Assembly (NCBI RefSeq): GCF_003319115.1
Contig: NZ_QOHF01000014.1
Span: 62,001-126,000 of the forward strand
From: Geodermatophilus sp. TF02-6
Lineage (GTDB): Bacteria; Actinomycetota; Actinomycetes; Mycobacteriales; Geodermatophilaceae
Direction of reading: 5' to 3'
Length of the DNA: 64,000 nucleotides
A model generated the notes under the pieces. The model made no database searches. It was not told where the DNA came from and saw nothing but the letters and a program-made list of their open reading frames with translations. The translations under genes were made by a program, and so were the position numbers. Below, piece after piece: positions 1 through 64,000 of the stretch. The first letter of the stretch is position 1. Each line of letters opens with the position of its first letter.

Positions 1-499
1 CCAGGTGCGCACCATCTCCGGTGTGTACCGCGACGAGGCCGGCGCCTCCGGCCCGATGGAGGAGACCCGCCGCCTGGCCGAGGCGTTCGAGGAGGCCGAG
101 GGACGCCGTCCCCGCATCCTGGTCGCCAAGATGGGCCAGGACGGCCACGACCGCGGGCAGAAGGTCATCGCCACCGCGTTCGCCGACCTCGGTTTCGACG
201 TCGACGTCGGCCCGCTGTTCCAGACCCCGGAGGAGGTCGCCCGCCAGGCGGTGGAGGCCGACGTGCACGTCGTCGGCGTCTCCTCGCTCGCGGCGGGCCA
301 CCTGACGCTGGTGCCGGCGCTGCAGGAGGCGCTCGCTTCGTTGGGGGCGGACGACGTGGTGATCGTGGTCGGCGGCGTCATCCCGCCCGACGACGTCCCG
401 ACGCTCAAGGAGATGGGCGCGGCCGAGGTGTTCCTCCCCGGCACGGTGATCGCCGAGGCCGCGCAGGGCCTGCTGCGCACCCTGTCGGCCCGCACCTGA
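1..499 (+). CDS. mutB: Methylmalonyl-CoA mutase large subunit, C-terminal end (partial)
   Basis: Only the cobalamin-binding C-terminal domain is inside the window; the reading frame is open through the left edge (codons run from base 2), so the GTG at 5 is not the true start. The B12 motif DGHDRG is visible, with the cobalt-ligating His codon at 146-148, and is followed by the expected SSLAAGH and GGVIPP elements of the Rossmann-like B12 fold. The enzyme interconverts methylmalonyl-CoA and succinyl-CoA in propionate metabolism. Its stop codon overlaps the ATG of meaB (ATGA at 499), which supports the assignment: MeaB is the chaperone of this mutase. Known from family: the N-terminal TIM barrel should lie upstream of the window. 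Confidence 0.93.
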
Positions 500-1503
500 T
501 GCCGCGCCAGGTCGACGTCCCGGCGCTGGTCGAGGGGGTCCTGGCGGGGGACCGGCGGGCCGTGGCGCGGGCGATCACGCTCGTCGAGTCGCACCGCGCC
601 GACCACCGGGAGCGGGCGCAGGAGCTGCTGGTCGAGCTGCTGCCGCACACCGGCGACGCCCGGCGGGTCGGCATCAGCGGCGTGCCCGGGGTGGGCAAGT
701 CGACCTTCATCGACACGCTGGGGGTGTCGCTGACCGCGGCCGGGTCGAAGGTCGCGGTGCTCGCCGTCGACCCGTCGTCCGCCCGGTCGGGCGGGTCGAT
801 CCTCGGCGACAAGACCCGGATGGCCCGGCTGGCGGTCGACCCGCACGCCTTCATCCGGCCCTCGCCCACGTCCGGGACCCTGGGCGGGGTCGCCCAGGCC
901 ACCCGGGAGTCGATGGTGGTCGTGGAGGCCGCGGGCTCCGACGTCGTGCTGGTGGAGACCGTGGGCGTCGGGCAGTCGGAGACCACGGTCGCGGAGATGG
1001 TCGACTCGTTCCTGTTCCTCACGCTGGCCCGCACCGGCGACCAGCTGCAGGGCATCAAGCGCGGCATCCTCGAGATCGCCGACGTGATCGCGGTGAACAA
1101 GGCCGACGGGCCGGCCGCCGCCGACGCCCGCAAGGCCGCCCGCGAGCTGTCCGGGGCGATCCGGATGCTGCGCGGGCGGGGCCAGACCTGGGACGTCCCG
1201 GTGCTCACCTGCGCCGGGCTGACCGGCGAGGGGCTGGACGAGGTCTGGGGGAAGCTGGTCGAGCACCAGGAGCGGATGCGGGCCTCGGGGGCCTTCGAGG
1301 AGAACCGGCGGACCCAGCAGGTGCGCTGGACCCGGCAGCTGGTGCGGGACGGGCTCGAGCACCGGCTGCGCGCCCACCCCGGCGTGCGGGCGGCCGCCCC
1401 GGAGCTGGAGAAGGCGGTGCTGGCGGGCGAGCTGACCCCGGCGCTGGCCGCCCAGCAGCTGCTCGAGACCTTCCTCGCCACCCCCGACCTGCCGCGATCA
1501 TGA
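499..1503 (+). CDS. meaB: Methylmalonyl-CoA mutase-associated GTPase MeaB
   Basis: A 334-residue G3E-family GTPase (ArgK/MeaB) that protects and gates cofactor loading of methylmalonyl-CoA mutase. The Walker A P-loop GVPGVGKST is at residues 61-69; AVDPSS (switch region), VETVGVGQSE and the NKAD base-specificity motif follow in the usual order. The length is normal for the family. The ATG overlaps the mutase stop, so the two are translationally coupled. Oddly, the stop codon lies inside the left arm of a large hairpin (1493-1564), so the last few codons are part of the putative terminator. Confidence 0.95.
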   Translation: MPRQVDVPALVEGVLAGDRRAVARAITLVESHRADHRERAQELLVELLPHTGDARRVGISGVPGVGKSTFIDTLGVSLTAAGSKVAVLAVDPSSARSGGSILGDKTRMARLAVDPHAFIRPSPTSGTLGGVAQATRESMVVVEAAGSDVVLVETVGVGQSETTVAEMVDSFLFLTLARTGDQLQGIKRGILEIADVIAVNKADGPAAADARKAARELSGAIRMLRGRGQTWDVPVLTCAGLTGEGLDEVWGKLVEHQERMRASGAFEENRRTQQVRWTRQLVRDGLEHRLRAHPGVRAAAPELEKAVLAGELTPALAAQQLLETFLATPDLPRS

Positions 1504-1564
1504 AGTCCGGGAAGCGACACGCCGTCGACGCGCGGCGTGTCGCTCCCCGAACTTCATGATCGCG
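1493..1564. terminator. Large nested inverted repeat at the end of meaB
   Basis: Two perfect nested inverted repeats: an outer 14-bp pair (1493-1506 with 1551-1564, CGCGATCATGAAGT and its complement) and an inner 12-bp pair (1513-1524 with 1533-1544, AGCGACACGCCG). The loop is 8 bases. The structure includes the meaB stop codon. It is placed like a factor-independent terminator or an mRNA-stabilising hairpin, though there is no T tract. Such symmetry would work on both strands. Confidence 0.7.
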
Positions 1565-1700
1565 GGTAGGGGCGGGCGCCGGTGCAGCCTCCGGGCGTGT
1601 GGCGCGACCGACCCCGCGGGTCGCCGGACGGCGGCGGGGGCGACGGGGAGAATGGGTGTGCCCGACGCCCGCAGGAGCAGGAGCAGGAGAAGGACGCCTC

Positions 1701-3104
1701 ATGACCCGCATCGTGATCATCGGCGGCGGCCCCGCCGGCTACGAGGCCGCGCTGGTGGCCGCATCGCTCGGTGCGCAGGTCACCGTGGTCGAGCGGGACG
1801 GCGTGGGTGGGGCCAGCGTGCTCACCGACTGCGTCCCCTCCAAGACCTTCATCGCCTCGGCCGGCGCGATGACCAACGTGCGCGACTCCGCCGCCCTCGG
1901 CGTGCAGGGCTCCGAGCTGGCGTCCGTGGGCATCGACCTGGCCGCGGTCAACCGGCGGGTCAGGACCCTGGCGGTGGCCCAGTCCGCGGACATCAAGGCG
2001 CGGCTGCTCGCCGAGGGCGTACGGGTGGCCGCCGGGTGCGGGCGGCTCTCCGACGAGGTCCGCGGCCTGGTCGAGCACCGGGTCGAGGTGGTCGACGCCG
2101 ACGGCGCGGTCACCGAGACGCTCGAGGCCGACGTCGTCCTCGTGGCCACCGGCGCCGACCCTCGCGTCCTGCCCGGTGCCGAGCCCGACCACGAACGCAT
2201 CCTCGACTGGCGCGACGTCTACGACCTGCGGGAGATGCCCGAGCACCTGGTGGTCGTCGGCTCCGGCGTCACCGGGGCGGAGTTCGCCTCCGGCTACCTG
2301 GAGGCCGGCGTTCCGGTCACGCTGGTCTCCTCCCGCGACCGGGTGCTGCCCGGCGAGGACTCCGACGCCGCCGAGGTGCTCGAGGAGGTCTTCCAGTCCC
2401 GCGGCGGCCGGCTCGAGCGCGGCCGGGCCGCCGGCGTGCGGCGCACCGAGAAGGGCGTCGCGGTCGAGTTGACCGACGGCCGCACCGTCGAGGGCTCGCA
2501 CGCGCTGATGACCGTCGGCACCGTGCCCAACACCGCGGGCCTGAACCTGGACCGGTGCGGCGTGCAGCTCTCGCCGTCCGGCCACGTCGTCGTCGACCGG
2601 GTCTCCCGCACGAGCGTGCCCGGTGTCTACGCCGCCGGCGACGTCACCGGGGTGTTCCAGCTGGCCTCGGTGGCCGCGATGCAGGGCCGGATCGCCATGT
2701 GGCACGCGTTGGGTGAGGCGGTCACCCCCATCCGGCTCAAGACCGTGGCGGCCAACGTCTTCACCCACCCGGAGATCGCCACCGTCGGCGTCCAGGAGAA
2801 GACCCTGCCCGAGGGGGCCGACGTGGAGGTCGTCCGGCTGCCGCTGGCCACCAACGCCCGGGCGAAGATGGCCGATGTGCGCGACGGTTTCGTCAAGCTC
2901 TTCGCCCGCCAGGCCACCGGCGTGGTCGTCGGCGGCGTGGTGGTGGCCCCGGGCGCCTCCGAGCTGGTCCTGCCGATCGCGTTGGCGGTGACCAAGGGGC
3001 TGACGGTCAGCGACCTGGCCCACACCTTCGCGATCTACCCCTCGCTGTCCGGGTCGATCACCGAGGCCGGGCGCCGGCTGATGCGCGCCGACGCCCTGGC
3101 CTGA
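1701..3104 (+). CDS. lpdA: LpdA-like NAD(P)H quinone reductase (flavoprotein disulfide reductase family)
   Basis: A 467-residue FAD protein. The ATG at 1701 is chosen because GGAGAAGGA lies just upstream and the protein then begins directly with the FAD-binding MTRIVIIGGGPAGYEA. The second dinucleotide fold VVGSGVTGAEFASGY and the FAD motif YAAGDVTG follow. It is not a true lipoamide dehydrogenase: the redox segment reads GGASVLTDCVPSK, with only one of the two cysteines, and the C-terminal His-Glu dyad region reads AIYPSLSGSITE, with Tyr where the catalytic His should be. This matches what is known of M. tuberculosis LpdA (Rv3303c), a quinone reductase. It stands alone between meaB and a protease. 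Confidence 0.85.
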   Translation: MTRIVIIGGGPAGYEAALVAASLGAQVTVVERDGVGGASVLTDCVPSKTFIASAGAMTNVRDSAALGVQGSELASVGIDLAAVNRRVRTLAVAQSADIKARLLAEGVRVAAGCGRLSDEVRGLVEHRVEVVDADGAVTETLEADVVLVATGADPRVLPGAEPDHERILDWRDVYDLREMPEHLVVVGSGVTGAEFASGYLEAGVPVTLVSSRDRVLPGEDSDAAEVLEEVFQSRGGRLERGRAAGVRRTEKGVAVELTDGRTVEGSHALMTVGTVPNTAGLNLDRCGVQLSPSGHVVVDRVSRTSVPGVYAAGDVTGVFQLASVAAMQGRIAMWHALGEAVTPIRLKTVAANVFTHPEIATVGVQEKTLPEGADVEVVRLPLATNARAKMADVRDGFVKLFARQATGVVVGGVVVAPGASELVLPIALAVTKGLTVSDLAHTFAIYPSLSGSITEAGRRLMRADALA

Positions 3105-3106
3105 GG

Positions 3107-3178
3107 AAGGACCCCCTGCCCCCACCACTCGCAGGCTCGCGGCGGGACCCTGCAGGGGGCCGACGGGGTCGGGGTCCT
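3107..3178. repeat. Dispersed GC-rich element, copy A
   Basis: This stretch begins AAGGACCCCC, continues with a C-rich run and CTCGCAGGCTCGCGGCGGG, and ends with GGGGTCCT, which can pair with the start. It is close in sequence to the reverse complement of the tandem units at 19251-19407 and related to 7839-7893 and 56940-56984. It directly follows the lpdA stop and may act as its terminator. The rest of 3179-3266 shows nothing recognisable. Confidence 0.6.
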
Positions 3179-3266
3179 GGGCGGTGGGTGAGGGCCACGG
3201 GGCGGGTGTGACGGGGCGTTCGACCCGATCCCCGGCGGCCGGTGTCGACGAGCCCCCGGGCCGCCG

Positions 3267-5063
3267 ATGGCACAGGGGATGCCTGCCTCCCCGACGACCG
3301 TCCGCCGTCGCCCGCTCCGGGTGCTGGCCGGCCTGGCGGCCGCACTGGCGGTCTCGGTCGCGCTGCCCCCCGCGGCCGCGCAGGCCGACCGGCCCGACAC
3401 CGTGGTGGGGGAGCTGGTGCAGGCCTGGCCGGAGGCCGGGCTCGCCGAGCACCCGGCCGCCGCCGAGGCCGCCGGAGCGCCGCTGTCCTGGGTCGAGACC
3501 GCGGACGGCGAGGCGGTGCGCGTGCCGACCGACGCGGTCACCGACCTGCCCGTCGGGTCCACCGTCGAGGTCACCGTGGGCGGGCAGCTGCCCGACACGG
3601 CCGGCGAGGACGGCTACGAAGCGGCCCACGACGTGCTCGCGGCCGAGGTGCTCCGGGCGGCGCCGGACCCCGCCCCGGTCCGGACCCCGGCACTGACCAA
3701 CCAGGTCACCGTGGCGATGGTGGTGCCCGCCGGTGGGCAGCGTGACGGGACGACGCTCGCCCAGGTCGTGGCCGCCGTGGACGGCCCGGTCGCCCAGTTC
3801 TGGGCCGACCAGACCGACGGCGCGGTCGAGCTCGGCGTGACCGACCAGCACGACTGGATCGAGACCGCCGCCGGCTGCTCGGACCCCACCGCCCTGTGGG
3901 ACGAGGTGGCCGCCCGCACCGGTTTCGTGCCCGGCCCCGGGCGGCACCTCGTCGTCTACGTCAGCAGCCTGCCGCGGGACCTACCGGGCTGCTCCTACGC
4001 CCTCGGCCAGGTCGGCGCCGCCCCCGCCGCCGGTGGCCGGGTCTACGTCCGCGACGTCCTGCCCTCGGTGATCGCCCACGAGCTGGGGCACAACTTCGGT
4101 CTCGGCCACTCCTCGGGCGCCCAGTGCGACGGCGCGGTGGAGACCGGCGCCTGCCGCACCGCGCCCTACCGCGACTACTACGACGTGATGGGCGCCTCCT
4201 GGAGCCGGGTCGGCTCGCTCAACGCCCCGCAGGCGGCGCTGCTCGGGGTGCTGCCCGCGTCGGCGCAGTTCGCCGTCCCGGTGGCCGGGCCGGCGACGAC
4301 GGTGACCCTTGCGCCGCTGTCGGGGCGGACCGGCACCCGCGCCGTCCGCCTGTCCGACGCGGCGGGCGGCACCTACTGGCTGGAGTACCGGGCCGCCGCC
4401 GGCCGCGACGCCTGGCTGGGCACGAGCGACAACCGCTTCCGCCTCGACCCCGGCGTCCTGGTGCACCGCACCGGCGCGATGCCCGACACCGCGCTGCTGC
4501 TCGACGGCACGCCCAGCGCCGCCGCCGGGTGGGACGCCGACCTGCAGGCGGCCCTCCCCGTCGGTGTCCCGGTGCCGGTCGCCGGGGGCGCCGCCACGGT
4601 CACCGTGGACGCCGTCTCCGCGGCCGGGGCGACCGTCACCGTCACCCCCGTCGCCGGGGGCGCCGCCCCGGTGACTCCGCCGGAGCCCGCGGCCCCGGCG
4701 CCGCAGGTCCTCCCCGGGGCCGCGGCGGGGACTCCGCCACGTTCGGCGCCCACCGCCGAGGAGCTCCCCGCGGTCGGGTCCGAGCCCGCCGTGACCGGCC
4801 CGGGAGCTGCCGCGGTCGGCTCCGAGGCCGCCGCCGCCCCTGCCGCCGCGACCGGGTCCGGGACCGCCGCGCCGACCTCGACGGCTCCGGCCGTGACCGG
4901 ACAGGAGCCGGACGGCGTCCCGGTCACCACGGCGGCGCAGGCCCCCACCTCCACCCCCACCCCCGGCCGGCCGACCCTGCCGGTGCTCGCCGCCACGGGG
5001 CTGGGCGTCACGGCGCTCGCCGGGTGCGCGGCCGGCCGGGTCCGCGCCCGCCGGCGCGGCTGA
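3267..5063 (+). CDS. Secreted zinc metalloprotease with C-terminal LAATG sorting signal
   Basis: A 598-residue protein with a signal peptide (RRR, then a hydrophobic stretch, ending near PPAAAQA). The metzincin zinc site HELGHNFGLGH is at residues 271-281 (His271, Glu272, His275, His281), as in gametolysin (M11) or reprolysin-like peptidases. The region after about 450 is rich in Pro, Ala and Thr and looks like a wall-spanning stalk. The C-terminus has LAATG (574-578), a hydrophobic run and RVRARRRG, which is the LAXTG signal used by class E sortases of high-GC Gram-positives. No sortase gene is in the window. ATG at 3279 is an alternative start. I infer a wall-anchored exoprotease; the substrate is unknown. 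Confidence 0.75.
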   Translation: MAQGMPASPTTVRRRPLRVLAGLAAALAVSVALPPAAAQADRPDTVVGELVQAWPEAGLAEHPAAAEAAGAPLSWVETADGEAVRVPTDAVTDLPVGSTVEVTVGGQLPDTAGEDGYEAAHDVLAAEVLRAAPDPAPVRTPALTNQVTVAMVVPAGGQRDGTTLAQVVAAVDGPVAQFWADQTDGAVELGVTDQHDWIETAAGCSDPTALWDEVAARTGFVPGPGRHLVVYVSSLPRDLPGCSYALGQVGAAPAAGGRVYVRDVLPSVIAHELGHNFGLGHSSGAQCDGAVETGACRTAPYRDYYDVMGASWSRVGSLNAPQAALLGVLPASAQFAVPVAGPATTVTLAPLSGRTGTRAVRLSDAAGGTYWLEYRAAAGRDAWLGTSDNRFRLDPGVLVHRTGAMPDTALLLDGTPSAAAGWDADLQAALPVGVPVPVAGGAATVTVDAVSAAGATVTVTPVAGGAAPVTPPEPAAPAPQVLPGAAAGTPPRSAPTAEELPAVGSEPAVTGPGAAAVGSEAAAAPAAATGSGTAAPTSTAPAVTGQEPDGVPVTTAAQAPTSTPTPGRPTLPVLAATGLGVTALAGCAAGRVRARRRG

Positions 5064-5160
5064 CCGCACCCCGATCGGAGGACCCGGCTCCAGGTCGACC
5101 GCTCACCGGCCGATGGGGACCTGATCGACGCCGGCGGTTGATCGACCCCTCAGCCAGGGG

Positions 5161-6921
5161 CTACCCGGCGTCGGCGATCGTGCAGATGACCGCGCCGCTG
5201 CTGACGGTGGCGCCGACCTCGGCGGACAGGCCGGACACGGTGCCGGCCTTGTGCGCGGTGATCGGCTGCTCCATCTTCATCGCCTCGAGGACGACCACCA
5301 GGTCGCCCTCGGCCACGCTGTCGCCGTCGGAGACCGCGACCTTGACGATCGTCCCCTGCATCGGGCTGGTCAGCGCGTCCCCGGAGGTACCCGACGCGCC
5401 GTGCCCGCCGCCGCGCCTGCGCGGCTTGGCGCCGGGAGCCGCGGCCGGGGCGCCGCCGCCGACGGCGAGGCCGGCGGGCAGGGAGACCTCGAGCCGGCGT
5501 CCGCCGACCTCGACGACGACGGTCTGCCGCGGCTCTGGGTCCGCGTGCTCGGCCGGGGCGGCGGAGTACGGCGGGACCCGGTTGTCCCACTCGGTCTCGA
5601 TCCAGCGGGTGTGCACGCGGAACGGCTCGCTGGTGAACGCCTCGTCGCGGACGACGGCGCGGTGGAACGGGATCACCGTGGGCATGCCCTCGACGACCAG
5701 CTCGTCCAGCGCCCGGCGGGCCCGCTCGAGCGCCTCCCGCCGCGTCGCGCCGGTGACGATCAGCTTGGCCAGCATCGAGTCGAACGCCCCGACCACCTCG
5801 CCGCCGGTCTCGACGCCGGAGTCCCAGCGCACGCCCGGACCCTGGGGGATCTCCAGGAGGGTCACCGGGCCGGGCGCCGGCATGAAGCCCCGGCCGGCGT
5901 CCTCGGCGTTGATCCGGAACTCGATGCTGTGCCCGCGCGGGGTCGGGTCCTCGGTGATCTGCAGCGGCAGGCCCTCGGCGATGCGGAACTGCTGGCGGAC
6001 CAGGTCGATGCCGCTGGTCTCCTCCGAGACCGGGTGCTCGACCTGCAGCCGGGTGTTCACCTCGAGGAAGGAGATCGAGCCGTCGGTGCCGACCAGGTAC
6101 TCCACCGTGCCGGCCCCGGTGTAGCCGGCCCCCCGGCAGATCGCCTTGGCCGAGGAGTGGATCCGGGCCCGCTGCTCGTCGGTGAGGAACGGCGCGGGCG
6201 CCTCCTCGACCAGCTTCTGGTTGCGCCGCTGCAGCGAGCAGTCGCGGGTGCCGACGACGACGACGGTGCCGTGCGTGTCGGCGAGCACCTGCGCCTCGAC
6301 GTGCCGCGGCCTGTCGAGGAACCGCTCGACGAAGCACTCGCCCCGGCCGAAGGCCGACACCGCCTCGCGGACGGCGGAGTCGAACAGCTCGGGGATCTCC
6401 CCGATCGTGCGGGCCACCTTCAGGCCGCGGCCGCCGCCGCCGAACGCCGCCTTGATCGCGACCGGCAGGCCGTGCTCCTCGGCGAAGGCGACGACCTCCG
6501 CGGCGCCGCTCACCGGGTCCGTGGTGCCGGGGACCAGCGGGGCACCGGCCGCCATCGCGATGTGGCGGGCCCGGACCTTGTCGCCGAGCGCGACGATCGC
6601 CTCGGGGGAGGGGCCGATCCAGGTCAGCCCGGCGTCGATGACCGCCCGCGCGAACTCGGCGTTCTCGGAGAGGAAGCCGTACCCGGGGTGGACCGCGTCG
6701 GCGCCGGACCGCTCGGCGGCGTCGAGGACCTTGTCGATGACCAGGTAGGAGTCGCCGGGCGTCGTCCCCCCGAGGGCGAACGCCTCGTCGGCCACCCGGA
6801 CGTGCAGCGCGTCCCGGTCGGGCTCGGCGTACACCGCCACGCTGGTCAGCCCGGCATCCCTGCACGCGCGGGCCACCCGCACGGCGATCTCACCGCGGTT
6901 GGCGATCAGGACCTTCTGCAC
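5161..6921 (-). CDS. accA3: Acyl-CoA carboxylase alpha subunit (biotin carboxylase + biotin carrier)
   Basis: A 586-residue protein: biotin carboxylase domain (starts [18 protein letters not shown]-grasp glycine loop GGGGRG) and a C-terminal biotinyl domain with EAMKM, whose Lys549 is the biotin site, typical of actinobacterial AccA3. It carboxylates biotin for the beta subunit during malonyl- or methylmalonyl-CoA synthesis. The frame is open to an ATG at 6945, but the GTG at 6921 is preferred because GGAGGAGG sits 8 bases ahead of it and family members begin at this point. It is last in the minus-strand set accD-accE-maf-accA3. Confidence 0.94.
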
Positions 6922-6964
6922 CGGTTCGTCCTCCTCCGGGTCCATGGGGTCGACAACGGGCTCC

Positions 6965-7573
6965 TCAGCGGCGCCAGAGGTCGGTGATGGTCAGTCCGCG
7001 CCTGCCCAGCTGGGTGCGCAGCGTGGCCAGCGAGAGCCCGACGACGGCCGCGGGGTCGCCGTCCACCCGGCGGACGAACGGCGCGCCCAGCCCGTCGAGG
7101 GTGAAGGCGCCGGCGACGGCCAGCGGTTCGCCGGTGGCGAGGTAGGCCTCGATCTCCTGCGGCGTCGGGGTGGCGAAGTGCACCACGGTGGAGACGACGG
7201 CGACGTCCCGCGCGACCACCTCGCCGTCCCGGACGTCGAAGAGCGCCTGGCCGGTGTGCAGCACGCCGCTCCTGCCGCTCATCCGCTGCCAGCGGTCGCG
7301 GGCGTCGTGCGCGTCGGCCGGCTTGCCCAGGGCCTGCCCGCGGAACTCCAGCAGCGAGTCGGCGCCGACGACCAGCGCGTCGGTCTCCCGCTCGGCCACG
7401 GCGGCGGCCTTCGCCGCCGCCAGCAGCGCGACCTGCTCGCCGACCCGCGGCGCGCGCACGGTCGACTCGTCCACGTCGCTGACCACGACCTCGGGCGTCA
7501 ACCCGGCCTGGCGCATCAGCGCCAGCCGGGCCGGCGACGCCGAGGCCAGCACCAGACGGCGGTCCACGCTCAT
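6965..7573 (-). CDS. maf: Maf-like nucleoside triphosphate pyrophosphatase
   Basis: A 202-residue protein starting with the Maf signature [14 protein letters not shown], followed by SDVDES, KAAAVA and GADSLLEF segments. Maf proteins hydrolyse non-canonical or specific NTPs to NMPs and were linked to septum formation. The start is either the ATG at 7573 or the GTG at 7567; GAGGAGG lies one base before the ATG but 7 before the GTG, so the GTG may be the real one. Location between accE and accA3 is the same as in mycobacteria (Rv3282). Confidence 0.92.
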
Positions 7574-7643
7574 GCCTCCTCGCCGGCGCTCGTCGTCCGC
7601 GTGCGCGGCTCTGCTGTGCTGTCGCACGAACTCGTACGCTCGG

Positions 7644-7907
7644 TCACGCGAACCGCCCGGACGCGCGCCAGCCACCGGGGCCGGGGCGCAGTGCTGTGCG
7701 GTGGGCGTCGCCGAACGAGGCCCAGGTCCCGACCGGGGTGGGCCGGCGGTGCGGGCGACGCTGCGCGAGCGCGGCCACGACGACGGTGAGGGCGGCGAGC
7801 TCCTCGGGCGTGGGGCCGCCCCGGACCACCCGCACGAGAAGGACCCCGTCCTCCCCACCCTTCGCACGCTCAGGGTGGGACCCGGGACGGGGCCGGGGCT
7901 CGCTCAC
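7644..7907 (-). CDS. accE: Acyl-CoA carboxylase epsilon subunit
   Basis: A small 87-residue protein. The GTG at 7907 overlaps the accD stop (GTGA), so it is coupled to the beta subunit. Residues from about 21 carry the family core [20 protein letters not shown], and a Trp follows in GTWASFGD. The epsilon subunit promotes assembly of the alpha-beta carboxylase complex in actinobacteria (AccE5). The first 20 residues are not family-like; the DNA encoding them matches the dispersed GC-rich repeat (7839-7893), so the N-terminus may come from a repeat insertion. Confidence 0.85.
7839..7893. repeat. Dispersed GC-rich element, copy inside accE
   Basis: Starts AAGGACCCCG, has CTCCCCACCCTTCGCA, then GGGTGGGACCCGGGACGGGG. 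It resembles the elements at 3107, 19251 and 56940. It lies entirely inside the 5' part of accE (minus strand) and encodes the non-conserved N-terminal residues of that protein. Confidence 0.45.
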
Positions 7908-9529
7908 AGCGGGATGTTCCCGTGCTTCTTCGGCGGCAGCGTCTGGCGCTTGTTGGCCAGCAGGCGCAGCCCCTTGGTGACCTCGATGCGGGTCTCCGAG
8001 GGCCGGATCACCTGGTCGACGTACCCGCGGTCGGCGGCGACGTAGGGGTTGAGCAGGGTGTCCTCGTACTCGGTGATCAGCTCGGCGCGGCGGGCGTCGG
8101 GGTCGGCGGCGTCGGCCAGCTCCCGCCGGTAGAGGATGTTCACCGCGCCCTGCGCGCCCATGACGGCGATCTGCGCCGTCGGCCAGGCGAGGTTGAGGTC
8201 GGCGCCGAGGTGCTTGGAGCCCATGACGTCGTAGGCCCCGCCGTAGGCCTTGCGGGTGATCACGGTGATCTTCGGGACGGTGGCCTCGGCGTAGGCGTAG
8301 ATCAGCTTGGCGCCGCGGCGGATGATCCCCTCCCACTCCTGGGAGGTGCCGGGGAGGAACCCGGGGACGTCGACGAAGGTCAGCACCGGGACGTTGAAGG
8401 CGTCGCAGGTGCGCACGAACCGGGCCGCCTTTTCACTCGCTGCGATGTCGAGTGTGCCGGCGAACTGGGTGGGCTGGTTGGCCACCACCCCGACCGGGCG
8501 GCCCTCGACCCGGCCGAAGCCGACGACGATGTTGGGTGCGAACAGCGGCTGCACCTCGAGGAACTCGCCGTCGTCGAGCACGTGCTCGACGACGGTGTGC
8601 ATGTCGTAGGGGGTGTTGGCCGAGTCGGGGATGAACGTGTCGAGCTCGCGGTCGACGTCGGTGACGGCGTCCGGCGTGGTGTCGACCGGCGCTCCCTCGA
8701 GGACGGGCAGCGGGTCGAGGTTGTTGCTCGGCAGGTAGGACAGCAGCGCCTTGACGTAGTCCAGCGCGTCGGCCTCGTCCGAGGCCAGGTGGTGGGCGAC
8801 GCCGGACCTCGTGTTGTGGGTGCGCGCCCCGCCGAGCTCCTCCAGCGTGACGTCCTCACCGGTGACGGTCTTCACCACGTCGGGGCCGGTGATGAACATC
8901 TGGCTGGTCCGGTCGACCATCACGACGAAGTCGGTGAGCGCGGGGGAGTAGACGTGGCCGCCGGCCGCCGGGCCCATCACCAGCGAGATCTGCGGGACGA
9001 CGCCGGAGGCGTGCACGTTGCGCCGGAAGATCTCCGCGTAGAGACCGAGGGAGACCACGCCCTCCTGGATGCGCGCGCCGCCGCCCTCGTTGATCCCGAT
9101 GACCGGGCAGCCGTTGCGCATCGCCAGGTCGAGGACCTTGACGATCTTCTCGCCGTAGACCTCGCCGAGGCTGCCGCCGAAGACGGTGACGTCCTGGGAG
9201 AAGACGCACACCGGGCGGCCGTCGACGGTGCCGTAGCCGCTGACGACGCCGTCGCCGAAGGGACGCCTGGCGTCCATGCCGAAGGCGGTGGAGCGGTGCC
9301 GGGCGAACTCGTCGAGCTCGGTGAACGACCCCGGGTCCAGCAGCGCCTCGATCCGCTCGCGGGCGGTCATCTTGCCCGCGGCGTGCTGCTTCTCGACGGC
9401 GCGCTGCGAGCCCGCGTGCGTGGCCTCCTGGACCCGGCGCTCGAAGTCGGCCAGCTTGCCGGCGGTCGTGTGGACGTCGATCCCGCCGGACGCGGGCTCG
9501 CCCGCGCTCTCCAGTTCAGCCGCGCTCAC
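7904..9529 (-). CDS. accD: Acyl-CoA (propionyl-CoA/acetyl-CoA) carboxylase beta subunit
   Basis: A 541-residue carboxyltransferase. It has the N-terminal crotonase-like half with [13 protein letters not shown] and [16 protein letters not shown] (oxyanion hole) and the C-terminal half with [20 protein letters not shown] and [15 protein letters not shown]. It is closest in pattern to AccD5/PccB, which transfers CO2 from biotin to propionyl-CoA. The GTG at 9529 is the first start in frame; a TACGCT -10-like box lies 9 bases upstream, so the mRNA may be almost leaderless. It is divergent from birA with only 20 bases between starts. Confidence 0.95.
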
Positions 9530-9537
9530 AGGTTCCG

Positions 9538-9544
9538 TAGCGTA
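9538..9544. promoter_or_regulatory. Bidirectional accD/birA promoter core
   Basis: The 20-base gap between the two GTG starts holds overlapping -10 boxes: TAGCGT (9538-9543, plus strand), 6 bases before birA, and TACGCT (9544-9539, minus strand), 9 bases before accD. The geometry fits leaderless or near-leaderless transcripts in both directions. The shared core means RNA polymerase cannot occupy both promoters at once, linking carboxylase and biotin ligase expression. This is inferred from position only. Confidence 0.5.
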
Positions 9545-9549
9545 GGGGA

Positions 9550-10389
9550 GTGCCCGGACCGTCGCCGTCCCCCTCCGCGGACCCCGCCCGCGCCCCCCTC
9601 GACGGGGCGGCGCTGGCAGCCGCGCTGACGGCCGGCAGCTCGCTGTGGCGGTCGGTCGAGGTGGTCGGCGAGGTCGGTTCCACCAACGCCGTGCTCCTGG
9701 CCGGAGCAGCCGACGGCGCCGCCGAGGGAACCGTGCTGGTCGCCGAGCACCAGGCGTCCGGCCGCGGGCGGCTGGACCGGACCTGGACCTCGCCGCCGGG
9801 CGCGGGGATCACCGTCTCCTTCCTCCTCCGCCCCGACGTCCCCGCCGCCCGCCGCGGGTGGCTGCCGCTGCTCACCGGCGTGGCGCTGGCCGAGGCCGTC
9901 GGCGAGGTGCCCGGGGTGCGGACCTCGCTCAAGTGGCCCAACGACCTGCTCGCCGCCGACGGCGCCAAGCTGGCCGGCATCCTCGCCGAGATGCGCGACG
10001 GCGCGGTCGTCGTCGGGGTGGGGCTGAACGTCTCCACCCGCGCCGACGAGCTCCCCGAGGCCGGTACGTCCCTCGTGCTGGCCGCCGGGCGCCCGGTCGA
10101 CCGGGCCGCGGTGCTGCTGCAGTTCCTGCGCGGCTTCGAGCGGCGCCACCTGTCCTGGGCGCAGACCCTGGGCGACCCGGTGGCCAGCGGTCTGGCCCGC
10201 GACTACCTGGCCTGGTGCTCGACGGTCGGGGCGACGGTCGCGGTCACGCTCCCGGACGGCTCGACCCTCGAGGGGGTGGCGGAGTCGGTGGACTGGGACG
10301 GCCGGCTCGTCGTCCGGACGGCGGAGGGGACGGTGGAGCTGGCCAGCGGCGACGTGCGACACGTCCGGACACCCGCGGGCGGACCGTGA
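9550..10389 (+). CDS. birA: Biotin--[acetyl-CoA carboxylase] ligase
   Basis: A 279-residue protein with the biotin-AMP loop [11 protein letters not shown], the KWPNDLL motif, KLAGILAEM and GVGLNVS, followed by a C-terminal beta-barrel domain. It attaches biotin to the EAMKM lysine of the AccA3 subunit encoded nearby. There is no N-terminal helix-turn-helix, so it is a monofunctional ligase and not a repressor. Starts at GTG 9550, 6 bases after a TAGCGT box, so probably leaderless. Confidence 0.95.
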
Positions 10390-10420
10390 TCGCGAGCTCA
10401 CCCTGAGCCATCCTGGGGCG

Positions 10421-10636
10421 GTGCCCTACCCGGACGAGCTGCTGGCCGAGGACGAGGAGGTCGTCCGCCACCTGCACCCGCACTGGCTGACCGTCTCCGG
10501 GCCCGTCCTCGCCCGTCTGCTCGTGGTCGGCGCGGCCGCGACATCGCCCTGTCCCGCATCGGCGACGTCTCCTACCGGCAGACGCTGTGGGAGCGACGGG
10601 TCCGTCCCCGGCGTGCCTGGACCGCCCTGTCGGTAA
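10421..10636 (+). pseudogene. Decayed PH-domain membrane protein gene
   Basis: The GTG at 10421 opens a frame reading VPYPDELLAEDEEVV and HPHWLTVSGPVLARLLVVGAA, the start and first membrane helix of the small bacterial PH-domain protein usually found next to birA (Rv3278c in M. tuberculosis). The frame then breaks: from 10537, in another frame, the bases encode RDIALSRIGDVSYRQTLWER, a typical PH-domain core. The second helix and start of the PH domain are missing, and after 10596 no family sequence remains. I read this as an internal deletion with frameshift plus a lost 3' end. The first frame ends with a stop at 10634-10636. Confidence 0.75.
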
Positions 10637-10657
10637 CCCGACCTACCCTGCGCGCCC

Positions 10658-11821
10658 ATGCGGCTGCTGCACACCTCGGACTGGCACCTCGGCCGCTCGC
10701 TGCACGGCGCGGACCTGCTCCGCGAGCAGGAGGCGGTGCTCGGCCGCCTGGTCGACGCGGTGGTGGCCGAGTCGGTCGACGTGGTCGTGGTGGCCGGTGA
10801 CGTCTACGACCGCGCGGTGCCCTCGGCCGACGCGACCGCCGTCCTCGACCGGGTGGTCGGCCGGCTGCTGCGGGCCGGGGCGAGCGTCGTCCTGACCCCG
10901 GGCAACCACGACTCCGCGCGCCGGTTGGGCACCTTCTCCGGCCTGCTGTCGGTCGCCGGTCTGCACGTGCGCGCCGCGACCGCCCGCCTGGACGAGCCGG
11001 TGCTGCTGCACGACGAGCACGGCGAGGTGGCCGTCTACGGGCTGCCCTACCTGGAGCCGGAGATCGCCCGCCACGAGCTCGGCGTGCTGGGCGCGCGCAG
11101 CCACGAGGCGGTGCTGACCGAGGCGATGCAGCGGGTGCGCGCCGACCTGTTCCTGCGGCCCGGCGCGCGCTCGGTCGTGCTGGCGCACGCGTTCGTCGGC
11201 GGCGGGGTGCCCAGCGACAGCGAGCGCGACATCTGCGTCGGCGGGGTCGACCTGGTGCCCGCCCCGGTGTTCGACGGGGTCGACTACGTGGCCCTGGGCC
11301 ACCTGCACCGGCCGCAGACGATCACCCCGCGGCTGCGCTACAGCGGCTCGCCGCTGGCCTACTCCTTCGGGGAGGCCGGACAGGACAAACAGGTCTGGCT
11401 GGTCGACCTGGACGCCGCCGGGCTGGCCGACGTCCGAGCCCTCCCGCTGCCGACGCCGCGCCGGCTCACCGTGCTCACCGGCACCCTGGCCGAGCTCCTC
11501 GCCGACCCGGCCCACGCGTGCGTCGAGGGGCACTTCGTCTCCGTCCGGCTGACCGACGCCGTCCGTCCCTCCGACCCGATGCGCCAGCTGCAGACCCGCT
11601 TCCGCCACTGCGTGCACCTGGAGTGGACCGGCGGCGGGGGCGGGAACGGGCGCAGCTACCAGGAGCGCATGCGCGGCCGCAGCGACCTCGAGGTCGCCGG
11701 GGAGTTCGTCACCCACGTCCGCGGCGGGGCCGCCGCCACCGCGGCGGAGCGGGAGCTGCTGGTCCGCGCGCTGGGTGCCCAGTACCGGGAGGAGCTGGCC
11801 CGGGAGGAGCTGACCCGGTGA
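10658..11821 (+). CDS. sbcD: Exonuclease SbcD (Mre11-type nuclease subunit)
   Basis: A 387-residue metallophosphoesterase with the four metal-binding motifs: TSDWHLG near the N-terminus, GDVYDRA, GNHDSARR, and YVALGHLHRPQ. It forms the SbcCD complex, which cuts DNA hairpins and processes double-strand ends. The ATG at 10658 follows a TACCCT box by 8 bases, suggesting a promoter here. The stop overlaps the GTG of sbcC. Confidence 0.95.
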   Translation: MRLLHTSDWHLGRSLHGADLLREQEAVLGRLVDAVVAESVDVVVVAGDVYDRAVPSADATAVLDRVVGRLLRAGASVVLTPGNHDSARRLGTFSGLLSVAGLHVRAATARLDEPVLLHDEHGEVAVYGLPYLEPEIARHELGVLGARSHEAVLTEAMQRVRADLFLRPGARSVVLAHAFVGGGVPSDSERDICVGGVDLVPAPVFDGVDYVALGHLHRPQTITPRLRYSGSPLAYSFGEAGQDKQVWLVDLDAAGLADVRALPLPTPRRLTVLTGTLAELLADPAHACVEGHFVSVRLTDAVRPSDPMRQLQTRFRHCVHLEWTGGGGGNGRSYQERMRGRSDLEVAGEFVTHVRGGAAATAAERELLVRALGAQYREELAREELTR

Positions 11822-14778
11822 GGCTGCACCGCCTCTCGCTCACCGCGTTCGGGCCGTTCGCCGGCACCGAGGCCGTCGACGTCGACGACGTCGCCCGCGA
11901 CGGGTTGTTCCTCCTCTGGGGGCCGACCGGCGCCGGCAAGACCACGCTGCTCGACGCCGTCGTCTTCGCCCTCTACGGCACCGTGCCCGGCGCCCGCGGC
12001 GAGGAGAAGCGGCTGCGCAGCGACCACGCCGACGCCGCCACCCGCACCGAGGTCTGCTGCGAGCTGACCCTCGCCGGCGAACGGCTGCTGGTCACCCGCC
12101 GGCCCGAGCAGACCCGGCCGAAGAAGCGCGGCGCGGGGGAGACCACCGAGCAGGCGCGGCTCACCGTGCAGCGCCGGGACGGCGCCGGGTGGGTGCCGGT
12201 CAGCACCCGCATCGACGAGGGGTCGGAGTACCTGCGGGTGCGCCTGGGCCTGACCGCGGAGCAGTTCTGCCAGGTCGTGCTCCTGCCGCAGGGCGACTTC
12301 GCCCGGTTCCTCCGCGCCGAGCCGGAGGACCGCGCCCGGCTGCTGCGCACCCTCTTCGACGTGGGCCGCTTCGCCCGGGCCGAGGAGTGGCTGGCCGGCG
12401 AGCGGCGCGCCGCCGAGGAGGAGCTGCGCGCCGACCGGCACCGGATCAGCACGCTCGTGCACCGGGTCGCCCAGATCGCCGACGTCCGGGTGCCCGAGGA
12501 GCTGGCCCCCGAGCTGGTGGGCGCCCAGCCGGGGACGTCGGTGGACGCCTGGGTCGGCGCGGTGCGCGCCCGCGCCGCCGACGACCTCGCCCGCGCCGTC
12601 GCCCTCGCCGAGGACGCCGCGGCGCACAGCGCCCGGTCCGACGCCGAGCTCGCCGCCGCCCGCGCCCTGGCCGACCGGCACGCCCGCCGGGACCGCGCCC
12701 GCGAGGAGCTGGCCCGGCTCGGCGCCCGGGAGGAGCAGCTCGCTCCGCTGCGGGCCCGCGCCGACGCCGGACGGCGGGCCGAGGCGCTGCGCGACGTCCT
12801 GGAGACCGCCGACCGCACCGCGCTCGCCGTCGAGGCCGCGGCGGCGACCCTGGACGCGGCGCGCACCGCCTGGGCGCAGGTGGCCGGGAGCCGGGTCGCC
12901 GACGGGGTGGTCGCCCGCGAGCTGCGCGACTCCGCCGCCGCGGCCCGGGCCCTGGTGCCCGAGGCCGACCGGGCCCGCGGGCTGGACCGCGAGGCGACCC
13001 GGCTCGCCCGGGAGGTCGAGGAGCTCACCGCCCGCTGCGCGGAGGGTGCCCGCGCCGTGCAGACCTGGCCCGACCGGGTCGCCGAGGCCCAGCGGCGGCT
13101 CGACAGCGCCCTGGCCGCCGCCGCCCGGCTGCCCGGCGTGACCGCGGCCGAGGAGACCGCCCGGACGGCGCTGGCCGCGGCCGTCCGCGCCGGACGGGTC
13201 GCGGCCGACCTCGACGCGGCGCGGGCCGCGGCCGACACCGCCCGCACCGCCTGGCTCCAGGCCCGCGAGACCCTCGTCGAGCTGCGCGCCGCCCGGCTCG
13301 ACGGCATGGCCGCCGAGCTGGCCGCCGGGCTCGTCCCCGGCGCCGACTGCCCGGTCTGCGGGGCCACCGAGCACCCGCGGCCGGCCACGCACGACGGGCC
13401 GCGGGTCGGCGCCGACGACGAGGAGCGGGCCCGCGCCGCCGTCGACGCGGCCGAGGAGCGGGCCACGGCGACCCGCCGGTCCGTCGAGGAGGCCGAGCGC
13501 GAGCTCGCCGTCCTGCGCGCCCGGGCCGGGGAGCTGCCGCCGGACGAGCTGGCCGCCCGTGCCGAGCGGGCCCGGGCCGAGCGGGACGACGTCGCCGCAC
13601 TCGCCGGCGCGGTGGACGCGGCCCGCCGCCACCTGGCCGAACGTGGGGCCGGCCGGGACGCCGCCGCCGCGGCGCTCACCGCCGACCGGGAGGAGCTGCA
13701 GCGGCGCACCGCCGAGCAGGCGGCCCGGCAGGAGGCGCTGCGCGAGCTCACCCGGCGGCTCGACGCCGCCCGCGGGGAGGACGCGGACCTCCCGGCGCGG
13801 GTGCGGCGGCTGACCACCGCCGCCGAACGCTGCGAGGCCGTGGTGGCGGCCGAGGTCGAGCGGCTGCGCGCGCGGGCCGCTGCCGACACCGCCCGGGCGG
13901 CGGCCGAGGAGCGCGCCGCCGCCGCGGGCTTCGCCGACCCCTCCGCCGCCGGCGCCGCGCTGCTGGGCAGCGGCGAGCTGACCGGCCTGCAGCAGCGGCT
14001 GCGGGAGCACGACGAGGCCCGCTCCGTCGTCGCCGTCACCCTCGCCGACCCCGACCTGACCGACCTGGCCGACCGGCCGGACGTCGCGGCCCTGCAGGAG
14101 CGCTGCGCGCGGCTGACCGCCCGGCGGGAGGAGGCGGTCGCCGCTCTCGGCCAGGCCCGCCGCTGCTCGGCCGCCCTCGACGCGCTGGCCGGCGAGGTCG
14201 TCGCCGCCGAGACCGAGCTCGCCGAGCGCCGCGCCTGGGCCGGGCAGGTCGCCGGCCTGGCCGACCTGGTCAACGGCCGCGGCGCCAACACGCTGCGCAT
14301 GCGGCTGCAGTCCTTCGTGCTCGCCGCCCGGCTGGAGCAGGTCGCCGAGGTCGCCAGCCGGCGGCTGCAGGAGATGTCGGGCAACCGCTACACGTTCTGG
14401 CACAGCGACGCCCAGGCCCGCCACGGGGCCCGCGGCGGGCTGGGCCTGGACGTGTTCGACGAGTACACCGGCACCCGTCGCCCCACCAAGACCCTCTCCG
14501 GCGGGGAGAGCTTCATGGCGTCGCTGGCGCTCGCCCTCGGGCTGGCCGACGTCGTCACCGCCGAGGCCGGCGGCGTGCAGATGGACACCCTGTTCGTCGA
14601 CGAGGGGTTCGGCACCCTCGACGCCCAGGCCCTCGACGCGGTCATGGACGTGCTCGACGAGCTGCGCCGCGGCGGGCGCACGGTCGGCGTCATCAGCCAC
14701 CTCGAGGAGCTGCGCATCCGCATCCCCACCCGGCTCGAGGTCGTCGCCGGTCGGCACGGGTCGCGCCTGGCCGGCTGA
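11818..14778 (+). CDS. sbcC: Exonuclease SbcC (Rad50-type SMC ATPase)
   Basis: A 986-residue SMC-like ATPase. Walker A GPTGAGKTT is at residues 35-43, the Q-loop segment LLPQGDFARFL follows, and the ABC signature TLSGGESF and Walker B LFVDEGFGTLD are near the C-terminus. Long Ala/Arg/Glu-rich coiled coils flank a zinc hook CPVC (Cys511-Cys514) in the middle, where two molecules dimerise. The GTG at 11818 overlaps the sbcD stop (GTGA), so they are coupled. Long reading frames on the opposite strand here are GC-driven shadows. Confidence 0.95.
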   Translation: MRLHRLSLTAFGPFAGTEAVDVDDVARDGLFLLWGPTGAGKTTLLDAVVFALYGTVPGARGEEKRLRSDHADAATRTEVCCELTLAGERLLVTRRPEQTRPKKRGAGETTEQARLTVQRRDGAGWVPVSTRIDEGSEYLRVRLGLTAEQFCQVVLLPQGDFARFLRAEPEDRARLLRTLFDVGRFARAEEWLAGERRAAEEELRADRHRISTLVHRVAQIADVRVPEELAPELVGAQPGTSVDAWVGAVRARAADDLARAVALAEDAAAHSARSDAELAAARALADRHARRDRAREELARLGAREEQLAPLRARADAGRRAEALRDVLETADRTALAVEAAAATLDAARTAWAQVAGSRVADGVVARELRDSAAAARALVPEADRARGLDREATRLAREVEELTARCAEGARAVQTWPDRVAEAQRRLDSALAAAARLPGVTAAEETARTALAAAVRAGRVAADLDAARAAADTARTAWLQARETLVELRAARLDGMAAELAAGLVPGADCPVCGATEHPRPATHDGPRVGADDEERARAAVDAAEERATATRRSVEEAERELAVLRARAGELPPDELAARAERARAERDDVAALAGAVDAARRHLAERGAGRDAAAAALTADREELQRRTAEQAARQEALRELTRRLDAARGEDADLPARVRRLTTAAERCEAVVAAEVERLRARAAADTARAAAEERAAAAGFADPSAAGAALLGSGELTGLQQRLREHDEARSVVAVTLADPDLTDLADRPDVAALQERCARLTARREEAVAALGQARRCSAALDALAGEVVAAETELAERRAWAGQVAGLADLVNGRGANTLRMRLQSFVLAARLEQVAEVASRRLQEMSGNRYTFWHSDAQARHGARGGLGLDVFDEYTGTRRPTKTLSGGESFMASLALALGLADVVTAEAGGVQMDTLFVDEGFGTLDAQALDAVMDVLDELRRGGRTVGVISHLEELRIRIPTRLEVVAGRHGSRLAG

Positions 14779-14833
14779 GCCCCGCCTGCCGAGCCTCGCC
14801 TGCCGAGCCCCGCCTGCCGACCCCGCCTGCCGA
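14779..14833. repeat. Four tandem 14-bp units after sbcC
   Basis: Unit GCCCCGCCTGCCGA occurs four times in a row (14779, 14793, 14807, and a 13-base copy at 14821), starting right after the sbcC stop, with one base change in the second copy. The rest of the gap to 14959 holds no other clear feature except the promoter box of the next gene. Confidence 0.8.
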
Positions 14834-14947
14834 GCCCTGGTGGACGCCCGGTCCGCTGCGGCTGACGCCACGGGGACGGGTGGGACGGGCGGGGACCGTG
14901 GTACCGCGTCCTCCCGTCGGACCACCCCGAGTGCCGTCTTGCACACT

Positions 14948-14953
14948 TAGAGT
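14948..14953 (+). promoter_or_regulatory. -10 box of the licD-methyltransferase gene
   Basis: TAGAGT lies 6 bases before the GTG start at 14960, which fits a leaderless transcript. No convincing -35 box is seen. Confidence 0.45.
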
Positions 14954-14959
14954 GACCCA

Positions 14960-16552
14960 GTGGCCCTTCCTCTCGCTGTGGAGCCGGGGAGCCCACCCGG
15001 CCTGCAGGCGGACCGCGCGGGCATCGGCGTCCGCCCCGACCACCGGGGCGGGCTCCCCGATGTCATCGACGTCCTGCTCGAGGGACGCCGCATGGTGTCC
15101 CTGCGCACCGACGCGGGAACCCGACGCCCGGACGGGACCGTGTGGTTCCACTGGCCGGCAGCGCTCTCGGCCCGGCTGGCGGGAACTGCCTCGGTCGTGG
15201 TGCGGGACCCGCTGTCCCGGCGGGTCCTCGGCTCCGGGGAGGCGACCTTCGGCGGCACGTCCGCCCGCCTGGACCTGCGCAACCACCAGGGACGCTGGCT
15301 CTCGGTGAACAAGTGGAGCCGGCTGGCACCCAGCTTCGACGGCCTCGACGCGGCTGCCCGGCACGCCCTGCAGGACCGGCTGCTGGACCGCCTCGGTGCC
15401 GTGCAGGACGTCCTCGAGGACCTCGGCCTGCGGCCCTTCGTCTGCTACGGCACGCTGCTCGGGGCCGTGCGTGAGGGAGACCTCATCGCGCACGACGACG
15501 ACGCCGACCTCGGCTACCTCTCCTCCCACGAGCACCCGGCGGACGTCGTCCGGGAGAACCTCGAGCTGGAGCGGGCGCTCCGGGCGCGCGGCTTCCCCCT
15601 CGTCCGGCACAGCGCCGGCCACCTGCAGCTCGTCTTCGACGACGGGGAGGGGACGCAGGACCACTACATCGACGTCTTCACCGCCTTCGTGGTCGAGGGC
15701 CGGACGTACCTGTGCTTCCAGGTCGGCTGCGACGACCTGGACCTGCGGTCCCTGTCCGAGGTGACCGTCCGGGGACGCCGGTTCCCCGCGCCGACCGCGG
15801 CCGAGCAGCTGCTGGCCGCGACCTACGGGCCGGGCTGGCGGACCCCCGACCCCTCCTTCTCCTTCACCACGCCGCACGCCGTGCGGTCTCGACTGCGGAC
15901 CTGGATCGGAGAGTTCAACGTGCACCGGAACCACTGGCAGGACTTCTACTCCAGCCCCGACGTCGACAGGGTCCCGGCGGCGGAGTCCGCCTTCGCCGGG
16001 TGGGTCGCCGAGCGCCTGCCCGCCGGTGCCGGCGTCCTGGACGTCGGCACCGGAACGGCCAGGGACGCCCGCTTCTTCGCGCGCGCCGGGCGTCCGGTGC
16101 ACGCCGTCGACTACTCGGCAGCGGCCGTCGAGCGCGGCCGGGCCCGCGCGCGGACCGAGGGCTGGGCAGCCGACTTCGACGTCGTCAACCTCGCCGACCT
16201 GCACCAGGTCGGCGAGCTGGTCGCCCGGCTGGACCCCTCGGTCGGCTGGCACCTGTACGCACGCTTCCTCCTGCACGCGATCGACGACCAGGCGCGGGGC
16301 AACCTGTGGACGCTCGCGGCCGCGGTGGCCCGTCGCGGCGGCGAGTGCTGGTTCGAGTTCCGCACCGCCCGCGACGAGCGGGCAGAGCACGCCTTCGGGG
16401 AGCACTTCCGCCGGTACCTCGACCTCGAGGAGGTCGTGATCGAGGCCAAGGAGCGGGAGCTGCAGGTCGTCGACTCCCACGAGGGCCGAGGCCTGGCCGT
16501 GTACGGCGACGAGGACCCCTGGGTGGCCCGCCTGCGCCTGGGAGCCGTGTGA
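14960..16552 (+). CDS. LicD-family phosphotransferase fused to a SAM methyltransferase
   Basis: A 530-residue two-domain protein. After a beta-rich N-terminal part (1-115), the LicD/FKTN-type domain shows CYGTLLGAVREG at residue 162 followed by AHDDDADLGY, the acidic metal site of this nucleotidyltransferase-fold family, which transfers phosphocholine or similar groups to glycans. From about residue 340 a class I methyltransferase follows, with VLDVGTGTARDARFFAR starting at Val359. The fusion suggests that one surface sugar receives both a phospho-group and a methyl group. Start GTG 14960. The stop overlaps the next small gene by one base. The substrate is unknown. Confidence 0.75.
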   Translation: MALPLAVEPGSPPGLQADRAGIGVRPDHRGGLPDVIDVLLEGRRMVSLRTDAGTRRPDGTVWFHWPAALSARLAGTASVVVRDPLSRRVLGSGEATFGGTSARLDLRNHQGRWLSVNKWSRLAPSFDGLDAAARHALQDRLLDRLGAVQDVLEDLGLRPFVCYGTLLGAVREGDLIAHDDDADLGYLSSHEHPADVVRENLELERALRARGFPLVRHSAGHLQLVFDDGEGTQDHYIDVFTAFVVEGRTYLCFQVGCDDLDLRSLSEVTVRGRRFPAPTAAEQLLAATYGPGWRTPDPSFSFTTPHAVRSRLRTWIGEFNVHRNHWQDFYSSPDVDRVPAAESAFAGWVAERLPAGAGVLDVGTGTARDARFFARAGRPVHAVDYSAAAVERGRARARTEGWAADFDVVNLADLHQVGELVARLDPSVGWHLYARFLLHAIDDQARGNLWTLAAAVARRGGECWFEFRTARDERAEHAFGEHFRRYLDLEEVVIEAKERELQVVDSHEGRGLAVYGDEDPWVARLRLGAV

Positions 16553-16869
16553 TGCCAGCCCGACGGCTGGCCGGGGCCGCGGTGCGCCGCCTGGCCCCGC
16601 GCACGGTGCAGGCGCTGGAGACGGTGCCGGTCCTGGCGGAGGAGGTGCGCGCACTGCACGCCGAGCTCACCGAGCTCCGCCGGCGGACCGAGGAGGTCCG
16701 CGCGGAGGTGCAGCGCGGCGCCGGCCGCGTCGACGGCCTGGACCAGGCGCTGGCCGAGCTCGACTCGGACCTGGCCGAGTCGCGGCGGCTGTCCTTGCGC
16801 GTGGCGCAGGTGACCGACCTGGTGTTCGAGCGGCTCCTGGCCACCCCCGAGCGGGCGGAGAGCTCCTGA
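16552..16869 (+). CDS. Small coiled-coil protein coupled to the LicD fusion
   Basis: A 105-residue protein with a short basic N-terminus (MPARRLAGAAVRRLAPR) and a heptad-like region rich in Glu, Arg and Leu from about 25 to 85. Its ATG shares the A of the preceding TGA, so it is translated with the LicD-methyltransferase. I do not recognise a named family. It could be a dimerisation or scaffolding partner for the upstream enzyme. Confidence 0.65.
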   Translation: MPARRLAGAAVRRLAPRTVQALETVPVLAEEVRALHAELTELRRRTEEVRAEVQRGAGRVDGLDQALAELDSDLAESRRLSLRVAQVTDLVFERLLATPERAESS

Positions 16870-16914
16870 CGGTCCGGTGGGCCCGGCCCCGACGGGCCGG
16901 GTCCGACCGTCCGA

Positions 16915-17406
16915 TCAGGCGGCGGAGCGGGCTCCCCTGGCCGGGCTCGAGGGAGCCGCCAGGGCCACCGCCGGGAAGACCCACCGGCGGTAGGCGAGGT
17001 ACCGGATCACCGTGCCGAGCGCGATCGACGCGACGTTGGCGACCTGCAGCACCAGCGGGCTCTCCTGGCCGAGCCCGTGCCGGACGAACGCCACCATCGC
17101 CAGGCCCTGGAGCAGGGTAGCGCCGTTGACGACGGCGAAGACCGTGTACTCCCGGCGCAGCCCGGTCCGGGCCCGGTGGGAGAACGACCAGTAGCGGTGC
17201 CCCAGGTAGGCGAGGGTCATCGAGACCAGCGTCGAGACCAGCTTGGCCGTCACCGCGGGGACGCCGGCCCGGGCGTAGAGCACCTGGAACAGGCCGAGGT
17301 CGATGACGAAGCAGACCGCGCCGACGACCCCGAAGGCACTGACCTCCTTCAGCAGGAGGCGCCAGGTCGTGCCGACCCGCCGACGCAGCGTTGCGATGAA
17401 AGGCAC
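16915..17406 (-). CDS. GtrA-family membrane protein (first of three)
   Basis: A 163-residue protein with four predicted membrane helices; the family pattern FGVVGAVCFVIDLGLF near the N-terminus and TLAYLGHRYWSF are clear. GtrA/GtcA proteins are thought to flip polyprenyl-linked sugars for extracellular glycosylation. It sits divergent from purK exactly as Rv3277 does in M. tuberculosis. GTG start 17406; a TACAGT box (17420-17415) is 8 bases upstream. Confidence 0.9.
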   Translation of the reverse strand: MPFIATLRRRVGTTWRLLLKEVSAFGVVGAVCFVIDLGLFQVLYARAGVPAVTAKLVSTLVSMTLAYLGHRYWSFSHRARTGLRREYTVFAVVNGATLLQGLAMVAFVRHGLGQESPLVLQVANVASIALGTVIRYLAYRRWVFPAVALAAPSSPARGARSAA

Positions 17407-17414
17407 GACAACCG

Positions 17415-17420
17415 ACTGTA
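17415..17420 (-). promoter_or_regulatory. -10 box of gtrA
   Basis: Minus-strand TACAGT is 8 bases ahead of the gtrA GTG. It lies in the 92-base divergent gap with purK, where TACCCT (17484-17489) is the likely purK box, 9 bases before its ATG. Confidence 0.4.
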
Positions 17421-17498
17421 CGGACCCTTCCTGGTCCCTGCCGGCCCTCTCCGGAGGGTGCGCGTGTCGGTCGGGGGTCTGGCTACCCTCGGTCCACC

Positions 17499-18707
17499 AT
17501 GGCGACCTCCCTCGACCCGCGCACCGGACTGCCCGTCGTCGCCATGGTGGGCGGCGGGCAGCTGGCGCGGATGACCCACCAGGCGGCGATCGCCCTCGGC
17601 CAGTCGCTGCGGGTGCTCTCCACCGGTCCCGACGAGTCCGCGGCGCTCGTGGCCGCCGACGTCGTGCTCGGCGACCACCGCGACCTCGACGCCCTGCTGG
17701 CCCTCGCCCACGGCGCCACGGTCGTCACCTTCGACCACGAGCACGTCCCGCTCGCGCACCTGCACGCGTTGCAGGCCGCCGGTTCCCGCGTGCACCCCGG
17801 GCCGGACGCGCTGGTGCACGCCCAGGACAAGCTCGTCCTGCGGCGGGCCCTGCAGGAGGCGGGCGATCCCCAGCCGGCCTGGGCGGAGGTCGCCACGGCC
17901 GCCGACGTCACCGCGTTCGCCGCGGCGCACGGCTGGCCCGTCGTCCTGAAGACGCCGCGCGGCGGGTACGACGGCCGGGGCGTCTTCGTGGTGGACGACG
18001 CCGCCGCGGCCACCGAGTTGCTCGAGCGGCACGGCACGCTGCTGGCCGAGCAGCGGGTGGCGATGCGGCGCGAGCTGTCGGCGCAGGTCGCGCGGTCCCC
18101 GTTCGGACAGGTCGCGGTCTGGCCGGTGGTCGAGACGGTGCAGCGGGACGGGATCTGCACCGAGGTGCTCGCCCCGGCACCCGGCCTCGCCGAGGAGCGG
18201 GCCACCGCCGCCCAGGAGCTCGCCGTCCGCATCGCCGACCGGCTCGGCGTGGTCGGCATGCTGGCCGTCGAGCTGTTCGAGACCGCCGACGGCGTCCTGG
18301 TCAACGAGCTGGCGATGCGCCCGCACAACTCCGGGCACTGGACCATCGAGGGCGCGCGCACCAGCCAGTTCGAGCAGCACCTGCGCGCCGTCCTCGACTA
18401 CCCGCTCGGCGCCACCGCGATGACCGCACCGGTGGCGGTGATGGCCAACGTGCTCGGCGGCCGCACCGCGGTGGAGGGCTGGGCCGGCCCGGGCCTGGAT
18501 GAGCGGGTGCACCACCTCATGGCGCACTGGCCCGACGTCAAGCTGCACTGGTACGGCAAGGGCCAGCGCCCCGGGCGCAAGCTCGGCCACGTCACCGCGC
18601 TGGGGTCGGACCTCGCCGAGGTCCGCGCCCGGGCGGTCGCCGCGGCCCGCTACCTGGCCGACGGCGAGCTCGACCCGGCGTTCGCCTTCCTCCCCGCCGA
18701 GCACTGA
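17499..18707 (+). CDS. purK: 5-(carboxyamino)imidazole ribonucleotide synthase
   Basis: A 402-residue ATP-grasp enzyme of purine synthesis that carboxylates AIR to N5-CAIR. It begins with VAMVGGGQLARMT, has the ATP-grasp segment WPVVLKTPRGGYDGRGVFVV, and ends with VNELAMRPHNSGHWTIEGA. Length is normal. purE follows after 9 bases. Confidence 0.96.
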   Translation: MATSLDPRTGLPVVAMVGGGQLARMTHQAAIALGQSLRVLSTGPDESAALVAADVVLGDHRDLDALLALAHGATVVTFDHEHVPLAHLHALQAAGSRVHPGPDALVHAQDKLVLRRALQEAGDPQPAWAEVATAADVTAFAAAHGWPVVLKTPRGGYDGRGVFVVDDAAAATELLERHGTLLAEQRVAMRRELSAQVARSPFGQVAVWPVVETVQRDGICTEVLAPAPGLAEERATAAQELAVRIADRLGVVGMLAVELFETADGVLVNELAMRPHNSGHWTIEGARTSQFEQHLRAVLDYPLGATAMTAPVAVMANVLGGRTAVEGWAGPGLDERVHHLMAHWPDVKLHWYGKGQRPGRKLGHVTALGSDLAEVRARAVAAARYLADGELDPAFAFLPAEH

Positions 18708-18716
18708 GGAGCCCGC

Positions 18717-19220
18717 GTGAGCGCCCCCGTCGTCGGCATCGTGATGGGCAGCGACTCCGACTGGCCGGTGATGGAGCCCGCGGCGCAGGCGCTGACCGAG
18801 TTCGGCGTCCCCTACGAGGCGCACGTGGTCTCCGCGCACCGCACCCCGCGACGGATGCTCGACTACGCCGAGTCTGCGGCAGCACGTGGGCTCAGGGTGG
18901 TCATCGCCGGGGCTGGAGGAGCGGCGCACCTGCCCGGGATGGTCGCCGCCGCCACCCCGCTGCCGGTGATCGGCGTCCCCCGGCCGCTGGACCGGCTCGA
19001 CGGGCTGGACAGCCTGCTGTCGATCGTGCAGATGCCGGCCGGCGTGCCGGTGGCGACGGTGTCCATCGGCGGCGGCCGCAACGCCGGGCTGCTCGCCGTC
19101 CGCATCCTCGCCGCGGCCGACCCCGAGCTGCAGGCCGCCATGGCCCGGTTCCAGGCCGACCTCGCCGACTCGGTCCTCGCGCGGGACGCCGTGCTGCAGG
19201 AGCGGCTGTCCTCCCCCTGA
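18717..19220 (+). CDS. purE: N5-carboxyaminoimidazole ribonucleotide mutase
   Basis: A 167-residue class I Pur[14 protein letters not shown] at the N-terminus, [10 protein letters not shown] with the catalytic His, and [12 protein letters not shown]. It converts the PurK product to CAIR. GTG start at 18717 with GAGGAG upstream. Order purK-purE-fadE25 is the mycobacterial one. Confidence 0.96.
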
Positions 19221-19250
19221 GCGGCCCGCCGCGGCCCCGTCCCGGGCAGG

Positions 19251-19407
19251 CCCCGTCCAGAGGCTCGCCGCGAGCCTGCGAGGGGTGGGGGGCAAGGGCG
19301 GCCCCCGTGCAGGGTCCCGCCGCGAGCTTGCGAGGGGTGGGGGGCAAGGGCGGCCCCGTGCAGGGTCCCGCCGCGAGCCTGCGAGGGGTGGGGGGCAAGG
19401 GGGTCCT
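19251..19407. repeat. Three tandem 51-52-bp GC-rich units between purE and fadE25
   Basis: Each unit contains CCGCGAGCCTGCGAGGGGTG followed by GGGGGCAAGGG. Units repeat at 52 and 51 bases (core positions near 19272, 19324 and 19375) with a few base changes. The reverse complement matches the dispersed element at 3107-3178. The last unit runs straight into GGGGGTCCTTCTAC next to the fadE25 promoter box, so it may influence that promoter or terminate purE transcripts. Confidence 0.85.
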
Positions 19408-19412
19408 TCTAC

Positions 19413-19418
19413 TAGCAT
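19413..19418 (+). promoter_or_regulatory. -10 box of fadE25
   Basis: TAGCAT lies 6 bases upstream of the GTG at 19425, so transcription should begin at or next to the start codon. Confidence 0.5.
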
Positions 19419-19424
19419 CTACCC

Positions 19425-20582
19425 GTGAGTAGCAACGCCGGCGGGCTGTACGCGCTGACCGAGGAGCACGAGGAGATCCGGGCGGCGGTCCGGGAGATCT
19501 CCGAGCGCGAGATCGCTCCGCACGCCGCCGAGGTGGACGCGCAGTCGCGGTACCCGGTCGAGGCGCACAAGGCGCTGACCGCCGCCGGTTTCCACGCCAC
19601 CCACATCCCCGAGGCCTACGGTGGCGAGGGCGCCGACCCGATCGCGACCTGCATCGTCATCGAGGAGGTCGCCCGGGTCGACGCCAGCGCCTCGCTCATC
19701 CCGGCGGTCAACAAGCTGGGCTCGATGCCGATCATCCTGTCGGCGTCGGAGGAGCTCAAGCAGCGGGTGCTGCCGACCATCGCCTCGGGGGAGGCGATGA
19801 TCAGCTACGGGCTGTCGGAGCGGGAGGCCGGCTCGGACGCCGCGGCGATGCGCACCCGCGCGCGGCTCGAGGGCGACACCTGGGTGCTCAACGGCACCAA
19901 GGCCTGGATCACCAACTCCGGCGTCTCCGAGTGGTACACGGTCATGGCCGTCACCGACCCGGAGCGGGGGGCCAGCGGCATCTCGGCGTTCGTCGTCCAC
20001 CGCGACGACCCCGGCTTCGCCGTCGGCCCCAAGGAACGCAAGATGGGGATCAAGGGCTCGCCGACCTGCGAGCTGTACCTCACCGACTGCACCATCCCGG
20101 CCGACCGGGTCATCGGCGAGCCCGGCACCGGCTTCAAGACCGCGCTGCGCACGCTGGACTTCACCCGCCCCACCATCGGCGCGCAGGCCGTCGGCATCGC
20201 CCAGGGCGCCCTCGACGCCGCCGTCGCCTACACCAGGGACCGCAAGCAGTTCGGCAAGAGCGTCGCCGACTTCCAGGGCGTGCAGTTCATGCTCGCCGAC
20301 ATGGCCATGCAGATCGAGGCCGCCCGGCACCTGGTCTACGTCGCCGCCGCCCGCGGCGAGGTCGGCGGCCCCGACCTGGGCCGGCTGTGCGCCTCCGCGA
20401 AGGCCTATGCCTCGGACGTGGCGATGAAGGTGACCACCGACGCCGTCCAGCTCTTCGGCGGGGCCGGCTACACCCAGGACTTCCCGGTCGAGCGGATGAT
20501 GCGCGACGCCAAGATCACCCAGATCTACGAGGGCACCAACCAGATCCAGCGGTTGGTGATCGCCCGCAGCCTGCTGCGCTGA
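19425..20582 (+). CDS. fadE25: Acyl-CoA dehydrogenase (FadE25-like)
   Basis: A 385-residue FAD enzyme of fatty acid beta-oxidation. Family marks: ISYGLSEREAGSDAAAM (FAD site), WITNSG, the CoA/flavin stretch DRKQFGKSVADFQG, and the C-terminal signature IYEGTNQIQRLVIARSLLR, which carries the catalytic Glu (EGTNQ). Position after purE is as in M. tuberculosis Rv3274c. Probably a leaderless mRNA. Confidence 0.95.
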   Translation: MSSNAGGLYALTEEHEEIRAAVREISEREIAPHAAEVDAQSRYPVEAHKALTAAGFHATHIPEAYGGEGADPIATCIVIEEVARVDASASLIPAVNKLGSMPIILSASEELKQRVLPTIASGEAMISYGLSEREAGSDAAAMRTRARLEGDTWVLNGTKAWITNSGVSEWYTVMAVTDPERGASGISAFVVHRDDPGFAVGPKERKMGIKGSPTCELYLTDCTIPADRVIGEPGTGFKTALRTLDFTRPTIGAQAVGIAQGALDAAVAYTRDRKQFGKSVADFQGVQFMLADMAMQIEAARHLVYVAAARGEVGGPDLGRLCASAKAYASDVAMKVTTDAVQLFGGAGYTQDFPVERMMRDAKITQIYEGTNQIQRLVIARSLLR

Positions 20583-20783
20583 CTGCGCTCTCCGCAGCCG
20601 GTGACGGCCGGACGGCGACCGCGGACGGACAGGCGATGTGGGACGGACCGGTCTCGCTCCCCTCGCAGCTTGTGACAGCTCCGACACGCCGAGGACGTGG
20701 CCCGCGCGACGAGGTGAGCGTCTGGCCGCGACGAGAGCACGGGTCGCGGATGTGCGCGGACCCAGGCGTGTTGACTCGCGTCC

Positions 20784-23700
20784 GTGGGCGCATCGAGCAC
20801 GGTTGCCGAGCGGACCGGACTGCGACCGACCGCGGGGAGTTCCAGGGCGGACAGCCCGCGCCGCCGTCGGCCGCTGGAGCCGGCCATCCTGCTCACTGCC
20901 GTCGTCGCCCTGCTCTGCGCGGCGCTGATGCCGCTGGCGCCGGTCTCGGTGAGCACCCCGACGGTCTCCTGGCCGCAGGACCCCACGAGCCCCGTCTCCA
21001 CCGCGCTCCAGCTCACCGCTCTGCGGCCGGCGTCCCTGGAGGCCCGCTTCGGTTGCGGTGCCCTGACCGCCGCCCGCAACAGCGGCGACGGCGTCCTCCT
21101 GACCACCGTGGTCACGGGCCGACTCGCCGAGACCGAGGGCTTGCAGGTCCGCATGGCAGACGACGCCACCATGACCGTGACGAGCAACGGCACGGAGGTC
21201 TACCGCGGCGCCGTCCCGGGTGGAGCTTGTGGCTACCTGCTGCAGATGGACGCCACGTCCACCCGGTTGCTGCGGGACGGCCAGGTGCTCGCCGAGACCG
21301 GCGGTGCGCTGCCCGAGGTCGATCTGCTCGCCACCTCGGTGACCACCCTCCCCGGGGCGACCGCCGACGACTTCGGCGTCTCGGTGCAGGTCGACGACCA
21401 GTTCTCCACCAGCCCGACCCCGGTCAAGTGGGCCCTGACCGTCGTGCTGGTCGCCTCGTCACTGGCCTGCCTGGGACTGCTCGCCGCGCGGGACCGTCAC
21501 CGGCGCGGCGACCGGCGGCAGACCGCGGCCGGTCGGCAGGACGAGGGCAGCGCCGCCCCCGCCGGCCGTCGCTGGTGGCGCACGCTCTCCGTGGTCGACG
21601 TCGCCGTCGTCGCCCTCATGCTGCTCTGGCTGTTCATCGCCCCGTCCACCGACGACGACGGCTACTACCTGGCGATGGCGCGCAACTCCGTCATCAACGG
21701 CTATGTCGGCAACTACTTCCAGCTGTTCAACCAGGGGTACCCGCCCTTCAGCTGGTACTACCAGCTGTTCGGGTACTGGGACCTGCTCGGCTCCTCGCCG
21801 GTGTTCCTCCGGATCCCGTCGATGATCGCCGGGCTGACGACCTACGGGGTGTCCCGGGCGGTCGTGGAGTCCGTCGGTCTCCCGCCGGCCCGGACCTCGC
21901 TGCACCGGTTGGTCCGCCACGGCGTGGTGGTCGTGGTGTTCGCCGCGGCCTTCCTGCCCTACAGCATGGGTGTGCGGCCGGAATCGATCTCGGCGGTGTT
22001 CGCGGTCCTGTCGCTCGGCGCCGTCGTGGTCGCCCGTCGGCGCTCCAGCCTGGCCTGGTACGCGGGCGCCCTGGTGATCTCCGGCGTCGGGATCACCTGT
22101 CACCCGACCGGCCTCGTCGCTCTGGCGCCCTGGCTGCTGAGCATCCCGGCGATGTGGCCCCTGATCCGCTCCACCAGCGTCTGGCGGACCCTCGCCGTGG
22201 CCGCCGGCGTGCTCGGGCCCGCCGCCCTCTGCGCGGTGCCGGGCTTCCTCGACGGCTCGCTGCGCGACTTCACCTACTCCCAGGAGATCTACGCGCAGCT
22301 CTGGCCGCAGGAGGACTGGTACGACGAGTGGCTGCGCTACTCGTTCCTCCTCAACGACCACATCGCGATGGGCTCCTACGCCAAACGGCTCACCGTCCTC
22401 GTGGGGATCGTCGTCTTCGTCTGGTTCGCCGTGCTGCAGCTGGCCGCCGGCGGCCGCCGCCGGCGTGCCTTCCCGCCGCTCGTGGCGTTGACCGGCTGGT
22501 CGTTCGGGCTGGCGCTGCTCCTGCTGTGGCCGACCCCCAGCAAGTGGACCCACCACTTCGGTGCCCTCGCCGGGCTGACCACCGTCTTCCTCAGCTGCGT
22601 GCTGCTCTACGGCGTGCGCGTGGTGGTGGCCACCCAGCGCGGCCGGCGCAGCATCGTCCCCGCCACGGTGCTCGCCGGCCTCTCCCTCGTGCTGGTGTTC
22701 GCGCTGGCCATGCACGGCCCCAACGACTGGCTCTACACGTGGCTGCTCGGGATGCCGCACGCGCTCGAACCGCCGTTCGTCGGCGTCGTGTCGTTCGACA
22801 GCCCGGCCGTGTGGCTGATCGTCGTCACGGCCGTCGGGGTGGTCACCTGGCTGCGGCTGCCGCGCCGGCGACGCAGTCGGGCCCGGGTCGTCGGCGCTGC
22901 CTTCCCCGCGGCCGTCGTGGTGTTCCTCAGCGTCGGACTCGTCTACCTCGTCGGCAGCTTCTCCCTGGCCACCGTCCACACGTGGGACACGTACTCGCAG
23001 CAGGCCGACGCCCTGCAGGACCCACTGGCCCGCAACGGCGGGGCCGAGGGCGCCATCTACGCCGCGGACCCGCGGACGGCGACGGTGCTGCCGCTGCAGG
23101 ACGGCGCCGGCGCGACCTCGAGCGGGTTCACCAGCCAGGGCGGCTACCTGCCGTCCTCGCCGCCCACCCGGACCGCCGACCCGGAGCCGACGGTCTGGGG
23201 CAGCTACCCCCGGCTGGGCGCCGAGGCGAACACCGGTGCGCTGACCACCGGCTGGTACGCGTTGCCCAGCAGCGCGCCCGACCTGCGGCTGCTCGTCGAG
23301 TCCTCCGGTCGCGCGGGCGGCGACAACTCCCTGGTCGCCGAGTACGGCGAGCTCTCCGGTGGCGAGGTCGTCGCACTGGGGTCGCAGGACCTCGACGACG
23401 GCGCCGACAGCCCCTTCTGGCGACAGCGGACCCTGGTGCCCAGCCCCGGCGCCGACGTCGTCCGCCTCGTCGCCGCCGACGGCAGCAACGGCCCCGGTGG
23501 GTGGCTGGCGTTCACCGCGCCGATGCGGGCGCAGATGCGACCGCTGATCGACGTGGCGCCCGACGGTGCACGCACTGCGGTCACCTGGGAGATGCCCTTC
23601 CTGTTCCCCGCTGCCCACCTGCCGGCCACCGTGTACGGGATCACCGAGCCCGTCGACTGGATCTTCGCCTACGGGAAAGGCGCCCTCGGCGGCCTCGACA

Positions 23701-23900
23701 ACGAGTCGTTCTACCGAGGACGAGCCGGGCTGTGGTACTCGACGGTGCGCTCCTCGACGCTGACGCAGGTGATCACGGAGGTGCCCGGCCAGCCGGACCT
23801 CCGGACCTTCAGCGCCTACCAGGTCCGCAACCCGTACCCCGACGCGGCGTACGACCTCGACCGCGACCGGACCGTCCGGTGGGGGTGGGAAGCGCCCTGA
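20784..23900 (+). CDS. Emb-type arabinosyltransferase (GT53)
   Basis: A 1038-residue membrane protein. After an N-terminal helix (about 31-55) and an extracellular beta-rich loop, the GT-C catalytic loop holds DDDGYYLAMAR (Asp290-292), then NGYVGNYFQLFNQGYPPFSW, the signature of the EmbA/B/C family. About 12 further helices follow, and the last 300 residues form an extracellular carbohydrate-binding-like domain. Emb proteins add arabinofuranose from decaprenyl-phosphoryl-arabinose to wall arabinan. Only one copy is in the window, so EmbA, B or C cannot be told apart. GTG start at 20784. It is convergent with aftA. Confidence 0.88.
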   Translation: MGASSTVAERTGLRPTAGSSRADSPRRRRPLEPAILLTAVVALLCAALMPLAPVSVSTPTVSWPQDPTSPVSTALQLTALRPASLEARFGCGALTAARNSGDGVLLTTVVTGRLAETEGLQVRMADDATMTVTSNGTEVYRGAVPGGACGYLLQMDATSTRLLRDGQVLAETGGALPEVDLLATSVTTLPGATADDFGVSVQVDDQFSTSPTPVKWALTVVLVASSLACLGLLAARDRHRRGDRRQTAAGRQDEGSAAPAGRRWWRTLSVVDVAVVALMLLWLFIAPSTDDDGYYLAMARNSVINGYVGNYFQLFNQGYPPFSWYYQLFGYWDLLGSSPVFLRIPSMIAGLTTYGVSRAVVESVGLPPARTSLHRLVRHGVVVVVFAAAFLPYSMGVRPESISAVFAVLSLGAVVVARRRSSLAWYAGALVISGVGITCHPTGLVALAPWLLSIPAMWPLIRSTSVWRTLAVAAGVLGPAALCAVPGFLDGSLRDFTYSQEIYAQLWPQEDWYDEWLRYSFLLNDHIAMGSYAKRLTVLVGIVVFVWFAVLQLAAGGRRRRAFPPLVALTGWSFGLALLLLWPTPSKWTHHFGALAGLTTVFLSCVLLYGVRVVVATQRGRRSIVPATVLAGLSLVLVFALAMHGPNDWLYTWLLGMPHALEPPFVGVVSFDSPAVWLIVVTAVGVVTWLRLPRRRRSRARVVGAAFPAAVVVFLSVGLVYLVGSFSLATVHTWDTYSQQADALQDPLARNGGAEGAIYAADPRTATVLPLQDGAGATSSGFTSQGGYLPSSPPTRTADPEPTVWGSYPRLGAEANTGALTTGWYALPSSAPDLRLLVESSGRAGGDNSLVAEYGELSGGEVVALGSQDLDDGADSPFWRQRTLVPSPGADVVRLVAADGSNGPGGWLAFTAPMRAQMRPLIDVAPDGARTAVTWEMPFLFPAAHLPATVYGITEPVDWIFAYGKGALGGLDNESFYRGRAGLWYSTVRSSTLTQVITEVPGQPDLRTFSAYQVRNPYPDAAYDLDRDRTVRWGWEAP

Positions 23901-23912
23901 GCCGGCGAGAAC

Positions 23913-23937
23913 GGGACGGGGCTCTCTCCCTCGTCCC
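23913..23937. terminator. Hairpin between convergent emb and aftA
   Basis: GGGACGGGG (23913-23921) pairs with CCCTCGTCCC (23928-23937) with one G-T pair and a 6-base loop. It lies just after the emb stop, in the 76-base gap of two convergent genes. Confidence 0.55.
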
Positions 23938-23976
23938 ACCCGGCCCCATGGGCGCCGTCCCTTGCGTGCACCTGCG

Positions 23977-25992
23977 TCAGGCCGGTCGGATCGCAGCGAC
24001 GACCCAGGGACCCACCTCGGTGGTCACGAAGTCGTCCCGGTCGAACAGTGCGCGCGGTAGCCGGATCGACCAGCGCGTCGACAGCCCGGACGTCGGAGCC
24101 CAGTCGACGGACGTGAACCCGAGCTGGTCGGGGTCTCCCGGGGCGGGCCGCAGGACGAACGCGGTCGGCGCCTCGGGGTCCCCGCGCAGGAGCCGGACGG
24201 TCTCGGCGGCCGACGCGTCCTGGAGGTCCTCGAGGAAGGCTCGCCGTCGCGAGTACTCGCCGAGCGGGTTGGCGTAGAGGGCCCACCACTGCTGGTAGGC
24301 GTGGAAGGGCGTGGTCGCCAGCAGCGGGATGGCGTCGGTCAGGACGACCATCCCGGCCGGGTCCTGGCCGGCGGCGCGGGCGGTGTCGCGGACGGCTGTG
24401 GCGATGTCGTCAACCGAGGGCTCGCCGGCCAGGCTCTCCCGCGCCTGGCTGGATGCGAGCACCGGGAAGGAGCCGTCGGGGTGAGGGACGTCGAGGGCTT
24501 GCCGGCGCAGGTTCTCGTCCCGGATCACCCACTCGCTGGCGTGACCGCTCAAGCCGATGAGGAGTGCGACGGCCAGCACCGCGGCGGCCGTCCGCCGGGG
24601 ACCGACGCCCGTTCCGGTGCCGGCCAGTCGAGCCCGCACGTGCGGCCATGCCGTGGTGACGACCAGCGTCCCGGCCGCCAGGAGCGTGATCCCCAGGATG
24701 AGCATCAGCCGGTGGAAGAGGACACCGCCGCCGATCTGGCCGGCCAGCAGTTGCACCACCCCGAGGAGCACGACCGCCGCGGCGATCGACTGCAGGCCAC
24801 GGACCCGGCGGTGGACCTCGCCGTCGACGACCAGCACGCCCACGGCGCCCAGCAGTGACAGCAGCGCCCACGGGGAGGGCGACGGGGTGAACAGGCGGAC
24901 GTAGGAGTCCTCCTCGACCCAGGTGGTGGCGGCCGACGGCGGCATCCCCGCGGCCAGCCACGCCACCAGGAAGCGGCCGAGCCACGGCGCGACGAGGACC
25001 ATCGACGTCAGTCCGGCGACGGCGACCTCCCCCAGCCGCCCGCGGACGCGCCACCGCCACCCGGCCACCACGACCACCGACACCGCCAGCACGACGGCGT
25101 AGAGCAGGTACAGCCACGCGGCCAGCCCCACGGCCAGCCCGAGGGCAAGGGCCCGGCGCCAGGAGAAGGGGCCCCGGGCGGAGGCGAACCAGGCGAGCAG
25201 GGCGGGGAGGGGGAGGGCGATCAGCCACCCGTACGGCTCGTAGGCGCCGGCGAACAGCAGCGTCTCGTCGCCCAGCCAGCCGCTCCCGGCGAAGGGCAGA
25301 CCGATGACCGTCGTGGCGAGCAGGATCGCGGACAGGCGGGTGTCACAGGTGCGCCGCCACAGCAGGAAGGCGATCGCGGCCGCCACGTACAGCGAGGCGA
25401 CGGCCACGTACTTGTAGGCGTGCCAGGCCGGTTCACCGGTGAGCCGCGCCACCAGGCCCACCACCCAGAACCAGCCGGGCGAGTAGAACGCCGGGACGTC
25501 CCGGTAGGTGTAGTCGGCCAGGCTCAGATCGTCGGCGAACCGGGTGGCGTACTCGAGGCGGAAGGACTGGTCCCCGTAGGGGCCGGAGAAGAACCAGCCG
25601 GAACCGTGCAGCGCGATCAGCGTGAGACCCGGGAGCAGGCCGGCGACGAGTGCGCCGGCGCAGTGGTGGGCCAGCTGGGAACGGCGGGTCAGCAGCCAGG
25701 CGAGCAGGGGCGCGCTCAGCAGGGCGACCGCGGAGCTCTGGTACTGCGACCGCAGGTTGCTCGGCGCGGGCAGCAGCAGGGCGGCGACCGTGACCAGCAC
25801 CGGCACGAGCACCCACGGCAGCAGGTGGCGGGCCCGGGTGGCCCGACCCCCGGCGGTGACGGGTACCGGCTCGGCCGACGCACCGGCGGGGCGGGCCCCG
25901 GTGCGGGGACGTGGGGTCACGCCGGCGGGGACGAGCGGTTCGGGGCCGGTTCGGGCTGCCACACCATCGCCTTCCGGATCCCGGACGTGCAC
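23977..25992 (-). CDS. aftA: Galactan 5-O-arabinofuranosyltransferase (AftA-like, GT85)
   Basis: A 671-residue membrane protein with about 11 helices. The segment GPYGDQSFRLEYATRFAD followed by YTYRDVPAFYSPGWFW matches the first periplasmic loop of AftA, which places the first arabinose on galactan. The C-terminal 180 residues are extracellular. The start is uncertain: GTG 25992 gives the longest form, and GTG 25962 is also possible; the first 50 residues are not conserved. It ends a minus-strand run from 29756. Between 25993 and 26143 no feature is seen. Confidence 0.82.
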   Translation of the reverse strand: MHVRDPEGDGVAARTGPEPLVPAGVTPRPRTGARPAGASAEPVPVTAGGRATRARHLLPWVLVPVLVTVAALLLPAPSNLRSQYQSSAVALLSAPLLAWLLTRRSQLAHHCAGALVAGLLPGLTLIALHGSGWFFSGPYGDQSFRLEYATRFADDLSLADYTYRDVPAFYSPGWFWVVGLVARLTGEPAWHAYKYVAVASLYVAAAIAFLLWRRTCDTRLSAILLATTVIGLPFAGSGWLGDETLLFAGAYEPYGWLIALPLPALLAWFASARGPFSWRRALALGLAVGLAAWLYLLYAVVLAVSVVVVAGWRWRVRGRLGEVAVAGLTSMVLVAPWLGRFLVAWLAAGMPPSAATTWVEEDSYVRLFTPSPSPWALLSLLGAVGVLVVDGEVHRRVRGLQSIAAAVVLLGVVQLLAGQIGGGVLFHRLMLILGITLLAAGTLVVTTAWPHVRARLAGTGTGVGPRRTAAAVLAVALLIGLSGHASEWVIRDENLRRQALDVPHPDGSFPVLASSQARESLAGEPSVDDIATAVRDTARAAGQDPAGMVVLTDAIPLLATTPFHAYQQWWALYANPLGEYSRRRAFLEDLQDASAAETVRLLRGDPEAPTAFVLRPAPGDPDQLGFTSVDWAPTSGLSTRWSIRLPRALFDRDDFVTTEVGPWVVAAIRPA

Positions 25993-26143
25993 CTGTCCCC
26001 GACGACCCAGTGCCCGTGCGATCGTCGCACCACCGGCCGAGCGCCGCTCGGGGGGCTGCCAGGGGGAGGCCCAAGGCCGCAGCGACCTGGCACGACGACC
26101 ACACCGGCCACCCCGTCCGGCGATCTCCTCGTGCGCTGACCGG

Positions 26144-26596
26144 TCACGGCCGTCTCTGGCTCCCGGTCGGCGGCGCCAGCGGTCCGCCCGGGCGGAAGAC
26201 CACCAGCCGCAGCACCACGAAGTTGACCGCCGTCCCGACGCCCTGGGAGACGACCCACGCCGCCGTCGTCGTCCACGGCGTGCGCGGCAGCAGCGCCAGG
26301 GCCGCGGCGTTCACCCCGAGGACGACGACGAACGTGGTGCCGTAGAGCAGGACGAAGGCGGCGGCCCGCCGCGGGCTGCCCTCCACGCCGAAGGACCACC
26401 GCCGGTTGAGCACGTACGCCACGGTGGTCCCGCACACGAAGCTCACCGCACGGGCCAGGTAGGTCGGCAGGCCGGCGTGCAGGCCCAGCAGGTAGACGGA
26501 CAGGTCGACCACGGCGCCGAGGAGGCCGACGGCGACGAAGCGCACCAACTGGCCCAGCAGCCCCCCGCGGCCGGGCCGCTCCGGGACACCCACCAC
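26144..26596 (-). CDS. GtrA-family membrane protein (second of three)
   Basis: A 150-residue four-helix protein with FVAVGLLGAVVDLSVYLLG, VAYVLNRRWSFG and a last helix ending VVLRLVVFRPG, all GtrA-family features. GTG start 26596, 6 bases after the DUF1028 stop, with a second GTG at 26593. It lies next to aftA, so it might flip a lipid-linked sugar used by wall glycosyltransferases. That role is inference. Confidence 0.88.
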   Translation of the reverse strand: MVGVPERPGRGGLLGQLVRFVAVGLLGAVVDLSVYLLGLHAGLPTYLARAVSFVCGTTVAYVLNRRWSFGVEGSPRRAAAFVLLYGTTFVVVLGVNAAALALLPRTPWTTTAAWVVSQGVGTAVNFVVLRLVVFRPGGPLAPPTGSQRRP

Positions 26597-26602
26597 GCCG
26601 GC

Positions 26603-27424
26603 TCAGTCCAGCAGCCGCGAGACCGCGGCCACGCGCAGGTCCCCGGCCATGGCCGCCAGCCACGCCGACCACCCCGGCCGGGCGCGCATCGCCTCCAACG
26701 CCGCCCGTGCGCTCTCCCGGTCGCCGCGCCGGGAGGCGGCCAGCGCGGCGTAGAGGTCCCGCGCGCCCTCGGGCGCGAAGAGCGCGAGGGTCTCGTAGTC
26801 GCGTTCGTCGTAGGCCCGCTGCAGGTTGCGCAGCAGCCGCAGCTGGGCGACCGGGTCGGCGGAGTCGTCGACCCGCAGGTCCGTCCGCACCCCGTCGTCC
26901 TCGTCGGTGGCCGGCGTGCCGCTGACGACCAGCAGGGCGGCGGACTGCCGGCCGCGGAGGTCGCCGCCGGCGTCCTGGCCGGCGGTCAGCGCGGCCAGGA
27001 GCCGGTCGGGGAGGTCTCCGCAGGCGTCGGCGAAGGCCCGCGTCATCGCCGGCAGCACCTCGGGGGAGGCGAGCATGTTGCCCTGCACGCTCATCTGCTC
27101 ATCGAGCAGGTGGCCGCTGACCGGGAAGGAGCCCCGGCCGGTGTCCGCGGCGACCCTCCCGTCGGCGGCGAGGACGGCGATCTGCCGGTCGACGTCCTCG
27201 GCCGCGTGCGCCGCGGCCCGGACGAGGTCGGCCGGGTCCGCCCCCTCCTCGAGCCCGGCCAGCAACGACCGGCCGAGCCCGCGCCGGCTGCGGGCCTGGA
27301 CGGCGACCACCCCGACCCCCGGCCGAGCGCTCGGCACCGCCCGGCCGACGGCGAGGATGCACGAGGAGACGGCGATCCCCAGGTCCCCCGTCGCCGGGTC
27401 GCGGGCGATGACGGAGAAGGTCAC
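26603..27424 (-). CDS. DUF1028 domain protein (Ntn-hydrolase-like)
   Basis: A 273-residue protein that begins [21 protein letters not shown], the hallmark of DUF1028, and continues with GVVAVQAR and [12 protein letters not shown]. The family has an Ntn-hydrolase-like fold; its activity is not established. The C-terminal 75 residues form a helical, Arg/Asp-rich extension. GTG 27424 overlaps the scoB stop (GTGA), so it is cotranslated with the CoA-transferase. Confidence 0.85.
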
Positions 27425-28089
27425 ACGCTCGCCGGCAGGGCCATGGTGGCGACGTCGTCGGGGACGGTGAGGGAGGCGCCGGTGGCGGCGACGACCTCGT
27501 CCGGGGTCACGCCGGGGGCGGTCTCGCGCAGGGTGAAGCCGTCGGCGGTGACGTCGACGACGGCGAGGTCGGTGATCACCCGGTCGACGCAGGCCCGCCC
27601 GGTCAGCGGCAGGCTGCACTCGGCGACCAGCTTGGACGACCCGTCGCGGGCGACGTGCTCCATCATGATGACCACCCGCCGGGCGCCGTGGACCAGGTCC
27701 ATCGCGCCGCCCATGCCGTTGACCATCTTGCCGGGGATCAGCCAGTTGGCCAGGTCGCCGCGGGGGTTGACCTGCATCGCCCCGAGCACGGCCACGTCCA
27801 GGTGGGCACCGCGGATCATGCCGAAGCTCAGCGAGGAGTCGAAGAAGGACGCCCCCGGCAGGATGGTGACGGTCTCCTTGCCGGCGTTGATCAGGTCCGG
27901 GTCCTCCTCGCCCTCGAACGGGTAGGGGCCCACGCCGAGGACGCCGTTCTCCGAGTGCAGCACCACGTGCACGTCGTCGGGGACGAAGTTGGGCACCAGG
28001 GTCGGCATCCCGATGCCGAGGTTGACGTACTGGCCGTCCTCGAGCTCGGCCGCCACCCGGGCGGCGAGCTGGTCGCGGGTCAGGCTCAT
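27421..28089 (-). CDS. scoB: 3-oxoacid CoA-transferase subunit B
   Basis: A 222-residue subunit with [13 protein letters not shown] and the active-site segment [10 protein letters not shown], whose Glu forms the CoA thioester intermediate. With subunit A it moves CoA from succinyl-CoA to acetoacetate or a similar 3-oxoacid. The ATG overlaps the scoA stop (ATGA). Confidence 0.94.
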
Positions 28090-28910
28090 CGGGCGTCCTC
28101 CTCGGTGGTCTCGTCCTCGGTGGTCTCGTCGCCGGCGGCGGCCGGTGCGGCGGAGGTGTCGGTGCGCGGTCGCGTGGTGCGCTTCTCGATCTTCTTGCCC
28201 TCGGTGCCGACGACGACCACCCGGTCGACGAAGACCCCGGGCAGGTGCACGTCCTCAGGTGCGATCTGCCCGGGCTCGACGAGCTCCTCGACCTCGGCGA
28301 CGGTGATCCGCCCGGCCATGCCGGCCAGCGGGTTGAAGTTGCGCGCCGACTCGGCGAAGACCAGGTTGCCGTGCCGGTCGCCGACCGCGGCGCGGACCAG
28401 GCCGAAGTCCGCGGTCAGGGCCGTCTCCAGGACGAACTCCTGGCCGTCGAACTCGCGCACCTCCTTGGGTCGGGAGGTCTCCACCACGGTGCCCTCGGCG
28501 TCGTAGCGGATCGGGATGCCGCCCTCGGCGACCATCGTGCCCACCCCGGTGGGGGTGTAGAAGGCCGGGATGCCACAGCCACCGGCGCGCAGCCGCTCGG
28601 CCAGCGTGCCCTGGGGGGTCAGCTCCACCGTCAGCTCCCCGGACAGGTACAGGCGGGCCAGCTCCTTGTTGCCCCCGACGAACGAGCTGATCGTGCGGCT
28701 GATCCGCCCGGCGTAGAGCAGCACGCCCAGGGCCTGGTCGTCCACGCCGCAGTTGTTGCTGATCGTCGTCAGCCCCGAGACGCCCTGCGCCAGCAGGGCG
28801 TCGATCAGCTTGATCGGCACGCCGCACAACCCGAACCCGCCGACGGCCAGCACCGCGCCGTCGGGTACGTCCGCCACCGCCTCAGCGGCGCTGCTCACGA
28901 CCTTGTCCAT
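28086..28910 (-). CDS. scoA: 3-oxoacid CoA-transferase subunit A
   Basis: A 274-residue subunit with the CoA-binding glycine loop [16 protein letters not shown], then SNNCGVDD and [17 protein letters not shown] 28910 ([12 protein letters not shown]) is preferred over the GTG at 28922 because it fits family starts and GGTGG lies 8 bases ahead. The C-terminus has a 35-residue Thr/Glu/Ala-rich tail that is longer than usual. Confidence 0.93.
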
Positions 28911-28952
28911 GCAGGGGTCCACCGTTCCCGTCCAGGCGGCCGGGCTGCTGCC

Positions 28953-29756
28953 TCAGGCGGGGCGGCCCAGCTCGCGGATGCCCTCGATCGTCCGGCCGAG
29001 CGTAGCGGTGACCCGCTCGTCCGCCGCGCGCCGAGGCAGCCGTGCGGGGTCGGGGGAGCGGACCAGCACGATCGACGCGCCGGCCGCCAGCGGTGCCAGC
29101 AGCCAGGCGACGGGGCCGGCCTCCGCGGCGGTGCGTTCGTCGACCAGCACCCGGTCGCCGGCGGCCACGCCGAGCCGGCCGGCCAGCTCCCGGGCGGTGT
29201 CGACCAGGCCGCCGAGGGTCAGCTCCAGCCCGCCGAGGCGCAGGCCGGGGGCGGCCGGGTCCGGCGGCTGCCAGGGGACGAAGACGTCGCCGTGCGCCCG
29301 CACCTCGACCGCGAAGTCGCGCGCCGGGCCGGCGTACCCGGTCATCCCCGTCCCCAGCGGGTGCAGGGAGAGGCCGAGCAGCTCGGGCAGGTCCTGCTCC
29401 TCCAGGGGCGCCAACCGGTCCTGCGCGGCCAGGACGACGTCGGCACCGGCCAGCCGCCCGTCGTCCTCGGCGGCGGTGTCGAGCACGGTGGCGCCGCAGC
29501 TCCACACCGCGAGCAGCACCGCCGCGGTCTGCCAGTGCACCGGCAGCGCGACCGCGACGGTGCTGCCGGCGGTGACGTCGAACTCGTCCTGCAGCAGGTT
29601 GGCCGTCTTCGCCACCCAGTTGGCGAGGGTGGTCGCCGACAGCTCCACGCGCTCGCCGCTCGCGTCGTCGTACTGGGTCAGCAGCGGTGCGGCGGGGGTG
29701 CGGCGCAGTGCCGCGTCGAGCAGCGCAGCGGGGTCGGTGGGACGGGTGTGGGCCAC
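28953..29756 (-). CDS. AMP-binding-like protein, TIGR03089 type
   Basis: A 267-residue protein resembling the N-terminal part of acyl-CoA synthetases (ALPVHWQTAAVLLAVWSCGA, LGGLVDTARELAGRLGV) but with no AMP-binding P-loop or C-terminal lid. This fits the TIGR03089 group of actinobacteria, of unknown role. GTG 29756 was chosen because the family starts near there. In mycobacteria a relative is found near LCP and rmlD genes. Confidence 0.75.
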   Translation of the reverse strand: MAHTRPTDPAALLDAALRRTPAAPLLTQYDDASGERVELSATTLANWVAKTANLLQDEFDVTAGSTVAVALPVHWQTAAVLLAVWSCGATVLDTAAEDDGRLAGADVVLAAQDRLAPLEEQDLPELLGLSLHPLGTGMTGYAGPARDFAVEVRAHGDVFVPWQPPDPAAPGLRLGGLELTLGGLVDTARELAGRLGVAAGDRVLVDERTAAEAGPVAWLLAPLAAGASIVLVRSPDPARLPRRAADERVTATLGRTIEGIRELGRPA

Positions 29757-29813
29757 GGGGACAGGGTGACACCGGACGCCGACCGGTTCGGCCCTCGGCC
29801 CGGACGGCGCGGA

Positions 29814-29819
29814 TAGAGT
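29814..29819 (+). promoter_or_regulatory. -10 box of the 29.8-37.1 kb operon
   Basis: TAGAGT is 8 bases upstream of a GTG (29828) that opens a 33-codon leader reading frame. It is the only clear promoter-like element before the six-gene operon. Confidence 0.45.
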
Positions 29820-29827
29820 CGCCCTCC

Positions 29828-29929
29828 GTGCGCTCACGACCATCCACCGTGTCGACGCGCCGAGAGGTGCGGTCGGTGCCGCGGCCCAGCCCGCCGGGCG
29901 CGATGAACGGGGAGGCCGAGAACGCATGA
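29828..29929 (+). CDS. Possible 33-residue leader peptide
   Basis: A short frame starting at GTG 29828, 8 bases after a TAGAGT box, ending in a TGA that overlaps the ATG of the membrane protein (ATGA, 29926-29929). It is rich in Arg, Ser, Pro and Val and has no known domain. It could couple translation of the operon or simply be chance; if the mRNA is leaderless, ribosomes would enter here. An ATG within it (29902) is a second possible entry. Confidence 0.3.
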   Translation: MRSRPSTVSTRREVRSVPRPSPPGAMNGEAENA

Positions 29930-32304
29930 CGACGGACACGGGCTCCCGCGCCGCCGTCCTCGAGCGCCCCCTGCCGCCGGTGCGGGACCGCAGCGCGGGC
30001 CCGCCGCTGCGCCGCTGGGCCCTGCTCGCCCGTACCGGGGTGCCGGCGCTGGTGGCCTACCTCCTCGTCCAGGGTCTGCAGCTGCTGCTCGTCCGCCGCT
30101 GGGCGCCGCGGTTCTTCTGGTTCGACGACTCGCAGGCCCAGTTCGGTCCCATGGCCTGGTGGCTCGGGCAGCACCTCGAGCGCGGCCGCCCGCCGCTCAT
30201 GGACCCCGACCTGGGCATGGGCGGCAACGTCGTGGCCGACATGCAGTACGGCGTGCTGGACCCGCTGCACTGGGCCGTCCACGCAGCCGTCGCGAGCTCC
30301 GACGACCTCCTCGCCGTCTCGTGGGCCTACGGCGCGACGACGATCCTGCTGCTCGGCGCCGGGTCGCTGACCGTGCTGCTGCAGTACCGCGTGCGGCCCG
30401 CGCTCGCCGTGGCCGCTGCCGTCGGGATCGGCTCCAGCGGCTTCCTCGTCTGGTACGGCAGCTCCTGGTGGCCGCTGCTGTGGGCCACCGCCAGCCTGCC
30501 GTGGCTCTGGGCCGGGCTGCGCAGCCGGTCGGCGGTCGGCGTCCTCGTCACCGGGCTGGCCAGCTGGGCGCTGATGACCTCGGGCAACCCCTACGCCTTC
30601 CCGTTCGCCGGGCTGCTGGTCGTCGGACAGCTGGTCGAGTACCGCGCCGAGCACGGCTCGTGGGCCGCGGCGCTGTCCGCCCCCCGAGCCCTCTCCCGGG
30701 CCGCGGCCTGCGTCGGTGCCCTGGTCGTGGCGCTGCCGACCTTCCTCTCCACGCTGCAGCTGTCGGAGGTCATGGGCCGCCAGCAGCCCGACCCGCTGGT
30801 CGGCAACACCGGGTTCGGGGTGCCCAACCTCGCCGACGTGCTCCTCGGCGGCACCACGCTGCTGGGCCAGACCAACGCCTGGACCGGGTCCGTCGGGCTG
30901 GTCCCGGCCACGGCCACCGCGCTCGTCGCGGTGCCCGCCGCCGCCCTCGTCGACTGGCGCACCGCGTGGCGCCGGTCCGGCGTCCCGACGGCCGGGCTGG
31001 TGTGGCTCGCCGCGGTGGTGGCCACCCAGCTGCCCACCACGGTCGCGGTCTTCCGCTATCCGCTGCGCTACCTCGTCTACGTCGAGGTCTTCCTGCCGCT
31101 GCTGGTGTTCGTCGCGCTCGCCGCCGCGCCACGGGTGAGCCGCCGTCGGGTCGCGCTCGCGGCCGGACTGGCCCTCGCCCAGGCCGCGCTCGCGCTGTCC
31201 CGGGCTCCGGTGCTGGTCAAGTGGCACCTGCTGGGGCTGGCCGTCGCCCTGGTGGCGCTGACCGCCCTCGTCGTCCTGCTGCGCGCCCGGCCCACCGGGG
31301 AGCAGCGGGACGACGCGCCCGACCGGCGCGGGCTGCCCGGCCACCGGAGCACTCCTCGGCCGCTGCCCGCCCTCGCCGGCGTGGTCCTCGTCCTCGCGGT
31401 CGCCTCCGGCTTCCCGATCGGTGAGCAGATGATGGTCGCCGTCCAGGAGCGGGCCGACGCCATCGCCGGCACCCCGGACAGCCACGGCGCGCCGCTGCGC
31501 GCTCTCGACCCGGGCCGCGACGTCGGTACCACCGTGGCCCAGTACCGTGCGCACTCGGTCGCCCCCGACGAGCAGCTCACCGTCGTCACCTGGGGCTTCG
31601 ACCCCGACCGCGGCTGGGACGACGGCGTGGTCAACGGCAGCGGGAACGTGCTCGCCGGCCTGGAGCCGGGGTTCGCCTCACTGGCCGTGTGGCAGGCCGC
31701 CCTCAACGGGCACTGGTGCCGCACGGTCTGGGGCGCCACCTGCTCGCCGCCGGAGGCGCTGCTCGCCGAGGCCGGGGACACCGGGCTGCCCTGGCTGGAC
31801 CTCATGTCCTCCGACACGGTGCTGCTGTCCACCGGCGCCCCCGAGGCGGTCCGGGCCCACTTCGACCAGACCTGGCGGCAGGTCGCGGCCAACGACACCT
31901 GGCTGCGCTACCAGCGGGCCGACGGCCTGCCGGGCCGGGTCACCGGCGTCGCGGGCGACGTGGTCGTCTCCGAGGAGGGCTGGCGCTCGGGGCCGGCGCG
32001 GGCCGGGGAGCCGATGGACAGCTACCTCGTCTCCACCGGTGCCCGGGGTGGCAGGCTGGCCACCCGCATCCCCTACTACCCGGGGATGAGCGCCACCCTC
32101 GACGGGCGGCCGCTGCCGGTGACCCCGGTGGACGGGGCGGCGCTCGCCGTCGAGCTGCCCCCGGACGTCGACGCCGGCCGGCTGGAGCTGTCCTACGCGC
32201 CGGCCGGGGCGGGGGCGGTCGTCCCCGCGGCGGTCGCCGGGGCGGCGCTCATCGTCCTCGCCGCGCTGGCCGACGCGGCCCTCCGTCGGCGGGCGGGCCG
32301 GTGA
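29926..32304 (+). CDS. YfhO-like multi-pass membrane protein (GT-C type)
   Basis: A 792-residue protein with about 12 membrane helices. After the first helix comes FFWFDDSQAQFGPMAWWLG, then LGMGGNVVADMQYGVLDPLHW, as in the periplasmic loop of YfhO. The C-terminal extracellular part ends with IPYYPGMSATLDGRPLP and an immunoglobulin-like strand pattern typical of YfhO. In Firmicutes YfhO moves sugars from a lipid carrier to wall polymers. Here it heads an operon that also holds a GtrA protein and a DPM-like transferase, the other two parts of such systems. Confidence 0.7.
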   Translation: MTTDTGSRAAVLERPLPPVRDRSAGPPLRRWALLARTGVPALVAYLLVQGLQLLLVRRWAPRFFWFDDSQAQFGPMAWWLGQHLERGRPPLMDPDLGMGGNVVADMQYGVLDPLHWAVHAAVASSDDLLAVSWAYGATTILLLGAGSLTVLLQYRVRPALAVAAAVGIGSSGFLVWYGSSWWPLLWATASLPWLWAGLRSRSAVGVLVTGLASWALMTSGNPYAFPFAGLLVVGQLVEYRAEHGSWAAALSAPRALSRAAACVGALVVALPTFLSTLQLSEVMGRQQPDPLVGNTGFGVPNLADVLLGGTTLLGQTNAWTGSVGLVPATATALVAVPAAALVDWRTAWRRSGVPTAGLVWLAAVVATQLPTTVAVFRYPLRYLVYVEVFLPLLVFVALAAAPRVSRRRVALAAGLALAQAALALSRAPVLVKWHLLGLAVALVALTALVVLLRARPTGEQRDDAPDRRGLPGHRSTPRPLPALAGVVLVLAVASGFPIGEQMMVAVQERADAIAGTPDSHGAPLRALDPGRDVGTTVAQYRAHSVAPDEQLTVVTWGFDPDRGWDDGVVNGSGNVLAGLEPGFASLAVWQAALNGHWCRTVWGATCSPPEALLAEAGDTGLPWLDLMSSDTVLLSTGAPEAVRAHFDQTWRQVAANDTWLRYQRADGLPGRVTGVAGDVVVSEEGWRSGPARAGEPMDSYLVSTGARGGRLATRIPYYPGMSATLDGRPLPVTPVDGAALAVELPPDVDAGRLELSYAPAGAGAVVPAAVAGAALIVLAALADAALRRRAGR

Positions 32305-32735
32305 GCGGCCGCTGGCGAGCGCTCGTGCACCAGGCGACCCGCTTCCTGCTGGGTTCCTGCCTGGGGCTGGCCGTCGACCTCGGCGTCTTCGCGCTCGGCG
32401 TGCGGCTGGGCGCGTCGCCGGGCGCGGCCAACGTGCTGAGCGCGGCCTGCGCGGTCGTGGTGGTGTACCTGTTCGTCACCCGGTACGCGTTCGCCGCAGA
32501 GCGCTCGCGGACGTCGTTCCTGCTCTTCGTCGCCTGGTACGTCGTCTCCATCGTGGTCTTCTCGGTGCTCATCGAGGTCCTGCACGACCGGACCGGGTGG
32601 GCGCCGCTGGTCTGCAAGTCGCTGTCGCTGCCTCCGTCGTTCGCGGCCAACTTCCTGGCCAGCAAGCTCCTGTTCCGCCGACGGCCGGCCGCGGCCGCAG
32701 CGCCGCGGCCCGTGCGCGACCCGGCGGGAGCCTGA
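32301..32735 (+). CDS. GtrA-family membrane protein (third of three)
   Basis: A 144-residue protein, GTG 32301 overlapping the stop of the YfhO-like gene. FLLGSCLGLAVDLGVFALG and VVVYLFVTRYAFA match the family, with four helices. Likely flips the polyprenyl-phosphate sugar made by the glycosyltransferase at 35576 to the outer face. Confidence 0.87.
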   Translation: MSGRWRALVHQATRFLLGSCLGLAVDLGVFALGVRLGASPGAANVLSAACAVVVVYLFVTRYAFAAERSRTSFLLFVAWYVVSIVVFSVLIEVLHDRTGWAPLVCKSLSLPPSFAANFLASKLLFRRRPAAAAAPRPVRDPAGA

Positions 32736-32793
32736 CGTGGGACGCAGCGCCGGACGTCACCGGGTGACCGAGGTAGTGGGGGAGCAGTTCGAC

Positions 32794-33366
32794 ATGGCAC
32801 GACCGGACGGGTCGCTGCGGGCCCTCCTCTTCGACCTCGACGGCACGCTCGTCGACACCCGGGAGGCCAACTACCTGGCCTACCGCGACGCCTTCGCCCA
32901 GTCGGGCCACGAACTCACCCCCGAGCGGTTCGCGACCACCTGGGGGCGGGACTCGCGGGACTTCATCCCCGACCTGCTGCCCGGCATCGACCCTCTCGGG
33001 GTCGACACGATCCGCGCGGCGAAGAGCCGCCTGTACGCCGACCAGCTGCACCGCACGACGGCCAACGCGGCGCTCGTCGCCTTCCTGCGGCTGGTCGCGC
33101 CCACCCACCGCACGGCGCTGGTGAGCACCGCCAAGTCCGGCAACGGCCGGCAGATCCTCGACGCCCACGGCCTGACCCCGCTGTTCGACGTCGTCGTGTG
33201 GGGGGACGACGTGACGCGCAGCAAGCCGGACCCGGAGGGCTACCTGCGGGCGCTGCACCTGCTGGGCGTCGACGCCGCGGCCGGCCTGGCGTTCGAGGAC
33301 TCCGAGACGGGGCGGCTGGCGGCTCTCGCCGCCGGGCTCACGGTCCTCGAGGTGCCGCACCTCTGA
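32794..33366 (+). CDS. HAD-family hydrolase
   Basis: A 190-residue HAD phosphatase: LLFDLDGTLVDT holds the nucleophile Asp, STAK is motif II, SKPDPEGY has the motif III Lys, and FEDSETG is motif IV. ATG 32794 is preferred since GGGGGAG precedes it by 9 bases; GTG 32737 and 32764 would add a non-conserved N-terminus. Its stop shares a base with the next ATG. In context it may dephosphorylate a sugar phosphate or similar intermediate. Confidence 0.87.
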   Translation: MARPDGSLRALLFDLDGTLVDTREANYLAYRDAFAQSGHELTPERFATTWGRDSRDFIPDLLPGIDPLGVDTIRAAKSRLYADQLHRTTANAALVAFLRLVAPTHRTALVSTAKSGNGRQILDAHGLTPLFDVVVWGDDVTRSKPDPEGYLRALHLLGVDAAAGLAFEDSETGRLAALAAGLTVLEVPHL

Positions 33367-35579
33367 TGCCCTCGCTCCGGTACTCGCGCGGTCGTCTCGT
33401 GCTGATCGTCGCCGCGCTGCTCTCGCTGGCCGGCTTCGCCGTCCTCACCCGGCCGTCGCTGACCGAGCTGTGGTCCCGGCTCTCCTCGGGCCTGGACGGC
33501 GGCGACTGGGCGGCGGTCGGCGCCGCCTCGCTCGTGCAGCTCGGCGGCCACGTGCTGCGCGCCGCGCGGACCAAGGTCCCCGTCGACAACGTGCGCCGGG
33601 GCAGCCTCGCCGGCCAGTTCCGCCACCTGTCCATCGGCTACCTGTTCAGCCTGGTGTGGCCGCTGCGGATCGGCGAGGTCGTGCGGTCCTACCTGGTGGC
33701 CAAGACGCTGCGGATCAGCTTCCTCTACACCCTGCTCGCGGTGGTGCTCGAACGGCTCATCGACGTCGTCCTGGTGTCGGTGGCCTTCCTCGTCTTCATC
33801 GCGGTCGTCGACGGGCCGGTGGGCGGCATCGTGCCCGCCGCGGCCGTCGTCGCACTGGGGGTCTCGGTCCTGCTCATCGCCGCGTTCGCCGCCTTCGTGC
33901 GGGAGAACCCGGTCCTCATGCAGCTGGCCTGGCGGGCCACCGCCTGGCTGAACACCGACCTGGAGAACCGCGCCCGGTTCAAGCTGTGGTCGGTGATCTT
34001 CGGCTTCCAGCGCTTCTTCCGGCAGCGCCGGCAGCTGGTCCGCTACGGGGGGCTGGCCCTGGCCTCCTGGGGCTGCTACGTCACGGCGGCGGCACTGACG
34101 GTCGCCACCGTCTTCCCGGTGCTCGCCGCCCGCGAGGCGTTCGTCGCCACGGCCGCCCCCGCCGGCGTGGTGAGCCCCAGCCTGGGCAACGGTGCCCCGG
34201 GCGCCTACGTGGACGGCATCCGGGCCTTCATCGAGGGCAGCACCACCCTGGGCGGGCCGACGGTGGTCCTGTTCGCGGCCGCCACGTGGGCGGTGGTCAA
34301 CGTCCCGGTGCTGCTGGTCGCCGTCGTGGCGCTGTTCGTCAACTGGGCGCGGCAGACCAGCGACCCGCTGGCCGGCGCGCAGCTGAGCCCGGCCGACCGC
34401 TACGTCAACAAGCTGGGCCGCGACCAGGACATCTCCGGGTCGATGACCCACTTCCTGGACGCCTACTTCCAGCGCCAGCACCTGTCCCAGGTGATGCACC
34501 GCCTGGAGGTCGAGGGCAACGTCAGCCTGGTCCGCTTCTTCAAGGGCGGGTCCAACGCGGTGACGCTGCTGGCGACCAACGGCTCCGGTGAGCTGTTCGT
34601 CAAGAAGATGGTGCCGCTGGAGTACGCGCACCGGCTGAAGAACCAGCACGACTGGCTGGCCGGGCGCGCCGACCACTGCCAGCTGGTCACCGTCCTGCGC
34701 GAGCAGCGCGCCGAGGACCACTACGCGATCGACCTCGAGTACCGGCCCAGCAGCGTGCCGCTGTTCGAGTACGTGCACGAGAGCCCCCTCGCCGAGGGCG
34801 CGGCGAAGCTCGCCGAGGTCTGGGACTACATGTACGAGCGGGTGTACGACGTCGGCCCGCTCGAGGCGCACCCCGACCTGCGCGACGACTACGTGACCGA
34901 ACGCTTCGTGCTGCGCGTGCGGGCCGCGGCCGAGTCGCACCCGGCCCTCGCCGAGGCGCTCAAGGCCGAGCGGATCGTGGTCAACGGCCGGGAGCTGGAC
35001 AACTTCGACCGCGTCCTGCGCAGGATCCAGGCCACCGAGGAGGCGTGGGAGGACCTCGCCACCTTCCGGGCGTCGGCGCACATCCACGGCGACCTGACCG
35101 TGGACAACATCCTGGTCGACCTGCCCTCGCGTGACGTGCTGGTCATCGACCCGTCGGACGACAACCAGGTGCGCGGGCCGGTCATCGACTTCGCCCGGCA
35201 CATGCAGTCGCTCGCGTACGGCTACGAGTTCCTCAACGAGGACGAGGACCCCGTCGTCCTCGGAGCGCAGGACGGCGTCCCGGAGATCGCCTACCGCGAC
35301 GCCCGCTCCGCGCGGTACGCCGAGCTGGCCGAGTTCGTGACCACCCAGGTCATGCCGCGCCACCTGTCCTCGGCCGAGCAGCGCTCGGTGCTCTTCCACG
35401 TCGGCCTCTTCTACGGCCGCATGCTGACCCACCGGGTCGCCATCAACCCCGGCACGGTGCTCAAGTACTACGGCGTCTGCATCCAGGCGCTCAACCGCTT
35501 CCTCGAGCAGTACGACCTGTCCGTGGAGGCCCAGGACGACGTCTTCGGCACCGAGCCGAGGGAGGAGCTCGCCCGGTGA
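33366..35579 (+). CDS. Flippase-like membrane domain fused to an APH-type kinase
   Basis: A 737-residue fusion. Residues 1-330 carry about eight helices of the LPG_synthase_TM/UPF0104 type (GQFRHLSIGYLFSLVWPLRI is the family core). Residues 345-737 form a phosphotransferase of the aminoglycoside kinase fold: Lys413-414 (FVKK) on the ATP strand, HGDLTVDN (His574, Asp576, Asn581) as catalytic loop, and DPSDDN (Asp595) with IDFARH (Asp608) as metal site. All key kinase residues are present, so it should be active. It may phosphorylate a small molecule at the membrane and link this to transport. ATG 33366 overlaps the HAD stop; GTG of the next gene overlaps its end. Confidence 0.8.
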   Translation: MPSLRYSRGRLVLIVAALLSLAGFAVLTRPSLTELWSRLSSGLDGGDWAAVGAASLVQLGGHVLRAARTKVPVDNVRRGSLAGQFRHLSIGYLFSLVWPLRIGEVVRSYLVAKTLRISFLYTLLAVVLERLIDVVLVSVAFLVFIAVVDGPVGGIVPAAAVVALGVSVLLIAAFAAFVRENPVLMQLAWRATAWLNTDLENRARFKLWSVIFGFQRFFRQRRQLVRYGGLALASWGCYVTAAALTVATVFPVLAAREAFVATAAPAGVVSPSLGNGAPGAYVDGIRAFIEGSTTLGGPTVVLFAAATWAVVNVPVLLVAVVALFVNWARQTSDPLAGAQLSPADRYVNKLGRDQDISGSMTHFLDAYFQRQHLSQVMHRLEVEGNVSLVRFFKGGSNAVTLLATNGSGELFVKKMVPLEYAHRLKNQHDWLAGRADHCQLVTVLREQRAEDHYAIDLEYRPSSVPLFEYVHESPLAEGAAKLAEVWDYMYERVYDVGPLEAHPDLRDDYVTERFVLRVRAAAESHPALAEALKAERIVVNGRELDNFDRVLRRIQATEEAWEDLATFRASAHIHGDLTVDNILVDLPSRDVLVIDPSDDNQVRGPVIDFARHMQSLAYGYEFLNEDEDPVVLGAQDGVPEIAYRDARSARYAELAEFVTTQVMPRHLSSAEQRSVLFHVGLFYGRMLTHRVAINPGTVLKYYGVCIQALNRFLEQYDLSVEAQDDVFGTEPREELAR

Positions 35580-36358
35580 ACCCGGTCGACACGAGTGTGG
35601 TCATCGCCATACCGGCCTACAACTGCGCGCCCCAGATCGGTCGGGTGCTCGACGAGGTCACCGACGAGGTGGCCGCGCGGGTCACCGAGATCTGGGTGAT
35701 CGACAACCGGAGCACCGACGACACCCTCGAGCGGGCGGTGGAGTACCGGCGCTCCGGACGGCTGCCCGGCCTGCGGGTCTTCTGCAACCGGCAGAACAAC
35801 AGCCTCGGCGGCACGCACAAGGTCGCCTTCGAGCACGCCCGCGCCGCGGGCCACACGCACGTGGTCGTCCTGCACGGCGACAACCAGGCCAGGAGCGACG
35901 AGGTCGGCCTGCTGCTCGACCACGCCGAGGCCCACCCCGCGACCCAGACCGTGCTGGGCTCCCGGTTCAGCCGCCGCTCGCGGCTGCACGGCTACGACGC
36001 CAAGCGCGTCTGGGGCAACCGGGTGCTGGGCGCCGTCTACAGCGCGGTGGCGCTGCGCCGGCTGGAGGACCTCGGCTCCGGCCTCAACCTCTTCGCGCTG
36101 CACGACCTGGATCCGGCGACCTACCTGCGCTTCGCCAACGGGCTGACGTTCAACTACGAGCTGATCCTCGACCTGGTCCGACGCGGGGTGCGTTTCGCCT
36201 TCGTGCCGATCACCTGGCGCGAGGAGGACCAGGTGTCGAACGCCCGGAACTGGAACGTCTTCCGGACGGCGCTGCGCAACCTCGCGCTGTGGCGCACCGG
36301 GCGACCCGGCCCGGGCGCCGACCCGGCCGCCGACTACGAGTGGGACGAAGTGCGGTGA
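35576..36358 (+). CDS. Family 2 glycosyltransferase (DPM synthase-like)
   Basis: A 260-residue soluble GT-A enzyme: VVIAIPAYNCAPQIGRVL, WVIDNRSTDDT, and HGDNQARSDE in the place of the metal-binding DxD. GSRFSRR, DLGSGLNLF and FNYELILDL resemble polyprenyl-phosphate mannose or glucose synthases. It lacks C-terminal membrane helices, unlike CsbB or GtrB. Predicted to load a sugar onto polyprenyl phosphate for the GtrA and YfhO-like proteins of the same operon. GTG 35576 and the stop both overlap neighbours. Confidence 0.87.
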   Translation: MNPVDTSVVIAIPAYNCAPQIGRVLDEVTDEVAARVTEIWVIDNRSTDDTLERAVEYRRSGRLPGLRVFCNRQNNSLGGTHKVAFEHARAAGHTHVVVLHGDNQARSDEVGLLLDHAEAHPATQTVLGSRFSRRSRLHGYDAKRVWGNRVLGAVYSAVALRRLEDLGSGLNLFALHDLDPATYLRFANGLTFNYELILDLVRRGVRFAFVPITWREEDQVSNARNWNVFRTALRNLALWRTGRPGPGADPAADYEWDEVR

Positions 36359-37098
36359 TGGCGACCCTGCAGGTGCTGATGCCCATGGGCGGTCTGGGGA
36401 CCCGCTTCCGCAGGGTCGGGATCACCACCCCCAAGCCGCTCATCGAGGTCGACGGCGCGCCGATGTTCCAGCGCGCGCTGCGCTCGTTCGACCCGTGGCC
36501 GGGGGAGAAGACGGTGACCGTCGTCGTCCGCGCGGACGACGACGCCGAGCACGGGCTGGCCCGGCAGGTCCTGGCCGCCGAGCCGACCGCCACCATCGTG
36601 CGGCTGGACCACGACACGCGTGGGGCGGTGGAGACCTGCCTGGAGGCCCGGGACCGGCTCGACCCCGACCAGCCGCTGGTGGTCATGGACTGCGACATCG
36701 CCTTCGACAGCCCCGAGTACTTCCGGGTGCTGGCCACCGCAGTCGACCGCCGGGACGTCGACGGCCTGCTGCTGTCGTTCGCCTCCACCGAGCCGCGCTA
36801 CAGCTTCGCCGAGGTGGGCCCGGGCGGCCTGGTCGTCCGCACGGCGGAGAAGCAGGCCATCTCCTCCGACGCGCTCATGGGCGTGTACTCGTTCCCCCGG
36901 GCACGGGTGTTCCTCGAGGCCGCCGACCGCCTCATGGCCCGGCAGATCGACGCGGCCATGCCGGAGTACTACGTGTCGCTGGTCTTCAACGAGCTGATCG
37001 ACTCCGGCCGCCGGGTGGGCCTGGTCCGCGGCGACTTCTACTGCTTCGGGACGCCGGAGGAGCTCGCCGCCTACCGGGCGACCGGTCTGCCCGTCTGA
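36358..37098 (+). CDS. Sugar-phosphate nucleotidyltransferase-like protein
   Basis: A 246-residue NTP_transferase with the signature MPMGGLGTRFRRVGITTPKP (nucleotide loop and KP), the metal Asp in VMDCDIAFDS, and FCFGTPEELAAY-like C-terminal YCFGTPEEL. It is close to small cytidylyl- or uridylyltransferases of capsule clusters. It probably activates a phosphorylated compound made by the kinase domain of the upstream gene. ATG 36358 overlaps the stop of the glycosyltransferase. Confidence 0.85.
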   Translation: MATLQVLMPMGGLGTRFRRVGITTPKPLIEVDGAPMFQRALRSFDPWPGEKTVTVVVRADDDAEHGLARQVLAAEPTATIVRLDHDTRGAVETCLEARDRLDPDQPLVVMDCDIAFDSPEYFRVLATAVDRRDVDGLLLSFASTEPRYSFAEVGPGGLVVRTAEKQAISSDALMGVYSFPRARVFLEAADRLMARQIDAAMPEYYVSLVFNELIDSGRRVGLVRGDFYCFGTPEELAAYRATGLPV

Positions 37099-37109
37099 CG
37101 GTCAGCACG

Positions 37110-37149
37110 CGACAGCGCCCCCCGGCTCGCCAGGCAGGGGGCGCTGTCG
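37110..37149. terminator. Strong hairpin between convergent genes
   Basis: A 13-bp perfect stem: CGACAGCGCCCCC (37110-37122) pairs with 37137-37149, with a 14-base loop. It ends the plus-strand operon and, read the other way, the acyltransferase gene that stops at 37160. Confidence 0.8.
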
Positions 37150-37159
37150 TGCGGTCCGG

Positions 37160-39379
37160 CTACAGCCGGGCGGTGATGTGCCGGCCCAGCGTGCGGGAGA
37201 AGGTCGCGGTCAGGTGGCTGCCGTCGAAGTAGACGATCACCCCGCCGACCAGCTCGTGGCAGGTCTGCCCGTCGCAGAAGGCGTCGGTCAGGTCGAGCAC
37301 CGAGATGCGGTCGTCCCGCAGGGCGCTGGCGGCGTCGGCCAGCCGGTCGGGGGTCAGCCGCACGCCGCGGGGGCCGGCGCACGGGTCGTGCACCTCCCCG
37401 GCGCGGGCGATGCAGTCCGGTGCGCTGGACTCCAGGTTGACCAGCTCCGGGCCCAGGTGCACCCCGCCGGTCGTCGGGACGGCGCGCAGCACGGTCACCC
37501 GCTTGCCGGCGTCGGCGAGCCGCTGCAGCGGGGCCTGCACCAGCTCGGCGGGGAACTCGTCGTGCAGGACGCCGGCGTCGTCGGCATACTTGTAGACGTC
37601 GGACCGGTAACTGGTGAACACCCGGCTGATCGACCGGTCCCCGGCGATCTCGGCGAGAGCCTGCTGCCCCCACTGCGCGCAGGCCGGTCGCTCGTCGGCC
37701 GGCTGACCGGCGGCGGGCAGCATCGCGCTGCCCAGGCCGGGGCACCCGGCCTTCAGGTAGGTGACGACCGCCCAGTCGCGCTCGCGGGCGACCTCCTCCA
37801 TCGCCTCGTAGAGGCTGGCGGTGTGCGAGTCGCCCAGGAGGGCGACGGTCTCCACCGGGTCCTCGCTGCCGAACCGGCAGGTCACCACGTCGGTCTGGGC
37901 GAGCACCGACAGGCAGGACAGACCGCGGGACACGTCCGACTTGGCGAAGATGGGGTTGGCCGCGTCACCGGCGTACGCCCATGGGTCACCGCAGGCGTGG
38001 CCGGGCAGGGTGGCGCCGGTGCCGAAACAGGGGTCCCCGCCCGCGGCGGCGGCCGCGGCGGCCTCCCGGGCCCGGTCCACCTGCTCCTCGACGTAGAACC
38101 AGCCCCCGGCGACGCAGCCGACGACCAGGGCCGTGGCGACGGCGGTGGCGAGCAACGTGCTGCCGCTCCCGCGCCGGGCCAGCGGGGTGCCGGTCCGGAC
38201 CGGGTCCTCCACCCAGACCTTGGTGGCCCACGCGGCGGCCACGGTGGCTCCCAGGATGCCGACCTTCGACGTCGTCCCGAGCTCGTGGCCGAGCGCGAAC
38301 GGCAGGACGACGACGAGCGGCCAGTGCCACAGGTAGGCGGAGTAGGAGACCTCGCCGAGGAAGCGGACCGGGCCGAAGTCGGCGACCGCCGTCGGGCTCC
38401 AGTCGGAGCGCGGCGCGCCCGCCCAGATGACCGCGACCGTGCCCAGCACGGGCAGCAGCGCCGCCGTGCCGGGGAACGGCGTGGCGCCGGTGAAGGTGGA
38501 CGCCGCGTACCCGACGGCGCCGAACCCGGCCCAGGAGACCAGCGACCGCAGCCGCTCGGCACCGGCCGGCGGGGTGGCCGCCCACAGCGCGAGCAGGCCG
38601 CCGAGGCCGAACTCCCAGGCGCGGGCCGGGGTGGTGAAGTAGGCGTCGGGCGGGCTGACCGCCGTGGTGTGCAGCGACCAGGCGAACGACCCGACGGTGA
38701 GGACGCCGAACAGCGCGCCGACCACCGTGCGCCGGCGGGTCCCGGCCCGGACGGCGACCCAGGCGGCCAGCACCACCAGCAGCGGCCAGGCCAGGTAGAA
38801 CTGCTCTTCGGTCGACAGCGACCAGTAGTGCTGCGCCGGGGAGGCGGCGTTGGTGTGCGCCAGGTAGTCGACGGCGTCGCCGGCGAGCAGCCAGTTCTCC
38901 GCGTACAGCGCCGAGGCGCCGATCTCGCGCAGCCAGCCCTGCCAGTAGGTCTGCGGCACCCAGACGACGGTGGCGGCGGCGCTGACAAGGAGCACGAGCA
39001 GGGAGGCGGGCAGCAGGCGGCGGGCGCGGCGGGCCCAGAACCGCGCAAGACGGATGCGACCGGTGCGCTCGACCTCGCGGAGCAGGTGGCCGGTGATCAG
39101 GAAGCCGGAGACGACGAAGAAGACGTCGACGCCCACGTAGCCGCCGGGCAGGCGGAGCGGGACGACGTGGTAGAGGACGACGAGGGAGACCGCAAGCGCG
39201 CGCAGCGCCTGGATCTCCACCCGGACGCCGGAGTCGCGGCGGGCGGGTGGTGGGGTCCTCGCCGAGGGACGGGAGAGGGGCGAGGAGCGCAGCAGCGCCA
39301 TCTGTTCGGTGCGGTCGGGCAGCGCCGGGCGCGGGACGACCGCCGTCGTCCGTTCCAGCGTGCTCCGCTGTCCCGCCAT
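37160..39379 (-). CDS. OafA/OatA-type acyltransferase with SGNH domain
   Basis: A 739-residue protein. The first half is an acyltransferase-3 domain with ten helices (EIQALRALAVSLVVLYHV, GGYVGVDVFFVVSGFLITG, WSLSTEEQFYLAWPL). The C-terminal extracellular SGNH domain has the Ser block LLGDSHTASLYEAM and the Asp-His block DGSHLTATFS. Such enzymes O-acetylate wall glycans or exported sugars. ATG 39379 is chosen (GGGGAGAAG upstream) over a start at 39424. Divergent from the lipoprotein gene at 39589; the 209-base gap has a relatively AT-rich stretch near 39510-39570 that probably holds both promoters. Confidence 0.88.
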   Translation of the reverse strand: MAGQRSTLERTTAVVPRPALPDRTEQMALLRSSPLSRPSARTPPPARRDSGVRVEIQALRALAVSLVVLYHVVPLRLPGGYVGVDVFFVVSGFLITGHLLREVERTGRIRLARFWARRARRLLPASLLVLLVSAAATVVWVPQTYWQGWLREIGASALYAENWLLAGDAVDYLAHTNAASPAQHYWSLSTEEQFYLAWPLLVVLAAWVAVRAGTRRRTVVGALFGVLTVGSFAWSLHTTAVSPPDAYFTTPARAWEFGLGGLLALWAATPPAGAERLRSLVSWAGFGAVGYAASTFTGATPFPGTAALLPVLGTVAVIWAGAPRSDWSPTAVADFGPVRFLGEVSYSAYLWHWPLVVVLPFALGHELGTTSKVGILGATVAAAWATKVWVEDPVRTGTPLARRGSGSTLLATAVATALVVGCVAGGWFYVEEQVDRAREAAAAAAAGGDPCFGTGATLPGHACGDPWAYAGDAANPIFAKSDVSRGLSCLSVLAQTDVVTCRFGSEDPVETVALLGDSHTASLYEAMEEVARERDWAVVTYLKAGCPGLGSAMLPAAGQPADERPACAQWGQQALAEIAGDRSISRVFTSYRSDVYKYADDAGVLHDEFPAELVQAPLQRLADAGKRVTVLRAVPTTGGVHLGPELVNLESSAPDCIARAGEVHDPCAGPRGVRLTPDRLADAASALRDDRISVLDLTDAFCDGQTCHELVGGVIVYFDGSHLTATFSRTLGRHITARL

Positions 39380-39588
39380 GCTTCTCCCCTCTCGCGCACC
39401 GGGCCGCGCGGCCCCGGTGTCCACTGCCGCCCATCGGCGGCGAGGTCCCCGTCGTGCGCCCGCGGCCTGGACGGACCTGCGCTCGACACCGGGCGCTCGG
39501 CCGGGTCGCTCGGATCTACACTCGCAGTCTGTAACGAGGCAGCCACGAAGAGGTATGGCAACAACTGATCAGGAAGAGCTGGCGCTCT

Positions 39589-40252
39589 GTGTTCCGCACC
39601 GTCCGTCACACCCGTCCCGTCACCGCCGTGGCCGTCCTCGGACTGACCCTCGCGACGTCCGGGTCCGCCCTGGCCGGCTGCGGCCGCGAATCCGCAACGA
39701 CCGGCCGAGCCGAGCCCCGTCCGCCTGGCCGCCGTCGGCGACTCGATCACCCAGGCGGACGGCGACGTGCCGGCCGGGGTCCTGGGTCCGGCGTCGTGGC
39801 TGTCGACGGCGGCGACCGATGGCGTGGTCTTCACCGGCGGCTGGGCCCGGGCGGGGGCCACGACGGCGGACATGCTGGCCGCGGTGCAGCCGGTGGACGC
39901 CGACGTGCTGGTGGTCCTCGCCGGAACCAACGACCCCGTGCACGGGCTGCCCGGCGAGCAGACCGCGGCCGACGTCCGCGGGATCGTCGAGCGGGTCGGG
40001 GTCGACGAGGTGGTCCTCTGCGCAGTCCCGCCCCTCGACGCGGACCCGGCGGTGGCCGTCGCGACCAACGCGGTGCTCGAGGAGCTCGCCGGCGACGAGG
40101 GCTGGGTCTACGCCGACGCCATGGCCGGGATCCGCCGGGACGACCGGTTCGCGCCGGGGATGAGCGCCGACGGGGTGCACCCGACCGGGGAGGCGGCCGC
40201 TGTCATCGGCCGGTCACTACGGGAGGCCGTGCTCGAGGTGGCCGACGGCTGA
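39589..40252 (+). pseudogene. SGNH/GDSL hydrolase lipoprotein with a frameshift
   Basis: GTG 39589 begins a lipoprotein signal peptide, VFRTVRHTRPVTAVAVLGL onward, with the lipobox LAGC. About 15 codons later the frame is wrong: the SGNH domain continues in the +1 frame, with LAAVGDSITQ (block I Ser), LAGTNDPVHG (block III Asn) and DGVHPTGE (block V Asp-His), ending at 40252. The +1 frame has a stop at 39644 and no start before the catalytic Ser (first GTG is 39767, past GDSIT), so neither frame alone gives a working enzyme. The switch point is in the region 39680-39718. A real mutation or a sequencing error are both possible. Confidence 0.75.
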
Positions 40253-40291
40253 CCGCGTGCTCGCTGCGCCGACGCCGTAGGCTCGGGGCAC

Positions 40292-40819
40292 ATGGGAGCG
40301 AGGGCATCGGGACTGGGTCGCGCGGAGGCGACGGTGCTGGGGGTGACCCGGCGCGCGCTGGGCGGGACGCCGGCGGTGCCGTGCGCCCGGGTGCTCTCGC
40401 TGTTCGGCGAGCACGCCGCCGGGTGGCTGCTGCTCGGCGCGGGGGGCTGGCTGGTCGGGCGGCGCCGCCGGGAGTGGGCGACCGCGGCGGCGGGCGTCCT
40501 GCTCGCCCACGGCAGCGCCGTGGGGGTCAAGCGGGTGGTGCGCCGCGTGCGCCCGGTGCTCGACGCCGTCCCGGCGCTGGTCGCCACGCCGAGCCGGCTG
40601 TCGTTCCCCAGCGCGCACGCCGCGTCCACCGCGGCCGCGGCCTACGGGTACGGTCCGCTCCTCGGCCGGCGGCTCCTGACGACGGCGCTCGGCGCGATGG
40701 CCGTGTCGCGCGTGCTGCTGGGTGTGCACTGGCCGACCGACGTGCTGGCCGGCGCGCTGCTGGGCCGCGGGGTGGCCGCCGGCGTCCGCTGGACCGCGGC
40801 CCGGAGGGACGCACGATGA
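40292..40819 (+). CDS. PAP2-family phosphatase of the DPA pathway
   Basis: A 175-residue membrane phosphatase with the three acid-phosphatase motifs: KRVVRRVRP, PSAH, and SRVLLGVHWPTD. In M. tuberculosis the neighbour of ubiA (Rv3807c) is such a protein and is proposed to remove the 5-phosphate from decaprenyl-phosphoryl-5-phosphoribose. A TAGGCT box lies 8 bases before the ATG, so the four-gene unit PAP2-ubiA-dprE1-dprE2 likely starts here. Confidence 0.88.
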   Translation: MGARASGLGRAEATVLGVTRRALGGTPAVPCARVLSLFGEHAAGWLLLGAGGWLVGRRRREWATAAAGVLLAHGSAVGVKRVVRRVRPVLDAVPALVATPSRLSFPSAHAASTAAAAYGYGPLLGRRLLTTALGAMAVSRVLLGVHWPTDVLAGALLGRGVAAGVRWTAARRDAR

Positions 40820-41802
40820 CGACCTCGCACACCTCTCCGCTGCACGGGGACCCGGAGCACGAGGCCCGGCCCGTGGCGGCGGCGCCGCCGGTCGACACCG
40901 GCGTGGCGCTGCGCCCGACCGGGTTCCGCGGGTCCCTCCCCTGGGGGCTGGTCCGCGCCGTGCGCCCCCGGCAGTGGGTGAAGAACGTGCTGGTGCTGGC
41001 CGCGCCGCTGGCGGCCGGGCGGATCTTCGATCCCGACGTCCTGCGCGCCACGCTCGTGGCCCTGGTCCTGTTCTGCCTGGTCTCGGGCGGCATCTACCTC
41101 GTCAACGACGTCATCGACGCCGAGGAGGACCGGCGCCACCCCCGCAAGCGCTTCCGGCCGATCGCGGCCGGCATCGTCCCCCGGTCGCTGGCCCTGGCCC
41201 TGGCCGCGGTGCTGTTCGCAGGCGCGGTGACCACCGCGGCCCTGCTCACCCGCCCCGAGCTGGCCTGGGTGCTGGGGGTCTACGTCGTGCTGCAGCTGTC
41301 CTACTGCCTGTGGCTCAAGCAGCAGCCTGTCATCGACCTGGCGATCGTGGCCTCGGGCTTCCTGCTGCGCACCGTCGCCGGCGGCGTGGCCGCCGGCATC
41401 GCCATCTCGCAGTGGTTCCTGCTGGTCGCCGCGTTCGGGTCGCTGTTCATGGTGGCCGGCAAGCGCTACTCCGAACTGGTGGTGATCGGCGACGCGGCGG
41501 CCACCCGCAAGACGCTGCGCGAGTACTCGGCCAGCTACCTGCGCTTCGTGTGGAGCATGTCGGCCGGCGTGACGGTCACCGTCTACAGCCTGTGGGCCTT
41601 CGAGATGGGGGAGTCCCGGGACGGCGTCCCCTGGTCGACGATCTCCATCGCCCCGTTCGTGCTCGGTCTGCTGCGCCATGCGGTGGACCTCGACCGCGGC
41701 GCCGCCGGTGCGCCCGAGGAGGTCGTCCTGAAGGACAAGGTGCTGCTCACGTTCGGCTGCCTGTGGCTGCTGACCATGGGGCTGGGGGTCTTCCTTGGCT
41801 GA
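40816..41802 (+). CDS. ubiA: Decaprenyl-phosphate phosphoribosyltransferase (UbiA family)
   Basis: A 328-residue membrane prenyltransferase with about nine helices. NDVIDAEEDRRHPRKRFRPI is the first Asp-rich motif (NDxxDxxxD) of the UbiA fold; VKNVLVLAAPL and YCLWLKQQPVIDL fit the Rv3806c type, which couples PRPP with decaprenyl phosphate, the first step of arabinose donor synthesis. ATG 40816 overlaps the PAP2 stop (ATGA). Confidence 0.93.
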   Translation: MTTSHTSPLHGDPEHEARPVAAAPPVDTGVALRPTGFRGSLPWGLVRAVRPRQWVKNVLVLAAPLAAGRIFDPDVLRATLVALVLFCLVSGGIYLVNDVIDAEEDRRHPRKRFRPIAAGIVPRSLALALAAVLFAGAVTTAALLTRPELAWVLGVYVVLQLSYCLWLKQQPVIDLAIVASGFLLRTVAGGVAAGIAISQWFLLVAAFGSLFMVAGKRYSELVVIGDAAATRKTLREYSASYLRFVWSMSAGVTVTVYSLWAFEMGESRDGVPWSTISIAPFVLGLLRHAVDLDRGAAGAPEEVVLKDKVLLTFGCLWLLTMGLGVFLG

Positions 41803-43159
41803 CGTGCTGTCCGGACGGCGGGAGTGGCTGACCGGCTGGGGCCGCACAGCGCCGACGCCGGCGACCGTGACGACGGTCGGCTCGGTCGAGGACGTCTGTG
41901 CGGTGCTGCGCTCGGGCGCCCCGCGCGGCGTGCTGGCCCGGGGCCTGGCCCGCAGCTACGGCGACGCGGCCCAGAACGCCGGTGGCGCGGTCCTCGACAC
42001 GACCGCGCTGGACCGCGTCCTCGACGTCGACCTGGCCACCGGGAGCGTCGAGGTGGAGGCCGGCGTCTCGCTGGACCGGCTGATGACCCTGTTCGTCCCG
42101 CTCGGCCTGTTCGTCCCGGTGACCGCCGGCACCCGGTACGTCACCGTCGGCGGGGCGATCGCGGCCGACATCCACGGCAAGAACCACCACCAGGCGGGCA
42201 GCTTCTCCCGGCACGTGCAGTGGCTGGACCTGCTCACCGCGGACGGCCAGGTGCGCCGGATCGGCCCCGACCGGGACCCCGAGCTGTTCTGGGCCACCGC
42301 CGGCGGCATGGGCCTGACCGGGGTGGTCCTGCGCGCCCGGGTGCAGATGAAGCCGATCGAGACCTCGCGGTTGCTGGTCGACACCGACCGGACCCCGGAC
42401 CTCGACGCGCTCATGGACCTGTTGACCACCACCGACCACCTCTACGACTACTCGGTGGCCTGGATCGACTGCGTCGCCCGCGGCGCGCGCATGGGCCGTT
42501 CCGTGCTGACCCGCGGCCGGTTCGCCCGCCGCGACGAGCTGCCCGCCGAGCACCGCGACGATCCCCTGCGCTACTCGGGGTCGGTGCGGCTGTCGGCGCC
42601 CGACGTCTTCCCGCCCAAGCTGCTCAACCTGGCGACGGTCGCGGCGTTCAACGAGCTCTGGTACCGCAAGGCGCCCAAGCGCAAGCGCGGCCAGGTGCAG
42701 TCGATCCCGACGTTCTTCCACCCGCTGGACGGCGTGGGCGGGTGGAACCACGTCTACGGCCCGCGCGGCTTCGTCCAGTACCAGTTCGTCGTCCCCTTCG
42801 GGCAGGAGGACGCCATGCGGACGGCGATGCAGCGGATCAGCTCCTCGGGGACGGCGTCCTTCCTCGCGGTCCTCAAGCGCTTCGGCGACGGCGACCCCGG
42901 TCTGCTGTCGTTCCCGCAGCCGGGGTGGACGCTGGCCCTGGACATCCCCGTGGTCGAGGGTCTGGCCGGCCTGCTCGACGAGCTCGACGAGCTGGTCGTC
43001 GCGGCCGGCGGGCGGATCTACCTGGCCAAGGACTCCCGTGTCCGACCGGACCTGTTCGAGCGGATGTACCCGCAGCTGGACCGGTTCCGCGCGGTGCGGG
43101 CGCGCATCGACCCCGACGGGGTCTTCACCTCCGACCTCGCGAGGAGGCTCTCCCTGTGA
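41795..43159 (+). CDS. dprE1: Decaprenylphospho-beta-D-ribofuranose 2-oxidase
   Basis: A 454-residue FAD-linked oxidase that, with DprE2, epimerises decaprenyl-phosphoryl-ribose to the arabinose donor. Family marks: RGLARSYGDAAQNAGG, ADIHGKNHHQAGSF (His127, the flavin-contacting His), and AKDSRVRPDLFERMYP. At the benzothiazinone-reactive Cys position (Cys387 in M. tuberculosis, in PGWNVCVDFP) this protein has PGWTLALDIP, so Ala381. Start taken as TTG 41795, overlapping the ubiA end, with GGGGG 6 bases ahead; GTG 41804 is an alternative. Confidence 0.94.
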   Translation: MADVLSGRREWLTGWGRTAPTPATVTTVGSVEDVCAVLRSGAPRGVLARGLARSYGDAAQNAGGAVLDTTALDRVLDVDLATGSVEVEAGVSLDRLMTLFVPLGLFVPVTAGTRYVTVGGAIAADIHGKNHHQAGSFSRHVQWLDLLTADGQVRRIGPDRDPELFWATAGGMGLTGVVLRARVQMKPIETSRLLVDTDRTPDLDALMDLLTTTDHLYDYSVAWIDCVARGARMGRSVLTRGRFARRDELPAEHRDDPLRYSGSVRLSAPDVFPPKLLNLATVAAFNELWYRKAPKRKRGQVQSIPTFFHPLDGVGGWNHVYGPRGFVQYQFVVPFGQEDAMRTAMQRISSSGTASFLAVLKRFGDGDPGLLSFPQPGWTLALDIPVVEGLAGLLDELDELVVAAGGRIYLAKDSRVRPDLFERMYPQLDRFRAVRARIDPDGVFTSDLARRLSL

Positions 43160-43911
43160 TCGACGCCCTCGGCTCCGTCGGCACCCTGTTGCTGGTCGGT
43201 GGCACGTCGGACATCGCGGTCGCGACCGCCCGCCGCTACCTGCGGGAGCGACCGCTGCGCGTCGTCCTCGCCGCGCGGGACACGCCGCGGCGGGCGGCGG
43301 TCGCCGACGAGCTGCGGACCGCCGGGGCGACGGTCGAGGTGGTCGACTTCGACGCCGACGACCCGGGCTCGCCGCGGCGGATGGTCGAGCAGGCCACCGC
43401 CGGCGGTGACGTCGACGTGGCGGTCGTGGCCTTCGGTCAGCTCGGCGACCAGGAGCGGCTGCGCGGCGACGCGGACGCGGTCGCCGGCCTGGCCCGGGTG
43501 AACTACGTCGCCCCGGTGGTCGTCGGCACGCTGCTGGCCCAGCGCATGCGGCAGCAGGGGCACGGGGTGATCGTCGCGCTGTCCTCGGTGGCGGGGGAGC
43601 GGGCTCGGGCGTCGAACTTCGTCTACGGCTCGACGAAGGCCGGGATGGACGCCTTCTACTCCGGCCTGGCCGACTCGCTGGCCGGCACCGGTGTCTGCGT
43701 GCTGGTCGTCCGGCCGGGGTTCGTCCGGTCGAAGATGACCGAGGGGCTGCCCGACGCGCCGCTGTCGACCACGCCCGAGGCGGTCGCCGAGGCGATCGTC
43801 GAGGGTGTGCGCAAGGGCCGGCACACGGTGTGGGTGCCCGGCGCGATGCGCGGGGTGATGAGCGCCCTGCGGCACGTGCCGCGTCCGGTGTTCCGGCGCC
43901 TGCCCATCTGA
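43156..43911 (+). CDS. dprE2: Decaprenylphospho-beta-D-erythro-pentofuranosid-2-ulose reductase
   Basis: A 251-residue short-chain dehydrogenase: LLLVGGTSDIAVATARRYL is the NAD-binding loop, with the catalytic Ser in ALSSVAGE and YGSTK providing Tyr and Lys. It reduces the keto intermediate made by DprE1. GTG 43156 overlaps the dprE1 stop (GTGA). Confidence 0.94.
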   Translation: MIDALGSVGTLLLVGGTSDIAVATARRYLRERPLRVVLAARDTPRRAAVADELRTAGATVEVVDFDADDPGSPRRMVEQATAGGDVDVAVVAFGQLGDQERLRGDADAVAGLARVNYVAPVVVGTLLAQRMRQQGHGVIVALSSVAGERARASNFVYGSTKAGMDAFYSGLADSLAGTGVCVLVVRPGFVRSKMTEGLPDAPLSTTPEAVAEAIVEGVRKGRHTVWVPGAMRGVMSALRHVPRPVFRRLPI

Positions 43912-43924
43912 GAAAGGGCCTCCC

Positions 43925-44001
43925 TGCAGGTAGAAGGGCCTCGCCCGGAGGCTCAGCCCGAGCTCGCGAGGGTTGAGAGGGGCGAGGTTCTTCTACCTGC
44001 A
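43925..44001. terminator. Long hairpin between dprE2 and lcp
   Basis: TGCAGGTAGAAGGGCCTCGC (from 43925) pairs with the complementary arm ending at 44001, about 22 bp with two mismatches; the 33-base loop holds CCCGAGCTCGCGAGGG, another small inverted repeat. It separates convergent genes. The loop slightly resembles the dispersed GC-rich elements. Confidence 0.7.
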
Positions 44002-44060
44002 AGGGGGCCGTCAGGGCTCGGGGCGGGACCCGGGACGGGCCGTGGGGGGCAGGGGGTCCG

Positions 44061-45641
44061 TCAGTTGATGCAGGTGGTGTCGGCGGCGGTGCGGGCGTCC
44101 TCGCCCTCCGCCGGTGCCGACGACGCCGCCGCCGGAGCCGGGGGGGTGACGGCCTGGCCGACGCCGTTGAAGTCCGACCCCAGCACCAGCTGCACGGTGC
44201 CCGACGTCGCGTCGTCGCTGGCCTCGACGACCGCGCCGGGGACGGCGGCGGCGAGCGTGGCGGCCAGGGCCTCGTCGCCGGCGGCGTGCCGGACGACGGT
44301 CTGCCCGTAGTCGGAGGAGTCGGCGTTGCCGGTGTCGCCGACGGCGAAGCCGGCCGTCTCCAGGGCGTCGGCGGCCTCGGCGGCCAGTCCGGGCTGCCCG
44401 GAACCGTTGTAGACGTCCACCGTGACCGCCGGCGGGTCGACCGTCGCGGGGGCCTCGGAGGTCGCGGGGGTCGCCTCCCCGGCCGGGGCCTCGGGCTCGG
44501 CGGAGAGCTGGGCGAAGAACTCGTGCAGGGTGTCCTCGTCCTGCAGCCGGAGGATGTAGCGCCCCTGGTCGTCCTGGTCGTCGCCGAGGTAGGGGATGGT
44601 CTGGAAGTCGATGCTGCCGGCGGTCACCGACTGCATCTGCTCGGCCAGCGAGAACAGGTCCAGGCTCTGGTCGACGGTGAGCGCGGAGGACGCCGCCTGC
44701 ACCAGCTCGCGCTGCTTGCCCAGGTCGAGCAGGACGTCCTCGGAGAGCATCTTGCGCAGCACCCCGGCGATGAACACCTGCTGGCGGACGATCCGGTCGA
44801 AGTCGCCGCGCGGCAGCCCGTGGCGCTGGCGGACGAACTTCAGCGCGTCCGCGCCGCTGACCGTCTGCACCCCGGCCGGGAAGACCGCCCCGGACCAGCG
44901 CGAGTCGTCCACGGCCTGGCACAGGTTGACCTCGACGCCGCCGACGACGGAGCTGAGCTCGAAGAAGCCGAGCAGGTCGACCTCGGCGTAGTGGTCGATC
45001 TGCAGGCCGGTGAGCCGGCTGATGGTCTGCACGAGCAGCTGCGCGCCCGCCGCCTGCCGCTGCTGGCCGGAGGCGTTCTCGGGGGCGTCGGCGTACCCGT
45101 AGGCGTAGGCGGCGTTGAGCTTGTCCCAGCCGTGGCCGGGGATCTGCACGTAGGAGTCGCGCGGGAAGGAGACGAACGAGGCGCGCGCACCGTCGGCCGG
45201 GACGTGGGCCAGGATCATCGTGTCGGTGTTGATCCCGGAGTCCTCGCCGGCGTTGAGCTCGGCGAGCTGCTCCTCGGTCAGGTCGGCGCGGCTGTCGTTG
45301 CCGACCAGCAGCAGGTTCATCGCGTCGCCGCCGCCCTCGTTGCCTGAGTCCGGGATGGCGTCGGTGCGGTTGACCGTGGCCTCGGCGACCTGACCGAGGT
45401 ACCAGCCCCACCCGGCCCCGGCGAGCAGCAGGGTCGCCAGCACGCCGGCCACCGCCCGCGCCACGACGGCTCTGCGACCGGTCCGCCGCCCGGGCTGCTC
45501 GGCCCCGCGGGCGCCGTCCTCGGCGCGCTCACCGACCCGATCCGCGGTCGGGCGGGCACGGGTGGGACGCCCGGCCCGCGGATCGAGCCGCGCGGGCAGC
45601 GAGCGACCGGTCGGGCCCGGCTCGGAGCGGTCTCGGCTCAC
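44061..45641 (-). CDS. lcp1: LytR-CpsA-Psr ligase with LytR_C domain
   Basis: A 526-residue protein: cytosolic basic N-terminus (about 75 residues), one membrane helix (VVARAVAGVLATLLLAGAGW), the LCP domain (LLLVGNDSRADLT, GINTDTMILAHV, SFPRDSYVQIPG, KLNAAYAYG), and a C-terminal LytR_C domain (VTVDVYNGSGQPGLAAEAAD). LCP enzymes attach wall polymers to peptidoglycan; Lcp1 of M. tuberculosis (Rv3267), next to rmlD and wbbL1, ligates arabinogalactan. The context here is the same. GTG 45641 is preferred (GAGGA just upstream), with GTG 45653 as alternative. Confidence 0.9.
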   Translation of the reverse strand: MSRDRSEPGPTGRSLPARLDPRAGRPTRARPTADRVGERAEDGARGAEQPGRRTGRRAVVARAVAGVLATLLLAGAGWGWYLGQVAEATVNRTDAIPDSGNEGGGDAMNLLLVGNDSRADLTEEQLAELNAGEDSGINTDTMILAHVPADGARASFVSFPRDSYVQIPGHGWDKLNAAYAYGYADAPENASGQQRQAAGAQLLVQTISRLTGLQIDHYAEVDLLGFFELSSVVGGVEVNLCQAVDDSRWSGAVFPAGVQTVSGADALKFVRQRHGLPRGDFDRIVRQQVFIAGVLRKMLSEDVLLDLGKQRELVQAASSALTVDQSLDLFSLAEQMQSVTAGSIDFQTIPYLGDDQDDQGRYILRLQDEDTLHEFFAQLSAEPEAPAGEATPATSEAPATVDPPAVTVDVYNGSGQPGLAAEAADALETAGFAVGDTGNADSSDYGQTVVRHAAGDEALAATLAAAVPGAVVEASDDATSGTVQLVLGSDFNGVGQAVTPPAPAAASSAPAEGEDARTAADTTCIN

Positions 45642-45898
45642 GGGTGTCCTCACTGCGGGATGCGGTCCGCCGGACCGGGTCGGCCGGTGGGTCGGCCGGA
45701 GCGGCCGGACGGCGCCGACGCGAGAGGGGCCGGCGCCCGCCAGGGTAGCCACGCGCGGCCAGCACGGGAGGCGTCCGACACGGGAGGGGCCGCCCCACCG
45801 GGAACCGCCGTCCCCCCGTCGTCCACGCTCCTCACCGGCCGCAGACGTCACACCGCGGGAGGATGCCCGGGACCCACCGTGACGGGATGATCCGGGTC
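45642..45898. promoter_or_regulatory. Divergent lcp / rmlB intergenic region
   Basis: A 257-base gap between two divergent wall genes must contain both promoters. I see no clear TANNNT box next to either start and no strong repeat. CGGGAGG at 45856-45862 directly abuts the ATG at 45863, too close for use with that codon. Confidence 0.35.
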
Positions 45899-46900
45899 AT
45901 GCGCGTCTTCGTCACCGGGGGAGCGGGCTTCATCGGCTCGCACTACGTCAGGACCATGCTCACCGGCGGCTATCCGGGCTTCGAGGACGCCGAGGTGACC
46001 GTCTTCGACAAGCTGACCTACGCCGGCAACCTCGCCAACCTGGCCCCGGTCGCCGACAGCCCGCGTCACCGCTTCGTCCGCGGCGACATCTGCTGCGCCG
46101 CCGACCTGGACGCCGCCCTGCCGGGCCACGACGTGGTCGTCGACTTCGCCGCCGAGTCGCACGTCGACCGGTCGATCACCGGGGCCTCGGAGTTCGTGCT
46201 CACCAACGTGCTCGGCACCCAGCAGGTCCTCGCCGCCGCGCTGCGGCACGGCGTCCGCCGGGTCGTGCACGTCTCCACCGACGAGGTCTACGGCTCGATC
46301 GAGCAGGGCTCGTGGACCGAGGAGCACCTCCTCGAGCCCAACTCGCCGTACTCGGCGGCCAAGGCCGGTGGTGACCTGATCGCCCGCGCCTACGCCCGGA
46401 CCTACGGCCTGGACGTCTCGATCACCCGGTGCAGCAACAACTACGGGCCCTACCACTTCCCGGAGAAGGTCATCCCGCTGTTCGTCACCAACCTGCTCGA
46501 CGGGCAGCGGGTGCCGCTCTACGGCGAGGGCGCCAACGTCCGCGACTGGCTGTTCGTCGACGACCACTGCCGCGGCATCCAGCTGGTGCTGGAGAAGGGC
46601 CTGCCCGGCGAGTTCTACAACATCGGTGGCGGGCGGGAGCTGTCCAACCGGGAGCTCACCGAGAAGCTGCTGGCGGCCACCGGCCGCGACTGGAGCTACG
46701 TGGAGGAGATCGTCGACCCGCGCGGCGGCGGTCACGACCTGCGCTACTCGGTGGACTGGTCGAAGACCGCCGCCCTCGGCTACGCCCCGCGGATGCCCTT
46801 CGAGGAGGGGCTGGCCCTGACCGTGCAGTGGTACCGGGACAACCGGGCCTGGTGGGAGCCGCTCAAGGCCGCCCGGGTCGAGGCCGCCGTCCGGGCATGA
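45899..46900 (+). CDS. rmlB: dTDP-glucose 4,6-dehydratase
   Basis: A 333-residue extended SDR: MRVFVTGGAGFIGSHYVR, HVSTDEVYGS with the catalytic Asp-Glu, and YSAAKAG (Tyr-Lys). Second step of dTDP-rhamnose synthesis; rhamnose is needed for the arabinogalactan linker. ATG 45899 matches family starts; ATGs at 45887 and 45863 are in frame. Its stop overlaps rmlD (ATGA). Confidence 0.95.
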   Translation: MRVFVTGGAGFIGSHYVRTMLTGGYPGFEDAEVTVFDKLTYAGNLANLAPVADSPRHRFVRGDICCAADLDAALPGHDVVVDFAAESHVDRSITGASEFVLTNVLGTQQVLAAALRHGVRRVVHVSTDEVYGSIEQGSWTEEHLLEPNSPYSAAKAGGDLIARAYARTYGLDVSITRCSNNYGPYHFPEKVIPLFVTNLLDGQRVPLYGEGANVRDWLFVDDHCRGIQLVLEKGLPGEFYNIGGGRELSNRELTEKLLAATGRDWSYVEEIVDPRGGGHDLRYSVDWSKTAALGYAPRMPFEEGLALTVQWYRDNRAWWEPLKAARVEAAVRA

Positions 46901-47871
46901 CCGACACCCTGCGCACGGCCTGGCTGGTCACCGGCGCGCGCGGCCAGCTCGGCGCAGAGCTGCTCGCCGTGCTCGGCCGCCGCCCGGGCGACACGGTCAC
47001 CGGGGTGGGCCGGGCCGAGCTGGACCTGACCGACGAGAGCCGGGTCCGCGCGGTGGTCCGGGACTGGCTGGCCGCGGCCACCGGCCGGGGCGAGCGCCCC
47101 GTCGTCGTCAACGCCGCCGCCTACACCGCCGTGGACGCCGCCGAGACCGACGAGGAGACCGCGTTCGTGGTCAACGGCCGCGCTCCCGGCTGGCTCGCCG
47201 AGGAGCTGACCGGGCGGGGCCGGTTGGTGCACGTCTCCACCGACTACGTCTTCGACGGCACGGCGTCCGAGCCCTACCCCGTGGACGCGCCCACCGCCCC
47301 CCGGTCGGCCTACGGGCGCACCAAGGCCGCCGGGGAGTGGGCGGTCGCGGCGGCCGGCGGCGACGTCACCGTCGTCCGCACCTCCTGGGTCCACGGCGCC
47401 CACGGCGCCAACTTCGTCCGCACGATGGCCGCCCGCGCCGCCGGCGGCTCGCCGGTCTCCGTGGTCGACGACCAGGTCGGCTCGCCCACCTGGTCGGCCG
47501 ACCTGGCCGCGGGCCTGGTCGCCCTGGGCGCCCGGCCCGAGCCGGTCCCGCCGGTGCTGCACCGCACCGACGCCGGCGCGGTGAGCTGGTACGGCCTGGC
47601 CCGCGCCGTGTACGAGGAGCTGGGTGCAGACCCGGACCTGGTCGGTCCGACCACGACCGCGGCCTTCCCCCGCCCGGCGCCCCGCCCGGCCTACTCGGTC
47701 CTGGACGGCGCCGCGTGGCTGGCCGCCGGCCTGCCCGCACCCCGGCCCTGGCGGACGGCGCTGCACCTGGCCCTCCACGACCCGGCTTTCCACGACCCGG
47801 CTCTCCACGACCCGGCCCTCCACGACCCGGCCCTCCACGACCCGGCCCTGCACGGCCGGTTCCGGGGCTGA
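46897..47871 (+). CDS. rmlD: dTDP-4-dehydrorhamnose reductase
   Basis: A 324-residue SDR: WLVTGARGQLGAELLAVL, VVNAAAYTAVDAAE, VSTDYVFDG, and YGRTKAAGE (catalytic Tyr-Lys). It completes dTDP-rhamnose. The last 30 residues are unusual: five exact or near-exact 15-bp units give repeated LHDPA, followed by LHGRFRG. rmlA and rmlC are not in the window. Confidence 0.94.
   Translation: MTDTLRTAWLVTGARGQLGAELLAVLGRRPGDTVTGVGRAELDLTDESRVRAVVRDWLAAATGRGERPVVVNAAAYTAVDAAETDEETAFVVNGRAPGWLAEELTGRGRLVHVSTDYVFDGTASEPYPVDAPTAPRSAYGRTKAAGEWAVAAAGGDVTVVRTSWVHGAHGANFVRTMAARAAGGSPVSVVDDQVGSPTWSADLAAGLVALGARPEPVPPVLHRTDAGAVSWYGLARAVYEELGADPDLVGPTTTAAFPRPAPRPAYSVLDGAAWLAAGLPAPRPWRTALHLALHDPAFHDPALHDPALHDPALHDPALHGRFRG
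47773..47847 (+). repeat. Five tandem 15-bp units in the rmlD 3' end
   Basis: Unit CTCCACGACCCGGCC, five copies (47773, 47788, 47803, 47818, 47833); the last three are identical, and the first two differ at one or two bases. It encodes a repeated five-residue LHDPA pattern at the RmlD C-terminus. Being a multiple of three, copy number changes would keep the frame. Confidence 0.95.
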
Positions 47872-48004
47872 CCAGCGCCCTTCCCCGCAGGTGACCGGTG
47901 GGCCCCGAGGGCCACGGCACCGCGGACGGAGGGAATCCACCGCGGGACGGGCCGCTCGGCTCAAGACCGGCCTCCCCGGTGCCGATGTCCCCCGGTGGAC
48001 AGAC

Positions 48005-48026
48005 GTGCCCTCACCGGTGAGGGCAC
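48005..48026. promoter_or_regulatory. 22-bp perfect palindrome upstream of the LGFP amidase gene
   Basis: GTGCCCTCACC and its exact mirror form an uninterrupted 22-bp palindrome centred 42 bases before the GTG at 48058. It could be a dimeric regulator site or an mRNA hairpin. The remaining 47872-48004 shows no gene. Confidence 0.55.
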
Positions 48027-48057
48027 AGCAGCCACGGCCCCACCGGAGGACCACTTC

Positions 48058-51054
48058 GTGCGCCGATCGATCGCGGGATCCGCCGCCTTCGTCGTCCTGA
48101 CCGGGACCTTCCTCGTGCTCCCGGTCTACGCCGCGCCGGCGCCCGAGCCGGTGCCGGTCGAGACCACCGCCGAGGAGGTGTCCCTCGGCTCGGTCGAGCA
48201 GCCCGCGCCCGAGGCCGAGGTGCAGGAGGGGACGACCGAGCCGGTGGCCGGCGTCCCCGACACCGCCCCCGCGCTCACCGTCTCCCGCACCGGCACCGAC
48301 GAGTTCTCCCTGGTGGGCGTCACCTGGGCCGCCGACCCGGCCGTGGCCGACGTCCGCGTCCAGGTGCGGGTCCAGGACGCCGGCGGCGCGTGGGGGGAGT
48401 GGACCGAGGTCGGCCCCGAGGACGCCGACCAGAACCCGGACGCCGACTCCCGCGCCGAGCTGCGCGGGGGCACCGCACCGCTGTGGACCGGGCCGAGCAC
48501 CGGCGTGGAGGCGGAGGTGGTGACCCGCTCGGGCGCCGCGCCGACCGACGTCCAGCTCGATCTCATCGACCCGGGGGAGAGCGCGGCCGACGACGCGCTG
48601 GGGACCCCTGACATCCAGGACACCGCGGACGCCGCGCTGGCCATGCCCGACGTGTACTCGCGGGCCCAGTGGGGCGCCGACCCGGCGCTCATGACCTGGG
48701 GTGCGGAGTACGCCCCGACGATCAAGGCGGCCACGCTGCACCACACGGCCGGCGCGAACGACTACACGGCCGACCAGGTGCCGGCGATCCTGCGCGGCAT
48801 CTACACCTACCACGCGCAGACGCGGGGCTGGGGCGACATCGGCTACAACGTGCTCGTCGACAAGTTCGGCCGACTCTGGGAGGGCCGCGCCGGCGGTCTG
48901 GCCAGCACCGTCATCGGCGCGCACGCCGGCGGCTTCAACACCGGCACCTTCGGCGTCTCGATGCTCGGGACCTACGACGCGCTCACCCCGCCGCCGGCCA
49001 CGGTGGACTCCGTCGCGGCGATCATCGCCTGGAAGTTCTCCCTCTTCGGCGTCGACCCCAACGGCACCACCGTGCTGACCTCCGGCGGCGGTGGCACGGC
49101 CAAGTACGCTGCCGGGACCCGCGTCACCCTGCCCACGATCTTCGGGCACCGCGACGTCGGGAACACGACCTGCCCCGGCAACGCCGGTTACGCACGGCTG
49201 GGCGAGATCCGCGGCAAGGTCGCCGCCGCGCTCACCTCGGCCGTGCCGCTGGTGCAGAAGCGCTACGACTCCGACGCCGCCGTGCGGTCGCAGCTCGGCG
49301 CGGTCACCACGGCGCCGACCCGCACCCCCGACGGCACCGGCGCGTACGCGCACTACGCCGGCGGTTCGATCTACGCCACGGCCGCGACCGGAGCCCACGT
49401 CGTCCGCGGGGCCATCCGGGACAAGTGGGCGTCGTTGGGGTGGGAGCGCGGCGGGTTGGGTTACCCGACCTCGGACACCGGGTGCGGGCTGGCCGGGGGC
49501 GGCTGCTTCCAGCACTTCACCGGCGGGTCGATCTACTGGTCGCCGGCCACCGGGGCGCACACCGTGGGTGGGGCGATCCGGGACCGGTGGGCCGGGCTGA
49601 ACTGGGAGTACTCGGCGCTGGGCTATCCGACGTCGGACTGGACCACCACGCCCGACGGCGCCGCCCAGTACGTGCACTTCCAGACCGGGTCGATCTACTG
49701 GTCGGCGGCCACCGGCGCCCGGGTGCTCTCCGGTGCGGTGTACGACAAGTGGGCGTCGACCGGGTGGGAGACCAGCCCGTTGGGCCTGCCGACCTCCGAT
49801 GTGACCGCGACTCCGGACGGGCGGGGCCGCTACGCGCACTTCCAGCGCGGGTCGGTGTACTGGTCGGCCGCGACCGGGGGGCACACCGTGGGCGGGGCGA
49901 TCCGGGAGCGGTGGGCGGCGACCGGCTGGGAGGGCGGCGCGCTGGGTTATCCGACCTCGGACTGGACCACCACGCCGAACGGTCAGGCCCAGTACGTGCA
50001 CTTCCAGGGCGGGTCGGTGTACTGGTCGCCGGCCAGCGGGGCGCGGTGGCTGACCGGCCGGGTGTACGAGGCGTGGGCGGCCGGTGGCTGGGAGAGCGGC
50101 CCGCTGGGCCTGCCGACCACCGACACCGCGACCACGCCCGATGGCCGGGCGCAGTACGCCCACTTCCAGCAGGGCTCGGTGTACTCCGCGCCCGACCTCG
50201 GCACGCACGTGCTGCCCGCGGACGTGGTGGCCGTCTGGTCGCGCACCGGCTGGGAGCGCGGGCCGCTGGGCTACCCGACCTCGGCGGCAGCCGCTGCCAC
50301 CGGTGCCGCCACCACGGGGACGGCCACGCCCGCCGGCATGCGGGTGCAGACCTTCCAGGGCGGCGTCGTGTACACGTCGCCGAGCACCGGCGCGCACGCC
50401 GTCTCGGGGACCTTCCGCACCGCGCTGACCACCGCCGGCGGCCCGGTCGTGCTCGGCTACCCCACCACCGACGTGCTCACCACCCCCGACGGCACGGGGC
50501 AGTACCAGCACTTCACCGGCGGGTCGGTCTACTCGTCGGCCGCGACCGGGACGCACGTCCTGCGCGGCGCGGTGCTCGAGCTGTGGGCGCGCACCGGCTG
50601 GGAGACCGGTGTGCTGCGCTACCCGACCACCGACGTCACCACCACCCCGGACGGCCAGGGCCGCTACGCCCACTTCCAGGGCGGCTCGGTCTACTGGACC
50701 AGGGCCACCGGGGCCCACCTGCTGCGCGGCGCCGTCTACGACGTCTGGGCGCGCACCGGCTGGGAGACCGGCGTGCTCGGCTACCCGACCACCGACGTCA
50801 CCGCGACCCCGGACAGCAGGGGCGCGTACGCCTACTTCCAGGGCGGCGCCGTCTACTCCAGCACCCTCGGCGGGAGCCGGGTGCTGCGCGGCGCCGTGCT
50901 CGACGCCTGGGCGCGCACCGGCTGGGAGCAGGGAACCCTCGGCTGGCCCACCTCCGACACCGTCGCGGTGTCCGGTGGCGGCACCCGGACCGACTTCGAG
51001 CACGGCTCGATCACCGTCTCCGCCTCGGGCGTCGCCACCGTCACGCCCCGGTGA
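48058..51054 (+). CDS. Secreted N-acetylmuramoyl-L-alanine amidase with LGFP repeats
   Basis: A 998-residue exported protein. Signal peptide at residues 1-30 (VRRSIAGSAAFVVLTG start, cleavage near VYA), an acidic spacer, then an Amidase_2/PGRP domain: TLHHTAGAND, YNVLVDKFGRLWEGRAGG and GHRDVGNTTCPG supply zinc ligands. From about residue 410, ten full and one partial LGFP repeats of about 54 residues (motif W-x5-GWE-x4-LGYPTSD) occur, which in actinobacteria are thought to tether proteins to the wall arabinogalactan. GTG 48058 is chosen over GTG 47995 because GGAGG lies 8 bases ahead and the signal peptide then starts properly. Repeats 1-5 are DNA-identical to those of the gene at 51736. Confidence 0.9.
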   Translation: MRRSIAGSAAFVVLTGTFLVLPVYAAPAPEPVPVETTAEEVSLGSVEQPAPEAEVQEGTTEPVAGVPDTAPALTVSRTGTDEFSLVGVTWAADPAVADVRVQVRVQDAGGAWGEWTEVGPEDADQNPDADSRAELRGGTAPLWTGPSTGVEAEVVTRSGAAPTDVQLDLIDPGESAADDALGTPDIQDTADAALAMPDVYSRAQWGADPALMTWGAEYAPTIKAATLHHTAGANDYTADQVPAILRGIYTYHAQTRGWGDIGYNVLVDKFGRLWEGRAGGLASTVIGAHAGGFNTGTFGVSMLGTYDALTPPPATVDSVAAIIAWKFSLFGVDPNGTTVLTSGGGGTAKYAAGTRVTLPTIFGHRDVGNTTCPGNAGYARLGEIRGKVAAALTSAVPLVQKRYDSDAAVRSQLGAVTTAPTRTPDGTGAYAHYAGGSIYATAATGAHVVRGAIRDKWASLGWERGGLGYPTSDTGCGLAGGGCFQHFTGGSIYWSPATGAHTVGGAIRDRWAGLNWEYSALGYPTSDWTTTPDGAAQYVHFQTGSIYWSAATGARVLSGAVYDKWASTGWETSPLGLPTSDVTATPDGRGRYAHFQRGSVYWSAATGGHTVGGAIRERWAATGWEGGALGYPTSDWTTTPNGQAQYVHFQGGSVYWSPASGARWLTGRVYEAWAAGGWESGPLGLPTTDTATTPDGRAQYAHFQQGSVYSAPDLGTHVLPADVVAVWSRTGWERGPLGYPTSAAAAATGAATTGTATPAGMRVQTFQGGVVYTSPSTGAHAVSGTFRTALTTAGGPVVLGYPTTDVLTTPDGTGQYQHFTGGSVYSSAATGTHVLRGAVLELWARTGWETGVLRYPTTDVTTTPDGQGRYAHFQGGSVYWTRATGAHLLRGAVYDVWARTGWETGVLGYPTTDVTATPDSRGAYAYFQGGAVYSSTLGGSRVLRGAVLDAWARTGWEQGTLGWPTSDTVAVSGGGTRTDFEHGSITVSASGVATVTPR
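49420..50159 (+). repeat. 740-bp perfect direct repeat, copy 1 (LGFP cassettes)
   Basis: All 740 bases match 52744-53483 with no mismatch that I could find by line-by-line comparison; both ends diverge at once. It covers about four and a half LGFP units. Within it synonymous codons such as TTG, GGT and TAT appear, while flanking units use CTG, GGC and TAC almost only. Confidence 0.95.
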
Positions 51055-51118
51055 GCGCCCGTCCCGTCCCGCTGACCGCCACGCCCGTCCTCCGGGGCCG
51101 GCCCGGAGGTGTGCTGCC

Positions 51119-51739
51119 ATGACCCGCCCTGTCCGGTGCCGCCGGCTGCTGCCCGCCGCAGCCGCCCTGCTGGTGCTCGCCGCCTGCTCCGCCGACCGCG
51201 GGACGTCCCCGGCCCCCGCGTCGGCCCCTCCGCCGGCCGGCGAGGACGCCACCGGCGCCGCGACCGGCACCGGTGGCGCCCCCGTCCCGTCGACCGCGGC
51301 CGCCCCGGACACCGGTGCCGACGACGCCGACGAGGCCGACGAGGCCGACGACGCCGACGGGGACGCCGAGGCCGGGGCCGCCGACGCCGGGGAGGACACC
51401 GAGGCCGAGCCGGTCGCCACCGACCCGCCGCGCCCGGCGGCCACCGACGTCGTCCTCACCCTGGCCGGGTGGGACCCGGCGTCCGGGGCGGTCCTCGCCT
51501 CCGGCTACGTCAGCCCGGTGGTGGAGGACGGCGGCACCTGCACCCTCGAGCTGCGCCGGGACGACGAGGCCGTCACGGCCACCGGTGAGGGCCTCGCCGA
51601 CGCGACCACGACCGTCTGCGGCGACCTGCGGGTGCCCGGCTCCGACCTCGCCGCGGGGGAGTGGTCGGCGGTGCTCCGCTACGAGTCGGACACCGGGGTC
51701 GGGGAGTCGGCGGCACTGACCGTCGAGGTCCCGGCATGA
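51119..51739 (+). CDS. Small lipoprotein between the LGFP genes
   Basis: A 206-residue protein with a lipoprotein signal (LLPAAAALLVLAACS; lipobox LAAC), then a 75-residue spacer very rich in Asp, Glu and Ala (DDADEADEADDADGD), and a C-terminal beta-sandwich-like domain with two cysteines (GGTCTLEL, TTVCGDL) that may form a disulfide. A perfect GGAGGT precedes the ATG by 8 bases. Its stop overlaps the next ATG, so it is made with the LGFP protein and may anchor or chaperone it. No named family recognised. Confidence 0.8.
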   Translation: MTRPVRCRRLLPAAAALLVLAACSADRGTSPAPASAPPPAGEDATGAATGTGGAPVPSTAAAPDTGADDADEADEADDADGDAEAGAADAGEDTEAEPVATDPPRPAATDVVLTLAGWDPASGAVLASGYVSPVVEDGGTCTLELRRDDEAVTATGEGLADATTTVCGDLRVPGSDLAAGEWSAVLRYESDTGVGESAALTVEVPA

Positions 51740-54357
51740 GCGGCCTGCGCCGGCTGACGACCGGCCTGCTGCTGGCCGTGTGCGCGGCCGCGGCCCTGAC
51801 CGGAGTCGTGTCCGGGCCCGCGGCGACCACCGACCTCGCCGAGGCCGCCGACACCGGCCAGTTCCGCGCCGGCAACATCATCAGCGACCAGCTCTTCTTC
51901 GACGGCGCCGCGATGTCGGCCGGCGACGTGCAGGCGTTCCTCGACAGCAGGAACCCCGCCTGCGTCGCGGGCAGTGACGGGACACCCTGCCTGAAGAACT
52001 ACCGGCAGGACACCTGGACCCGGGCGGCCGACGGCAGCTGCGCAGGCACCTACCGGGGCGCCGCCCAGGAGACCGCGGCGACGATCATCGCGAAGGTCGG
52101 CCAGGCCTGCGGCATCAGCCAGCGGGTGCTGCTGGTCCTCCTGCAGAAGGAGCAGAGCCTGGTGACGGCGTCCGGGTCCGGGCTCACCGCCACCCGGTAC
52201 CGCAGCGCGACCGGCTACGGGTGCCCGGACACCGCGGCCTGCGACAGCCAGTACTACGGGTTCTTCAACCAGGTCTACAGCGCCGCGTCGCGGTACCGCT
52301 ACTACGCGAGCAACCCGACGCGGTTCAACCACCGGGCCGGCGTGGTCAACCAGGTGCGCTACCACCCGGACGCCGCCTGCGGCAGCTCGGCCGTGCTCAT
52401 CGAGAACCAGGCCACCGCCGGGCTCTACAACTACACGCCCTACCAGCCCAACGCCGCCGCTCTGGCGGCCGGCAAGGGCACCGGCGACAGCTGCTCGGCC
52501 TACGGCAACCGGAACTTCTGGATCTACTTCACCGACTGGTTCGGCTCGACCCAGGTCCCGGGCGCCAGCCAGGTGGCCACCCGGTACGCCGCGACCGGCG
52601 GGGTGAGCGGCCCGTTGGGCGGCGCCACCGCGAACGTGGTCTGCGGGCTGCGCGACGGCGGGTGCTTCCAGTCCTACGCGAAGGGGGCCGTCTACTGGTC
52701 CCCGGCGACCGGGGCCCGCGTCGTGTCCGCCGGGCCGGTCTACGACAAGTGGGCGTCGTTGGGGTGGGAGCGCGGCGGGTTGGGTTACCCGACCTCGGAC
52801 ACCGGGTGCGGGCTGGCCGGGGGCGGCTGCTTCCAGCACTTCACCGGCGGGTCGATCTACTGGTCGCCGGCCACCGGGGCGCACACCGTGGGTGGGGCGA
52901 TCCGGGACCGGTGGGCCGGGCTGAACTGGGAGTACTCGGCGCTGGGCTATCCGACGTCGGACTGGACCACCACGCCCGACGGCGCCGCCCAGTACGTGCA
53001 CTTCCAGACCGGGTCGATCTACTGGTCGGCGGCCACCGGCGCCCGGGTGCTCTCCGGTGCGGTGTACGACAAGTGGGCGTCGACCGGGTGGGAGACCAGC
53101 CCGTTGGGCCTGCCGACCTCCGATGTGACCGCGACTCCGGACGGGCGGGGCCGCTACGCGCACTTCCAGCGCGGGTCGGTGTACTGGTCGGCCGCGACCG
53201 GGGGGCACACCGTGGGCGGGGCGATCCGGGAGCGGTGGGCGGCGACCGGCTGGGAGGGCGGCGCGCTGGGTTATCCGACCTCGGACTGGACCACCACGCC
53301 GAACGGTCAGGCCCAGTACGTGCACTTCCAGGGCGGGTCGGTGTACTGGTCGCCGGCCAGCGGGGCGCGGTGGCTGACCGGCCGGGTGTACGAGGCGTGG
53401 GCGGCCGGTGGCTGGGAGAGCGGCCCGCTGGGCCTGCCGACCACCGACACCGCGACCACGCCCGATGGCCGGGCGCAGTACGCTCACTTCCAACACGGCT
53501 CGATCTACGTGACCTCCTCCGGCGCCCACCTGCTCCGGGCGGCCGTGGTCACCGCCTGGGCACGCACCGGCTGGGAGCGCGGGCCGCTGGGCTACCCGAC
53601 GGCCGCGACCGGGAGCGGCGAGCAGCTGCCCGCCGGGGCGGCGGTCCAGACCTTCGAGGGCGGCGCGGTCTACGTCTCGCCGTCCACCGGGGGCCACGCG
53701 GTGACCGCGGACCTGCTGGCCGCCTACCGGGCGGCCGGCGGCTCGACCGGCACGCTCGGCCTGCCGACGTCGGACCCCGGGACGACGCCCGACGGTGTGG
53801 CCAGGTACCAGCACTTCGGGGGCGGGTCGATCTACGCGACCGCCGCCACCGGGACGCGGGTCCTGACCGCGGTGGTCCGCGACGCCTGGGCGGCCAGCGG
53901 CTGGGAACGGGGCCCGCTCGGCTACCCGACCACCGACACGGCGGCGACCCCCGACGGGCTGGGCCGGTACACACACTTCCAGCGTGGGTCGGTCTACTGG
54001 ACCCGGGCCACCGGGGCGCACCTGCTGACCGGGGCCGTCCTCGACGCCTGGGCGCGGACCGGCTGGGAGGCCGGCGTCCTGCGCTACCCGACCACCGACG
54101 TCACCACCACCCCCGACGGGCAGGGCCGCTACGCGCACTTCCAGGACGGCGCGATCTACTCCAGCCCGGCCGGTGGCACCCGCGTGCTGCGCGGTGCGGT
54201 GCTCGCCGCCTGGGGCGCCACCGGCTGGGAGCAGGGCCGGCTGGGCTACCCGACCGGTGACCTCGAGACGGTGACCGGCGGCACCAGCCAGCGCTTCCAG
54301 GGCGGCCGGATCGACGTGTCGAGCGCGACGGGTGTGGCGGCGGTGCACTACACCTGA
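51736..54357 (+). CDS. Secreted LGFP-repeat protein with N-terminal lysozyme-like domain
   Basis: An 873-residue exported protein. Signal peptide 1-40, then a domain of about 230 residues: AGNIISDQLFFDGAAMSAGD, VQAFLDSRNPAC, and VLLVLLQKEQSLVTASG, where the Glu in QKEQSLV could be a transglycosylase-type acid. Several cysteines suggest disulfides. About ten LGFP repeats follow in the same order as in the amidase at 48058; repeats 1-5 are identical at DNA level, 6-10 are diverged. ATG 51736 overlaps the lipoprotein stop. Probably a wall-bound hydrolase or adhesin; the catalytic claim is inference. Confidence 0.8.
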   Translation: MSGLRRLTTGLLLAVCAAAALTGVVSGPAATTDLAEAADTGQFRAGNIISDQLFFDGAAMSAGDVQAFLDSRNPACVAGSDGTPCLKNYRQDTWTRAADGSCAGTYRGAAQETAATIIAKVGQACGISQRVLLVLLQKEQSLVTASGSGLTATRYRSATGYGCPDTAACDSQYYGFFNQVYSAASRYRYYASNPTRFNHRAGVVNQVRYHPDAACGSSAVLIENQATAGLYNYTPYQPNAAALAAGKGTGDSCSAYGNRNFWIYFTDWFGSTQVPGASQVATRYAATGGVSGPLGGATANVVCGLRDGGCFQSYAKGAVYWSPATGARVVSAGPVYDKWASLGWERGGLGYPTSDTGCGLAGGGCFQHFTGGSIYWSPATGAHTVGGAIRDRWAGLNWEYSALGYPTSDWTTTPDGAAQYVHFQTGSIYWSAATGARVLSGAVYDKWASTGWETSPLGLPTSDVTATPDGRGRYAHFQRGSVYWSAATGGHTVGGAIRERWAATGWEGGALGYPTSDWTTTPNGQAQYVHFQGGSVYWSPASGARWLTGRVYEAWAAGGWESGPLGLPTTDTATTPDGRAQYAHFQHGSIYVTSSGAHLLRAAVVTAWARTGWERGPLGYPTAATGSGEQLPAGAAVQTFEGGAVYVSPSTGGHAVTADLLAAYRAAGGSTGTLGLPTSDPGTTPDGVARYQHFGGGSIYATAATGTRVLTAVVRDAWAASGWERGPLGYPTTDTAATPDGLGRYTHFQRGSVYWTRATGAHLLTGAVLDAWARTGWEAGVLRYPTTDVTTTPDGQGRYAHFQDGAIYSSPAGGTRVLRGAVLAAWGATGWEQGRLGYPTGDLETVTGGTSQRFQGGRIDVSSATGVAAVHYT
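52744..53483 (+). repeat. 740-bp perfect direct repeat, copy 2 (LGFP cassettes)
   Basis: Second copy of the segment at 49420-50159, offset 3324 bases, same orientation and same reading frame in the paralogous gene. Confidence 0.95.
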
Positions 54358-54418
54358 CACACCTGTCGCGGGAGGCTCGCCGTTGCGGCTCTCACGACCT
54401 GTGGTGCGTGCCCGCAGG

Positions 54419-54424
54419 TAGCGT
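54419..54424 (+). promoter_or_regulatory. -10 box of the wzm-wzt-glfT1 operon
   Basis: TAGCGT is 7 bases before the ATG at 54432; the geometry fits a leaderless or nearly leaderless transcript. Confidence 0.45.
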
Positions 54425-54431
54425 TGACCGC

Positions 54432-55268
54432 ATGACTGCGACAGCCGCACCCGGCGTCCGCAGCTGGCACAGGGCGGTGGACGACCTCCGCAGTGGCTGG
54501 CTCCAGCGGGAGCTGTGGGGGCACCTCGGCTGGCAGGACATCCGCCAGCGCTACCGCCGCTCGGTGCTCGGGCCGGTGTGGATCTCGATCAGCATGGCGG
54601 TCACCGCGGTGGCGCTGGGCGTCCTGTACGCCGGGTTGTTCGGCAACGAGCTGTCGGTGCAGCTGCCCTACATCCTCGTCGGCTTCATCGTCTGGGCCTT
54701 CATCAGCGGCTGCATCGCCGAGGGCTCCGAGGTCTTCATCGCCAACGAGGGGCTGATCAAGCACCTGCCCGCGCCGCTGAGCGTGCACGTCTACCGGCTG
54801 GTGTGGCGGCAGACCCTCTTCTTCCTGCACAACCTCGTCGTCTACGCGGTCATGCTCGTCGTCTTCCCGCAGCCGCTGAAGTGGATCGACCTGGCCGCCG
54901 TCCCGGCGTTCGTGCTGCTGGCGCTCAACGGCGCCTGGGTCGCCCTGCTGCTCGGGATCGTCACGACCCGGTTCCGCGACCTGACGCCGATCACGCAGAG
55001 CGTCGTGCAGCTGATGTTCTTCCTCACCCCGATCGTCTGGATCTACGACGACCTGCTCAACAGCCCCAACCCCCAGATCGCCGAACGTGCCCGACTGGCG
55101 GAGTTCAACCCCTTCCTGCACTTCATCGAGATCATCCGGCAACCCATGCTCGGCGGGGACCAGCAGGTCCGGCACTGGATCGTCGTCCTCGCCATCACCG
55201 TCGTCGGCTGGGCGCTGACGCTCGTCGCGCTCAAGCGCTTCCGGGCGCGGGTCTCGTACTGGGTGTGA
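54432..55268 (+). CDS. wzm: Galactan ABC exporter, permease (Wzm)
   Basis: A 278-residue ABC-2 permease of the polysaccharide export type with six helices: an amphipathic N-terminus (LWGHLGWQDIRQRYRRSVLG, the family start) and FFLTPIVWIYDDL. M. tuberculosis Rv3783 is the equivalent, exporting lipid-linked galactan together with Rv3781. ATG 54432 is preferred to an upstream in-frame ATG (54408). The stop overlaps wzt. Confidence 0.92.
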   Translation: MTATAAPGVRSWHRAVDDLRSGWLQRELWGHLGWQDIRQRYRRSVLGPVWISISMAVTAVALGVLYAGLFGNELSVQLPYILVGFIVWAFISGCIAEGSEVFIANEGLIKHLPAPLSVHVYRLVWRQTLFFLHNLVVYAVMLVVFPQPLKWIDLAAVPAFVLLALNGAWVALLLGIVTTRFRDLTPITQSVVQLMFFLTPIVWIYDDLLNSPNPQIAERARLAEFNPFLHFIEIIRQPMLGGDQQVRHWIVVLAITVVGWALTLVALKRFRARVSYWV

Positions 55269-56032
55269 CCGTGTCGGAGGACAGACCCCTGGTCAGCATC
55301 ACCACCAAGGACGCCTGCGTCGACTTCCCCATCTTCGACGCCAAGAGCCGGTCGCTGAAGAAGACCGTCATGGGTCTGGTCGGCGGCAACATCGCCAGCG
55401 AGCAGAGGGTGCCCGTCATCGAGGCGCTGCGCGACGTCTCCATCAACCTCGAGCACGGCGCCCGCGTCGGGTTGGTGGGCCACAACGGCGCGGGCAAGTC
55501 CACCCTGCTGCGGCTGTTCTCCGGCATCTACGAACCCACCCGCGGGTTCGCCGAGGTGCGCGGGCGGGTGGCTCCGGTCTTCGACCTCGGCGTGGGCATG
55601 GACCCGGAGGTCACGGGCCTGGAGAACATCATCGTCCGCGGCCTGTTCCTCGGGATGACCCGCAAGCAGATGGAAGAGCGGGTCGACGACATCGCCGAGT
55701 TCACCGAGCTCGGCGACTTCCTCCGGATGCCGCTGCGCACCTACTCGACCGGTATGCGGGTGCGTCTGGCCCTCGGCGTGGTCACCAGCATCGACCCGGA
55801 GATCCTGCTGCTCGACGAGGGCATCGGCGCGGTGGACGCCGCCTTCCTGGACAAGTCGAAGAAGCGGCTGGCCGAGCTGGTGGAGCGCTCCGGGCTGCTG
55901 GTCTTCGCCTCCCACTCCGACGAGTTCCTCCGGGAGCTGTGCGACACCGCCATCTGGATGGAGCACGGCCGCATCCGCCAGCAGGGCGAGCTGGAGGACG
56001 TGCTGCGGGCCTACAAGGGTCAGTCCGAGTGA
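55265..56032 (+). CDS. wzt: Galactan ABC exporter, ATPase (Wzt)
   Basis: A 255-residue ATP-binding subunit with Walker A GHNGAGKST, the Wzt-type EVTGLENI segment, signature YSTGMRVRLALG, and Walker B EILLLDEGIGAVD. There is no C-terminal carbohydrate-binding domain, as in the mycobacterial protein. GTG 55265 overlaps the wzm stop (GTGA); GTG 55271 is possible too. Confidence 0.93.
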   Translation: MTVSEDRPLVSITTKDACVDFPIFDAKSRSLKKTVMGLVGGNIASEQRVPVIEALRDVSINLEHGARVGLVGHNGAGKSTLLRLFSGIYEPTRGFAEVRGRVAPVFDLGVGMDPEVTGLENIIVRGLFLGMTRKQMEERVDDIAEFTELGDFLRMPLRTYSTGMRVRLALGVVTSIDPEILLLDEGIGAVDAAFLDKSKKRLAELVERSGLLVFASHSDEFLRELCDTAIWMEHGRIRQQGELEDVLRAYKGQSE

Positions 56033-56937
56033 CCGCTGTCCCTCCCGCGGACGCGGAGCGGGTCGTCGCCGTCGTCGTCACCCGGCACCGGCCGCGGCTG
56101 CTGGCCGACAGCCTGACCGCCCTGGGCGCGCAGACCCGGCCGGTCGACCACCTCGTCGTCGTCGACAACGGCGCCGACCAGGAGACCGAGGCGGTCGTGC
56201 GGGCGTGCGGCCTGCCGGTCACCTACCTGCCCAGCCGGCGCAACCTGGGCGGGGCCGGCGGCTTCGCCCTCGGCATGCTGTACGCGCTGGCCCTCGGAGC
56301 GGACTGGGTGTGGTGCGCCGACGACGACGGCCGCCCGGCCGACGAGCACGTCCTGGCCGTCCTGCTCGACAGCGCCCGCCGCCACGGGCTGGCCGAGGTG
56401 TCCCCGCTGGTCACCGATCTGGCCGCCCCCGACCGGCTGGCCTTCCCGCTGCGCCGCGGCCTGCGCTGGCGCCGCCGGCGCAGCGACTTCACCGGCCTGG
56501 ACCTGCTGCCGCGCTACGCGTCGCTGTTCAACGGGGCGCTGTTCCGGGCCGCGGCGCTCGACGCCGTGGGGGTGCCCGACTACCGGCTGTTCTTCCGCGG
56601 CGACGAGACCGAGATCCACCGTCGGATGCTGCGTGCCGGGTTGCCCTTCGGCACCTGCACCGCCGCGGCCTACCTGCACCCCGAGGGGACGACGGAGTTC
56701 GAGCCCATCCTCGGCGGCCGGCTCTCGGCGCAGTACCCGGCCGACGACGTCAAGCGGTTCTTCACCTATCGCAACCGCGGCTACCTCATGGCCCAGCCCG
56801 GCATGCGCTGGCTCTGGCCGCTGGAGCTGGTCCGGTTCAGCTGGTTCTTCCTGGTCTCCCGGCGCGACCGCGGGGGCTGGCGCGAGTGGCTGCGGCTGAC
56901 CCGGGCGGGCCGCCGGGAGCGCTTCGCCCGCGGCTGA
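56029..56937 (+). CDS. glfT1: Galactofuranosyltransferase GlfT1
   Basis: A 302-residue GT2 enzyme: VVAVVVTRHRPRLLADSL, YLPSRRNLGGAGGFALGM, and CADDDGRPADE with the metal-binding acidic triad. GlfT1 (Rv3782, 304 residues) adds the first galactofuranose units to the linker. GTG 56029 overlaps the wzt stop, so wzm-wzt-glfT1 are coupled. Same three functions are adjacent in M. tuberculosis. Confidence 0.9.
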   Translation: MTAVPPADAERVVAVVVTRHRPRLLADSLTALGAQTRPVDHLVVVDNGADQETEAVVRACGLPVTYLPSRRNLGGAGGFALGMLYALALGADWVWCADDDGRPADEHVLAVLLDSARRHGLAEVSPLVTDLAAPDRLAFPLRRGLRWRRRRSDFTGLDLLPRYASLFNGALFRAAALDAVGVPDYRLFFRGDETEIHRRMLRAGLPFGTCTAAAYLHPEGTTEFEPILGGRLSAQYPADDVKRFFTYRNRGYLMAQPGMRWLWPLELVRFSWFFLVSRRDRGGWREWLRLTRAGRRERFARG

Positions 56938-56939
56938 AC

Positions 56940-56984
56940 AAGGACCCCTCTGCCCCCCACCGCTCGGGGGAGGACGGGGTCCTT
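56940..56984. terminator. Hairpin between convergent glfT1 and glfT2
   Basis: AAGGACCCC (56940-56948) pairs with GGGGTCCTT (56976-56984); an inner CCCCC/GGGGG pair extends it. It starts 3 bases after the glfT1 stop and ends 3 bases before the glfT2 stop. It shares its ends with the dispersed elements at 3107 and 19251, so that family may serve as terminators. Confidence 0.7.
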
Positions 56985-56986
56985 CT

Positions 56987-58948
56987 TCAGACCCGCTCGG
57001 AGCCCCAGGACTCGAACGCCTTGCTCCAGCTGTCCACCGAGGTGAGCTCGGCCGCCGCCTGCCGGTAGTGCCGCTGCAGCTGCGGCCACTCGGTGTAGAG
57101 CCGGCGCAGCAGCTGCGCGGACTGGCCGAACAGCCGGCGGAACGCCTGCGGGTCGCGCTGGCGGAAGGTCACGCCGCGCCCGTCGGCGGTGCCGACCGTG
57201 GCGCTGTCCAGCCGCGAGAGGAGGAACCACTGCGCGTCGTGGAAGGCCAGGTTGAGCTGCGGGACCTCCCGGGACCTGGGGTCGACCGGCGCGGAGTTGT
57301 GCGCGATCGCCTTGAGCAGCGTCGTGCCGATCTGCTTGGGGGTCACCGGGATGCGGCGGAACTTGATCGCCTCGGCGGTCGGCATGGACGGCAGCGGCAG
57401 GTCCGCCGACGACGGCAGCACCCGGCCGTCGGGGTGGGTGGCCCGCTTCTCCCGGGCACGGCCGACGGAGGCCGGCATGTCCTCGAAGAGCCGGTCCGGG
57501 CCGGCCAGGACGTCGCGGTAGGCCATCTGGTGCAGCTCGACGGTCGAGTACTGCAGGTTGATGAGGAAGCGCAGGTCGACCTTGAGCATCTCGCGGAAGA
57601 GCTTGCCGCCGTGCTTGTAGGGGGAGTGCAGGGCGGCGGCGATGAGCCGGTTGCGGATGTGGAAGTAGGCCTGCCAGTCGCTGGCGTCGTCCTTGTCCCC
57701 CCAGGACAGGTGCCAGATCGCCGTTCCGGGCAGCGACACCGTGGGGAACCCGGCGGCGAAGGCGCGCAGGCCGTACTCGGCGTCGTCCCACTTGATGAAG
57801 ACCGGCAGCGGCATGCCGATCCGCTCGAACACCGGGCGCGGGATGAGGCACATCCACCAGCCGTTGTAGTCGACGTCGATGCGCCGGTGCAGGTGCCGCG
57901 TCTGGCGCAGCGAGCGGTGCCCGAAGTCGTGGAAGTACTCGGTGTGCGGGGCGTTGCGCCAGAAGAAGTTCGACCGGTCGACGATCTCGCCCATGGTGTG
58001 CAGCACGGAGCGGTCCTGCAGGGCCAGCATCTGCCCGCCGACGAGCGTGGGCTGACGGGCGTAGGCGGCGAAGGCGCGGGCGCGCAGCAGGCTGTCGGGC
58101 TCGAGCTGGATGTCGTCGTCGAGCAGGACGTGGTGGGTGGCCTCGCTGTCGGTGAACGCCTCGTGCATCGTGCGGGCGAAGCCGCCGCTGCCGCCCAGGT
58201 TGGGCTGCTCGATGATCCGCAGCCGCTCGCCCAGCGCCTCGGCCACCTCCGGGTAGAGCGCGGTGTCCCGCACGTGGTTGTTCCCCTGGTCGGCGACGAC
58301 CGCCAGGTGCAGCGCGTCGCGCACGGCGCGGTCGCCGACCAGTGCGCCCAGCGCCGCGACCGCGTCGACCGGGCGGTTGTACGTGCAGATGCCGACGGAC
58401 AGCCTCGGCTCCTCGGCCGGCGCGTGCGGCGCGTACCAGCCCGCGTCGCGCAGGGTGGTCGGCTCCTCGGTGGTGACGTCGAACCAGTACCAGCCGCCGT
58501 CGATGAACGGGCCGAGGTCCAGCTCGAACTCCAGCGTGCGCTCGTCGTCGCCCTCGTGGGTCGCGCCGGTGATGTGCATCGACTCGCCGTCGGCCTTGGA
58601 CCGGTAGACGTCCACCCGGCAGGTGCCGGCGACGGTCAGCTTCAGGACGACCGTGTCGAGCACGCTCCACCGCCGCCAGTAGCTGGCGGGGAACGCGTTG
58701 AAGTACGTGGCCAGCGAGAGCTCCGAGCCGGCGGGGATCTCCGCGCTGAACCGGTCGCGGGCGCGCACCCGGTCGGAGTTGACCTCGTCCAGGTAGAGGC
58801 TCCGGACCTTGAGCTGGTCGGCCGGCCGGGGCATGAGGACGCGCTGCAGCAGGGCGACGGCCTTGCCCGGGACGAGCTCCTCCGGGGTGGGCTCGCTGAC
58901 CACCTCGAGGGAGACGGGGGCGTCGGGCGCGGTGGGGTCGATCGTCAT
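56987..58948 (-). CDS. glfT2: Galactofuranosyltransferase GlfT2
   Basis: A 653-residue polymerase that extends galactan with alternating beta-1,5 and beta-1,6 links. N-terminal beta-sandwich (1-170), GT-A domain starting at SVGICTYNRPVDAV, metal triad LLDDDIQL (Asp277-279), catalytic base region IKWDDAEYGLRA, and WHLSWGDKDD with the metal-binding His. The C-terminal helical domain is present. Size and motifs agree with Rv3808c. It follows glf after a 21-base gap. Confidence 0.95.
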   Translation of the reverse strand: MTIDPTAPDAPVSLEVVSEPTPEELVPGKAVALLQRVLMPRPADQLKVRSLYLDEVNSDRVRARDRFSAEIPAGSELSLATYFNAFPASYWRRWSVLDTVVLKLTVAGTCRVDVYRSKADGESMHITGATHEGDDERTLEFELDLGPFIDGGWYWFDVTTEEPTTLRDAGWYAPHAPAEEPRLSVGICTYNRPVDAVAALGALVGDRAVRDALHLAVVADQGNNHVRDTALYPEVAEALGERLRIIEQPNLGGSGGFARTMHEAFTDSEATHHVLLDDDIQLEPDSLLRARAFAAYARQPTLVGGQMLALQDRSVLHTMGEIVDRSNFFWRNAPHTEYFHDFGHRSLRQTRHLHRRIDVDYNGWWMCLIPRPVFERIGMPLPVFIKWDDAEYGLRAFAAGFPTVSLPGTAIWHLSWGDKDDASDWQAYFHIRNRLIAAALHSPYKHGGKLFREMLKVDLRFLINLQYSTVELHQMAYRDVLAGPDRLFEDMPASVGRAREKRATHPDGRVLPSSADLPLPSMPTAEAIKFRRIPVTPKQIGTTLLKAIAHNSAPVDPRSREVPQLNLAFHDAQWFLLSRLDSATVGTADGRGVTFRQRDPQAFRRLFGQSAQLLRRLYTEWPQLQRHYRQAAAELTSVDSWSKAFESWGSERV

Positions 58949-58969
58949 CGGTGGGCTCAGTCCTCGGTG

Positions 58970-61811
<2,842 letters not shown>

Positions 61812-62231
61812 TGTGTCAGCTCCTCGTGGTCGGCGCCGACCCGGCGCGCGAGTGGTCGGGCACCGGCGAGCCGCAGGTCGGGGACGCGACGACGGTAGGC
61901 CACCGCCGGTGCATCAGAGCAGCCGCTCGAGGTAGAGCGTCGCCGGTCCCGTGGCCGGGGACGACGTGGGCCAGGACGGGACGCCCCGGCGCGGTCTGGG
62001 CGCCGGCTCCCGGCTCCCGGAGGGGTGCTCGTCGACCGCCCCCACGCTGCTCGCCATGCGGCAGCCCCCGTTCCCGTCTCCCCCATGCGCACCGGCCGGC
62101 GCGACCGAGCCGTCCCTCGTCCGCCCGGATGGTACGGACCCGGGCCGTCGCGGCGTCGTCGTCGCGAGCCGACCGGCCGTCCTCCGCCACCGTCCGGGGT
62201 CACGCCGGTACAGCCTCTAGGGTCGGCAGCC
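61812..62231. other. 420-base divergent intergenic region
   Basis: Lies between the minus-strand GT-C gene and wbbL. On the minus strand a 47-codon frame (62057-61914) starts ATG and ends with ATLYLERLL; it has no clear ribosome site and no recognised domain, so I do not call it a gene. The wbbL -10 box is at 62218. No repeats or RNA genes seen. Confidence 0.5.
62218..62223 (+). promoter_or_regulatory. -10 box of wbbL
   Basis: TAGGGT, 8 bases before the GTG at 62232. Confidence 0.4.
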
Positions 62232-63167
62232 GTGAGCGCATCGCCGAAGGCACCGCCGTTGCGAGTGGTGGCGGTCACCTACTCGCCGGGCGAGGCGCTC
62301 GAGGGGTTCGTCGACTCGCTGGCGCAGGCGACCACGCGCCCGGTCGAGGTGGTGCTGGCCGACAACGGGTCCACCGACGGCGTCCCCGAGCGGGTCGCCG
62401 CGCAGCACCGGCACGTGCGACTGCTGCGCACCGGCGGCAACATCGGGTACGGCGCGGCGGTCAACGCCGGGATGGCGGGGCTGACCGGGGGACACGCGGT
62501 GGTCGCCAACCCCGACGTCCGGTTCGACCCCGGGTCGATCGACGAGCTGCTGGCCGTGGCCGCCCGCTGGCCGCGCGCGGCGACCGTCGGCCCGGCCATC
62601 CGCACCCCCGACGGCGAGCTCTACCCGTCGGCCCGCGACCTGCCGCGGCTGTCCACCGGCGCCGGGCACGCTCTCGTGGGCTGGGCCTGGCCGTCGAACC
62701 CGTGGACGGCGCGCTACCGGCGCGAGCGCGAGGCCCCGCGGGAGCGCCCGGCCGGCTGGCTGTCGGGCTCCTGCCTGCTCGTCGACGCGGCCGCGTTCTG
62801 GTCGGTCGGCGGGTTCGACCCCGGCTACTTCATGTACTTCGAGGACGTCGACCTGGCCGAGCGGCTGTCCCGGCACGGCTGGCTGCACGTCTACGCCCCC
62901 TCGGCGGTGGTGACCCACGAGGGCGGGCACGCCACCCGCCGGGAGCCGCACCGCATGGCGCGGGTGCACCACACCAGCGCGCTGCGCTACCTCTCCGGGC
63001 GCTACCCGCGGCGGCGGCACGCGCCCCTGCGGGCCGCGCTCCGCGCCGGGCTGGGCGGGCGGATGCTCGTGTCCTACGTGAGCGGGCGGGTCGCCGCCGG
63101 CGCCCGGTTCCAGCGCCGGGCCGAGGGCGTGGGCGCGGTGGACGCCGGCCGGCGGGGGAGGGGCTGA
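62232..63167 (+). CDS. wbbL: Rhamnosyltransferase WbbL
   Basis: A 311-residue GT2 enzyme that adds rhamnose from dTDP-rhamnose to the decaprenyl-linked GlcNAc, the arabinogalactan linker. VVAVTYSPGEALEGFVDSL, ADNGSTDGVPE, GGNIGYGAAVNAG, ANPDVRF and YFMYFEDVDLAERL match WbbL1 (Rv3265c). GTG 62232 matches family starts better than the longer open frame. The next gene, a GDP-mannose pyrophosphorylase, follows as in M. tuberculosis. Confidence 0.9.
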   Translation: MSASPKAPPLRVVAVTYSPGEALEGFVDSLAQATTRPVEVVLADNGSTDGVPERVAAQHRHVRLLRTGGNIGYGAAVNAGMAGLTGGHAVVANPDVRFDPGSIDELLAVAARWPRAATVGPAIRTPDGELYPSARDLPRLSTGAGHALVGWAWPSNPWTARYRREREAPRERPAGWLSGSCLLVDAAAFWSVGGFDPGYFMYFEDVDLAERLSRHGWLHVYAPSAVVTHEGGHATRREPHRMARVHHTSALRYLSGRYPRRRHAPLRAALRAGLGGRMLVSYVSGRVAAGARFQRRAEGVGAVDAGRRGRG

Positions 63168-63168
63168 G

Positions 63169-64000
63169 GTGCGGCATGCGGTGGTCATGGCCGGGGGCTC
63201 GGGGACGCGGCTGTGGCCGCTGTCCCGGGTGGGCCGGCCCAAGCAGCTGCTGGACGTCGTCGCCGACGCCGACGGCGGCGCGCACAGCCTGCTCGCCGAG
63301 GCGTTCGCCCGGCTGGAGGCGGTGCTGCCGGCCGACCGCATCTGGGTCTGCACCGCCGCCCGCTACGGCGAGCAGGTGCGCGCCGCGCTACCCCGGCTGC
63401 ACCCCGACCGGCTGGTCCTCGAGCCGGTCGCCCGCGACACCGCCAACGCCGTCGGCCTGACCGCGGCGCTGGTCGCCGACGTCGACCCCGACGCGGAGCT
63501 GGCCGTGGTCAGCGCCGACCACGTCATCCGGCCGGTCGAGCGCTTCGCCGCGGCGCTGACCACCGCCTACGACGCCCTGGCCGCGCGCCCCCGCGCGCTG
63601 GTCACCCTCGGCATCCGGCCCACCGCGCCGGCCACCGGCTTCGGGTACGTGCAGCGCGGCGCCCCCACCGAGGTGCCTGGCGTCGCCGAGGCCGCGTCGT
63701 TCCGCGAGAAGCCCGACCGCGCGACCGCCGAGGCCTACCTCGCCTCGGGGGAGTACCTGTGGAACTCCGGCATGTTCGTGTGGCGGGCGCGGACCGTCCT
63801 CGACGCCCTGGCCGACCACCTGCCCGCGAGCGCGGAGGGGCTGGCCCGCGTCGTCGCCGTCCCGTCCGGGCCCGAGCGGGACGCCGTCCTCGCCGAGGTC
63901 TTCCCGACCCTGCCCAAGACCAGCATCGACTACGCCGTCCTCGAACCGGCCGCGACCGAGCCGGGCCGGGTGCTGGTCGCCGAGCTCGACGTCGAGTGGC
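63169..64000 (+). CDS. manC: Mannose-1-phosphate guanylyltransferase (partial)
   Basis: Starts at GTG 63169, two bases after the wbbL stop, and runs off the right edge (277 codons seen). VVMAGGSGTRLWPLSRVG and PKQLL form the nucleotide site, followed by VSADHVI, ASFREKPDR and WNSGMFVWRA. It makes GDP-mannose. The same wbbL1 neighbour in M. tuberculosis is called manB (Rv3264c). Confidence 0.92.
   Translation, partial: MRHAVVMAGGSGTRLWPLSRVGRPKQLLDVVADADGGAHSLLAEAFARLEAVLPADRIWVCTAARYGEQVRAALPRLHPDRLVLEPVARDTANAVGLTAALVADVDPDAELAVVSADHVIRPVERFAAALTTAYDALAARPRALVTLGIRPTAPATGFGYVQRGAPTEVPGVAEAASFREKPDRATAEAYLASGEYLWNSGMFVWRARTVLDALADHLPASAEGLARVVAVPSGPERDAVLAEVFPTLPKTSIDYAVLEPAATEPGRVLVAELDVEW

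Follow-up and report, generated by a model that had tools for sequence, protein, structure and literature searches.

We lean toward reading six tightly packed genes of Geodermatophilus sp. TF02-6 as a multi-component system for extracytoplasmic glycosylation that produces the sugar donor itself. This reading draws on protein families, active-site motifs that are mostly intact, folds of the GT-C and small-molecule-kinase types and a conserved gene linkage, established from sequence, genomic context or predicted fold. A preliminary description of the locus had proposed a glycosylation set of GT2, GtrA, and GT-C that brings along a kinase, a HAD phosphatase, and a nucleotidyltransferase for substrate activation, and Pfam, profile searches and predicted folds support that part of the proposal; the unusual group and the LGFP or lipoprotein acceptor that it also put forward are conjectural. 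Glycosylation of the extracytoplasmic type is known; what is new is the self-contained activation module, including a fusion of a flippase-like domain with a kinase. In the open-license literature, judged largely from titles and abstract openings, we recognized no description of a kinase–flippase fusion accompanied by HAD, nucleotidyltransferase and GT2 genes.

Operon layout and accessory setting

Six plus-strand ORFs are packed within 29926–37098 of the window (the whole 64,000-nucleotide stretch analyzed), each overlapping or abutting the next:

29926..32304, + strand: YfhO-like GT-C glycosyltransferase, 792 aa, putative final transferase (predicted fold)
32301..32735, + strand: GtrA/DPMS transmembrane-family protein, 144 aa, putative lipid-sugar flippase or GT2 partner (PF04138)
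32737..33366, + strand: HAD phosphatase of the beta-PGM/sugar-phosphatase branch, 209 aa (HAD_2)
33366..35579, + strand: fusion of LPG_synthase_TM and APH-fold kinase (PF03706 + PF01636)
35576..36358, + strand: GT2 glycosyltransferase, 260 aa, putative polyprenyl-phosphate sugar synthase (PF00535)
36358..37098, + strand: MobA-like/sugar nucleotidyltransferase, 246 aa (PF12804 + PF00483)
about 37109..37150, + strand: hairpin, terminator-like but without a T-run, in the convergent gap between operon and acyltransferase gene (RNA fold)

These coordinates confirm the operon of overlapping or nearly overlapping genes described earlier. Overlaps of 4, 1, 4, and 1 bp mark four of the five junctions, and a 1-bp gap separates the GtrA and HAD genes, a layout that fits one translationally coupled transcript. 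The Pfam search agrees with the family label of all six proteins, with the YfhO label below its cut-off. The promoter box that had been placed ahead of the operon was not recovered: a consensus scan of 29600–37400 found no sigma-70 promoter, and position 29814, where the preliminary description began, is a lone TAGAGT. Of its strong terminator, the hairpin is real (−42.5 kcal/mol for 37095–37165, z −3.35), but the T-run is absent and a terminator scan did not report the structure. The operon is flanked upstream by a divergent gene and downstream, beyond the hairpin, by a convergent acyltransferase/SGNH gene (PF01757, PF19040).

Counting the window's genome, four of 26 genus genomes carry the fusion gene. 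It was absent from all 35 relatives sampled beyond the genus; a contig scan nonetheless found it in other Geodermatophilaceae. Across the class, the kinase was matched at E up to 1e-10 in five of 296 genomes (again including the window's own). Among the four others, only G241 (L043) has a nucleotidyltransferase gene adjoining the kinase, with no HAD gene and a GT2 match of just 23 bits located 8 kb off; the remaining three (L044–L046) are weak relatives that lack both nucleotidyltransferase and GT2, and HAD is matched weakly in two.

The upstream neighbor (query 28959–29744) is present in all 26 genus genomes. We read the flanks in ten of the 22 cassette-less genomes, a comparison that sought relatives of window genes only. 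In seven of the ten, this neighbor directly adjoins a relative of the LytR-CpsA-Psr gene at 44064–45851 of the window, and in the other three a UbiA-region match lies between the two. The cassette therefore sits in an accessory stretch within about 29.8–44.0 kb, which precedes LCP and LGFP-repeat genes and lies in a cell-wall gene neighborhood. The same stretch carries consecutive PAP2, UbiA, and FAD-binding/ALO oxidase genes (40292–43156), which we take to be a decaprenyl-phosphoribose/arabinose-like set. Further along, two long proteins (47995–51051 and 51661–54354) have ten matched LGFP stretches each, one of them together with Amidase_2; LGFP protein matches in cassette-less genomes are about 41–57% identical and those of most neighbors 61–92%.

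Protein families and predicted folds

The first gene product scored 26.0 bits against YfhO (PF09586), under the gathering cut-off of 28.5, and its profile matched no solved structure by sequence up to E 1; its GT-C nature was therefore settled from the predicted fold, that of a polytopic GT-C transferase. A DxD or modified DxD motif (DD[SA]) is present in 13 of 13 rows of YfhO-like proteins. The flippase gene of a multi-component transmembrane glycosylation system is represented by GtrA (PF04138, 47.3 bits against a cut-off of 26.1), for which flipping is predicted. Two more GtrA-family proteins are encoded on the minus strand of the window (26144–26596 and 16918–17406; 70.7 and 83.1 bits against the same cut-off), so the cassette is not the only place with a GtrA gene. 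At a Naasia lichenicola locus (L021, 6581–9415), a YfhO-like protein and a C-terminal GtrA domain form one chain. Five Geodermatophilaceae loci (L005, L008, L009, L011, and L012) carry a second YfhO-like gene downstream of the cassette, which a search at E up to 1e-5 did not find in the window's genome.

The fusion protein consists of an N-terminal flippase-like LPG_synthase_TM domain (about residues 1–340; PF03706, 51.4 bits) and a C-terminal APH-fold kinase (about 343–725; PF01636, 24.3 bits), both above cut-off. Kinase motifs HGDLT[VI]DN and DP are retained in 27 of 27 rows. The AF2 model of this domain (pLDDT 85.3) best matched glucosamine kinase, maltokinase, APH(2''), MTR kinase, and NahK, and the kinase is thus predicted to fold like small-molecule (sugar, aminoglycoside, choline) kinases. 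Because these fold matches score nearly alike and include many aminoglycoside or choline kinases, they imply neither a sugar substrate nor the C1 position. By sequence, the best match of the kinase profile to a solved structure had an E of only 0.038, and no sugar-kinase family model recognized the domain. The fusion to a membrane domain is present in most relatives listed, and a kinase welded to a flippase-like domain suggests channeling at the membrane side.

For the HAD protein, HAD_2 scored 88.6 bits and TIGR02009 99.4 bits (below the cut-off of 153.35). The best solved match of its profile was the phosphorylated-carbohydrate phosphatase TM_1254 (132.1 bits), and the catalytic motifs DxD, T, K, and ED are retained in the alignment. 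An ATG at 32794 offers an alternative start.

GT2 (PF00535, 59.2 bits) has no predicted transmembrane helix by crude hydropathy on simple gene calls. Its profile best matched the solved dolichol-phosphate mannose synthase (DPMS) 5mlz at 55.3 bits, followed at 42 bits by ArnC-type enzymes tied with chondroitin synthase. The nucleotidyltransferase exceeded the cut-offs of both PF12804 (45.3 bits) and PF00483 (25.9 bits), and its profile best matched 4evw (131.7 bits), then GlmU and GMPP. Its alignment keeps the signature and the first metal-binding DxD, while the residue that we take to be the RmlA-type second metal Asp is missing in 14 of 16 rows. The solved protein 4evw likewise has no Asp at this position. 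A second setting of the nucleotidyltransferase family is seen on Azospirillum and Rhizobium plasmids (L058, 4754–8469; L059, 4780–8487; L060, 4844–8421), where a GDPD-like protein (recognized by eye, with no Pfam hit) and a HAD phosphatase accompany a double nucleotidyltransferase in tandem arrangement, annotated as GT2, and a third, divergent nucleotidyltransferase.

Conservation of the gene set across lineages

A search with the fusion protein scored 8000 candidates, of which 75, counting the window's own, had an E of up to 0.001; the named ones with the highest identity belong to Geodermatophilus, Blastococcus, and Modestobacter. We then scanned genome contigs with the fusion-family alignment alone, which gave 33 confirmed loci from 94 pattern matches, and called the neighbors with single window proteins as queries. 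HAD is present in 31 loci, the nucleotidyltransferase in 30 and GT2 in 29, with all three in 27 of the 33, counts that are not independent because 15 loci come from related Geodermatophilaceae. That 27 loci hold the three genes although they were picked by the fusion alone argues against a chance association. The linkage spans Actinomycetota, Myxococcus, Patescibacteria, and Methylobacterium, where gene order is altered and linkage kept. The preliminary description had allowed for an order unique to this strain; recurrence in distant lineages leads us to reject a strain-specific chance arrangement.

Among the loci without all three genes, contig ends truncate L027, L030, and L033. No HAD gene was seen at L031 or L035, whose nucleotidyltransferase carries an extra C-terminal part that matches HAD families below cut-off; L031 additionally stops at a contig end. 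In a Micrarchaeota MAG (L036), a kinase of 393 aa, whose membrane part is absent in the frame read, stands with HAD and another nucleotidyltransferase, and these profiles found no GT2 in a locus of which only about 4 kb upstream was covered.

With single queries, YfhO-like proteins were called at 16 of 33 loci and GtrA at 19, to which Pfam adds GtrA at L024 and L027 and the YfhO-fused GtrA of Naasia. On a Pseudochrobactrum plasmid, GtrA, GT2, nucleotidyltransferase, fusion, and HAD genes are consecutive, with a kinase part 25.3% identical. Within the Methylobacterium set lie a PF13489 methyltransferase gene and one for a membrane protein whose ALG3 match is below cut-off; the Methyltransf_23 protein (L037, 6241–7389) has a Cys-rich start and is possibly sugar-modifying. 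At E up to 1, Pfam gave no family for six other neighboring membrane proteins (L023, L025, L027, L028, L029, and L047) and only chance-level matches for the one at L024, so assigning these seven to GT-C is a guess from size and helices—the latter counted by crude hydropathy on simple gene calls, in a kind of protein common in envelope loci.

The conserved unit is the core of HAD, fusion, GT2, and nucleotidyltransferase. The six-gene set, earlier taken as the unit, is its actinobacterial form, and other phyla use other membrane proteins. Among the four core proteins, pairwise distances show correlations of 0.85–0.94 (12 non-redundant of 29 sets; none of 2000 permutations as high), values that shared organismal ancestry could equally give. 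In the kinase tree, 21 Actinomycetota fall on one side of a branch (98/97), and several distant rows are long-branched and of unsure placement.

Proposed donor route, alternatives and known systems

In the proposed route, the HAD enzyme would dephosphorylate a sugar phosphate, and the kinase domain, at the cytoplasmic end of the flippase-domain protein, would phosphorylate the free sugar, probably at C1. The nucleotidyltransferase would then form an NDP-sugar, which the soluble GT2 would load onto polyprenyl phosphate. GtrA, the LPG_synthase_TM domain, or both would bring the polyprenyl-P-sugar to the outer face, where the YfhO-like GT-C enzyme would transfer the sugar to an envelope glycan or protein. 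We infer the C1 position, the topology, the flipping protein, and the acceptor, and order the first three steps by analogy with MupP–AmgK–MurU and the last three after multi-component transmembrane glycosylation systems. Counting against a donor-making reading are the RmlA-type Asp loss, the presence of two flippase candidates, and scores far below cut-off with the MupP (29.8 bits against 359) and MurU (17.5 against 250) models. As to the sugar, excerpts of PMC4119925 report galactose, glucose, and ribose for G. poikilotrophi, and those of PMC9686282 held nothing decisive on its identity.

The same three activating enzymes in another order would serve a bisphosphate route as in NDP-heptose synthesis, with the kinase acting on a sugar phosphate, HAD removing the distal phosphate and the nucleotidyltransferase activating the 1-phosphate, possibly of a heptose. 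The nucleotidyltransferase profile does match enzymes of 6-deoxy-heptose pathways (35.9 bits), and GmhA-like genes, all below the model cut-off, are found in 26 of 26 genus genomes. This presence does not follow the cassette (4/26), however, and in the window's genome the GmhA-like gene adjoins its own HldE-like kinase/adenylyltransferase gene and a heptosyltransferase-like gene, so the heptose route seems to have its own enzymes. We thus saw no link between that pathway and the cassette, and regard the bisphosphate order as unlikely, though worth weighing. The GmhA-like, HldE-like, and heptosyltransferase-like genes are consecutive on contig 3 (L063, 7322–10804), in a Gram-positive actinobacterium; the GmhA and heptosyltransferase matches are below cut-off.

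That the kinase acts on the carrier lipid or a lipid-linked sugar, or regulates the flippase domain, rather than activating a soluble sugar, would agree with its widespread membrane fusion and with the silence of the sugar-kinase models. Its nearest folds are mainly soluble small-molecule kinases, though, and the Micrarchaeota kinase without a membrane part is still adjoined by HAD and nucleotidyltransferase genes, which makes such a role improbable. A LicA/LicC-like activation of a non-sugar, in which kinase and nucleotidyltransferase make a CDP-alcohol and GT2 uses a housekeeping NDP-sugar, is a long shot. It could appeal to the MobA-like nucleotidyltransferase and to kinase fold matches with LicA (15.0) and choline kinase (14.8), about 2 Z units under the best match, but leaves the HAD step unexplained. 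GT2, unneeded if its donor were made elsewhere, travels with kinase and nucleotidyltransferase in distant lineages, and—a weak point—the 44 solved nucleotidyltransferase matches at E up to 0.001 include none named LicC. Ordinary GDP-mannose/DPM supply, which the preliminary description had named as an example of a known pathway to be set apart, deserves very little credence. The best solved match of GT2 is indeed DPMS; yet the set is accessory in the genus, the nucleotidyltransferase scores 16.6 bits against a cut-off of 440 for the mannose-1-P guanylyltransferase equivalog, and the window's genome has two additional, functionally untyped GT2 relatives at 26% and 24% identity.

The donor-making reading sets the operon beside several known systems. 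In anabolic MurNAc recycling, a HAD_2 phosphatase, a kinase, and a GlmU-like nucleotidyltransferase act in series as MupP–AmgK–MurU (excerpts of PMC5371407). The operon encodes a comparable trio, whereas the recycling pathway feeds peptidoglycan precursors. AmgK has an APH-type fold, and we know of no GT2, GT-C, or flippase fusion that is part of that pathway.

Excerpts of a review (PMC8035078) describe multi-component transmembrane glycosylation systems such as CsbB–GtcA–YfhO and GtlA–GtcA–GtlB. With these systems the operon shares a polyprenyl-phosphate-GT-like GT-A enzyme, GtrA, and a YfhO-like GT-C protein; its GT2 has no membrane anchor, unlike the first-described forms, and a cytoplasmic GT-A enzyme with a separate membrane protein is allowed by the excerpted review. 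The operon adds HAD, kinase, and nucleotidyltransferase genes and a kinase-fused second flippase-like domain, none of which those excerpts mention. As far as excerpts of PMC11127046 go, the UbiA-type pentofuranose three-component systems of GT136 combine a donor made by a polyprenyl phosphoribose synthase, a MATE flippase, and a phosphatase domain in ORF15; a lipid-linked donor, a flippase, and GT-C are found there and predicted for the operon, while the operon has GT2 with an NDP-sugar set instead of the synthase, and flippase candidates that are not MATE. Pfam found no UbiA-like protein among the six operon proteins, and the UbiA gene lies outside (40903–41802). Mycobacterial arabinan galactosaminylation (PpgS/Rv3631, Rv3632, Rv3779) also unites GT2, GtrA-like, and GT-C proteins in an actinobacterium; to our knowledge it has no dedicated kinase, HAD, or nucleotidyltransferase, and the operon GT2 is far from PpgS (30.4 bits against a cut-off of 370).

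More tentatively, the core may be a mobile orthogonal module in which salvage-type HAD, 1-kinase, and nucleotidyltransferase, the kinase being welded to a flippase-like domain, channel one dedicated sugar from the phosphosugar pool onto polyprenyl phosphate. Such a module, conceivable though rather doubtful in this full form, would have spread over bacteria, left a core remnant (kinase, HAD, and nucleotidyltransferase; no GT2 found) in at least one archaeal MAG, and let lineages plug in unrelated GT-C transferases for their own surface polymers.

The examples of extracytoplasmic glycosylation described in excerpts of PMC8035078 presuppose an NDP-sugar, UDP-galactose for instance; here, the operon itself appears to make the donor, through a kinase joined to a flippase-like membrane domain. 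If true, the genes would be a signature for a surface sugar in soil actinobacteria, myxobacteria, and Saccharibacteria, and would provide a clean test case for the role of LPG_synthase_TM domains, because the kinase would reveal which lipid-linked sugar to seek.
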